DNA from: Apostichopus japonicus
Taxonomy: Eukaryota > Echinodermata > Holothuroidea > Aspidochirotida > Stichopodidae
DNA: 64,000 nucleotides
Direction: 5' to 3'
NCBI RefSeq assembly: GCF_037975245.1
Contig: NC_092568.1
Coordinates: 31,139,501-31,203,500, forward strand
Shown: positions 1-64,000 of the stretch, one piece after another
Layout of the letters: each line of letters starts with the position of its first letter
Position numbering within the stretch: position 1 is the stretch's first letter
Position numbers and translations under genes: made by a program
The notes under the pieces: model-generated
Database searches by the model: none
Seen by the model: the letters and a program-made list of their open reading frames with translations, nothing else
Told to the model about the DNA's origin: nothing

Positions 1-63
1 GCGGGAGACTGTAGTTAGATGGAAGACATCTCTAGGTCGCTGGTTCGATTCCGGCTCGAAGGA
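1..63 (+). tRNA. tRNA-Tyr(GUA), 5' end cut by window edge
   Basis: The window opens inside the anticodon stem region (GCGGGAGACTGTAG). The visible part, including intron and T arm, matches the array consensus. Confidence 0.85.
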
Positions 64-338
64 TTCCTTTTGCAAAGTCAAACATTTACCAGTTTTTATC
101 GACGTCATCAACTTGTAGCTCTATTTCAATAGCATTATGTTCCGGTGAAAACATGCACTGTAGATTTAGTTTTTACGATGTAATACCCACACAAACACAA
201 TGGAGGGGGGGGGGGGGGAGGGTTGATGACCCTGAAATTCACAACTGATATAGATTGAGTGTGTATGATGTTATTCGAATATTTTAACAAAAGGGTCGTA
301 AATTGATGTTATTGATGAGATTGCTTAATATCCAGTGT

Positions 339-426
339 CCTTCGATAGCTCAGTTGGTAGAGCGGGAGACTGTACTTAGATGGAAGACATCTCTATAGGT
401 CGCTGGTTCGATTCCGGCTCGAATGA
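339..426 (+). pseudogene. tRNA-Tyr pseudogene
   Basis: Position 37 is C instead of G. Two extra bases (TA) follow the anticodon stem, and the acceptor stem ends CGAATGA, so one acceptor pair is lost. Three independent changes make function unlikely. It has a twin at 4059. Confidence 0.8.
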
Positions 427-706
427 TTCCTTTTGCAAAAGTCAAACATTTACCAGTATTTATCGACGTCATCAACTAATTGTAGCTCTATTTCAATAGC
501 ATTATGCTCCGGTGAAAACATGCACTATAGATTTAGTTTTTACGATGTAATACCCACACAAACACAGTGGAGAGGGGGGAGGGGGGTGTTGACGACCCTG
601 AAATCCACAACTGGCTTAGATTTGGTTTGCAAGATGTTCTTCGAATATTTTAACAAAAAAGGGTCGTAAATTGATGTTATTGATGAGATTGCTTAATATT
701 CAGTGT

Positions 707-792
707 CCTTCGATAGCTCAGTTGGTAGAGCGGGAGACTGTAGTTAGATGGAAGACATCTGTAGGTCGCTGGTTCGATTCCGGCTCGAAGGA
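707..792 (+). tRNA. tRNA-Tyr(GUA), stem variant
   Basis: The 3' side of the anticodon stem reads TCTGT instead of TCTCT, placing a G-G mismatch at pair 28-42. The rest matches the consensus. Confidence 0.85.
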
Positions 793-1072
793 TTCCTTTT
801 GCAAAAGTCAAACATTTACCAGTATTTATCGACGTCATCAACTAATTGTAGCTCTATTTCAATAGCATTATGCTCCGGTGAAAACATGCACTATAGATTT
901 AGTTTTTACGATGTAATACCCACACAAACACAGTGGAGAGGGGGGAGGGGGGTGTTGACGACCCTGAAATCCACAACTGATTTAGATTTGGTTTGCAAGA
1001 TGTTCTTCGAATATTTTAACAAAAAAGGGTCGTAAATTGATGTTATTGATGAGATTGCTTAATATTCAGTGT

Positions 1073-1158
1073 CCTTCGATAGCTCAGTTGGTAGAGCGGG
1101 AGACTGTAGTTAGATGGAAGACATCTGTAGGTCGCTGGTTCGATTCCGGCTCGAAGGA
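1073..1158 (+). tRNA. tRNA-Tyr(GUA), stem variant
   Basis: It carries the same TCTGT change as the preceding gene, so the two adjacent units share descent. Confidence 0.85.
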
Positions 1159-1430
1159 TTCCTTTTGCAAAAGTCAAACATTTACCAGTATTTATCGACG
1201 TCATCATCTTGTAGCTCTATTTCAATAGCATAATGCTCCGGTGAAAACATGCACTATAGATTTAGTTTTTACGATGTAATACCCACACAAACACAGTGGA
1301 GGGGGGGGGGGGGGTTGATGACCCTGAAATCCACAACTGATATAGATTGAGTGTGTATGATGTTATTCGAATATTTTAACAAAAGGGTCGTAAATTGATG
1401 TTATTGATGAGATTGCTTAATATTCAGTGT

Positions 1431-1514
1431 CCTTCGATAGCTCAGTTGGTAGAGCGGGAGACTAGTTAGATGGAAGACATCTCTAGGTCGCTGGTTCGAT
1501 TCCGGCTCGAATGA
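1431..1514 (+). pseudogene. tRNA-Tyr pseudogene lacking two anticodon-loop bases
   Basis: The loop reads CTAG instead of CTGTAG, which removes part of the anticodon. The acceptor end is CGAATGA. It cannot decode Tyr. Its twin is at 5149. Confidence 0.85.
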
Positions 1515-1792
1515 TTCCTTTTGCAAAAGTCAAACATTTACCAGTATTTATCGACGTCATCAACTAATTGTAGCTCTATTTCAATAGCATTATGCTCCGG
1601 TGAAAACATGCACTATAGATTTAGTTTTTACGATGTAATACCCACACAAACACAGTGGAGAGGGGGGAAGGGGATGTTGACGACCCTGAAATCCACAACT
1701 GATTTAGATTTGGTTTGCATCATGTTCTTCGAATATTTTAACAAAATGGTCCTAAATTGATGTTATTGATGAGATTGCTTAATATTCAGTGT

Positions 1793-1878
1793 CCTTCGAT
1801 AGCTCAGTTGGTAGAGCGGGAGACTGTAGTTAGATGGAAGACATCTCTAGGTCGCTGGTTCGATTCCGGCTCGAAGGA
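1793..1878 (+). tRNA. tRNA-Tyr(GUA), consensus copy
   Basis: All exon positions and the intron match the array consensus, and TTTT follows. Confidence 0.93.
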
Positions 1879-2156
1879 TTCCTTTTGCAAAAGTCAAACA
1901 TTTACCAGTATTTATCGACGTCATCAACTAATTGTAGCTCTATTTCAATAGCATTATGCTCCGGTGAAAACATGCACTGTAGATTTAGTTTTTACGATGT
2001 AATACCCACACAAACACAGTGGAGAGGGGGGAAGGGGATGTTGACGACCCTGAAATCCACAACTGATTTAGATTTGGATTGCATCATGTTCTTCGAATAT
2101 TTTAACAGAAGGGTCCTAAATTGATGTTATTGATGAGATTGCTTAATATTCAGTGT

Positions 2157-2242
2157 CCTTCGATAGCTCAGTTGGTAGAGCGGGAGACTGTAGTTAGATG
2201 GAAGACATCTCTAGGTCGCTGGTTCGATTCCGGCTCGAAGGA
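2157..2242 (+). tRNA. tRNA-Tyr(GUA), consensus copy before a LINE-tail block
   Basis: Exons are consensus. The spacer after this gene switches to LINE 3'-end sequence about 48 bp downstream. Confidence 0.93.
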
Positions 2243-2290
2243 TTCCTTTTGCAAAAGTCAAACATTTACCAGTATTTATCGATGTCATGA

Positions 2291-2573
2291 ACTTGTTTTG
2301 TTAAGCCTGTATTGTTAAGCTTGTTTTGTTAAGTCATCAACTGTTTTGTTAAGCCAGCATAGGCTTTTCAGAAGACTTCCATTCACATTGTAAAATGTAT
2401 GTGAAAAAAACAAATAAATGAATGAATGAAATTGATGTTATTTATGAGATTGCTTAATATAGGCTTGTTTTGTTAAGTCATCAACTGTTTTGTTAAGCCA
2501 GCATAGGCTTTTCAGAAGACTTCCATTCACATTGTAAAATGTATGTGAAAAAACAAATAAATGAATGAATGAA
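2291..2573 (+). repeat. LINE 3'-tail block 1 in the array
   Basis: Two LINE 3' ends in direct orientation each carry a small AAGCC/AGGCTT hairpin, a GAAGACTTCC motif and a tail of AAATAAATGAATGAATGAA. They are separated by about 30 bp of array flank (ATTGATGTTATTTATGAG). The tail is clearly related to the 3' end of the LINE at 9434-11245 but differs in its terminal microsatellite. Confidence 0.8.
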
Positions 2574-2610
2574 GTTGATGTTATTGATGAGATTGCTTTA
2601 TATTCAGTGT

Positions 2611-2696
2611 CCTTCGATAGCTCAGTTGGTAGAGCGGGAGACTGTAGTTAGATGGAAGACATCTGTAGGTCGCTGGTTCGATTCCGGCTCGAAGGA
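2611..2696 (+). tRNA. tRNA-Tyr(GUA), stem variant
   Basis: It has the TCTGT anticodon-stem change and lies just after the LINE-tail block. Its immediate upstream flank reads CTTTATATTCAG. Confidence 0.85.
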
Positions 2697-2972
2697 TTCC
2701 TTTTGCAAAAGTCAAACATTTACCAGTATTTATCGACGTCATCAACTAATTGTAGCTCTATTTCAATAGCATTATGCTCCGGTGAAAACATGCACTGTAG
2801 ATTTAGTTTTTACGATGTAATACCCACACAAACACAGTGGAGAGGGGGAAGGGATGTTGACGACCCTGAAATCCACAACTGATTTAGATTTGGTTTGCAT
2901 CATGTTCTTCGAATATTTTAACAAAATGGTCCTAAATTCATGTTATTGATGAGATTGCTTAATATTCAGTGT

Positions 2973-3058
2973 CCTTCGATAGCTCAGTTGGTAGAGCGGG
3001 AGACTGTAGTTAGATGGAAGACATCTCTAGGTCGCTGGTTCGATTCCGGCTCGAAGGA
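2973..3058 (+). tRNA. tRNA-Tyr(GUA), consensus copy
   Basis: Exons and intron are consensus. The spacer that follows has an uninterrupted G-run. Confidence 0.93.
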
Positions 3059-3335
3059 TTCCTTTTGCAAAAGTCAAACATTTACCAGTATTTATCGACG
3101 TCATCAACTAATTGTAGCTCTATTTCAATAGCATTATGCTCTGGTGAAAACATGCACTATAGATTTAGTTTTTACGATGTAATACCCACACAAACACAGT
3201 GGAGAGGGGGGGGGGGGGGTTGACGACCCTGAAATCCACAACTGATTTAGATTTGGTTTGCAAGATGTTCTTCGAATATTTTAACAATAGGGTCCTAAAT
3301 TCATGTTATTGATGAGATTGGTTAATATTCAGTGT

Positions 3336-3421
3336 CCTTCGATAGCTCAGTTGGTAGAGCGGGAGACTGTAGTTAGATGGAAGACATCTCTAGGTCGCTG
3401 GTTCGATTCCGGCTCGAAGGA
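3336..3421 (+). tRNA. tRNA-Tyr(GUA), consensus copy
   Basis: Exons are consensus. The upstream flank has GGTTAATATT where most units have GCTTAATATT. Confidence 0.93.
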
Positions 3422-3697
3422 TTCCTTTTGCAAAGTCAAACATTTACCAGTATTTATCGACGTCATCAACTTGTAGCTCTATTTCAATAGCATTATGCTC
3501 CGGTGAAAACATGCACTGTAGATTTAGTTTTTACGATGTAATACCCACACAAACACAGTGGAGAGGGGGGAAGGGGATATTGACGACCCTGAAATCCACA
3601 ACTGATTTAGATTTGGTTTGCAAGATGTTCTTCGAATATTTTAACAAAAAAGGGTCGTAAATTGATGTTATTGGTGAGATTGCTTAATATTCAGTGT

Positions 3698-3783
3698 CCT
3701 TCGATAGCTCAGTTGGTAGAGCGGGAGACTGTAGTTAGATGGAAGACATCTCTAGGTCGCTGGTTCGATTCCGGCTCGAAGGA
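3698..3783 (+). tRNA. tRNA-Tyr(GUA), consensus copy at the block junction
   Basis: This consensus copy spans the join between the two 3.72-kb blocks and is the counterpart of the partial gene at the window start. Confidence 0.93.
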
Positions 3784-4058
3784 TTCCTTTTGCAAAGTCA
3801 AACATTTACCAGTTTTTATCGACGTCATCAACTTGTAGCTCTATTTCAATAGCATTATGCTCCGGTGAAAACATGCACTGTAGATTTAGTTTTTACGATG
3901 TAATACCCACACAAACACAATGGAGGGGGGGGGGGGGGAGGGTTGATGACCCTGAAATTCACAACTGATATAGATTGAGTGTGTATGATGTTATTCGAAT
4001 ATTTTAACAAAAGGGTCGTAAATTGATGTTATTGATGAGATTGCTTAATATCCAGTGT

Positions 4059-4146
4059 CCTTCGATAGCTCAGTTGGTAGAGCGGGAGACTGTACTTAGA
4101 TGGAAGACATCTCTATAGGTCGCTGGTTCGATTCCGGCTCGAATGA
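4059..4146 (+). pseudogene. tRNA-Tyr pseudogene (twin of 339)
   Basis: It has the same C37, TA insertion and acceptor mismatch as the copy 3720 bp upstream. Confidence 0.8.
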
Positions 4147-4426
4147 TTCCTTTTGCAAAAGTCAAACATTTACCAGTATTTATCGACGTCATCAACTAAT
4201 TGTAGCTCTATTTCAATAGCATTATGCTCCGGTGAAAACATGCACTATAGATTTAGTTTTTACGATGTAATACCCACACAAACACAGTGGAGAGGGGGGA
4301 GGGGGGTGTTGACGACCCTGAAATCCACAACTGGCTTAGATTTGGTTTGCAAGATGTTCTTCGAATATTTTAACAAAAAAGGGTCGTAAATTGATGTTAT
4401 TGATGAGATTGCTTAATATTCAGTGT

Positions 4427-4512
4427 CCTTCGATAGCTCAGTTGGTAGAGCGGGAGACTGTAGTTAGATGGAAGACATCTGTAGGTCGCTGGTTCGATTC
4501 CGGCTCGAAGGA
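4427..4512 (+). tRNA. tRNA-Tyr(GUA), stem variant
   Basis: TCTGT stem change, twin of 707. Confidence 0.85.
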
Positions 4513-4792
4513 TTCCTTTTGCAAAAGTCAAACATTTACCAGTATTTATCGACGTCATCAACTAATTGTAGCTCTATTTCAATAGCATTATGCTCCGGTG
4601 AAAACATGCACTATAGATTTAGTTTTTACGATGTAATACCCACACAAACACAGTGGAGAGGGGGGAGGGGGGTGTTGACGACCCTGAAATCCACAACTGA
4701 TTTAGATTTGGTTTGCAAGATGTTCTTCGAATATTTTAACAAAAAAGGGTCGTAAATTGATGTTATTGATGAGATTGCTTAATATTCAGTGT

Positions 4793-4878
4793 CCTTCGAT
4801 AGCTCAGTTGGTAGAGCGGGAGACTGTAGTTAGATGGAAGACATCTGTAGGTCGCTGGTTCGATTCCGGCTCGAAGGA
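4793..4878 (+). tRNA. tRNA-Tyr(GUA), stem variant
   Basis: TCTGT stem change, twin of 1073. Confidence 0.85.
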
Positions 4879-5148
4879 TTCCTTTTGCAAAAGTCAAACA
4901 TTTACCAGTATTTATCGACGTCATCATCTTGTAGCTCTATTTCAATAGCATAATGCTCCGGTGAAAACATGCACTATAGATTTAGTTTTTACGATGTAAT
5001 ACCCACACAAACACAGTGGAGGGGGGGGGGGGTTGATGACCCTGAAATCCACAACTGATATAGATTGAGTGTGTATGATGTTATTCGAATATTTTAACAA
5101 AAGGGTCGTAAATTGATGTTATTGATGAGATTGCTTAATATTCAGTGT

Positions 5149-5232
5149 CCTTCGATAGCTCAGTTGGTAGAGCGGGAGACTAGTTAGATGGAAGACATCT
5201 CTAGGTCGCTGGTTCGATTCCGGCTCGAATGA
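5149..5232 (+). pseudogene. tRNA-Tyr pseudogene (twin of 1431)
   Basis: Two anticodon-loop bases are missing and the acceptor end is altered, as in the twin. The defect therefore predates the block duplication. Confidence 0.85.
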
Positions 5233-5509
5233 TTCCTTTTGCAAAAGTCAAACATTTACCAGTATTTATCGACGTCATCAACTAATTGTAGCTCTATTTC
5301 AATAGCATTATGCTCCGGTGAAAACATGCACTATAGATTTAGTTTTTACGATGTAATACCCACACAAACACAGTGGAGAGGGGGGAAGGGATGTTGACGA
5401 CCCTGAAATCCACAACTGATTTAGATTTGGTTTGCATCATGTTCTTCGAATATTTTAACAAAATGGTCCTAAATTGATGTTATTGATGAGATTGCTTAAT
5501 ATTCAGTGT

Positions 5510-5595
5510 CCTTCGATAGCTCAGTTGGTAGAGCGGGAGACTGTAGTTAGATGGAAGACATCTCTAGGTCGCTGGTTCGATTCCGGCTCGAAGGA
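5510..5595 (+). tRNA. tRNA-Tyr(GUA), consensus copy
   Basis: Exons and intron are consensus; twin of 1793. Confidence 0.93.
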
Positions 5596-5873
5596 TTCCT
5601 TTTGCAAAAGTCAAACATTTACCAGTATTTATCGACGTCATCAACTAATTGTAGCTCTATTTCAATAGCATTATGCTCCGGTGAAAACATGCACTGTAGA
5701 TTTAGTTTTTACGATGTAATACCCACACAAACACAGTGGAGAGGGGGGAAGGGGATGTTGACGACCCTGAAATCCACAACTGATTTAGATTTGGATTGCA
5801 TCATGTTCTTCGAATATTTTAACAGAAGGGTCCTAAATTGATGTTATTGATGAGATTGCTTAATATTCAGTGT

Positions 5874-5959
5874 CCTTCGATAGCTCAGTTGGTAGAGCGG
5901 GAGACTGTAGTTAGATGGAAGACATCTCTAGGTCGCTGGTTCGATTCCGGCTCGAAGGA
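5874..5959 (+). tRNA. tRNA-Tyr(GUA), consensus copy before a LINE-tail block
   Basis: Exons are consensus; twin of 2157, with the second LINE-tail block downstream. Confidence 0.93.
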
Positions 5960-6007
5960 TTCCTTTTGCAAAAGTCAAACATTTACCAGTATTTATCGAT
6001 GTCATGA

Positions 6008-6290
6008 ACTTGTTTTGTTAAGCCTGTATTGTTAAGCTTGTTTTGTTAAGTCATCAACTGTTTTGTTAAGCCAGCATAGGCTTTTCAGAAGACTTCCATT
6101 CACATTGTAAAATGTATGTGAAAAAAACAAATAAATGAATGAATGAAATTGATGTTATTGATGAGATTGCTTAATATAGGCTTGTTTTGTTAAGTCATCA
6201 ACTGTTTTGTTAAGCCAGCATAGGCTTTTCAGAAGACTTCCATTCACATTGTAAAATGTATGTGAAAAAACAAATAAATGAATGAATGAA
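6008..6290 (+). repeat. LINE 3'-tail block 2 in the array
   Basis: This is the duplicated counterpart of the first block. It differs by ATTGATG where block 1 has ATTTATG in the short array segment between the two tails. Confidence 0.8.
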
Positions 6291-6327
6291 GTTGATGTTA
6301 TTGATGAGATTGCTTTATATTCAGTGT

Positions 6328-6413
6328 CCTTCGATAGCTCAGTTGGTAGAGCGGGAGACTGTAGTTAGATGGAAGACATCTGTAGGTCGCTGGTTCGATT
6401 CCGGCTCGAAGGA
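6328..6413 (+). tRNA. tRNA-Tyr(GUA), stem variant
   Basis: TCTGT stem change, twin of 2611. Confidence 0.85.
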
Positions 6414-6689
6414 TTCCTTTTGCAAAAGTCAAACATTTACCAGTATTTATCGACGTCATCAACTAATTGTAGCTCTATTTCAATAGCATTATGCTCCGGT
6501 GAAAACATGCACTGTAGATTTAGTTTTTACGATGTAATACCCACACAAACACAGTGGAGAGGGGGAAGGGATGTTGACGACCCTGAAATCCACAACTGAT
6601 TTAGATTTGGTTTGCATCATGTTCTTCGAATATTTTAACAAAATGGTCCTAAATTCATGTTATTGATGAGATTGCTTAATATTCAGTGT

Positions 6690-6775
6690 CCTTCGATAGC
6701 TCAGTTGGTAGAGCGGGAGACTGTAGTTAGATGGAAGACATCTCTAGGTCGCTGGTTCGATTCCGGCTCGAAGGA
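6690..6775 (+). tRNA. tRNA-Tyr(GUA), consensus copy
   Basis: Exons are consensus; twin of 2973. Confidence 0.93.
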
Positions 6776-7054
6776 TTCCTTTTGCAAAAGTCAAACATTT
6801 ACCAGTATTTATCGACGTCATCAACTAATTGTAGCTCTATTTCAATAGCATTATGCTCTGGTGAAAACATGCACTATAGATTTAGTTTTTACGATGTAAT
6901 ACCCACACAAACACAGTGGAGAGGGGGGGGGGGGGGTTGACGACCCTGAAATCCACAACTGATTTAGATTTGGTTTGCAAGATGTTCTTCGAATATTTTA
7001 ACAAAAAAGGGTCCTAAATTGATGTTATTGATGAGATTGGTTAATATTCAGTGT

Positions 7055-7140
7055 CCTTCGATAGCTCAGTTGGTAGAGCGGGAGACTGTAGTTAGATGGA
7101 AGACATCTCTAGGTCGCTGGTTCGATTCCGGCTCGAAGGA
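7055..7140 (+). tRNA. tRNA-Tyr(GUA), consensus copy
   Basis: Exons are consensus; twin of 3336. The spacer before it differs from its twin by AAAAAAG versus AATAG. Confidence 0.93.
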
Positions 7141-7416
7141 TTCCTTTTGCAAAGTCAAACATTTACCAGTATTTATCGACGTCATCAACTTGTAGCTCTA
7201 TTTCAATAGCATTATGCTCCGGTGAAAACATGCACTGTAGATTTAGTTTTTACGATGTAATACCCACACAAACACAGTGGAGAGGGGGGAAGGGGATATT
7301 GACGACCCTGAAATCCACAACTGATTTAGATTTGGTTTGCAAGATGTTCTTCGAATATTTTAACAAAAAAGGGTCGTAAATTGATGTTATTGGTGAGATT
7401 GCTTAATATTCAGTGT

Positions 7417-7502
7417 CCTTCGATAGCTCAGTTGGTAGAGCGGGAGACTGTAGTTAGATGGAAGACATCTCTAGGTCGCTGGTTCGATTCCGGCTCGAAG
7501 GA
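7417..7502 (+). tRNA. tRNA-Tyr(GUA), consensus copy
   Basis: Exons are consensus. This gene begins the third, broken copy of the higher-order block. Confidence 0.93.
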
Positions 7503-7780
7503 TTCCTTTTGCAAAGTCAAACATTTACCAGTTTTTATCGACGTCATCAACTTGTAGCTCTATTTCAATAGCATTATGTTCCGGTGAAAACATGCACTGT
7601 AGATTTAGTTTTTACGATGTAATACCCACACAAACACAGTGGAGAGGGGGGGGGGAAGGGGATGTTGACGACCCTGAAATCCACAACTGATTTAGATTTG
7701 GTTTGCATCATGTTCTTCGAATATTTTAACAAAAGGGTCCTAAATTCATGTTATTGATGAGATTGGTTAATATTCAGTGT

Positions 7781-7866
7781 CCTTCGATAGCTCAGTTGGT
7801 AGAGCGGGAGACTGTAGTTAGATGGAAGACATCTCTAGGTGGCTGGTTCGATTCCGGCTCGAAGGA
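7781..7866 (+). tRNA. tRNA-Tyr(GUA), C48G variant
   Basis: The variable region reads GGTGG instead of GGTCG, replacing C48, the partner of G15 in the Levitt pair. A LINE-tail block follows. Confidence 0.83.
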
Positions 7867-7914
7867 TTCCTTTTGCAAAAGTCAAACATTTACCAGTATT
7901 TATCGATGTCATGA

Positions 7915-8196
7915 ACTTGTTTTGTTAAGCCTGTATTGTTAAGCTTGTTTTGTTAAGCCATCAACTGTTTTGTTAAGCCAGCATAGGCTATTCAGAAGAC
8001 TTCCATTCACATTGTAAAATGTATGTGAAAAAAACAAATAAATGAATGAATGAAATTGATGTTATTGATGAGATTGCTTAATATAAGCTTGTTTTGTTAA
8101 GTCATCAACTGTTTTGTTAAGCCAGCATAGGCTTTTCAGAAGACTTCCATTCACATTGTAAAATGTATGTGAAAAACAAATAAATGAATGAATGAA
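7915..8196 (+). repeat. LINE 3'-tail block 3 in the array
   Basis: It shows the form used in the distal half of the array: AGGCTATTCAG in the first tail and TATAAGCTTG before the second. Confidence 0.8.
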
Positions 8197-8233
8197 GTTG
8201 ATGTTATTGATGAGATTGGTTAATATTCAGTGT

Positions 8234-8319
8234 CCTTCGATAGCTCAGTTGGTAGAGCGGGAGACTGTAGTTAGATGGAAGACATCTCTAGGTCGCTGAT
8301 TCGATTCCGGCTCGAAGGA
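8234..8319 (+). tRNA. tRNA-Tyr(GUA), T-stem/B-box variant
   Basis: The T arm reads CTGATTCGATT, changing G53 to A. This weakens the last T-stem pair and alters the B box. Confidence 0.78.
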
Positions 8320-8595
8320 TTCCTTTTGCAAAGTCAGACATTTACCAGTATTTATCGACGTCATCAACTTGTAGCTCTATTTCAATAGCATTATGCTCCG
8401 GTGAAAACATGCACTGTAGATTTAGTTTTTACGATGTAATACCCACACAAACACAGTGGAGAGGGGGGAAGGGGATGTTGACGACCCTGAAATCCACAAC
8501 TGATTTAGATTTGGTTTGCAAGATGTTCTTCGAATATTTTAACAAAAAAGGGTCGTAAATTCATGTTATTGATGAGATTGCTTAATATTCAGTGT

Positions 8596-8681
8596 CCTTC
8601 GATAGCTCAGTTGGTAGAGCGGGAGACTGTAGTTAGATGGAAGACATCTCTAGGTCGCTGGTTCGATTCCGCCTCGAAGGA
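8596..8681 (+). tRNA. tRNA-Tyr(GUA), T-stem variant
   Basis: The T stem 3' side reads CCGCC instead of CCGGC, changing position 64 and breaking its pair with C50. Confidence 0.78.
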
Positions 8682-8955
8682 TTCCTTTTGCAAAAGTCAA
8701 ACATTTACCAGTATTTATCGACGTCATCAACTTGTAGCTCTATTTCAATAGCATTATGCTTCTGTGAAAACATGCACTATAGATTTAGTTTTTACGATGT
8801 AATACCCACACAAACACAGTGGAGAGGGGGGAGGGGATGTTGACGACCCTGAAATCCACAACTGATTTAGATTTGGTTTGCATCATGTTCTTCGAATATT
8901 TTAACAAAAGGGTCCTAAATTCATGTTATTGATGAGATTGCTTAATATTCAGTGT

Positions 8956-9041
8956 CCTTCGATAGCTCAGTTGGTAGAGCGGGAGACTGTAGTTAGATGG
9001 AAGACATCTCTAGGTCGCTGGTTCGATTCCGGCTCGAAGGA
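8956..9041 (+). tRNA. tRNA-Tyr(GUA), consensus copy
   Basis: Exons and intron are consensus. Confidence 0.93.
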
Positions 9042-9320
9042 TTCCTTTTGCAAAAGTCAGACATTTACCAGTATTTATCGACGTCATCAACTTGTAGCTC
9101 TATTTCAATAGCATTATGCTCCGGTGAAAACATGCACTGTAGATTTAGTTTTTACGATGTAATACCCACACAAACACAGTGGAGAGGGGGGGGGGGAGGG
9201 GATGTTGACGACCCTGAAATCCACAACTGATTTAGATTTGGTTTGCATCATGTTCTTCGAATATTTTAACAAAAGGGTCCTAAATTCATGTTATTGATGA
9301 GATTGCTTAATATTCAGTGT

Positions 9321-9406
9321 CCTTCGATAGCTCAGTTGGTAGAGCGGGAGACTGTAGTTAGATGGAAGACATCTCTAGGTGGCCGGTTCGATTCCGGCTC
9401 GAAGGA
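9321..9406 (+). tRNA. tRNA-Tyr(GUA), variant just upstream of the LINE insertion
   Basis: It reads GGTGGCCGG where the consensus has GGTCGCTGG, so it has the C48G change plus U51C. The latter turns a U-G wobble into a C-G pair. A LINE interrupts its 3' flank 27 bp downstream. Confidence 0.82.
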
Positions 9407-9433
9407 TTCCTTTTGCAAAAGTCAAACATTTAC

Positions 9434-11245
9434 ATTTACATATCCAGTAACAGTAGAAGAAGTTTTAAAAGTTGCTCACACAAATGTGAAACCAAACAAA
9501 GCAGCAGGCTATGATGACTTTAAGCCAGGTATTATCAAACAAGTTATCCCATACATTGTAAAGCCTTTAACTCATCTCTGCAATATTTCTTTTAACACCG
9601 GCATTTTTCCGGATAAGCTTAAAATAGCAAAGGTAAAACCAATCTTTAAAAAAGGAGACCCCAGTCATTTTGAGAATTACCGCCCTATATCTTTATTGTC
9701 AGTCTTTTCAAAAATCATTGAACGATTAATGTTTAATCGTATATACAGTTTTCTATGTAAATATAATGTTCTTAATAACGAGCAGTACGGATTTCGTCCT
9801 GACCATTCTACAGAATTAGCTTTAGCAGATGCAGTCAACAATATTTATAATAGTCTTGATAAGAATAATACCTGTGTAGGCGTATTTCTCGACCTATCCA
9901 AAGCCTTTGACACCATCGATCACAAAATATTACTAAGTAAATTATTTTTTTTATGGTATCAGAGGAACAACCCTAAATTGGCTAGATAGTTATCTTTCAA
10001 ATAGATACCAGTACACTTTATATAAAAATTCTAAATCTGAACTTGCTAAAATCGCTTGCGGAGTTCCTCAGGGTTCTATACTAGGTCCATTACTATTTAT
10101 AATTTATGTCAATGATATCGTTAATGTCTCCGATATTGCTAAAACAATATTATTTGCCGACGACACAAATATTTTCTTCGATTCCCAAAATCTACTCTCA
10201 TCACATAAAACTGTTTCTACTGAACTAACTAAATTTTCCAGCTGGTTTGCAGCAAACAAATTATCTCTTAACATAGAAAAAACTAATTATATGGTGTTTA
10301 ATGCTAGTCACTCATTCAGATGGGATCACAATATTACCATGAATGATAAAATTATTAATCGGGTTAACACTACTAAGTTCTTGGGTGTACACATAGACAA
10401 TAAACTTTCGTGGCGTGATCACATATCAGCAGTCTGTAACAGAGTGGCTAGAAACACTGGTATTATATGCAAATTAAAACATCATTTACCTCCAAATATA
10501 CTCAGAACACTCTATATAACTCTGATTTTACCCCAAATAACTTATTGCACGACTATTTGGTCAGGAACCTATTCTACAAATCTTAATCACCTATGTGTCC
10601 TCCAGAAGAGAGCTATCCGCCATATATCACATGCTGCACCACGTGATCATACTACCCCATTATACAAAAGATTAAATTTATTAAAACTAAATGATATTAT
10701 AAGAGTCCAGCTTGCAACATTTGCATATAAAGCATGGAATGGATTGCTACCCGAGGCTTTTAAAGATTTTATATATAGTAATAGACTAATCCACAACCAT
10801 CAAACACGCCTTTGTAATAACGCCCATGTTTTATCCCAACGAAGTACTTTAAGTTCTTTTAACCCTCGTATTCGTGCTATAAAAACGTGGAATAATCTCC
10901 AGGATAATGTTAAGAATAAGCCTTCTTACTCTATATTCAAAAGGAATCTCCAAACTGTAATTATTTCTCACTATTGATGGATTTATTCTTGTGTGTGTTT
11001 GCGATTAAGATCATTATAAAGATTGTAAGGATTGCTTATTAACATAATTAATTTCAAGTAAAGTCAATTCGATTATTTCATCATTGTAGATGCTACTATT
11101 AACTTTTCTTTTTCTATTCTTAAGTTTTTCTTTCTTTTTCTTTTTGGGGAGTCTCCTACTTTGTTAAGCCTTACAGGCTTTATAGGAGACTTCCCGTCAC
11201 ACTGTAAATTGTGATGAAACAAATAAATATACAAATATACAAATA
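9434..11245 (+). mobile_element. 5'-truncated Jockey/CR1-group LINE inserted in the tRNA array
   Basis: The array flank GTCAAACATTTAC is interrupted and resumes as CAGTATTTATCG after 1.8 kb. The insert encodes only the reverse transcriptase and C-terminal part of ORF2. It ends in a hairpin (GTCTCCTA/TAGGAGAC) and an AAATATAC-type microsatellite tail. There is little or no target-site duplication. No endonuclease or ORF1 is present, as expected for 5'-truncated retrotransposition. Clade is judged from the RT motif style and is not certain. Confidence 0.88.
9435..10977 (+). pseudogene. LINE ORF2 fragment (reverse transcriptase), one frameshift
   Basis: The translation shows RT block A (FLDLSKAFDTIDH), block B (GVPQGSILGPLLF) and block C (FADDTN). 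A C-terminal region (NTTKFLGVHIDNKLSW) typical of non-LTR RTs runs to a stop at 10975-10977. The frame shifts at the T-run near 9945-9952: the upstream frame terminates at 9989, and a second open frame carries blocks B and C. It lacks the upstream endonuclease. A single frameshift in a homopolymer with otherwise open frames suggests a fairly young copy, or a sequencing error. Confidence 0.87.
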
Positions 11246-11267
11246 CCAGTATTTATCGATGTCATGA

Positions 11268-11549
11268 ACTTGTTTTGTTAAGCCTGTATTGTTAAGCTTG
11301 TTTTGTTAAGTCATCAACTGTTTTGTTAAGCCAGCATAGGCTATTCAGAAGACTTCCATTCACATTGTAAAATGTATGTGAAAAAACAAATAAATGAATG
11401 AATGAAATTGATGTTATTGATGACATTGCTTAATATAAGCTTGTTTTGTTAAGTCATCAACTGTTTTGTTAAGCCAGCATAGGCTTTTCAGAAGACTTCC
11501 ATTCACATTGTAAAATGTATGTGAAAAAACAAATAAATGAATGAATGAA
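11268..11549 (+). repeat. LINE 3'-tail block 4 in the array
   Basis: It lies only about 20 bp after the end of the truncated LINE, because that LINE inserted in the short flank between a tRNA gene and this pre-existing block. Confidence 0.8.
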
Positions 11550-11586
11550 GTTGATGTTATTGATGAGATTGCTTTATATTCAGTGT

Positions 11587-11672
11587 CCTTCGATAGCTCA
11601 GTTGGTAGAGCGGGAGACTGTAGTTAGATGGAAGACATCTCTAGGTCGCTGGTTCGATTCCGGCTCGAAGGA
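11587..11672 (+). tRNA. tRNA-Tyr(GUA), consensus copy
   Basis: Exons and intron are consensus. This is the first gene after the LINE and its adjoining LINE-tail block. Confidence 0.93.
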
Positions 11673-11950
11673 TTCCTTTTGCAAAAGTCAAACATTTACC
11701 AGTATTTATCGACGTCATCAACTTGTAGCTCTATTTCAATAGCATTATGCTCCGGTGAAAACATGCACTGTAGATTTAGTTTTTACGATGTAATACCCAC
11801 ACAAACACAGTGGAGAGGAGGGGGGGAGGGGATGTTGACGACCCTGAAATCCACAACTGATTTAGATTTGGTTTGCATCATGTTCTTCGAATATTTTAAC
11901 AAAAGGGTCCTAAATTCATGTTATTGATGAGATTGCTTAATATTCAGTGT

Positions 11951-12036
11951 CCTTCGATAGCTCAGTTGGTAGAGCGGGAGACTGTAGTTAGATGGAAGAC
12001 ATCTCTAGGTGGCTGGTTCGATTCCGGCTCGAAGGA
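11951..12036 (+). tRNA. tRNA-Tyr(GUA), C48G variant
   Basis: GGTGG replaces GGTCG in the variable region, and a LINE-tail block follows. Confidence 0.83.
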
Positions 12037-12084
12037 TTCCTTTTGCAAAAGTCAAACATTTACCAGTATTTACCGATTTCATGA

Positions 12085-12366
12085 ACTTGTTTTGTTAAGC
12101 CTGTATTGTTAAGCTTGTTTTGTTAAGTCATCAACTGTTTTGTTAAGCCAGCATAGGCTATTCAGAAGACTTCCATTCACATTGTAAAATGTATGTGAAA
12201 AAAACAAATAAATGAATGAATGAAATTGATGTTATTGATGACATTGCTTAATATAAGCTTGTTTTGTTAAGTCATCAACTGTTTTGTTAAGCCAGCATAG
12301 GCTTTTCAGAAGACTTCCATTCACATTGTAAAATGTATGTGAAAAAACAAATAAATGAATGAATGA
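12085..12366 (+). repeat. LINE 3'-tail block 5 in the array
   Basis: It follows a C48G tRNA. The flank reads TACCGATTTCATG where earlier blocks have TATCGATGTCATG. Confidence 0.8.
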
Positions 12367-12404
12367 AGTTGATGTTATTGATGAGATTGCTTTATATTCA
12401 GTGT

Positions 12405-12490
12405 CCTTCGATAGCTCAGTTGGTAGAGCGGGAGACTGTAGTTAGATGGAAGACATCTCTAGGTCGCTGGTTCGATTCCGGCTCGAAGGA
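12405..12490 (+). tRNA. tRNA-Tyr(GUA), consensus copy
   Basis: Exons and intron are consensus. Confidence 0.93.
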
Positions 12491-12767
12491 TTCCTTTTGC
12501 AAAAGTCAAACATTTACCAGTATTTATCGACGTCATCAACTTGTAGCTCTATTTCAATAGCATTATGCTCCGGTGAAAACATGCACTGTAGATTTAGTTT
12601 TTACGATGTAATACCCACACAAACACAGTGGAGAGCGGGGAAGGGGATGTTGACGACCCTGAAATCCACAACTGGCTTAGGTTTGGTTTGCAAGATGTTC
12701 TTCGAATATTTTAACAAAAAAGGGTCGTAAATTCATGTTATTTATGAGATTGCTTAATATTCAGTGT

Positions 12768-12853
12768 CCTTCGATAGCTCAGTTGGTAGAGCGGGAGATT
12801 GTAGTTAGATGGAAAACATCTCTAGGTCGCTGGTTCGATTCCGGCTCGAAGGA
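12768..12853 (+). tRNA. tRNA-Tyr(GUA), C32U and intron variant
   Basis: The loop begins TTGTAG, so position 32 is T, and the intron reads TTAGATGGAAAAC. All stems are kept. Confidence 0.85.
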
Positions 12854-13130
12854 TTCCTTTTGCAAAAGTCAAACATTTACCAGTATTTATCGACGTCATC
12901 AACTTGTAGCTCTATTTCAATAGCATTATGCTCCGGTGAAAACATGCACTATAGATTTAGTTTTTACGATGTAATACCCACACAAACACAGTGGAGAGGG
13001 GGGGGGGGGCTGTTGACGACCCTGAAATCCACAACTGATTTAGATTTGGTTTGCAAGATGTTCTTCGAATATTTTAACAAAAACGGGTCGTAAATTCATG
13101 TTATTGATGAGATTGCTTAATATTCAGTGT

Positions 13131-13216
13131 CCTTCGATAGCTCAGTTGGTAGAGCGGGAGACTATAGTTAGATGGAAGACATCTCTAGGTCGCTGGTTTG
13201 ATTCCGGCTCGAAGGA
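13131..13216 (+). tRNA. tRNA-Tyr-like gene with AUA anticodon
   Basis: The anticodon loop reads CTATAGA, so G34 becomes A and the anticodon is AUA. The T loop also reads TTTGATT, with C56 lost. C56 normally pairs with G19, so folding and the B box should both suffer. Confidence 0.78.
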
Positions 13217-13499
13217 TTCCTTTTGCAAAAGTCAAACATTTACCAGTATTTATCGACGTCATCAACTTGTAGCTCTATTTCAATAGCATTATGCTCCGGT
13301 GAAAACATGCACTGTAGATTTAGTTTTTACGATGTAATACCCACACAAACACAGTGGAGAGGGGGGGGGGGGGAAAGGGGATGTTGACGACCTTGAAATC
13401 CACAACTGATTTAGATTTGGTTTGCATCATGTTCTTCGAATATTTTAACAAAATGGTCCTAAATTCATGTTATTGATGAGATTGCTTAATATTCAGTGT

Positions 13500-13585
13500 C
13501 CTTCGATAGCTCAGTTGGTAGAGCGGGAGACTGTAGTTAGATGGAAGACATCTCTAGGTGGCTGGTTCGATTCCGGCTCGAAGGA
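13500..13585 (+). tRNA. tRNA-Tyr(GUA), C48G variant
   Basis: GGTGG replaces GGTCG, and a LINE-tail block follows. Confidence 0.83.
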
Positions 13586-13633
13586 TTCCTTTTGCAAAAG
13601 TCAAACATTTACCAGTATTTATCGATTTCATGA

Positions 13634-13916
13634 ATTTGTTTTGTTAAGCCTGTATTGTTAAGCTTGTTTTGTTAAGTCATCAACTGTTTTGTTAAGCCAG
13701 CATAGGCTATTCAGAAGACTTCCATTCACATTGTAAAATGTATGTGAAAAAAACAAATAAATGAATGAATGAAATTGATGTTATTGATGAGATTGCTTAA
13801 TATAAGCTTGTTTTGTTAAGTCATCAACTGTTTTGTTAAGCCAGCATAGGCTTTTCAGAAGACTTCCATTCACATTGTAAAATGTATGTGAAAAAACAAA
13901 TAAATGAATGAATGAA
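13634..13916 (+). repeat. LINE 3'-tail block 6 in the array
   Basis: It has the same layout as block 5, follows another C48G tRNA, and has one changed base at its start (ATTTGTTTTG). Confidence 0.8.
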
Positions 13917-13953
13917 GTTGATGTTATTGATGAGATTGCTTTATATTCAGTGT

Positions 13954-14039
13954 CCTTCAATAGCTCAGTTGGTAGAGCGGGAGACTGTAGTTAGATGGAA
14001 GACATCTCTAGGTCGCTGGTTCGATTCCGGCTCGAAGGA
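13954..14039 (+). tRNA. tRNA-Tyr(GUA), acceptor-stem variant
   Basis: The 5' acceptor strand reads CCTTCAA, so pair 6-67 is mismatched. Everything else is consensus. Confidence 0.82.
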
Positions 14040-14316
14040 TTCCTTTTGCAAAAGTCAAACATTTACCAGTATTTATCGACGTCATCAACTTGTAGCTCTA
14101 TTTCAATGGCATTATGCTCCTGTGAAAACATGCAGTGTAGATTTAGTTTTTACGATGTAATACCCACACAAACACAGTGGAGAGGGGGGAGGGGGGTGTT
14201 GACGACCCTGAAATCCACAACTGATTTAGATTTGGTTTGCATCATGTTCTTCGAATATTTTAACAAAAAAGGGTCGTAAATTCATGTTATTTATGAGATT
14301 GCTTAATATTCAGTGT

Positions 14317-14402
14317 CCTTCGATAGCTCAGTTGGTAGAGCGGGAGACTGTAGTTAGATGGAAAACATCTCTAGGTCGCTGGTTCGATTCCGGCTCGAAG
14401 GA
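14317..14402 (+). tRNA. tRNA-Tyr(GUA), consensus exons with intron variant
   Basis: Only the intron differs (GGAAAAC). The mature tRNA would match consensus. Confidence 0.92.
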
Positions 14403-14678
14403 TTCCTTTTGCAAAGTCAAACATTTACCAGTATTTATCGACGTCATCAACTAATTGTAGCTCTATTGCAATAACATTATGCTCCGGTGAAAACATGCAC
14501 TATAGATTTAGTTTTTACGATGTAATACCCACACAAACACAGTGGAGAGGGGGGGGGGGGGGTTGACGACCCTGAAATCCACAACTGATTTAGATTTGGT
14601 TTGCAAGATGTTCTTCGAATATTTTAACAATAGGGTCCTAAATTCATGTTATTGATGAGATTGGTTAATATTCAGTGT

Positions 14679-14764
14679 CCTTCGATAGCTCAGTTGGTAG
14701 AGCGGGAGACTGTAGTTAGATGGAAGACATCTCTAGGTCGCTGGTTCGATTCCGGCTCGAAGGA
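14679..14764 (+). tRNA. tRNA-Tyr(GUA), consensus copy
   Basis: Exons and intron are consensus; the upstream flank has the GGTTAATATT form. Confidence 0.93.
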
Positions 14765-15040
14765 TTCCTTTTGCAAAAGTCAAACATTTACCAGTATTTA
14801 TCGACGTCATCAACTTGTAGCTCTATTTCAATAGCATTATGCTCCGGTGAAAACATGCACTATAGATTTAGTTTTTACGATGTAATACCCACACAAACAC
14901 AGTGGAGAGGGGGGGGGGGCTGTTGACGACCCTGAAATCCACAACTGATTTAGATTTGGTTTGCAAGATATTCTTCGAATATTTTAACAAAAACGGGTCG
15001 TAAATTCATGTTATTGATGAGATTGCTTAATATTCAGTGT

Positions 15041-15126
15041 CCTTCGATAGCTCAGTTGGTAGAGCGGGAGACTGTAGTTAGATGGAAGACATCTCTAGGT
15101 CGCTGGTTCGATTCCGGCTCGAAGGA
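15041..15126 (+). tRNA. tRNA-Tyr(GUA), consensus copy
   Basis: Exons and intron are consensus. Confidence 0.93.
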
Positions 15127-15405
15127 TTCCTTTTGCAAAAGTCAAACATTTACCAGTATTTATCGACGTCATCAACTTGTAGCTCTATTTCAATAGCATT
15201 ATGCTCCGGTGAAAACATGCACTGTAGATTTAGTTTTTACGATGTAATACCCACACAAACACAGTGGAGAGGGGGGGGGGAAGGGGATGTTGACGACCTT
15301 GAAATCCACAACTGATTTAGATTTGGTTTGCATCATGTTCTTCGAATATTTTAACAAAATGGTCCTAAATTCATGTTATTGATGAGATTGCTTAATATTC
15401 AGTGT

Positions 15406-15491
15406 CCTTCGATAGCTCAGTTGGTAGAGCGGGAGACTGTAGTTAGATGGAAGACATCTCTAGGTCGCTGGTTCGATTCCGGCTCGAAGGA
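15406..15491 (+). tRNA. tRNA-Tyr(GUA), consensus copy
   Basis: Exons are consensus. The G-run of the next spacer is interrupted by a single T. Confidence 0.93.
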
Positions 15492-15764
15492 TTCCTTTTG
15501 CAAAAGTCAAACATTTACCAGTATTTATCGACGTCATCAACTTGTAGCTCTATTTCAATAGCATTATGCTCCGGTGAAAACATGCACTATAGATTTAGTT
15601 TTTACGATGTAATACCCACACAAACACAGTGGAGAGGGGGGTGGGGGGTTGACGACCCTGAAATCCACAACTGATTTAGATTTGGTTTGCATCATGTTCT
15701 TCGAATATTTTAACAAAAGGGTCCTAAATTCATGTTATTGATGAGATTGCTTAATATTCAGTGT

Positions 15765-15850
15765 CCTTCGATAGCTCAGTTGGTAGAGCGGGAGACTGTA
15801 GTTAGATGGAAGACATCTCTAGGTGGCTGGTTCGATTCCGGCTCGAAGGA
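15765..15850 (+). tRNA. tRNA-Tyr(GUA), C48G variant
   Basis: GGTGG replaces GGTCG, and the last LINE-tail block of the array follows. Confidence 0.83.
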
Positions 15851-15898
15851 TTCCTTTTGCAAAAGTCAAACATTTACCAGTATTTATCGATTTCATGA

Positions 15899-16182
15899 AC
15901 TTGTTTTGTTAAGCCTGTATTGTTAAGCTTGTTTTGTTAAGTCATCAACTGTTTTGTTAAGCCAGCATAGGCTATTCAGAAGACTTCCGTTCACATTGTA
16001 AAATGTATGTGAAAAAAAAACAAATAAATGAATGAATGAAATTGATGTTATTGATGAGATTGCTTAATATAAGCTTGTTTTGTTAAGTCATCAACTGTTT
16101 TGTTAAGCCAGCATAGGCTTTTCAGAAGACTTCCATTCACATTGTAAAATGTATGTGAAAAACAAATAAATGAATGAATGAA
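15899..16182 (+). repeat. LINE 3'-tail block 7 in the array
   Basis: It is the last block, with a longer A-run in the first tail. It is followed by three ordinary units before the array ends. Confidence 0.8.
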
Positions 16183-16219
16183 GTTGATGTTATTGATGAG
16201 ATTGCTTTATATTCAGTGT

Positions 16220-16305
16220 CCTTCGATAGCTCAGTTGGTAGAGCGGGAGACTGTAGTTAGATGGAAGACATCTCTAGGTCGCTGGTTCGATTCCGGCTCG
16301 AAGGA
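16220..16305 (+). tRNA. tRNA-Tyr(GUA), consensus copy
   Basis: Exons and intron are consensus. Confidence 0.93.
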
Positions 16306-16582
16306 TTCCTTTTGCAAAAGTCAAACATTTACCAGTATTTATCGACGTCATTAACTTGTAGCTCTATTTCAATAGCATTATGCTCCGGTGAAAACATGCA
16401 CTATAGATTTAGTTTTTACGATGTAATACCCACACAAACACAGTGGAGAGGGGGGAAGGGGATATTGACGACCCTGAAATCCACAACTGATTTAGATTTG
16501 GTTTGCAAGATGTTCTTCGAATATTTTAACAAAAAAGGGTCGTAAATTCATGTTATTTATGAGATTGCTTAATATTCAGTGT

Positions 16583-16668
16583 CCTTCGATAGCTCAGTTG
16601 GTAGAGCGGGAGACTGTAGTTAGATGGAAGACATCTCTAGGTCGCTGGTTCGATTCCGGCTCGAAGGA
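16583..16668 (+). tRNA. tRNA-Tyr(GUA), consensus copy
   Basis: Exons and intron are consensus. Confidence 0.93.
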
Positions 16669-16945
16669 TTCCTTTTGCAAAAGTCAAACATTTACCAGTA
16701 TTTATCGACGTCATCAACTTGTAGCTCTATTTCAATAGCATTATGCTCCGGTGAAAACATGCACTGTAGATTTAGTTTTTACGATGTAATACCCACACAA
16801 ACACAGTGGAGAGGGGGGAGGGGGGTGTTGACGACCCTGAAATCCACAACTGATTTAGATTTGGTTTGCATCATGTTCTTCGAATATTTTAACAAAAAAG
16901 GGTCGTAAATTCATGTTATTTATGAGATTGCTTAATATTCAGTGT

Positions 16946-17031
16946 CCTTCGATAGCTCAGTTGGTAGAGCGGGAGACTGTAGTTAGATGGAAGACATCTC
17001 TAGGTCGCTGGTTCGATTCCGGCTCGAAGGA
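16946..17031 (+). tRNA. tRNA-Tyr(GUA), consensus copy, last of the array
   Basis: Exons and intron are consensus. Its spacer is cut at the G-run near 17188, where unique sequence begins. Confidence 0.93.
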
Positions 17032-17188
17032 TTCCTTTTGCAAAAGTCAAACATTTACCAGTATTTATCGACGTCATCAACTAATTGTAGCTCTATTTCA
17101 ATAGCATTATGCTCTGGTGAAAACATGCACTATAGATTTAGTTTTTACGATGTAATACCCACACAAACACAGTGGAGAGGGGTGGGGA

Positions 17189-17814
17189 CCACATAATTTG
17201 AATAATGGTTCGTATAATAAATTTATAACGTAGAGATTTCATTACGTTTTGGCTACATTAATTCAAAATAACACTTTTATGAATAAAGATAAATGAAGAC
17301 AAAATACAAAAAATTAAGAACATTATGGGCAATATTGTCTCTGTTTGTTAGGTATGGTATTCCACTGTTCATCGTGCAATAAAATAACCTTTCAGATAAA
17401 ATTAATTTTCCCTCCAAACTGTAGCATGTTAAGAAATTATTCAATTTTATTAAAGAATCCTTATTCCAGGGATGAGCCTGGCCTTCCCCTCCCCCCCCTC
17501 TCCCCAACAAAAAATATATTCACTGAATTACCTTTCAGGGAGTACTAGGGCTACCTCAACTTAAAAGCCAAAACAGTTGGATTTCAGCTTGGCTACGGTG
17601 GGGTCAAGGGGAGAAACCCTTGAAAACAGTAAGCATTAGCTGGCTAGGCATTTACTGATTTAGATATATTTAGCCTGCCGGGTTAGGTACTTAGGTTATG
17701 GCCCTCCAATTCACAGAAAATGGGAGAATTTGAAATGAGACAATACAATGTGTCAATGAGGCTGCATGTGATGCTATGAGACTTCAAGGTCAAAGCTGTG
17801 TAGTTTCTTTGTTA
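17189..17814. other. Unique AT-rich spacer between array and SARS2
   Basis: Sequence identity to the tRNA units stops at the G-run and AT-rich unique DNA follows. I see no gene here. The short open frames have no coding character. Confidence 0.6.
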
Positions 17815-17820
17815 TTTATT
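17815..17820 (-). promoter_or_regulatory. Candidate SARS2 polyadenylation signal
   Basis: TTTATT on the plus strand reads AATAAA on the SARS2 strand, about 360 bp after the stop codon. No closer hexamer stood out. Confidence 0.45.
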
Positions 17821-18177
17821 ACAAGGCCTCAGTAAGCAGCAACAAACATTGATTGAGCGAGCTTAAAAGAAACATTGATTGAGAATGCTCAGATGCAGAA
17901 TATGGTACAAACATAAAAGTAAGGGTGGTAATGGAGTTAATGCTTCCTTTAACTGAACATAATTTGAGCAACAAACTATCCCCAGGTCTATAATTCTGAT
18001 ATGGAAATGCGTTTAAAATCCCTCTTTTAGGATCAATTTCACATATGTTATGAAATGTGTTACTAATGTCAGGGAAATTTTCCCCGAAGTTCATATGCAC
18101 ACACGGTGCTTGTTCTTATTGTTTACATTAATGCACTTGTACAAAAGTGTGAGTTATTGAACTACATTCAATTAAAA

Positions 18178-25704
<7,527 letters not shown>

Positions 25705-25859
25705 TGTTGGTTAACCGTGCCGCCCTATTTATCGTTCACTGTGGAAGGAAGCAGTCACCAAACCATTTAAACCTCTATTTAAACTTGTTAGTACATCATG
25801 AAAACTGTACATGTACAACAAATTCTTGGCCTAAATCAGTTCGAACAAATTTGCATCAA

Positions 25860-26225
25860 TTAAAGGGTGTGAAGAATCGCGCACAAAGAAGCGTCTCATG
25901 CCGATAATCTGTCCTAGTTTCGAATGAGGTGGAACAGAAGTGTTAGACACCACCATCGATCCCAGAAGTACACACACAGCTTGCTACCGTCGGTAATTAG
26001 ACACTAGTGTATGGTCAATACATACAGCTACGGTCAATACCCACAACACAGTGTACATAGCAGCGTTGACATCTCAGGTCTAGATAAAAGATAACAAGGT
26101 ATCATGTTTCATTATACTGTCTGCATTTTGTGGCGACAAGAAGAAAAGGTCATATGCAAGCAAGGGAAAGTTAACTTTTTCAGAGCGCGGCACACGGTTT
26201 TGGGGCGAGTCTTCGATGCCTTTAA
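25860..26225 (+). mobile_element. TTAA-flanked MITE, copy 1
   Basis: The ends form an inverted repeat, TTAAAGGGTGTGAAGA at the left and TCTTCGATGCCTTTAA at the right, bounded by TTAA. The interior has no ORF. It shares long stretches with the elements at 37585 and 56724. TTAA targets with AGG-like termini suggest a Kolobok or piggyBac type, which is inference. Confidence 0.75.
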
Positions 26226-26344
26226 TTCTTAGAGTCATGTGCTATATGTGGGCACATACCCAAACTCAGATGGGTATATTTTGTGTCCATTGGCATTAAT
26301 GTAAATAGATCAATAAATTATATCAACATTAGTCTACTTTGTAT

Positions 26345-26445
26345 TTAGCCTTGTCATTTAGCCTTTGAAGAAGATCTTGCTAGGATTGAAACGTCAGGCC
26401 AACTTATTTTTACACATTCTCCTACACAGGCTCTCTAGTGGATAA
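26345..26445 (+). repeat. Dispersed repeat fragment (relative at 21465)
   Basis: The segment GAAGAAGATCTTGCTAGGATTG...CTCCTACACAGGCTCTC shares its core with the inverted fragment in SARS2 intron 6. It is probably a retroposon 3' end. Confidence 0.5.
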
Positions 26446-27676
26446 GCAGTGTGCCAACAGTTTTATTTTATTTTTACTTTGTATTTAGAGCAAATTAGCC
26501 TATGGAAATATCCCTGTTTAACACTTGTACTATGTAACTCCTAGCATGTGCACGCAAAAGACAAATTGAGCAATCAATTCCTACCCGACTATACCGTCTA
26601 ATGCAACATAATAAAATAACTGGACTTCTAAATCGGTTGTGCAAAGAAGTTGAAATCAAATCCAACTAGGCTATGCCCCTCACATATTGTAGGCCTATTC
26701 CAAGGCTTTCGCGCAGTTAACTTAGGCCTAACACTATGATAAGTGAACAGGGACAAGGGAAACTGTCAAGTATAGGAGTCCGAAACATTTTAAATATACA
26801 AGACATCAAGAACCACTTCCAAAGTTTTCAAGACCCATAACTAGCATATATTTTACTTCAGTCTGGACGAAATAATGATCACCGTAACGTTTACTGTACC
26901 TGGTATTTCGCAAAACTACTACTAGTGTGTATGCCAAAGATAATGTGACATTGATCTAGCTTTGAATTACTACGGAACACACATGTGTGTGTGTATACAT
27001 TCGCTGTTCACAACATTTGACCTCTGATTCTGAGGCGCTAAGACATATCACGCACTTATCATATCACTGTCCCTGGAACCGAATCGGGCCGAGGTGACTG
27101 CTAATTAAGTACCATTGTCAGGTAAGAGTACCCTTTCGATTTTTTTTTTAACTCTAACGTAAACTAACAATCAGGAGCGAGTATGAACTGCAAGCTGTCA
27201 TTTTACGCTACATTCACTGCTCTGCCAAATTTCATACAACCCCTGTGATTGTGAAAACAGCATAGCGTACACTGTACAAGTCGTGCTACTGTAAATAGGC
27301 CTCACTCGAACTTCGAAGCCTAACTTAAGTTGATATGTACGTAGGCAATGCCTATCAATATCACTCAAATGTATACCAATCAACAGGATTGAGATTATTT
27401 TAGGCCGAAGAGTCGTACTAGAAACGCTTTCTGATCGATCAGTGTCACTTCAATGCTGCTGCTAGCTAGTGTAACTTGTGAAATGTTGTGAAATATGTGC
27501 AGTAGACTTTAGTACTACAGTATTAATATGTTGCTGTAACTATTAACTAAGATCTCATGCCAAGCAGTTTGCTACTACTACTAGCACTACCAGCCTCATT
27601 TTATCTTCTTTTGCCTGTCACTGCATATTTTTCTTCACGACAGTTTTTCTATCTGGGATGAAAATTTGCATCCCGA

Positions 27677-30600
27677 ATGAATATTCTGACGAAAATTCAG
27701 CAGTCTGCATTAAAGGGAACTGGGTATAGATTGGTTTTGCAGCACTCATTCAGATCATCACAAGCTGTTTCGATTATGGTAAGTCTCATCAACATTGTCT
27801 GAGGGAACAATTGAGTGTTTCAATTTTGTGTGGTAATTTCCAGCTCTGCAATGTAATATTGGGAAATACGAATCTATGTACAAATAGATTACTGTGTACA
27901 AAAGCTGTTGGCTTCTCTGAATCTTCCAATTTGTGAAAGTAGTACATATTGAGCATGCTGTTAGAATTACCATTAGTTAAAGTTTCTAGCTCAAAACCAT
28001 AAAAGTCTGCTCCTGGCAGTTAAGGGAAGGTTTTATAAAGGTTATTCCAAGTCGCATGTGATCACTTTAATTACATACCATTAAGTTAGCTCAGTATCTA
28101 AACATACTGTTGACCACTTGGAAAGTATTAAGCAGTGGCAGATTAAAAAGAGCAATCTACAGATCGTATTGAGGTATGTGAAGTGGCAATGGTGGTGACC
28201 ACCATAAGCTGATGTCAAGGGTGATGTAATTGCTTCAACAAATAGCACTGACTATATAATTATTCCAGCAGGTGACATGTTATTGGGCTCTGATGAAATG
28301 TCACGAGTCGACTGTAGTTTCCAAAAGTACATTGTTTAAAGCAAAGCTGTATATAATACAACAACATGTCAATTAATTGTGCATGAAAAGAAGAGAGATT
28401 AAAGAGAAACAAATCTTTGTACCTGTTTTCTATTTGGTCCAGTGTCATATTTAAACATTACAGCCACTGAAAGGTTTATGCATATATTGTAAGATCAAAG
28501 GGGAGAGATAAAATATCACACCACTCAGCCAAACCTCGTCTCCCATGCAGGAAGAGTCATTCAATTAATAGCATTGAAGGGATACAGTACTAATTAATTG
28601 TAGGCAACACAAACTGGCATCCAGCATTCAACTTAATCATGTGAGACTATATATGACCCTGATCATTCAAATTATCATCAGCAGGTGTGATAGATGAAAG
28701 ATGCTCCTTGTTGGATGCACAAGGGTTCTAGTCAGCAAACTTATTTACAGTCTACAAATGGATCATTCAGGCATTGTGTTTCTTGTCATCCCTTATTGGT
28801 TATATGTACAGTAGTGTGTTTGTTCATGAATTTGCGTGTATGCATGTGTGTGAGACCAATATCTGAAAAATAACAAAGCTGCTAGTGATTTATATGGAAG
28901 CACCTTCAATCAAAATGGAGTGGTCATTGCCTTTGTTTCATAGAGGTGACCCCAATCATCTGCAACCGTTGCAGTAGCTATTGAAGGAAAAATTTACACG
29001 GTTGCTATGGCAGAAGGGTCAGAGGTTACGCCCACGCAAAGTGAACATCTTGTACAAGTAGAGGTCAAAGGTGAAGAAGGTACTGTCTGTAAAGAGGTAT
29101 TGTACATCTCACTTCCTACTGGAGAAGAGCAGGACCCACAATCTCCAGAATTTCAGAAGAAAATACTTGAAGCTTTGAACAAATCACAGAAGCAAAAGGT
29201 ATGTTAAGATATATTTTGAGATGAAATTTATTTTTACAGTTTTAAATAATTTTATGTATCGATGCTGCCCTGCATATCTCATTACCTCTTTAAGTTTCTA
29301 AAGAAGAAAAATAAGAGTTCTCAACTGTCATTAACATTTTGTAGGTAAGCTTCACTAACTCTTTTGTTTGCACTCACCTAGTACATTTTATTCATTGAAG
29401 TGAATCTAGGATATTGCCAAAGGATTGAAAATAGTCAAATCTAAGATTTAATATGCTATACTACCTGAGACATAAACTTGCCTATGTAGTGTGTATCCTA
29501 ATCAAGTTCTGGGTATAACTTATACTTATAGATATATTGCCTAAGATTAAGAAAGATTGAAAATAGTCAAATCTAAGATTTAATATGCTATACTACCTGA
29601 GACATAAATTTGCCTATGTAGTGTGTATCCTAATCAAGTTCTGGGTATAACTTATACTTATAGATATTGCCTAAGGTTAAGAAAGATTGAAAATAGTCAA
29701 ATCTAAGATTTAATATGCTATACTACCTGAGACATAAATTTGCCTATGTAGTGTGTATCCTAATCAAGTTCTGGGTATAACTTATACTTATAGATATTGC
29801 CTAAGGTTAAGAAAGATTGAAAATAGTCAAATCTAAGATTTAATATGCTATACTACCTGAGACATAAATTTGCCGATGTAGTGTGTATCCTAATCAAGTT
29901 CTGGGTATAACTTATTACTTATAGATATTGCCTAAGGTTAAGAAAGATTGAAAATAGTCAAATCTAAGATTTAATATGCTATACTACCTGAGACATAAAT
30001 TTGCCGATGTAGTGTGTATCCTAATCAAGTTCTGGGTATAACTTATACTTATAGATATTGCCTAAGGTTAAGAAAGATTGAAAATAGTCAAATCTAAGAT
30101 TTAATATGCTATACTACCTGAGACATAAATTTGCCTATGTAGTATGTATCCTAATCAAGTTCTGGGTATAACTTATACTTATAGATATTGCCTAAGGTTA
30201 AGAAAGATTGAAATAGTCAAATCTAACATTTAATATGCTATACTACCTGAGACATAAATTTGCCTATGTAGTGTGTATCCTAATCAAGTTCTGGGTATAA
30301 CTTATTACTTATAGATATTGCCTAAGGTTAAGAAAGATTGAAATAGTCAAATCTAACATTTAATATGCTATACTACCTAAGACATAAATTTGCCTATGTA
30401 GTGTGTATCCTAATCAAGTTCTGGGTATAACTTATTACTTATAGATATTGCCTAAGGTTAAGAAAGATTGAAAATAGTCAAATCTAAGATTTAATATGCT
30501 ATACTACCTGAGACATAAACTTGCCTATGTAGTGTGTATCCTAATCAAGTTATGTGTATAACTTATACTTATAAGTGCAATTAATGTTTTTGCAAGCTTC

Positions 30601-33600
30601 CTGTAAAGAAATGAATGAAGTGACTTGAGTCAGTGATTCACTTGGGTTACAAAAAATACCAGCAGTGACCCTCATTGGACATCATGGGAAAGACAATTTG
30701 AAGCTATAGCATAGAACATTTGCCTCTTTGATTGAAGAAGTACTGAGACCTAGATCAATCGTGAAAGTAGTACCACACTATTTAGTTATTCAGTACTATC
30801 GTTGCATTTAATATATCTTGACTAACAGATTACCAATGCATTAGTATGATTAATTTGAGTAAAACTAAGTATTTTAAATTATTCATTTCTTTCATTTCAA
30901 GTATATCTGTTTCTTAATGTGCAATCATGATGGTTTGCTTTCATCTTCAGGCAGCTGAATCTGTTCTGCCTGATGAGAAGGTCCTCCTACGTCCACTAGC
31001 AGGCAGACGCAGGAAGAGACACCTAGAGGATGACAGTAGTCCGAGCAGAGAATACCGCCGAGGCCCGCACAGCAGCCTCTTTGAGGATGACAGCAAGAAA
31101 AGATCAAACAAGTTTTACAAAAGGAGGTTGAGTTTGTTTAAAAAGGTGAGCCCCACCTCACCCTCTTCCCGCCACCCATATTCCCAGAGAATCCTGAGAA
31201 TCTAACACCATTTACACAGAAATGTCAGTAAGTTTAATAGGCCAAAGACAGTGACATGGGTCCATTAAAGATGGTACTGTCATACATCATTCATTGTTAC
31301 ATATATTTAGTTTTGGTGAAATTTTGTTGTATTAATTTCAACTGGTTTACATCCGGAAACACGTCATGTATTTCTCCCTTTCACAACCGTTTCAATTTTT
31401 TCTTCAGATTGTTTTCCTTAAATTACTTGTGTATACAAAATTTGATCTCAGTTGTGTTTAAGGATAAATTTATTTGTGTAATTACAGAGTCGATTCCCTT
31501 ATTTGGATGTCCTTGCTGAAATTTATCGAGCATGTTCGTCTTATTTCTGTCTGCGCTCTGGTTTAATAAAAAATTGGGATTATCTCTTAGCGTGTGCCAA
31601 ACATTTTATCGAATGAAAATGTTACCCGAAGAAACATTCTTTTCTTTTGTAAATGCTCAGCAGAAACATTCACAAGCTTTAAAAAGGCAAATAGCTATTT
31701 TGATACTAATTCGCTGAGATTCTCCCCGTTCCCATAGTAACATGTATTAATTAATTTCTGTAAAATATCCTGTATATACCAGATATGTTACCATCCGCCT
31801 CTCTCTCTTTCTTCTTCCTAGGCTGCTGAGCTTACTACCATATCAGGTGCTTCTGTCAAGGTTACAGTTGACTATACAGACAGAGTGTATCTGTATGGCA
31901 CAGGAAAATACAAAAATGCTCAACTTTTGCAGGTCTCAAGTTAATTTTGAAGAAACTTATATGGTTGAAATGCTGTATTTTTGATAAACGTGCTCGATAT
32001 GTATTTAAGAACGTAACACTATGAGGGGCGTGGATCAACTCATTCTGTGATACATCAGCTTTTTCACTAATAGAAGAGGTTTTGATGGAAATTTGCAAGG
32101 GTTAGGGATGTGCACTAACCCCTGGATCCATGCCTTGCAGTTAAAATAAAAGCCATTCTACAAATTTATTGTGAATCAAAGAGATTATTATGAGATGTGA
32201 AATTTATATCATTTATATTTTTTATTATTTTTCAATAATAGTTCACTTATTGGCCGGCAGTTATTAAGAGGTGAATTCTGTTAAGTGGAGCGTTTCTTGA
32301 TGTCATAGTTACTTGAAAATGACCTTGATTAGCTTGTGTTAGGGTTATGATTGCCACAAACTTATGAATGCAAGTAGCCTAGTTATTCCAAACTTGACAA
32401 AATGCTTTTACACATTTGCTTCAAGTTTTAGAAAATTTATGGTCATTTTAGCAAAGTTTGTATCACTCTATGGTCACATCATATACATTCCTACTTGTTC
32501 ACAAACTTCACTTGTTTATTGTTAATTTGTTAAAGAAGAACAAAATGGTTCCATACTCTCTGTAGTTGAGGCCTGATGAAATACATCCGTTGAAACAATG
32601 GTATTGTATTTACTTGTCTCATGTGGAATTCACTTTTACTAAACCTCTCAACATGGCTTAAATTAGACCTTGAGCAGAGCTTTGTAAAACCAATAGTAAA
32701 GGACTGTATATGAGTTTAGATGCTGTAACATATGAATGATAATTGTGTATGAAATAATTATTAAGTTTTTCATTATTTGTACGAAGGTGGAGTGTTGTTG
32801 TGTATCTATGTGTGTTTGAGTGGGTTGGGGAGTGGGGGAAGGGGATAAGTGTACAGTCGAAAATTGACTGTGCCTGGACAAGGGAGGAGATTTGCTGTCA
32901 GTGCTATCAATTACATCAATTCCTATGAGAGAAAAAAAAAGGGGAAAAATTAATTTTTAAATAAATAAAATATAATATAATAAATATATTATAAATATAA
33001 TAAATATAAGTTGGATATTCTCATACTCTACCGTTATAGTTAGTTGTTTTTACGAAAATCTGTGTCTCATTAAATCTGATCACTTACTGTAAATTCTTCT
33101 CAGATAACCTCAATATGCTAGGAAGGTTGTGAAATGGTCACATGGAGTTTGGTTTCTCTCTGGATTACATATTTCCTTTAAATGCCACTAGTTACATCTA
33201 TTTTACTGAATGCTAAAGTATGATAACATTGAAATTGGGTACTGTCATCTTGTTCTGAATAGTGATTATTTTGTGATTAATTTCGTAAAGTTTTTTAAAC
33301 TTGAAAGACAATGGCCAGTTGTTAGTTCAAGATGGTTGGATTTTTTTTCAACCATCAATAACAGAAGCTAACAGTAATTAATAATTTGTTTGAAAGAAGT
33401 TGAAGAATGTATTACAGCTCCAGTTTAAGGTACAGCAGTACAAACTTTTCCAATGTAGAAGTTTCCAATTTGATAGTCAGTATTCCATAATACTGTCTAC
33501 TGTCTATCTACCCTTCCCCAGCATTCCCTTCTTTGTAATTTCTTCTAAGCAGGGCAAAATCTACCTGCATATTTTTTGTCAATGCATTTCATGTAATGGG

Positions 33601-36600
33601 TATGTTGAAAATGAAGTTTTTATCTGCTTGTGTTTTTCTTTCTCTTCATGTAGGGTGATCGCATTGAAAAAGATGGGTTTGGAGATATTACAGTGCCTGC
33701 TGGGAAATACTATGGAGCCAATACAGCACGCTCTCTCATCAACTTTGACATCGGAGGAGAGAAGGAAACAATGCCTGTAAGTAAAACTTCCCAACTCAGA
33801 GGATAACAAATTTTGTTCTTGTACAAAATTGTGATTACATTGATGTGGGTCTATTAGCTTTAATCTGTCACTTCTGTGTTCATTACCGTACTCTTCTTAC
33901 ATGTGGAGACACCAACAAAATCACACAATGCGACAAAAATTTTGAATCACATTTTAATTGTATTGCTCTTTGTTTTTGGAAGCAGTTATTAGCAAGCCGT
34001 GGACTACAATTTTCAACTTTTCAATGGAGAGGCAATTACACATGGAGCATTTACCAAATATGTGTCCACAAGTCAATTTGTATGTTCCGTCACGATGAAA
34101 ATGATTGCAAGAGTCCATAGCAGAAAGTCCGTACGTGAAAAGCTTTCCTTTTCAATGAAGAGAGGTTTTTGGTGATGAGTTTAGGTACAAACATTACATA
34201 GTCTTCGAGTGATTTATTCTCTTCTGTGCTTGCTGTATCACTTTTAGAATCCCTAAAAGCATGATATGAAACGCTGGCAAGTCTTGCCTGGAAGTTTTCA
34301 CTACGCTCCCTTTAATAATCTGTTGACCTTAAGGGGCCTGTGTCATTGCCTCATCTTCCTATTTCATAATCCAACACTTTTGGTGATAGTCATCCTTTAA
34401 ACACTATAAATAAAGTGAGCCAAAAAATGTTATTTCGATGTTTAAGAGCTCAACATGAATGGAAATGCAACAGGGCTAATTGACCGATGCAGTTCAACTG
34501 ACAAGCTAGAATGGTAAAAAGTTTCACACTAATGTTAATAACTGCCCTCACCTATCTAATAGCTACCCATGATCAGAGCATTTGGAATCTTGAAGCGCTG
34601 TGCAGCAGAGGTCAACAAAGGGTATGGATTGGAGGAGGAGAAAGCTAACAGCATAATCGCAGCTGCAGACCAGGTAGGCAACTCTAATACATCAATATCT
34701 GACATGGGTAGTACATTACAATAGCCAGACTTATCATACCATTAACTTGAGGTCGCAGATTGAGGTTACAGATTAAGGTCGCTGACGTCACACACAAATA
34801 GACATCGTTCTTCGTTTATAGGCACTGTCATTAATGTTCACAACAAGAACTTCACGAGGTGGGGGGGTGGCCGTTCCACTTATTTGCGCTGTTGGAGCTA
34901 GTTAGTGCATATTTTGTTTAGACTGCATATAACTGTTGTATATAATCAATGTTTTTGTATTTTGTATCATTCATTGTATCAATGTTCTTTGTATTTTGTA
35001 TCATTCATTGTATTGCTCACCGCAGATATGTTATTTCCTTCTGGTATTCAATAAAGTTGACTTACTTACAAGTATATCATTAATGAGTTTGGAGTACAAT
35101 TACAACTCTACTTGATTTGAGTACAAGTATGAGTACCAGGCTCTAAGTGCAAATGTGAGTACTTAATGTTGCACTAAGTGCCAGCACTGGATGTCCAAAT
35201 GCCCAGAGTATGAGTCGTCGAGTAGAAATCCATGTGGGGACTACGGGTATGTGTAATTATGCCAGCAATACGAGTACAAACTCATTGTACAAGTGTAGAA
35301 GAATTTTGAGTCTCATTCAAAATTTATCCACAGGTAAAGTATTTTCAGCAGGTTGCTTGGTCTGGTTTAAAGTATTCAAGGATATGGCAGTTTTTTATTG
35401 CAATATATAAGAAAAAAGCATTATTCCTATTGTTGTGTTTAGACTTCATTTTTCCCACCTATTTTTGCAAAATGTCTTTCATTGGAATAAAGAATCTGTT
35501 CAGGTTTGATACCGTCATCAATCATCACTCTTCAAAATTTGTTAGAGTGATTCTTAAAATTGAAACCCTCATTTCCAGCATCGCAGTAAGGACTGAAACA
35601 TTTCACCAATTTTTGCCTTCAGGTTATTGATGGGACATTAGACGATAATTTCCCACTGGTTGTCTGGCAGACTGGATCTGGAACCCAGACTAATATGAAT
35701 GTTAATGAGGTGATAGGAAACAAGGCCATTGAGCTTATGGGAGGAGTGGTTGGATCCAAGAGACCTGTCCATCCAAATGATGATGTCAATAAAGGCCAGG
35801 TAATAATAGTCAAAAAATGTAATTAACAAAAATTGAGTTTTTTTATCATTCTATAAATCGTAGGTTAGAAAATAAACTGCAAAAAACACTATTACCACAA
35901 GACAGTAATATTGACTAGGTTCAAGAAATTAACTTCAACCTTTACCTTTGTTAAATAAAATAAACAAACAGTATTTTGAGATATTTAATGTTAGAAATTA
36001 AGATTTCACCGATAGAAAGATTTACCTAATGCTTCTTTAGACAATTAGATGTTGCCACAATAGTATGAACCATACATTCAGAGTAACACATAGTGGTATC
36101 CAGTTAGTTGTTCTTTTATTTATTTATTTATTCATTGATTTATATTCATTCGACGTTCATTCATTCATTCATTCATGTGGTTGTTTATTCATGTGTTTGT
36201 TCGTTTATTTTTCCCCTACAGAGCTCTAATGACACCTTCCCCACTGCCATGCATATTGCTGTCGCAACAGAGGTCCATAAATGTCTTCTTCCCGGATTGC
36301 AACAGCTCTGCGATGCCCTGGCTACCAAACAGGAGGAATTTAAAGATATTATTAAAATTGCTAGAACCCACACACAGGTAAGTGGAAACATTTGCATATG
36401 TATTTGCTATCTTGCAGTTTGTAATTTTAAATGTAGCTTTTATCTGCATTTTCATGTCATTTTAGTATTAAAGCAAGACCTCTTTTCAGTCTGTAGTATT
36501 CTGCAATATCAGTTTGTAGGAAGGATTTAAAGTGAAAAATATTATGCATTGGACTTGGTATAACAATTGAACTGTTTTAAGAGCTAAGTATGAATTGATT

Positions 36601-39600
36601 TTAAGTTTCCTTTTAATCATTAAACTGAAAAATAAGCTAGATAGACAATTAAATATTTGAGTAATGACATGTGATCTATCAACAACAGTATTAGAAGTGT
36701 ATCATGTTGTACGTTGGAGACCAAAGGTAACCTTTTCTCTTTCCACTATTTGGAAGCAAACATTTCTACTCAAAGCGATAAACTCTGATCAGTTATTGAA
36801 ATCATTGATCAGTCTCAAATTTAATAATTCTGAACATTGAAAAATATATTTCATGTTTGCATATGAACAATTGCTATCCGTTTTTCTGCAATATTCATGA
36901 ATAATAATAATTTACAGCCACTTGGGACAATTTTCCTAATGATATATACCACTCTATGCTGTCCTCCAATACCATGCTTTCAAAGCACTTGTACAGACAG
37001 TATGAAGTTATGAACAGTTCCTCTGAGAGAAAAATGATATCCATACTGTTCGTACTGTCATTGTAAGTGCTTTGAAGCATGTCATGGAAATACAGAAAAT
37101 ATTGTCCCAACTGGGTGATGTTATTGCATTGTAAGTACTTGATCCTGTTGTGAATAGTGACTGTCAACAACTGAATATATTAAACTGAATATTTTGGGTT
37201 TCTTCCCATTCTTGTGTTTTTATTTAGGATGCTGTTCCCATGACCTTGGGCCAGGAGTTTAGTGGCTACAAGACCCAAATTGAGAATGGCATCAAGAGAG
37301 TGGAGAGATGTCTGCCCAGTGTCTATGCTTTAGCCGCAGGTATTTATTAATATTTTTTATTAATATTATTAATTAATAAATTAATTATTAAAAAAATTAA
37401 TAACATTATTAATATTATTAATAATAGATTGCAGTTTCAATGATTCCGGTCTTTCATCAGATACATCAGTTAGTAAAACATTCTATCAAAGCAATGTATA
37501 TTTTCTATCAGAGGAGTAATGAAAATAATTGGTAGTCACTAGTTTGCCTGTCAGTGACATAGACCAGTAGGATATGCTGATTCATTAATGGGTGTGAAGA
37601 CTCACGCACAAAGAAACGTCTCATGCTGGTAATCTGACCTAGTTTCGAATGAGGTGTAACAGAAGTGTTAGACACCACCATCGATCCCAGAAAATACACA
37701 CACAGCTTGCTACCGTCGGTAATTAGACACTAGTGTCCAGTCAATACATACAGCTACGGTCAATACCCACAACACAGTGAACATGCAGCCATGGACATAT
37801 ATATGCAAATATACTTATGCTTATGCTTATAGCCATATGATTGTAACTCTAAACTTGCAGTTAGTCTTAGCAGACACTGAGCATTTTCAACACAAGTGAA
37901 GATGATGGACTTACATGAAAACTATCTAGAATCTTGTACTTAATTTGAAACTACAAAAAGAAGTTTAAAAGAATGGTGAATGTTCTCAGTTTGCATTCTT
38001 GTTCCTTTCCTTCACGTTCCATATCCACCTTGTCAGTGAAGATTGCATGCATTGGTCCCAAATGTTAGAACATTGATGCCCAGTGTCAGTGAGGTCAAAC
38101 TATCTGAACATATAAAAAAAAGGACAAGATGGGGAAAAAAAGCCTCTTTTGATTGCCACTAAATTCAAATATTTTCATAAGCCTAATGAGCTATGATTTG
38201 CTTATCCTTTGAATGACTTTAATTGGGGATAATGATTTTACCTTCAAATTAAACCAAAACTAGAAACTTCCTCTTGCAGGTGGTACAGCTGTTGGTACAG
38301 GCTTGAATACAAGGAAAGGCTTTGCTGAAAAAATAGCTGCTAGCATCGCTGCTTTCACAGGTAAGAAATTGAACACTTTTCATTGTTTGTTAGAGCTTAA
38401 TGCAACAAATTCTACAGATTTGGGCTCCAGTTATGAACTGACATATTTAAAAAGCACTAATTGCCAAAAGGTTGGGAAACATTTTTGAAAGTGACTTTTT
38501 GGTATAAAGTTTGGTTTCTCTCTCATTCTCAATTGATCCATGAAGGAAGCCTGTTTCAATTCTAAAGTGAAGACATTCTTAGAGGTAAATCCAAATTGTG
38601 AAGCTTAATGACTTAAAATTTGGTGCTTCTTAAGTTGGATATTGTTTTAATATAATAACTGTAGATAATAACATGTTGCAACATAAATGCAGTTTATAGC
38701 AGTTAGTAATCAAAGCAAGATTTTATATTGGATGGTACCCTAACATGCTTTCTATTATATCTCTAGATCTGCCATTTATTACGGCACCTAATAAGTTTGA
38801 GGCTCTGGCTGCCCACGATGCAATGGTGGAACTCCACGGTGCGTTAAATGTGGTGGCCTGCAGCATCATGAAGGTTGCCAACGATATACGCTTCCTTGGA
38901 TCTGGTCCGAGGTGTGGACTCGGAGAACTACAGCTGCCAGCTAATGAACCAGGGAGCAGCATTATGCCTGGTGAGTCTCACAGGAAATGTTAGATTGGTT
39001 ATGGTAATCTTCGGGTTGGATTCAAAGATTGCGAGGAAACCTCAAAGCTTCTCCTTAACTGCTTTGCTCTGGTTTGTCTGAAAGTTTCTCACTTTCAAAT
39101 TACTTTGTTTCATATGTAAGTGTCAAATTAGGTTTTTACGTCACAAGTTTGATAGCTACTTTGACTGAACTTGAAATTTGTTAAATGTGTATTGTGCCTC
39201 CACCACCATCCTGATTTTGAGTACCCAATGTTGTTCATTTCATAAGAGGCAATAAGCTTAAACCCTAAACGTTATCTCTGAAAGTACTTGTCCAACAAGG
39301 TTGGTTAGTACCAGTTTACATTGCTTATATACTCATATACCGTCGCTTGTGATAACAGATAACATGCATTCAGTTATCTCCCACCAGCACAAATGCAGAT
39401 TCTACTTGCATACCTCCACCTGCCTCCCCCACCCCCCCTCCCCCTCGCATGTTATATCTGAACCTTTCAGAGGCATCACTGAAGGTAATCATCTATATCC
39501 TGACAATGGTTGCTGCTCAGGAAACTGCCGTTTCTATATTTGCTTCATGAGACAGATCCCACTTGCATGCTTCATCCAGCCTCCCCCCTCCCCCTCCCTT

Positions 39601-40665
39601 ATTATGTCCGAACCTATCAGGTGGCTTCACTGAAGGTAACCATCTATTTCCTGTCTTTAAGGTAAGGTAAACCCAACCCAGTGTGAAGCTGTGACGATGG
39701 TTGCTGCCCAGGTGATGGGGAATCAAAATGCCGTTTCTGTAGCTGCCAGTAATGGACACTTTGAGCTCAACGTCTTCAAACCGATGATAGCTGCTAATGT
39801 CCTACAGTCCATCAGACTCATTGGTGACGCCTGCAGATCCTTCACCAAGAACTGCGTCGAGGGCATCCAACCCAACGTAACCCGCATCAGCAAGTTAGTA
39901 AAACTTATCTGAGATAACCTATTATGAATAAACAGATGCCTATAGTTTTCTCATTATTTGGGTGAAAGGATGCAAGGTGTCCAGTCCATTTAATCATATT
40001 CCTTTAAAAAAAAAATTTATGATATTTTTTTTTATTGATATCAGCTTTCAATAACCACACTGAATGGAAATAAGATGTACTGCTTGTTCTTCCTTCAAAA
40101 GTTTATGAGGAGCCATTTTCTACAAATTGTGTATATTTCTTACAAAGTTTATTGTACTTTTGAATGTTAATCATGGAGAGTGCTTCTTTTGCCTATCACA
40201 AGATTGCGTTTGTGGGGAATTAAATGATTGATGTAATCATCAATGTTGTTTAAAGCCAATTCAGGTTTTTGTTAATGTAAAATTTCCAATTTTTTCGTTA
40301 TAGTCAATCAACTTTATCCCATCTCATATTCATTAAATGTGGGAATTAAATTAACAAAACTTTTTGTGAATGAATAATGAATCCAGGCTGCATTTTTCCT
40401 TGCTTACTCCCATTTGAAATTCAACTATCAAAATTTCCTCCAACTCTCAATTTCATGTTTGTTTCCCCCCAGATATGTTGAGGAATCATTGATGTTAGTG
40501 ACAGCTCTGAATCACCGCATCGGATACGACAAAGCCAGCAAGATAGCCAAGCTAGCCCATGAAGAGAGTCTGACATTGAAGCAAGCCACCTTAAAACTGG
40601 AGATTTTATCAGCTGAAGAGTTTGATGAAATTGTTCAGCCCAGTAAGATGCTGGGTCCAAGCTAA
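27677..40665 (+). CDS. FH: Fumarate hydratase (fumarase), 10 exons
   Basis: It interconverts fumarate and malate in the TCA cycle. Exons: 27677-27778, 33654-33776, 34563-34673, 35623-35799, 36222-36377, 37228-37339, 38280-38360, 38767-38970, 39662-39893, 40473-40665. All junctions are GT-AG and in phase, giving 496 aa (human 510). Exon 1 encodes a basic 34-aa leader ([19 protein letters not shown]) typical of matrix import and ends in ATG|GTAAGT. The class II signature GSSIMPGKVNP lies at about 350-360 and the catalytic-His motif ARTHTQ at 218-223. [13 protein letters not shown] and HPNDDVNK carry further active-site and B-site residues. The start codon was chosen because it opens the only frame that reaches a phase-0 donor matching exon 2. 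Intron 1 (5.9 kb) hosts a second gene. Confidence 0.97.
29007..31944 (+). CDS. Divergent SRF-type MADS-domain-like protein, nested in FH intron 1
   Basis: Three exons (29007-29198, 30951-31145, 31822-31944) join at phase-0 GT-AG introns to give 169 aa. Residues 1-64 are acidic and unrecognised. A basic RRRKRH at 83-88 could be a nuclear signal. From 113 onward the protein aligns by eye with the C-terminal half of a MADS box: [11 protein letters not shown] (119-129) against SRF FSKRKTGIMKK, then [16 protein letters not shown] against AYELSTLTGTQVLLLV, then VYLYGTGKY against VYTFATRKL. The canonical MADS N-terminus (RxKIxxxxI) is replaced by an acidic stretch ([11 protein letters not shown]), so DNA binding may differ or be lost. 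Exon 3 could splice on at CAG|GTCTCA rather than stop at 31942-31944. A DNA-binding role is inference. Confidence 0.66.
29424..30575 (+). repeat. 130-bp minisatellite, nine copies
   Basis: Copies begin near 29424, 29556, 29686, 29816, 29947, 30077, 30207, 30337 and 30467 with ATTGAAAATAGTCAAATC and are nearly identical. The array fills intron 1 of the MADS-like gene. Low divergence points to recent expansion. Confidence 0.92.
32145..32150 (+). promoter_or_regulatory. Candidate polyadenylation signal of the MADS-like gene
   Basis: AATAAA lies about 200 bp after the stop at 31944. If used, it would end the nested transcript well before FH exon 2. Confidence 0.45.
34860..35070 (+). repeat. Probable LINE/SINE 3' fragment in FH intron 3
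   Basis: Two copies of TTTGTATCATTCATTGTAT are followed by TTCAATAAAGTTGACTTACTTAC, a tail style seen in non-LTR retroposons. A degenerate GAGTAC-rich stretch follows to about 35300. Confidence 0.45.
36112..36178. repeat. TTTA/TTCA simple repeat before FH exon 5
   Basis: Runs of TTTA and TTCA tetranucleotides lie about 45 bp before the exon 5 acceptor. They may extend its pyrimidine-rich context. Confidence 0.7.
37585..37800 (+). mobile_element. TTAA-flanked MITE, copy 2, 3' truncated
   Basis: It begins TTAATGGGTGTGAAGACTC and tracks copy 1 for about 215 bp through CACAACACAGTG, then stops without the right inverted repeat. It lies in FH intron 6. Confidence 0.72.
39395..39545 (+). repeat. 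Decayed tandem copy of the FH intron 8 end and exon 9 start
   Basis: GACAATGGTTGCTGCTCAGG and TGCCGTTTCTAT here mirror exon 9 (GACGATGGTTGCTGCCCAGG, TGCCGTTTCTGT). The preceding C-rich tract and CACTGAAGGTAA(T/C)CATCTAT match the bases before exon 9. Part of the exon is missing, so it is a non-functional duplicate about 190 bp upstream of the real exon. Confidence 0.75.
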
Positions 40666-40776
40666 TCATAAAGTCATTGAAAAAGTTATCTGAGGGGGAA
40701 AGGGGCGGGATTGGTTGGGACTCCATACTCCCCCCCCCCCAAGGATTGTATTCGACAGTTACTGAAATCTTTTTTA

Positions 40777-40782
40777 AATAAA
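40777..40782 (+). promoter_or_regulatory. FH polyadenylation signal
   Basis: AATAAA lies 112 bp after the FH stop codon. Confidence 0.65.
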
Positions 40783-43700
40783 TTATGGAAAGGAAATAGC
40801 TTTAAACTTATTGTATACGTATTTGTTTTGGGGATCATTCACTCTTTCATTTTACCATAGCTTTAAAAGCATGCCATTAATTGTTATTATTGCGAGTAAA
40901 TTCTTGCTTTGCATTGCTTGATTGAATAGTTAAGTGAAGGTTACGGTATGTTGTAGAATGTTCACCCACTATCATTAAGGTTTCAGTATTCAAAAGTCCA
41001 ACAGATGCCAGTTTCTCTGGACCTTTAGAAGTGTTACTGTGCAGAGGTGTAGATCAGATTTCCAGTACATTTAGTTAGGAAATTGAGGATTGTGGATCCA
41101 AGGATTCTCAAATGGGAGACTCAGAAAGCAAGCGGTCGGTAGATGTCCAAATAAGTAACATAACAGAGGTGCGTAATAAACATCCGTAAATAGTAAGGGG
41201 CACATGTTAGCAAAGCGTGCTAAGATTTCTGTCACTCCATACCTTGTTATGGACAATATGAAGTTCGGAACAAATTTTAAGCACAAACATTTTGCAAAAC
41301 TGTCCAACAAAAAATGGGGGGAGGGGGAGGATACGGGATATTCATGACCCCTCCCTGCATACTAAGGTCTAAACTGTTCGGTCAGGCACTAGTTGGTACA
41401 ATCTACCGAATAGTTGGATTATGAGAAAATGAGAAGCATGCTGGGTAGTCCTCTAAAGATTGAATGACAAGATTATTGGACAACCTTCTCATGGATAGGA
41501 TTTCAAAATGTGACATAACATGGCTGCCTGACCCTTGTGCTTAAATTGTATCTGTGTCAACCTGACTAAGTCGGCACACATGAATTTGAAATGATGTTCA
41601 AATATGAGCTTGTACTTGATATTCTAAGAGTAACAGTACAATCCTAGTCCTTACCAAATAATGAAATATTTATTTGTACTTTCTTGATACTCTGTGCTAT
41701 TAAATTAGAAAATTGACCAGATTGTTTCTTTGTGTTCTTTAGTTTTCCATTGAAGTTGTAAGTGAATTGTTTTCCATTAGTGTAGATCCCCCCCCCCCCC
41801 CTGCAAGATGGGTCTTAACCTCTACAGTACAGTGCAATAGGACTGTTTACAACCTTAAAATACTTTTTAGCATCCTTTAGCCGGTCGTTTGTTTAAAACT
41901 TTGAGCCTATCTTTAATTACATGAGGTTGCCCCTTTGTTCTCCTATCTGAGCTAGAGGGACTCTCCTATCGTGTGACAGTTTCAGTGCTGGTTTGTTGGA
42001 ATCAAACATGTCTCAAAATGTAACTTTAAAATTTCAATGCTGAAACCCACCTTTCAAATATCTTGAATTTACAAAGGATCAAGTTTACAGTCAAACTGTA
42101 TATGAAACAGTTTTTATGATTTAGTTATTAAAACTTCAGAAAGAGTGATACCAGCACTGTAACAATACAATCCTATCAATATCTCTTTTTTCTTACACAA
42201 AGTCATCCAATATTGAGATTGCACGTGTGGACTAGAGAAAGAAAATATAAATCGTACAAGAGTAATTGTAAAAGCAACAATTTATATAAAATTCTGAATA
42301 TTTACAAAACTAATATCAGAATGTGACGAACATCATAGTTCTTATTATTTTCCCATCATTACATAGTTAATTACATCATAACATAGCTATTAATTTATTA
42401 TGCACAAAAGCAGGAAGATCACAACAGTGTTACAGTTTGTCTGAATCTCATGAAAGGTTGGAAAAAATTATTTGCAAAGTGATTATATCCTTAGAACAAA
42501 TTAAAACATTCTGTTACTCTCCATTGAGGGTACCAGGCCTGGTATAAACAAGATTCATACATGCTTGAGCCTTGAGGATTAATCATTTGATCTAGCACAT
42601 AACCATGGAACAAACCTGGAGTATGCAATCAGAATTGTGAAATATCTTATCTCTTACAAGAACAAAAAGCTGTGATGTTTGTTGATTCATATCAACACTG
42701 TAAAATTAAAGCCTATCGTCCAGACAATTTCCTTGGCTAGATGTTCAGGTATTAATTTATAAGTTATAACAAGTCCTCACAGAGTTTCCCGAGGTGCAGG
42801 TACAGTACTTTGCAGGGTCAAAGCTCATTTCATATCATTCAACTCTTTGTTCAATTGACAGCTATATGCATTTTTACATAAAAATTCACAGGAGAATTCT
42901 AATTACCAGAATGTCATCGTTTAATGTGAATTACAATTGTCCGAATAATAGAAAGACCAAGCGCAGCTTTATCGTTGTCAGATATTTACACATTTTTCAC
43001 TATAGCAGTACAGCAGATACACTTTAACTTCACTTAGATCACTTTGAAGAACAAGGGAAAATGTTTACAAGAGACCATTTACGTTACATGGCATCATATA
43101 AAATTACAGATCAACTGTGGAATGGAAGACAAGTATCAGTAACTACATGTAAACCAAGAAGGGATTTAAGTCCCATTTGCACTTTTAGAGGTACTTTCCA
43201 AGACTTTTCAAAGTATATAACATGCTAAAATTTCAATGGTTTTGTGTATCATAAGTGCTACATATTTGCAGTTGCAGTTATAAGAAGCCTGCCCATTTGC
43301 AATTTACATATATTTCATATGAGATCAATTATTCCCAGTACACCATGTTAACAAGACTTTAGTATGTTGCTCCTTCAGAGAGAAACCTCTCATCTTCTAC
43401 ACATGGGGACCTGTGAGTTTACCTAAACTGAGGTGACCATATTTTTCTTTTCCAGAAATTTTGAGGACATGGTATTGATGATATCAATGGGTAGGTGGTA
43501 TCTACATGATAGGTTTTAAGGTACAGGTGATATTTTGAGATCCCAATGTTTGGCGGTGCTGTATTTCAAGAATGAGGGTCAAATGCCTACTTTTCTTCTC
43601 TAGAAGCAGGCAAATTTTTTTTTTTTTTAAATATACATTATTTTTGGCCTTTGCACAAATTTGTACACATTTCTATAAAATCTTAGGACTGGCCCAAGAA

Positions 43701-44037
43701 ATTGGGGAGTCTGGTCATCTTAATCTAACCCAGTCACATTTGAAATAAGCCGTAATAAATGATTAAGTTAGGGTAGGTTGGTTCCAACTAGAGTCTAATC
43801 AAACTTCAAAACAATACACTACTTTTGCCTGAGCGTTGGGAACAAAGCAGATTTTGATTAAAGAATCACCACTGTCATCTATATTCCTTATCTATGACAT
43901 TGATCATAACTATGAGCCCATATTTAAAGACAAATATACACTTTAACATAAGCAACTGATGTTTTCAAAATTCTTGTGTAACAAGGCACCAGTACCTTGA
44001 CCTCTACAGGTGAAAGGTGAAAGTCACATTATGTAAA

Positions 44038-44575
44038 GATAGGAGAGTAGGAATCGAGGTCAAGATTATTGTCATTTGATATAGAGCTCTCATACTAGAC
44101 CAGACTGTACTGAATAAGGGATATGCCTTTCTGATGTCACTCAGGACAGGATATTAAATATGATTCACTGTGTGACAAAAACCTCTTCCACCTATTGTGG
44201 GGCTTACTATAAGATAGGAGAGTAGGAATCGAGGTAAAGATTATTGTCATTTGATATAGAGCTCTCATATATACTAGACCAGACTACTGGATAAGGGATA
44301 TGCCTTTCTGATATCACTCAGGACAGGATATTAAATATGATTCACTGTGTGACAAAAACCTCTTCCACCTAAGAGTGGGGCTTACTATAAGATAGGAGAG
44401 TAGGAATCGAGGTCAAGACTTTTATTGTCATTTGATATAGAGCTCCCATATAAACTAGACCAGACTACTGGATAAAGGATATGCCTTTCTGATATCACTC
44501 AGGACAGCAAAATAACATTGTTTCATTGTGTGACAAAACCTTCTTCCACCTAAGAGTAGGCTAACTATACCTGAG
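44038..44575. repeat. About 178-bp tandem repeat, three copies
   Basis: GATAGGAGAGTAGGAATCG starts copies at 44038, 44213 and 44391. The last copy runs to within about 180 bp of the DNAAF10 stop, so the repeat probably forms part of its 3' UTR or flank. Confidence 0.88.
44421..44426 (-). promoter_or_regulatory. Candidate DNAAF10 polyadenylation signal
   Basis: TTTATT (AATAAA on the gene strand) lies about 330 bp past the stop, inside the third tandem-repeat copy. The matching positions of the other two copies lack it. Confidence 0.4.
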
Positions 44576-44752
44576 TATTACTCAACGATCAAACCATCTC
44601 CAAATTGAGGCACTTCAACTAGTTCGCCAAACAAGGTGTCAGATTTCTTTTCGGCAATCCTCTGAACGGCTCTTGCGTTTAATGTGGCCGATAATGTGGC
44701 CGATTCTTTGCATCTTCTTCTCTTCAATGATATCATTTCACTGTCATCGCTG

Positions 44753-47700
44753 TCACACCCTTGCAAGCTTGGTCACTATGAGTACTCTAACACACTGATC
44801 AAACGCTGTGCAGACAGCCAGACCTTCTTTGTCAGGACTCCAATCGAGGGCGTTGATTGGTTGTTTACTCAGAGTAGTATTCTCTAAGAGGTTTAAAGTT
44901 CCAGCTACTCCCATTTCTATTTCATCGCTATCTTTTGCCACTCTGTTGGCTGGATATTGACTGGAGAAAAAAATCATAATTATAATAATAATAAAAGAAG
45001 AAAAATTAACAAAAAAGGTAAAATAAAAATGTTAAAAGAGACACAGAACAGAATGACTTAAATGTATGAGTAATGTAGGCCTAATGCTCATCTCCATTGG
45101 AATAAAACAATATACATCAGAGACAGGGTGCGAGATGGGGGAGGTTGCGGGTAAGAAAAATGGTGAAGGTCGGGGGAGGGGTAAAGGAGTACAATTAAGA
45201 GAAACAATGATACAAGAGGCAGTCACAACTTGTAGCAAACAGCCAAGTCAGCTTCAATCAAAGCAGTTTTCTTATTTGCCAAAACAGTAATAATTTGCAA
45301 ATAGGTACTCACTATTTCCAAAGATAAGCAGATCCATTGCCTCCCAATGTCATGAAAATGTCTCTGTTTTGGGGAAGATGTTTTGCCGCCCAAACTGTAG
45401 AATCATGAGCCTGAAAGAAACAGACAATAACTTTTAAGATGTCAAAGTTATTCACTACCACTGACAAGAAGACATGAATCTAAAAGAATATTCTGGTGGT
45501 TGAAATTGATTGCATAGCAAACTTGCTGAAAATTGTCTGCATCTATTGGCAAAACAACACATCCTTCTAGCAGTTTTCTATCGCCATGATATGAGTTTTT
45601 CAATTCTTTTGATATTTTGTAAATGTATCTGGCAACAGCAGAACAAATGATGTCACCAGGGCAAGACAGCTGAAAATGTCTATATTATTTGTCAATTATT
45701 TATCCACAGAAGAATATTTCTACAAAGAAGATACATTTTGTTGAAATTCTAAATACAGAGAACTTTTGACAGCTATACTTAGCAAACATTTAAAATGTAT
45801 CAGGTGTCAAAGAAGCTTTTGAAGAGCATTTACCCAGATGACATCACAGACCCACTACTGTGATCCAACTTCCTGGAGATGTTGAAGGTTTAGCCAGTCA
45901 AAATATGTTACATTCAATCAACTATGTCTCAAGTTAGGGGCAAGATGTTGAGACATCTGAGGTTTTCAACAGGAATATTTTTCTCGTCAACATAAGTTCT
46001 ACATTGTTTGTCACCTGAAAATCCATTTAAGTCCTGAGTAGTTGAAAAAATGTATTAATAGTCTGGCAATAGCAGAGTGAGTGATGTCATCCCGATGAAA
46101 CAGCATAAAGAGGAATATGTTTTTGGCCACTCAACTGGTATCATGTTCAATGAACAAGTAACACTTTACAAGAATGTTTGCAATGATAATTTCAAGGACC
46201 ATGTTCTGAGTTTCTGATCTTTGAACAAACAAGACTCATATTAAAACAATCAGTTTACAAAATATTATGCTGGTACATTAATGTAGCAAATACCACAGCC
46301 GATTGAGGAACATTGTGATGCAAAGGAACATGGTTTATGACACCTATCATCAGGTCTATTAATAGTAATTTACATAAGCATTATTTAAAACTCGCATCAA
46401 AGAAAATTGGATTCAGGAGAAAGGTTTTCTTAATAAAATATCATCAATTACCATGAGAAAAAAAGGTTTTGAATTATATATCATAACATTTATCACAACA
46501 TTCCTGAAATATACTCTAACAAAAGAGAACATTTGTTACCTTTTCGGTCATCTTGGCAAAACCTTTCTTTGGATGTTGTGTTCTCATATCAAAAACATGT
46601 ATCTTCGATTCCAAGACCGTGGCCACAAGCTTGTTCATGTTGATATCTTTCCTGTCAAATTCAACAAAGCAAACCTGACGAAAAAACATGATTTAAAAAA
46701 AAAGATAAGTTTATTATGGTTCAAAGGTTTTATGGATGAAAGAAGAGTGAGCATATATGTAACAGGTACGAAAGAAGTTACTATGAACATCTAACAAATT
46801 GTGTAAAGAAATATCCTCATATAGGTACATATTTGAGTTAACACCCCTAAACAAGTATGGAATATACCTACAGTCCTACACCATAACAAAAATCACAGCA
46901 TCAAACTTTAATACCTTAAAGCAGGTTTCTGAGGTCTGTAAACATTAGTAATCCCATGTGAGAGACATGTTTTTGTTTCACTTACTCCATTTTTGACATT
47001 AATTAGTATAACATCTACAGGACATGTCTTTTACACTCCATTTTTTTAACATTAATGTCCCATCAAAGTGACATGCATTTTTTACTAACTCCTCTTTGAA
47101 CATTAGTATCCCACCAAATGGAAATGTTGTTTTCACTTTTAATCAACTTTTTAAAATTAATATCACATCAAAGTGATATGCATTTTTAACTTACCCCGTT
47201 CTTAACGTTAGTATCCCATCGAAGGGACATGTTCTTCAGATCAAAGAGTTTGATGTCTCCGTTGTCATATCCAGCTGCTACACATCTGTCCATCTGGTTA
47301 TGAGCATGACCTGTCATAAAAAAACAATAAAGTTGTAAATTTTGGAAAGAAGATGAAGAAAAAAACAGAAAGGAATGTAGATGTAAAGACACATCACATA
47401 TTATAGTACTGGTTAGACTAAAATTAAATTGATATAAGGGTTTGGGCTGTCAGTTCCCTCAAGGGCGGTTCAGAAGCCCTTAGTGCAAAACAAGTGATTT
47501 CAGATTCTGATATATTAAGGCCTAATTATTTCTTTTGTAATCACTGAATTTATGCAATGTTGTACTTTACCTCATAAACCAGACACCAGTATTGACCATA
47601 GTGTAGAAATGAGAAAAGAAATTCAAATGGAATTGGAATCACACAGCAAGATGTTTTTTATGCTGGTTGACATCACATGGAATGCAATTGTCTCTGTACA

Positions 47701-50350
47701 TAATAAGTCCTGCTTCATTTTATATGGAAAGGAATAAACACTCAAAACAGTGTACTTTATTGACTATGTTTATCATTGAATTTGTTTCTTCTGTTTCGGT
47801 TCTTTCAATGGTTTTGAAACAAACTCGTTCACCATTGCTGCAGTGTGGTGATAATGGATGTGGTGCAAACCCAACCCCCCCCCCCATCTCATCCTCCCCT
47901 CAGTTTGGAGAAAGTGGTCAGACGGTGAGATGAACTCTGTCCCTCACGTCATCATCATATTTCTTCATAGGATAGAACCCGTCGAGGTCCTATACTATGC
48001 AAGTTATAATGGTGATGTACAATTGTCATTGGTTTGATTTTAACATGTCGTATGCCAGCATCGACGAGTTCGGCAGATGACAGTCCTGACCATGAAATAA
48101 GATTGTCGACCCATCGAAGACGAGGTCTGCCAGGGCCCCGACGAGTACCGGCAGGGAGACCACCAATCGCAGCACGTGCAAAGCCACCCACGTGCGGATT
48201 TAAAATGGACGACATGGGAACAGGAATGGGCGTCTTGCTGCCTCTGCATTTTCCTAACACTTACAAATAATTAGGGTAGGCTATTTATGAATTGGTGTTT
48301 TTCCATGATAATCGTAGGGATAAGTTTAAAATGAGTATCTTTGGCTCCCTAATCTTTGTGGATTACTTTATAACTACAAGCTTAGCAGAGCAATAAAGAC
48401 AGATGAAAATGATGACTTCATAGCTCACACATACCAAATGCAACACTCCAGCAATCTCTCTTGGTTTCTCCTTCCTTTGGCTTCATGCAGGCCACTGGGT
48501 CATCCTTTTGCCTTGGATCCCAAACTTTGACTGACCCTGTATCAGAATAAGATGTATAATGATGTGTTTAAATCTCAAACAAAATTTAAGAATTAAATAA
48601 CAATGTACTTATTAAATAACAAAATAAAATCTAAAGCTTTTTAACTTCAATGGAGTGAAAGTATGGATATGAGTGAAAAAATATTAAAAATATATAAAAT
48701 TAGATATGCTGCAGAAAATTAGATCCAAATACTGTGGTAAGCATTGCATCATACCATGTCAATGCTATGTGTGAAAGAATTCTACAAACTGACAGAAATT
48801 CTGAGGAAAAAACCACTTCCATGAGTTTATAAAGTTCCCTCAACACTAACCATCTCTGCTTCCAGTGACAAGTTCCCTTGGTCCTTCACCAACACCAAGA
48901 CCACCAACACCATCAATACTGTTGATTATTTCAGTGTGGGCTGTAGTGGAATAAAGAGGGAGTGCTGTCTTCTCAAGGTCCCTGTAAAAAAAATTTTAAA
49001 TTTTTGTTAAAAAATCCATATTAATGTCAATATAGAAAAGTCAATGCCATGAAGAACAGCTAAAAAGACAAAACAATAATTTCATCTAGAAAATTTGCTT
49101 TTAAAATAATTCAAGTTGATAACTTAGGTTGAGAAAATACTGTACATCATAAATAATTCTGATAACACTAGTTGTCTCTCTTGGGGCTTAATTTTCTTGG
49201 CAAGCCTTACCAGATTCTTAGGTTTCCAGCAAAGTCGCCAGTTGCAAAGTTCCGTTGCTTTAAACTGCTGGCACCAAATGTGCCACACTTGAAAGGATCC
49301 TTTTTCTCAACCTGTTGATCAATGAAAATATGTTGAAGTTATGCACAGACTGCAAATATTGAAATATTTTTGATGATCATAGGTGCAAGAAATATCGTAC
49401 AACTTTGTCTTACATTGATAGTGTGACAGGAGCATTGAGGAAATTACACTGAAATTTCTTTGTTCTTTGCTACATCTAGAAATTCTGTGTTATGAAATCA
49501 TGTGGCCTCTACAATAGAATCTAACAACTAAATGTTCTTTAAAGGTGAGTGGAAATGATAATCCCTCTGGTTTGTTACTGAGTTATTATTTACATTTTGC
49601 AACTTGATGCTTCAGCATGAACTACAGGCTATATGAAATTAGTCAATGCTCTAGGTTGTCTTTATCTGTGAGACATGAATGAAATTTATCTTGTAGCTTT
49701 TACAACTTCGTTTGTTGTAAACAATTCCAGCTTAGCCTTGGTTCAAGCTGTCTCTTCAAATAGGTCACCAAATGTAAATGTCCCAATGCCTTGTTAGAAC
49801 TAAACAAGCAAGATTTCCCTTTGTGGCATAAGCATTAGATTGCTGTTGTGGTGAATGGGTGAACTTTATTATAGGGAGCTACAAAATACAAAATTGCTGT
49901 TTTTGCCTTTAAGACTGTACCATTTATAAGAAGGCAGTTAGGCAGTAACAGTTTGATGCATTTTTAAAAGCTGTAAAAATTAAAATTTGCATTCAATGTC
50001 ATTACCATTTGACATTAAAAATAAAACATGGCAACTATGGCATCAATGCAGCTGCATTTATTACACAGAACACAAATTTAAAGAACACGCGATATAACAC
50101 TAGGCTACCATAAATCAAGAAGCATGTTTTCATACTATACTTTGGTCATTAAAGTAAGGCCTACCTCTGACACAACGTTTATTTCCCCAGAGGAAGTCAT
50201 TTCACAAACTTGCAATGAACCAGTTTGGCGTGGGTAGTTGCCCAGGACAACAAATCGAGCACTGCATGGAACCCATTTCACATCAAATAACGTTTTATTC
50301 ATAGATTTTTCACTATGAACCATAATACTTGGTTTATCTGATGAATTCAT
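44753..50350 (-). CDS. DNAAF10: Dynein axonemal assembly factor 10 (WD repeat protein 92), 8 exons
   Basis: It is a cytoplasmic WD40 adaptor that works with R2TP-type co-chaperones in pre-assembly of axonemal dynein arms. Exons: 50350-50165, 49311-49211, 48981-48851, 48536-48435, 47310-47195, 46674-46540, 45410-45313 and 44960-44753, all GT-AG and in phase. They give 358 aa (human 357). Sequence agrees with the human protein throughout: [81 protein letters not shown], and the end [13 protein letters not shown] single beta-propeller is expected. It shares a 501-bp head-to-head promoter region with PSMA6. Its presence implies motile cilia. Confidence 0.96.
46935..47190 (-). repeat. Tandem decayed copies of the DNAAF10 exon 5 splice-donor edge
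   Basis: Four or five copies of a 50-57 bp unit resemble 47184-47240, the real exon 5 end with its donor. Each keeps forms of AACATTAGTATCCCATC and GACATG and an ACTTACTCC or ACTAACTCC-like donor region. They extend into intron 5 with rising divergence. Confidence 0.7.
47935..48250 (-). mobile_element. Probable LINE ORF2 C-terminal fragment in DNAAF10 intron 4
   Basis: The minus-strand frame encodes [18 protein letters not shown] followed by [11 protein letters not shown]. This resembles the GRPRxRWxDN...GLS tail common at the C-terminus of non-LTR reverse transcriptases. An ATGATGATGA tract follows, as in RTE-type 3' ends. It is GC-rich compared with its surroundings. Only the tail is present; family is a guess. 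Confidence 0.45.
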
Positions 50351-50851
50351 GATGAAGTTTACAGCTTTGTAGCGCGCTTCTGGTATTAATGTTAGGTCTA
50401 AACTGTCTCCTCACTAAAGACTAGCCCTTGCAGTATTGCCAGTATAATGTTCAGTATGTAATGCATAGTGATCAGTTCGTATTGGTGCGAGACCACCTTT
50501 GACCTGATAAGGCCAAATGTTACTGTCTATTAATACGTTTATTCGCCCATTATAAAACAAGTAGTTCAAAAATATTTCCCTCTAAGATAACGTTACAAAA
50601 ATAGTGAAAATTTGAAATTTTATTGATGTGCTTTTCAATTTTTATTAGTTTTTTAAATTATTTTTCAAACCTGGAAAAGCCTGTCATGGCGATTTACATG
50701 GTAGCATGACAGTGAACATTTTTTACATAGCCTATAGGCTTAACTGTAGAAGAAGTTGTCTTAACGTCACACAAAGTAAAACTCATCGGTTGCAAAGTAG
50801 AAGCCAGCCAATTCTTTCATTCCATATTTTATGATACAGACCTGAAAAGAC
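50351..50851. promoter_or_regulatory. Bidirectional promoter region DNAAF10/PSMA6
   Basis: The two start codons lie 501 bp apart on opposite strands. I see no TATA box or obvious motif; the AT-rich centre has no ORF. Shared regulation is inferred from spacing alone. Confidence 0.6.
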
Positions 50852-55257
<4,406 letters not shown>

Positions 55258-56723
55258 GGATCCTTCAGCTTACTGTACAGTTAACTTTTTGTATTTTATT
55301 GTCCAGACCCAAAGACCATGAATGTGAGAACCCTCGAAGTACCCCTGATGGTACCACCATGGTCCTCAACAATCATCTGTGACACCCCTTACAGATTTAA
55401 AGTTCAATATTGATGGAAGAGTTAAGTTGTTGGCTTTTTTTAGTGAACTTTGAACGCCTAGAGTTTGAATGTCTGTGCCATGCATCCAGACAACAGTCCA
55501 CATCGTTGGTATTTATGCAAAGGAGAAAAATGTCTGAGAAGTAACAAGTTAGTTGATGGTTGAGCTCTCAGATTCTGCTTCCCCTCCCCCTACCCACCAT
55601 TTAGTAGTATTTGAATTTGTTTACCATCATAGCAAGATAATAAGAGGCATGTCTCCATTGCGTGAAGATTCATTCCACAACAAATCAAGTCTGTTTTCCA
55701 AAACAGGAAGATGAATTTAAAACAAGAAATGAATTTGGTTTAACCTGTGCATGTTTCTATTTGCATTTTAACTTAGAAGGGTTAGCAGAATCAAGAATTC
55801 TCAACCACATGTCATTGCAGTCATTAAATTGAGACTTACTCTTCCACTAAAACAGTGTACTGGGTTATACAGAATACACTTTTCTATCATGGTCTGTCAG
55901 AATATATGTCACTCTTTGCAGATTTGATTTGTCGTTGAGAAATGTACTATTTCAGACAGTCCTGAGATGATTTGTTACCTATTTCAGAACAGAACTTTGA
56001 AAAGGAAGCAACAGCTACAATCTCCTATTTCAAGTATTTGTCATTTTTAAAGTGGAAACTTGAAACTCTGATGCTGTAAATATTCTGGATAATTGATTGG
56101 TTCGTAGGTTAAGAGAAGTCAAGCAAGGCAGAGGATCCATGGGGGTTAGAGGTAACTGATGTTAATGTGGACCAGGTACTTTATCTTATCTTCCTAGTTG
56201 AAGGAATATTAAATAAAATGAGGAAAAGAATCAAAGAATACTGATGCTTTCTTGTGTTTCATTCTATAGTGGTGGTATGTGTGTATGCATACAACACCTT
56301 GTCTTGTAAACATGATAACATGATGAAAAAATATCATAGTGGGTTAATTAATTTCACATATTGGAATGACAGTCTATCTTAGTTAGTAAGAGAGGTCAAA
56401 ACTCATGTGAAATAACCAAAGGTCAAAGTTTGGAAGAATTTAGTTAACACAGTAACTCCAAAAGTATAACTTGGTTGAGTTGGTATTTATGCATTAGGTA
56501 TGTGGATCCATTTAAGAGTTACACTGTTTTGCAGAGGTCTGAAAGCCTAGTAAAAACAAAATCCACCTTAGTGAGTACAAGCAACCTATTGTTTTCTGCA
56601 AAGATTCAAGGTTATTTGAGGTCAACAGAAGTCCAGATACTTTAACAATGTAATCATGATAGCTCCAACAGTAAAAACTAAAATGTGTAGGTTGAAACGA
56701 GTCCAAGAACCTTGCTGAATTAC
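55258..56723. other. PSMA6 3' UTR and downstream unique DNA
   Basis: This is AT-rich sequence after the stop, including the candidate poly(A) signal at 56212. I see no coding exon in it. Confidence 0.5.
56212..56217 (+). promoter_or_regulatory. Candidate PSMA6 polyadenylation signal
   Basis: AATAAA lies about 950 bp after the stop codon, so the 3' UTR would be long. An earlier variant signal may be used instead. Confidence 0.4.
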
Positions 56724-57102
56724 TTAAAGGCATTGAATACTCGTCCCAAACCGTGTGTGGCCATCTGAAAAAGTTAACTTTCTGTTGCTGGCAAGTGACG
56801 TTTGTGTTCGTGTCGCTACAAATGCAGACAGTAATGAAACGTGACCCCTTGTTATCTTTAGCTGGACCTGAGATGTCCACCGCTGTATCGTTTATACACT
56901 AGTGCTGTGAGTATTGATCGCAGCTGTATGTACTGACTGTACACTAGTGTCTAATTACCGACAGTAGCAAGCTGTGTGTGTATTTTCTGGGATCGATGGT
57001 GGTGCCAATTTGGTGATGTCAATTCTGTTACACCTCATTCGAAACTAGGTCAGATTACCGGCATTAGACGTTTCTTTTTGGGCGAGTCTTCACACCCTTT
57101 AA
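56724..57102 (-). mobile_element. TTAA-flanked MITE, copy 3, complete
   Basis: It starts TTAAAGGCATTGAATACTCG and ends CGAGTCTTCACACCCTTTAA, an imperfect inverted repeat bounded by TTAA. Compared with copy 1 it is in the opposite orientation. It shares AGTTAACTTTC, ACACTAGTGTCTAATTACC and GGGATCGATGGTGG with the others. No transposase is encoded. Confidence 0.8.
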
Positions 57103-57657
57103 AAGACAGTACTAGTCAAAGAATAACTGAAACAGCTGGCTTTCTGGTTAGATTATATTTGACTTTATTTGCAATAATGCTTGCTGTATTTGTTTAGTTA
57201 ACTTATATATCATCGTTCATAAAATTAAACTGAAAAAGGAAACTTACACATTTAACATATCCAATTTCGAAAAGCTTTGCAAGAATGAATGGGTGTACAA
57301 AGCGCTTTGAAGGCCAAAAAATTAATAAAATATTTGCAATATACAACAATTACTGAGAAGGATTTTTTTCGTTTCACTTAATCAAATTACATGTGTGATA
57401 CTCAAAATGACCATACCTTACATGTATTAATCTATCACTAAAAAATAACATTGAAGTTTGTGGCAAGTATGTGATGTATCCAATCTTGAAAATGGGTGTA
57501 GAAGGATTGTAGAAAGGTGGTGGTTGCACCATTTTTTCATGCGTCTCGGTCAAGAAAATTTCATCCATATCGGAGAACCGAGTTTCAAAATATTTTCACC
57601 TACATATCTTAGGGGAAGAGGACCACCTCAATAATGGGAACGTCCCAGCCCGCTACA
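57103..57657. other. Spacer without recognisable features
   Basis: AT-rich DNA between two mobile elements; nothing supported was seen. Confidence 0.5.
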
Positions 57658-57710
57658 CATGTCAGGTGCGTATCCAGGGGGGGGCGTTGGGGGCGCGCGC
57701 CCCCCGGGTA

Positions 57711-57880
57711 AGAAAAAGAGGAGAGAAAAAAAAGAGAAGAAAAAAGGAAAAAAGAGGGGAAAAAGAGGAGGAGGAGAGGAAGGAAGGGAAAAGAAAAAGA
57801 AGAAAGAGAGAAGAAGGAGAAAAGGAGGGAGTAAAAGAAAAACGCGAAGACACCGGGAAGAGAAAGAGGAACAGTGACAT
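57711..57880 (+). repeat. Purine-rich GAA/GGA low-complexity tract
   Basis: Almost every base on the plus strand is A or G for about 170 bp. It yields long but meaningless Lys/Glu/Arg open frames. Confidence 0.85.
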
Positions 57881-58204
57881 CATTACAGCGCTGAAGGGTA
57901 GCCAGTGACGGATCAATGATTTCGTAAAAGTGTGCCTCACCCTACCCCTTACACCGACAACTCCATTTTGTTGACGTTTCCATTTTCCTCTCTCACTAAT
58001 GATCTATATATATATACTTTATATGGTCTATCATAACGCGTGTGTAGAATTGTGCTATGAAACCAACTGTGGCTGGTCTCGAACTCGACCGTGTCGTCGG
58101 GGAACATGACGCATTTTGGGATGGGGGCGACCGCCCCCCCCCCATTCAGCATTTTTTTTAAATGATATCGCTAAGTAATTTCAAAATAGAAAGTGCTAAG
58201 ATGC

Positions 58205-58363
58205 AACTGACAAGGCCTGGGAAGTGTCATTTCCAGCGATCTGGGAGACATTTTCGGCCAAAATTTGCTTGTACGCTTCGCGCCAACCTATGGTGGCGCT
58301 ACGCTTAGATAATTTGCCTACAGGCTTCGCCCCTCCCTTGGCAAATTCCTCGCTACGCGCCTG
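58205..58363 (+). repeat. Relative of the transposon right arm
   Basis: The segment with TGGTGGCGCTACGCTTAGAT and the end CTACGCGCCTG matches the right arms at 58930-59093 and 59640-59778 in the same orientation. No partner left end was found, so it is probably a partial third element. Confidence 0.6.
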
Positions 58364-58718
58364 TTCGAATTTATAACGCAAACAGCAGATATCACATCAT
58401 ATCAGAGAGCCTGAAAATGGCGTTCCAGGATGAAAATCCTCAAAACTATCCGACTTGCCTGAAAAAATAACCGAAAATTTTCGCGCGCCAAGCGCGCGTT
58501 CAACGTGTCAATGTCAATATCATATAAGCAAGCATCGGTTATTACATCGCATGCCATCATGTACCGTACGGTCCGTTCAAATTGCGCAGTATACCGCGGG
58601 ATGCTAATGTAAACAACGACATGTCTCATGTAGATGTATAAAAAGCATGGAGGTCCAATTATGTCAAAACTCTCTTTTACATTAGTAATGACGAATTAGG
58701 GGCTGCACCCCCGCCGCG

Positions 58719-59093
58719 CAGTGGCGGAGCGTCCATACGGTCAGGGGGCGGATGCGCCCCCTGACGGACTCAAATGGACTGTTGGCGTCTTTTTCAGCTC
58801 TTTACCACTTTTTACATATTTGATTATTGACTTTTTTATTGCGCTCTCATCTACTTATTGACATTTGTCACATTTTGTTGCTGTAATTTGGCGATGACAC
58901 CCTATTCTTCGTTTATCTGCATATTAGCCAGGCCCGGAAAGGGTCATTTCCGGCGATCTAGGGAGTATCTTTACTCAAAATTTGTCTGTGCGCCACGCGC
59001 CAACCAGTGGTGGCGCTCCGCTTAGATGGTGTCGAAAGCGCCCCTACAGACCATTCTCGCCCCTCCTGACCAATACCCCTAGCTCCGCCACTG
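58719..59093 (+). mobile_element. 375-bp hAT-type MITE with 8-bp target duplication
   Basis: The left end CAGTGGCGGAGC and the right end GCTCCGCCACTG are inverted repeats. CCGCCGCG is repeated exactly at 58711-58718 and 59094-59101. An 8-bp duplication with CAGTGGCGGA-type ends is the hallmark of hAT elements. It sits inside the 2.1-kb element, so it inserted later. There is no ORF for a transposase. Confidence 0.88.
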
Positions 59094-59953
59094 CCGCCGC
59101 GCCTCCTACGCCTATGTGTGTAGTGTTCGGTTTCGGAAATATCTGCTATTTTTTCATTTCCTTCAACCAAGTTTTATAATAGCCGTTATAAGAGGTTTAA
59201 TATTTGTACACCAATAAATTAACTGTGTCTGAATTTTCGAAAATTTCTGACCAACATTCTGCATCACACTTCCCTCTACTCGTGCAATTTTGACCGGTCT
59301 GTTAGGGGTTGAAGGTAGTTTTTCTATATTGGTTGTCCATAGATGAAATTTTGTACAACATTATGGGTATGTTTTGAAGTGAGTTTATTCACGAGAAATG
59401 TGAATTTTCAAATTCTGAACAAATTTGGGGCTTAAAACCTTGAAAAGTGGGGCTGAAGGGTATTGTGGGCCGCGACGTAGAATCACCTACAAAAGCAAAG
59501 ACCCACAGGACATGCGATCAGGTCGAACATGACGTGTGCCGGGTTGACAATCTTCAAAAAGGTTATGGATGGGAAAAAAACTATTAGGAAATACTTGGTT
59601 CTCAGGCCAAAAGTGTACATCTGGTTGGTCATTTCAAGCCCGAGAAGTGCCGTTTCCGGTGATCTGGGGGGTATCAAAACCAGAAATTTTCTTGTACGCT
59701 ACGCGCCAACCGATGGTGGCGCTCCGCTTAGATAGTAATTCGCGCCCCCCGGGTTAGAAAATCCTGGATACGCGCCTGCATGTAGCACCTGCACTGGACT
59801 ATTTACAATGCCGGGATATCATATCTCCACCACACGTCGACTGCCACAGTTGCTGTATCGTTTTTAAAAGTACTGGAATGACCCTTTCGTGCAGCCATCA
59901 CTCGATTCACCTCCCATCTGTTTCTTCTCTTGTTATATTGGTAGTTAGGTGCT

Positions 59954-62126
59954 TCAATTTCGTGGGGCGTTGCCGAGGCCATGAAAAGTCTTCGCGGAGC
60001 CAAATGTGTATTTCTGGGATTCTGTAAAAACGAAAACATGAACATTGTCCTCGATCGAACGAACCAAACATATTTTACAAATGAAGAAATCCTTCATGAA
60101 TTAGGTGCACAGTCTTACCTTACAAGCGCGGACCCAGCGGGGTACACCCATCCCATTTCAACCCCACTCGAAAATTCTCAAACGTTGCAATTACCACGAC
60201 ATTGGGTTAAGACCTAATTATGTAACTAATTTGTGGTATAATTACGAAAAAAGTTTTAATTTCTTGGGGGGGGGGGGGACTTCACATCCTCCTACAAGGG
60301 GGTCGGCTTCAGCGACCCCAGGGAAACACCCCTCCTGTTTAAAATCCTAGATCTGCCCCTTAGTTGTGGCTGTCTTTCTCAGACAATCTGTATCCACAGA
60401 ATAACTTTTTATACCATTTGCATCTCGATTAACGCTTCCGGCTTACATAAGAGTGTTTGTAAGAAGTTCTTCAACTTACGTGAAAAGGGTTTCTTCTCCT
60501 CCAACCAAAATTTAAATCCTTGTTTCGCGTGTTGGTTATACATGTTAAATTTCCAAGATCTTTTCGGTTGGGTTCCGAGATGAGAGGCTGAATAGACGTA
60601 TGGAGAGTCTGATAATGTTATCTTAGGCTTTCTATTCGTAACTGTAGAATAAAAAAGGAACATTGTAAATCATTTTGATGAACCGAAATGAAATAAAAGT
60701 AGTCAGCTTCTTTGAACAATTGCCTTTGATGATAATTAGGGGTAGTAATAGGGTTATTTGTCATAATGTTCAGTAGGCAAATTGACAGAGCCATTTCTTA
60801 GAAAAAGAAGTCTACAGTCAGTGTGGAATATCCACAGAGAATAAACATTGAAGGGCTGAGAAGGGTAATCGAATGCGTTGGCATGGATCTCTGACTAGAT
60901 ACAAACAAATAAACTTCAAAAAAACGAACAAGCTGCTTCTCTTTACTGCAAAAAAAAAAAGCCAGTGTAGTTATAAATGTGTAAAAGTTGGACCGACTGG
61001 TGCATATGTTTCGACTCGGGACCTTCGGAGACAGAGTACAAAGGTAGTCCGAAGAAGATACTACTGGGAACCGAAATATCATTCCCCCCCCTCTAAGTTC
61101 TCACATTTAGCTACAAATTGTTCTTGAAGTATACTATTTTGATTGTAAATAATTGTTAATCAGTTTACCATATGACGTGTATCCTTTGGCTCCGGCTGCT
61201 TGCATGGGGATTTGTATCGTGTACGCCCTCAGTTTTGGATCAGGGCGCGGATCGCTAGACTGTTTGATGACTCCGGTACTATGTCCGGCGTAGAGCGGTG
61301 GTAGCTTTATAAGAAAAATGAATGTTATATGGAAATATAAATTGCCTATGACAACGGTCTCTAAGGCTGTAAATATGAACAATTATTCAACATTAAAAAG
61401 GAATGCATATACTGAGAAAATTATGTAGGGCATAAGTCGCGAAAACATGTTCCCATAATTTGGGCTGAAACCATTTTCAAACGATTCAGTTGCTAAGTCG
61501 TTTTCTTTTACAGAATATGGCTAAAAATAATTCTCGTTAAAATATTCTAATAATTTATAAGAACGTTGAACCCAATCATAAAAATTTGTAACGAGAATTT
61601 CACCCAACAAATTGCCATGAAATAGGAATTAAATGAGCCCAGTTTTGCTTGTTATTGGTCATAGCTCAATTGTGAGGAACCACCTACTGACTACAGAAGA
61701 AAGGAAAATGTAATATGAAAACAAAAGCTTTTATCGAAGCCAAAATAGAGAGCTTTGCTTCCCCCCCCCCCCCCCCATCACTTCGTTTGAACTGCCCTGT
61801 CCCGATTAACAAATTGGTTTCATAAACTGTTGTTTTAATACTACTTCATGATCACTTATTATTGACGCTGTTCCTCCCAAGGATGTTTTCTCCCTACCCC
61901 TTCCCCATCCCATATCAAAACAAATCAAGAGACCCGGTCTAAATATTAATTAAGAATGTCAATCAGCTGTGCCTTGTGTGATTTTAATTTTCCAAAATCA
62001 TTTATCAAATTGGACATTCCTATACATACCTGATTGAGCTGTTTTGCGTAGTTTGTCTGGGGAATGCTTACACCGGGAACATCAACACCCTGTACAATCC
62101 ATCTCGGTATGTTGCCGTATGCGATT
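59954..62126 (-). CDS. Unrecognised multi-exon gene, 3' portion
   Basis: Four minus-strand exons (62126-62030, 61304-61169, 60641-60480, 60021-59954) have GT-AG borders and agree in phase. They encode about 153 residues ending at a TGA. Visible segments include AYGNIPRWIVQGVDVPGV, LPPLYAGHSTGVIKQSSD, AYTIQIPMQAAGAKGYT, KRSWKFNMYNQHAKQG and QKYTFGSAKTFHGLGN. It is rich in Pro, Gly, Tyr and aromatic residues, with no catalytic motif or membrane segment. This texture resembles small microtubule-associated ciliary or sperm proteins, but that is a guess. The 62126 exon starts in phase 2, so at least one 5' exon lies upstream; I could not find it before the window end. Confidence 0.62.
60125..60352. 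mobile_element. Possible non-autonomous DNA transposon in an intron
   Basis: GC-rich ends GCGCGGACCCAGCGGGG and CTAGATCTGCCCCTTA bracket AT-rich DNA with a long G-run at 60264-60277. This style matches other elements in this region, but I cannot show clear inverted repeats or target duplication. Confidence 0.35.
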
Positions 62127-64000
62127 CTGCAAAATACAAAGAATACTTGGAATTATTATATAAAATTTACTATATTGGCCCTATATAATGCAGGCACAGG
62201 TGATTGAAATAATCGATCCAGAAAATTCTCAAAAGTTACAGAAGTTTCCATGAGTCGAGAAAAGTAAGGTTGTCACTTGCCAGATGTGTAATATATGTGA
62301 AATGGACGAATGATTCCAGTTTCACTTGCCCTTTATAGAAAACAAAAGAATGAGCAACACATGAAAATAGAAAAACAACAACAGCTTGACGAAAAACAAA
62401 CATAGGTGAATTAATGAATGTGCGGTGTATATAGGCATGCTGGGCAGACATATATGGTCCTACATAGAAAGAAATAATTCTGTGTAGGCTACAAATATGA
62501 TATAACTGGTAATTTTTCCAGGAGTCAAAGATATTGAGAAGAAGGTGGAATGGTGGGGTGGGGGTGGGGTGTGGATTTTCCATGACAACGTGAGTGTTAT
62601 AGTCGAATTCCACTGACTTGAATTGTAAATTGTTGGGAAAAAAATTAACATTTCCCAGAGTTCAAAGGAGTTGGTAACCGGGTAACGTGGATCGAACGAC
62701 ACCACGCCCATGATAATTGATCTTACATGACACTGACAAAAACATATCGATGTTTCAAGGTATTGATGATAATAAGTTTCATGAAAACATTTGACCTCGA
62801 CGGTTTTATCAGCGTCGGTTTTCCCGACTGTCTTTTCTGTTACGTTCAGGGTTAGAATATTGGACTCACATGACAGAGTCTCTCCTATTTATCAACAACC
62901 TGCCTGACAGAAGAGGCTACCGTCTTATCTGCTCTACAAAATTGTTGATCTATACAGTTTGCTTAGATTCATCAAACACACTCTGCATCTTCACAATGTT
63001 ATGAAAAGGAATCAATAGTGAACGGCACACAAAAGACTATAAAACTTAACAACGGGAATCGATAACACGTACAAGACGTTAATCACATAATTGTGCATGG
63101 AAACTCTGGGTGATATACCACCAGTCAATGGGTTCTATGGGGTGGCATTAACAGCCATGGAAACTTGAATGATTCTTGTTTGTTAGGCTATAGGCCTACG
63201 ATAACATGCGTGCCCTTGAAAGCTACTCCAAGATGCTAAGAGAAGTGCTAAGTATCGCCGATAGCAAAATTATACGCTGCAACACACGCATTTTGGTGCT
63301 TCCAAGAACTCACTTTTTGATAGTTTTAGTCCTTTGAACAATTACAGATAAGGAAACCAATCCCCCACCCACTTCTCTCTCTATTATGTTGTAGCTTTAA
63401 AATTTTGTTCATGTTTTTATTTCTAATATTTTATTTGTATCTATATATACGGGTCGTCCTTTATACGTGGACAAACAACCTTTAGAAACAGTTTTTTTGT
63501 TGTTAGTTTGAATAAAGTTTCAATACGACGAGATACTTCTATCTTCCACAAAGTGTCTGGGCGACACAATTGTCAGAATCGAAAGAAAAATTTAAATATT
63601 AGAGATATCTCAATAACATAATTTTAATAACCCGATTGAAACTTGTGACTCAGATGAACTGCGTATATTGACTGTCGGTGTGTCATCATCATCGTCATCA
63701 TCATTATTATTATTACTATCATTATTCTTATGATATTTCGGACATATATAGTTGCCAGCGACCCACCGAAACTATCTTGAGACCCACGTTTTGGAACCAG
63801 TATACTCTAAGCGAGTGTGTTAATTTCATTTTATTACAAATATATATACCCCAGTTTGTGAGGATTTCCACAGAAATCGAAATAAAGTATTTCGCATTAC
63901 GTCAGAAAATGTCACAATAAACTACAGTTAGCACTTTTAGTTGATAACAATACCAAATTAACTTCCCTGTCTACTTTGGCATGTTAATTATTATAGAGAA
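62127..64000. other. Intron or upstream region of the unrecognised gene
   Basis: AT-rich sequence where I looked for upstream exons on the minus strand and found none convincing. It includes an ATC/ATT microsatellite at 63686-63735. Confidence 0.45.
63686..63735. repeat. ATC/ATT trinucleotide microsatellite
   Basis: A run of CATCATCATCGTCATC passing into ATTATTATTACTATC. Confidence 0.8.

What the first reader, a model, noticed from the sequence alone, without database searches (positions are those of the whole stretch)
1..17188. Forty-one tRNA-Tyr(GUA) genes in a 17-kb tandem array
One isoacceptor gene is repeated every ~365 bp, in one orientation, with intron, internal promoter and TTTT terminator. 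Twenty copies keep consensus exons. Tandem tRNA arrays are known (Xenopus, zebrafish), but a near-pure tRNA-Tyr array of this density is notable. The array continues off the left edge, so the true size is larger.
Basis: partly seen in the sequence, partly recalled or inferred. Interest (0 to 1): 0.75.

Follow-up and report, generated by a model that had tools for sequence, protein, structure and literature searches.

The report
Tandem array of tyrosine tRNA genes
A stretch of an unnamed, probably animal genome carries 41 head-to-tail copies of one tyrosine tRNA gene, about half of them intact; the array looks real and recently rearranged, but arrays of this kind are already known in plants and in a few animals.

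Summary
Rfam's tRNA model matches 40 complete genes, all + strand, from 339 to 17031; a 41st is cut by the left edge. Of 40, 20 have consensus exons, one keeps its splicing pair through a double change, 5 lose the 15-48 contact, and 14 carry a stem mismatch, an anticodon plus B-box change or an indel. Best reading: a Pol III gene family homogenised by unequal exchange or conversion, about half the copies usable, single copies weakly constrained (p 0.025 and 0.034, but a window test is not significant). The Arabidopsis Ser-Tyr-Tyr cluster and Hydractinia tRNA arrays are close precedents. Expression, species and true size are unknown. New member of a known kind.

The parts
1..17182 (+). whole visible tandem array; continues beyond the left edge
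1..63 (+). left-truncated tRNA-Tyr gene; visible part is consensus
339..9406 (+). 25 complete tRNA-Tyr genes, starts 339, 707, 1073, 1431, 1793, 2157, 2611, 2973, 3336, 3698, 4059, 4427, 4793, 5149, 5510, 5874, 6328, 6690, 7055, 7417, 7781, 8234, 8596, 8956, 9321
   Evidence: Rfam RF00005; ARAGORN with introns
11587..17031 (+). 15 complete tRNA-Tyr genes, starts 11587, 11951, 12405, 12768, 13131, 13500, 13954, 14317, 14679, 15041, 15406, 15765, 16220, 16583, 16946
   Evidence: Rfam RF00005; ARAGORN with introns
1..3859 (+). first copy of the ten-gene higher-order block (period about 3.72 kb)
   Evidence: 4 substitutions and 3 indel events against 3721-7578; blastn 99.2% over 4063 bp including the diverged end
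3721..7578 (+). second copy of the ten-gene block (the two stretches overlap because they are periodic)
9435..11245 (+). reverse-transcriptase (LINE-like) element, its open frame broken near 9937-9989, inserted 3' of the gene at 9321; outer limits approximate
   Evidence: Pfam RVT_1 E 1.5e-16 and 4.3e-16 on the two pieces
2243..2610 (+). long spacer type (453-455-bp units) with two pieces of LINE-3'-tail-like DNA; same type at 5960-6327, 7867-8233, 12037-12404, 13586-13953, 15851-16219, and interrupted by the LINE at 9407-11586
   Evidence: 74-78% identity over 72-78 bp to the 3' end of the LINE
12768..12853 (+). copy with C32U together with intron -3 G to A, which keeps the anticodon-intron pair
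13131..13216 (+). copy with anticodon AUA and a B-box change at position 56 (C to U)

Best explanation
This is a tandem family of intron-bearing Pol III tRNA-Tyr(GUA) genes. Each standard unit is one gene plus about 275 bp of spacer. The family grew and is kept similar by unequal exchange and gene conversion; blocks of several units are copied at once, and good and damaged copies travel together. About half of the copies can make a normal tRNA-Tyr and probably add to the cell's tRNA-Tyr supply; redundancy lets the rest decay. Shown: gene anatomy, copy number in this assembly, a ten-gene block present twice, similarity that does not fall with distance. Inferred: the exchange mechanism, transcription, splicing, contribution to translation.
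For: 40 complete copies at or above Rfam's gathering score. 27 of 40 keep all 21 stem pairs (36 non-indel copies examined, the 4 indel copies counted as failing) and 20 of 40 have consensus exons. A box 36 of 36 and B box 34 of 36 non-indel copies; TTTT after 40 of 40. The C32-G(-3) anticodon-intron pair is C-G or U-A in 35 of 36. Among 32 standard units mean identity lies between 0.960 and 0.971 at each lag from 1 to 30 except lag 10 (0.981); 8 of 21 pairs at lag 10 and one of 22 at lag 5 reach 99%. The block copies differ by 4 substitutions and 3 indels in about 3859 bp. C48G occurs in 5 copies, each directly before a long spacer or the LINE-interrupted one (5 of 7 such genes), so gene and 3' spacer are copied together. 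Exon changes are fewer per site than flank changes: 12 in 73 sites against 71 in 233, p = 0.025.
Against: The sign of selection on exons is weak: after dropping 8 units of one block copy, site permutation gives p = 0.034; circular sliding windows put the gene 73rd of 361 (86 bp) and gene plus trailer 37th of 361 (106 bp), because the first part of the spacer is about as conserved. 14 of 40 copies carry a stem mismatch, an anticodon plus B-box change or an indel, and 5 more lose the 15-48 contact. By energy alone the precursor does not fold as a cloverleaf. No RNA, Pol III occupancy or other copies in the genome could be examined (no genome held).
Confidence: 0.72

Rival explanations
1. A mostly silent tRNA-bearing satellite: copies are amplified by exchange irrespective of function, and the cell's tRNA-Tyr comes from genes elsewhere.
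For: 14 of 40 copies are damaged; exon constraint is weak and its 86-bp window test is not significant; the Arabidopsis cluster is silent in most tissues (PMC12308677, abstract and sections).
Against: Half of the copies have consensus exons although diversity in spacer and upstream sites is about 3-5%; promoter boxes and terminators are almost fully kept; CpG observed/expected is 0.80 in the array (0.68 in the spacer part of the consensus) against 0.24-0.42 in the six 6-kb bins from 17183 to 53182, so there is no sign of long CpG methylation; but many animals methylate gene bodies only (recalled), so this is indirect.
Confidence: 0.2
2. Assembly artefact: a shorter array inflated by false duplication, above all in the ten-gene block at 1-7578.
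For: The two block copies differ by only 4 substitutions and 3 indels, two of the indels in G runs, which haplotypes or read errors could give.
Against: Outside lag 10 only one pair of units reaches 99% identity, and units differ by about 3% on average, so most of the array does not look like repeated assembly of one stretch.
Confidence: 0.07
3. A SINE family or SINE precursor: tRNA head joined to a LINE tail and spread by retrotransposition.
For: Seven spacers carry DNA 74-78% identical to the 3' end of the LINE in the array, beginning about 100 bp after the tRNA.
Against: Copies are head-to-tail with shared spacers; blastn at E 1e-3 finds no copy of the unit outside the array in the window; intron and T4 terminator are kept; standard spacers lack the tail.
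Confidence: 0.02

Closest known systems
Arabidopsis SYY (Ser-Tyr-Tyr) tRNA cluster (PMC12308677; abstract, introduction, one results section and part 1 of the discussion read)
   Same: Large array of intron-bearing tRNA-Tyr genes; a majority sequence plus minor and pseudogene copies (54 clustered Tyr genes: 32 major, 22 minor; 13 of the 54 tRNA-like); a core region that expanded by tandem duplication.
   Different: SYY units hold a tRNA-Ser and two tRNA-Tyr genes, meet heterochromatin and have high CG methylation; here each unit holds one Tyr gene, ordinary gene exons lie about 1 kb away and CpG is not depleted.
Hydractinia tRNA tandem arrays (PMC11067881; passages read)
   Same: Animal genomes; [quoted passage not shown]
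   Different: Their sequences were not compared here; whether this window is from a related animal is unknown.
Homogeneous tRNA gene clusters (survey PMC2888827; passages and the cluster section read)
   Same: Same isoacceptor, same orientation, neighbours under 1000 nt apart; clusters of fifty and more are reported in Nematostella and teleosts; drosophilids, Monosiga and Tetrahymena have mostly homogeneous pairs.
   Different: Pairs in Nematostella, clawed frog and zebrafish are mostly heterogeneous; this array is pure.
Human 1q23.3 tRNA variable-number repeat (PMC4041453; abstract read)
   Same: Tandem tRNA-bearing units, 9-43 per allele, with meiotic and mitotic instability.
   Different: Units of 7.3 kb that bind CTCF.
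Entamoeba tRNA gene arrays (PMC2652664; search listing with the start of the abstract only)
   Same: tRNA genes in tandem arrays.

Membership tests
Functional eukaryotic nuclear tRNA-Tyr gene | Cloverleaf with GUA anticodon scoring as tRNA | tested here: met
   40 complete copies at or above the Rfam gathering score; 37 of 40 called Tyr(gta); 27 of 40 keep all 21 stem pairs
Functional eukaryotic nuclear tRNA-Tyr gene | Intron at 37/38 with anticodon-intron pair | tested here: met
   13-nt intron; pair kept in 35 of 36 non-indel copies; the rule itself is recalled
Functional eukaryotic nuclear tRNA-Tyr gene | A box, B box, T-run terminator | tested here: met
   A box 36 of 36, B box 34 of 36 non-indel copies; TTTT after 40 of 40
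Functional eukaryotic nuclear tRNA-Tyr gene | Transcribed, spliced and aminoacylated | not testable with these tools
   no RNA data; no genome held
Homogeneous tRNA gene cluster (PMC2888827) | Same isoacceptor, neighbours less than 1000 nt apart | tested here: met
   38 of 39 intervals between complete genes; the 2266-bp one makes two clusters of 26 (with the truncated gene) and 15
Hydractinia-type tRNA tandem array (PMC11067881) | Tens or more near-identical copies with near-identical spacers of several hundred bases | tested here: met
   mean identity 96.7% over 32 standard units
Arabidopsis SYY cluster | Ser-Tyr-Tyr unit | tested here: not met
   no tRNA-Ser called in the window
Arabidopsis SYY cluster | Highly methylated repeat | tested here: inconclusive
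   CpG observed/expected 0.80 in the array speaks against, but is indirect
tRNA-derived SINE | Dispersed copies with LINE-like or A-rich tail | tested here: not met
   no unit copy outside the array in the window; the rest of the genome could not be searched

The most novel reading that the evidence does not exclude
A recently and still expanding single-isoacceptor tRNA-Tyr supply in an animal, kept to translate a tyrosine-rich product in particular cells, as the Arabidopsis cluster is proposed to do for a Ser-, Tyr- and Pro-rich extensin. The double change at 12768 and the joint occurrence of the AUA anticodon and a B-box change at 13131 would then be traces of selection on single copies.
Probability: 0.12. 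Interest if true: 0.6.

Novelty: new member of a known kind. Interest (0 to 1): 0.3.

Why it matters
It is a clean example of a pure one-isoacceptor tRNA array close to ordinary genes, with a near-identical block duplication. The intron and single-base variants tag individual copies, so small-RNA or Pol III data could tell which copies of a homogenised tRNA family are used. It does not change the picture of how tRNA genes are organised.

Tried and rejected
A fuzzy regular-expression scan timed out with no output; Rfam coordinates were used instead. A whole-genome count was impossible because no genome is held. Species: single exons match PSMA6 (best PDB chain 3unb_G, 42 of 60 aligned residues identical by my count), a seryl-tRNA synthetase and a mitochondrial fumarate hydratase; this suggests an animal but is no identification, and Hydractinia is a parallel from the literature only. 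G-quadruplexes as a driver: a simple motif occurs 4 times on the + strand of the array and not on its other strand, against 4 and 6 in the rest of the window; not pursued. Energy folding of the precursor gives no cloverleaf for the consensus or the variants tried (6 sequences: consensus z -2.60, the C42G variant -2.74, the two indel copies tried -0.85 and -0.61, 12768 -2.72, 14317 -2.85), so it separates the indel copies but says nothing against C42G. The Thr calls at 1431 and 5149 were rejected as real Thr genes. A search for a byssus link gave one paper, a review on noncanonical amino acids (listing). Ten paper searches, judged by the listed titles and abstract starts (15 of 167 listed, 10 of 31, 12 of 13, all in the others), showed no report of this particular array; most subscription papers are not held.
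Full report
What is there. Rfam's tRNA model matches 40 complete genes on the + strand from 339 to 17031, and no other family reaches its gathering score in the 64 kb. A 41st gene is cut by the left edge (1-63). ARAGORN with introns allowed finds the same 40: 37 Tyr(gta), 1 Tyr(ata), 2 Thr(agt). The two Thr calls are Tyr copies that lost two bases in the anticodon. Without introns ARAGORN finds none. Thirty-two of 39 start-to-start intervals are 356-369 bp, six are 453-455 bp and one is 2266 bp.

The genes. The common sequence has exons of 37 and 36 nt and a 13-nt intron, if the intron is placed at 37/38 by the usual rule (recalled; ARAGORN puts it after base 39 in most copies). Nineteen of 40 are identical throughout, and one more (14317) differs only in the intron, so 20 of 40 have consensus exons. 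Of the other 20: 12768 has C32U together with G to A at intron position -3, so that the anticodon-intron pair changes from C-G to U-A; five copies (7781, 9321, 11951, 13500, 15765) have C48G, losing the 15-48 contact (9321 also has a change at 51 that keeps its pair); six have C42G, making G28-G42; 8234, 8596 and 13954 each have one stem mismatch; 13131 has anticodon AUA and C56U in the B box; 339, 1431, 4059 and 5149 have indels. The pair table covers 36 copies; the 4 indel copies were left out of it and are counted here as damaged. Copy 14317, with C-A at the anticodon-intron pair, shows the unpaired state that 12768 lacks; this is one case and may be chance. If copy 13131 were expressed and its A34 became inosine, it could misread UAA (recalled wobble rules); it also carries a change at a base that is central to the B box (recalled).

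How the array evolves. Thirty-two standard-length units were compared; the 8 of other length (six long, one with the LINE-like element, the last one cut) were left out. Mean pairwise identity is 96.7%, lowest 93.0%, and does not fall with distance: at each lag from 1 to 30 the mean is 0.960 to 0.971, except lag 10 with 0.981, where 8 of 21 pairs reach 99%; one of 22 pairs does so at lag 5. Lag 10 reflects one block of ten genes present twice: 1-3859 against 3721-7578 differ by 4 substitutions and 3 indel events, two of these in G runs. The block reaches the left edge, so there may be more copies. Flat similarity with one fresh block copy is what unequal exchange and conversion give; the mechanism is inferred, no formal test was made, and false duplication in assembly is not excluded. 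C48G is found only in genes that directly precede a long spacer or the interrupted one (5 of 7 such genes), so gene and 3' spacer move as one.

Inserts. A reverse-transcriptase element lies at about 9435-11245 in the same orientation, with its two open pieces in different frames (Pfam RVT_1 on both). It splits the array into clusters of 26 and 15 by the 1000-nt rule. Six uninterrupted spacers, and the one that holds the element, are of a longer type with two pieces 74-78% identical over 72-78 bp to the 3' end of that element.

Constraint. On a tree of the 32 units, parsimony gives 12 changes in 73 exon sites, 2 in 13 intron sites, 2 in the 20 sites after the gene and 71 in 233 flank sites, the G tract left out (15 changes in 22 sites); exon against flank p = 0.025, gene plus trailer against flank p = 0.005, changes taken as independent. 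With 8 units of one block copy removed (24 left) diversity is 0.013 per site in exons, 0.012 in the intron, 0.008 in the trailer, 0.034 in the spacer and 0.051 upstream; site permutation p = 0.034. But among circular windows the gene ranks only 73rd of 361 (86 bp), and gene plus trailer 37th of 361 (106 bp), since the first part of the spacer is also quiet. So constraint on single copies is suggested, not proved. CpG observed/expected is 0.80 in the array and 0.68 in the spacer part of the consensus, against 0.24-0.42 in the six bins from 17183 to 53182 and 0.63-0.83 beyond. This speaks against long methylation but does not show activity.

Surroundings. About 1 kb beyond the right end lies an exon like seryl-tRNA synthetase on the - strand (18181-18534), then exons like fumarate hydratase (36108-36527) and proteasome alpha subunits, the second of them type 6 (52855-53199 and 53725-54093), on the + strand. 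These suggest an animal; the organism is not identified, and no genome is held.

Comparison. The Arabidopsis Ser-Tyr-Tyr cluster has 54 clustered intron-bearing tRNA-Tyr genes, 13 of them tRNA-like only, a core that grew by tandem duplication, silence in most tissues and activity in root-cap cells (PMC12308677; abstract, introduction, one results section, part 1 of the discussion). [quoted passage not shown]). A survey of 74 genomes describes homogeneous clusters, and clusters of fifty or more in Nematostella and teleosts (PMC2888827, passages and one section). In 50 plant species clusters of identical tandem tRNA genes reach 26 genes (PMC12652284, passages). A human tRNA repeat varies from 9 to 43 units (PMC4041453, abstract). 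Against these, the present array is a further member, purer than the mostly heterogeneous pairs of Nematostella, clawed frog and zebrafish.

Verdict.

Noticed in passing
29423-30573: A separate satellite: 130-bp unit, 8.8 copies, 97% matches.
   Followed up: no
44036-44569: A 181-bp tandem repeat with 3.0 copies, 91% matches.
   Followed up: no
about 202-222 and the matching place in the standard spacers: A G-rich tract varies in length and composition between units, and the right end of the array (about 17182) falls inside one.
   Followed up: partly
1-17182 against 17183-64000: CpG observed/expected is 0.80 in the array, 0.24-0.42 from 17183 to 53182, and 0.63-0.83 beyond.
   Followed up: partly
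2243-2610 and the other long spacers: Between the two LINE-tail-like pieces lies a 32-bp copy of the sequence that normally stands just upstream of the tRNA, with no tRNA after it.
   Followed up: partly
18181-18534 (-), 36108-36527 (+), 52855-53199 and 53725-54093 (+): Exons like seryl-tRNA synthetase, fumarate hydratase and proteasome alpha subunits.
   Followed up: partly
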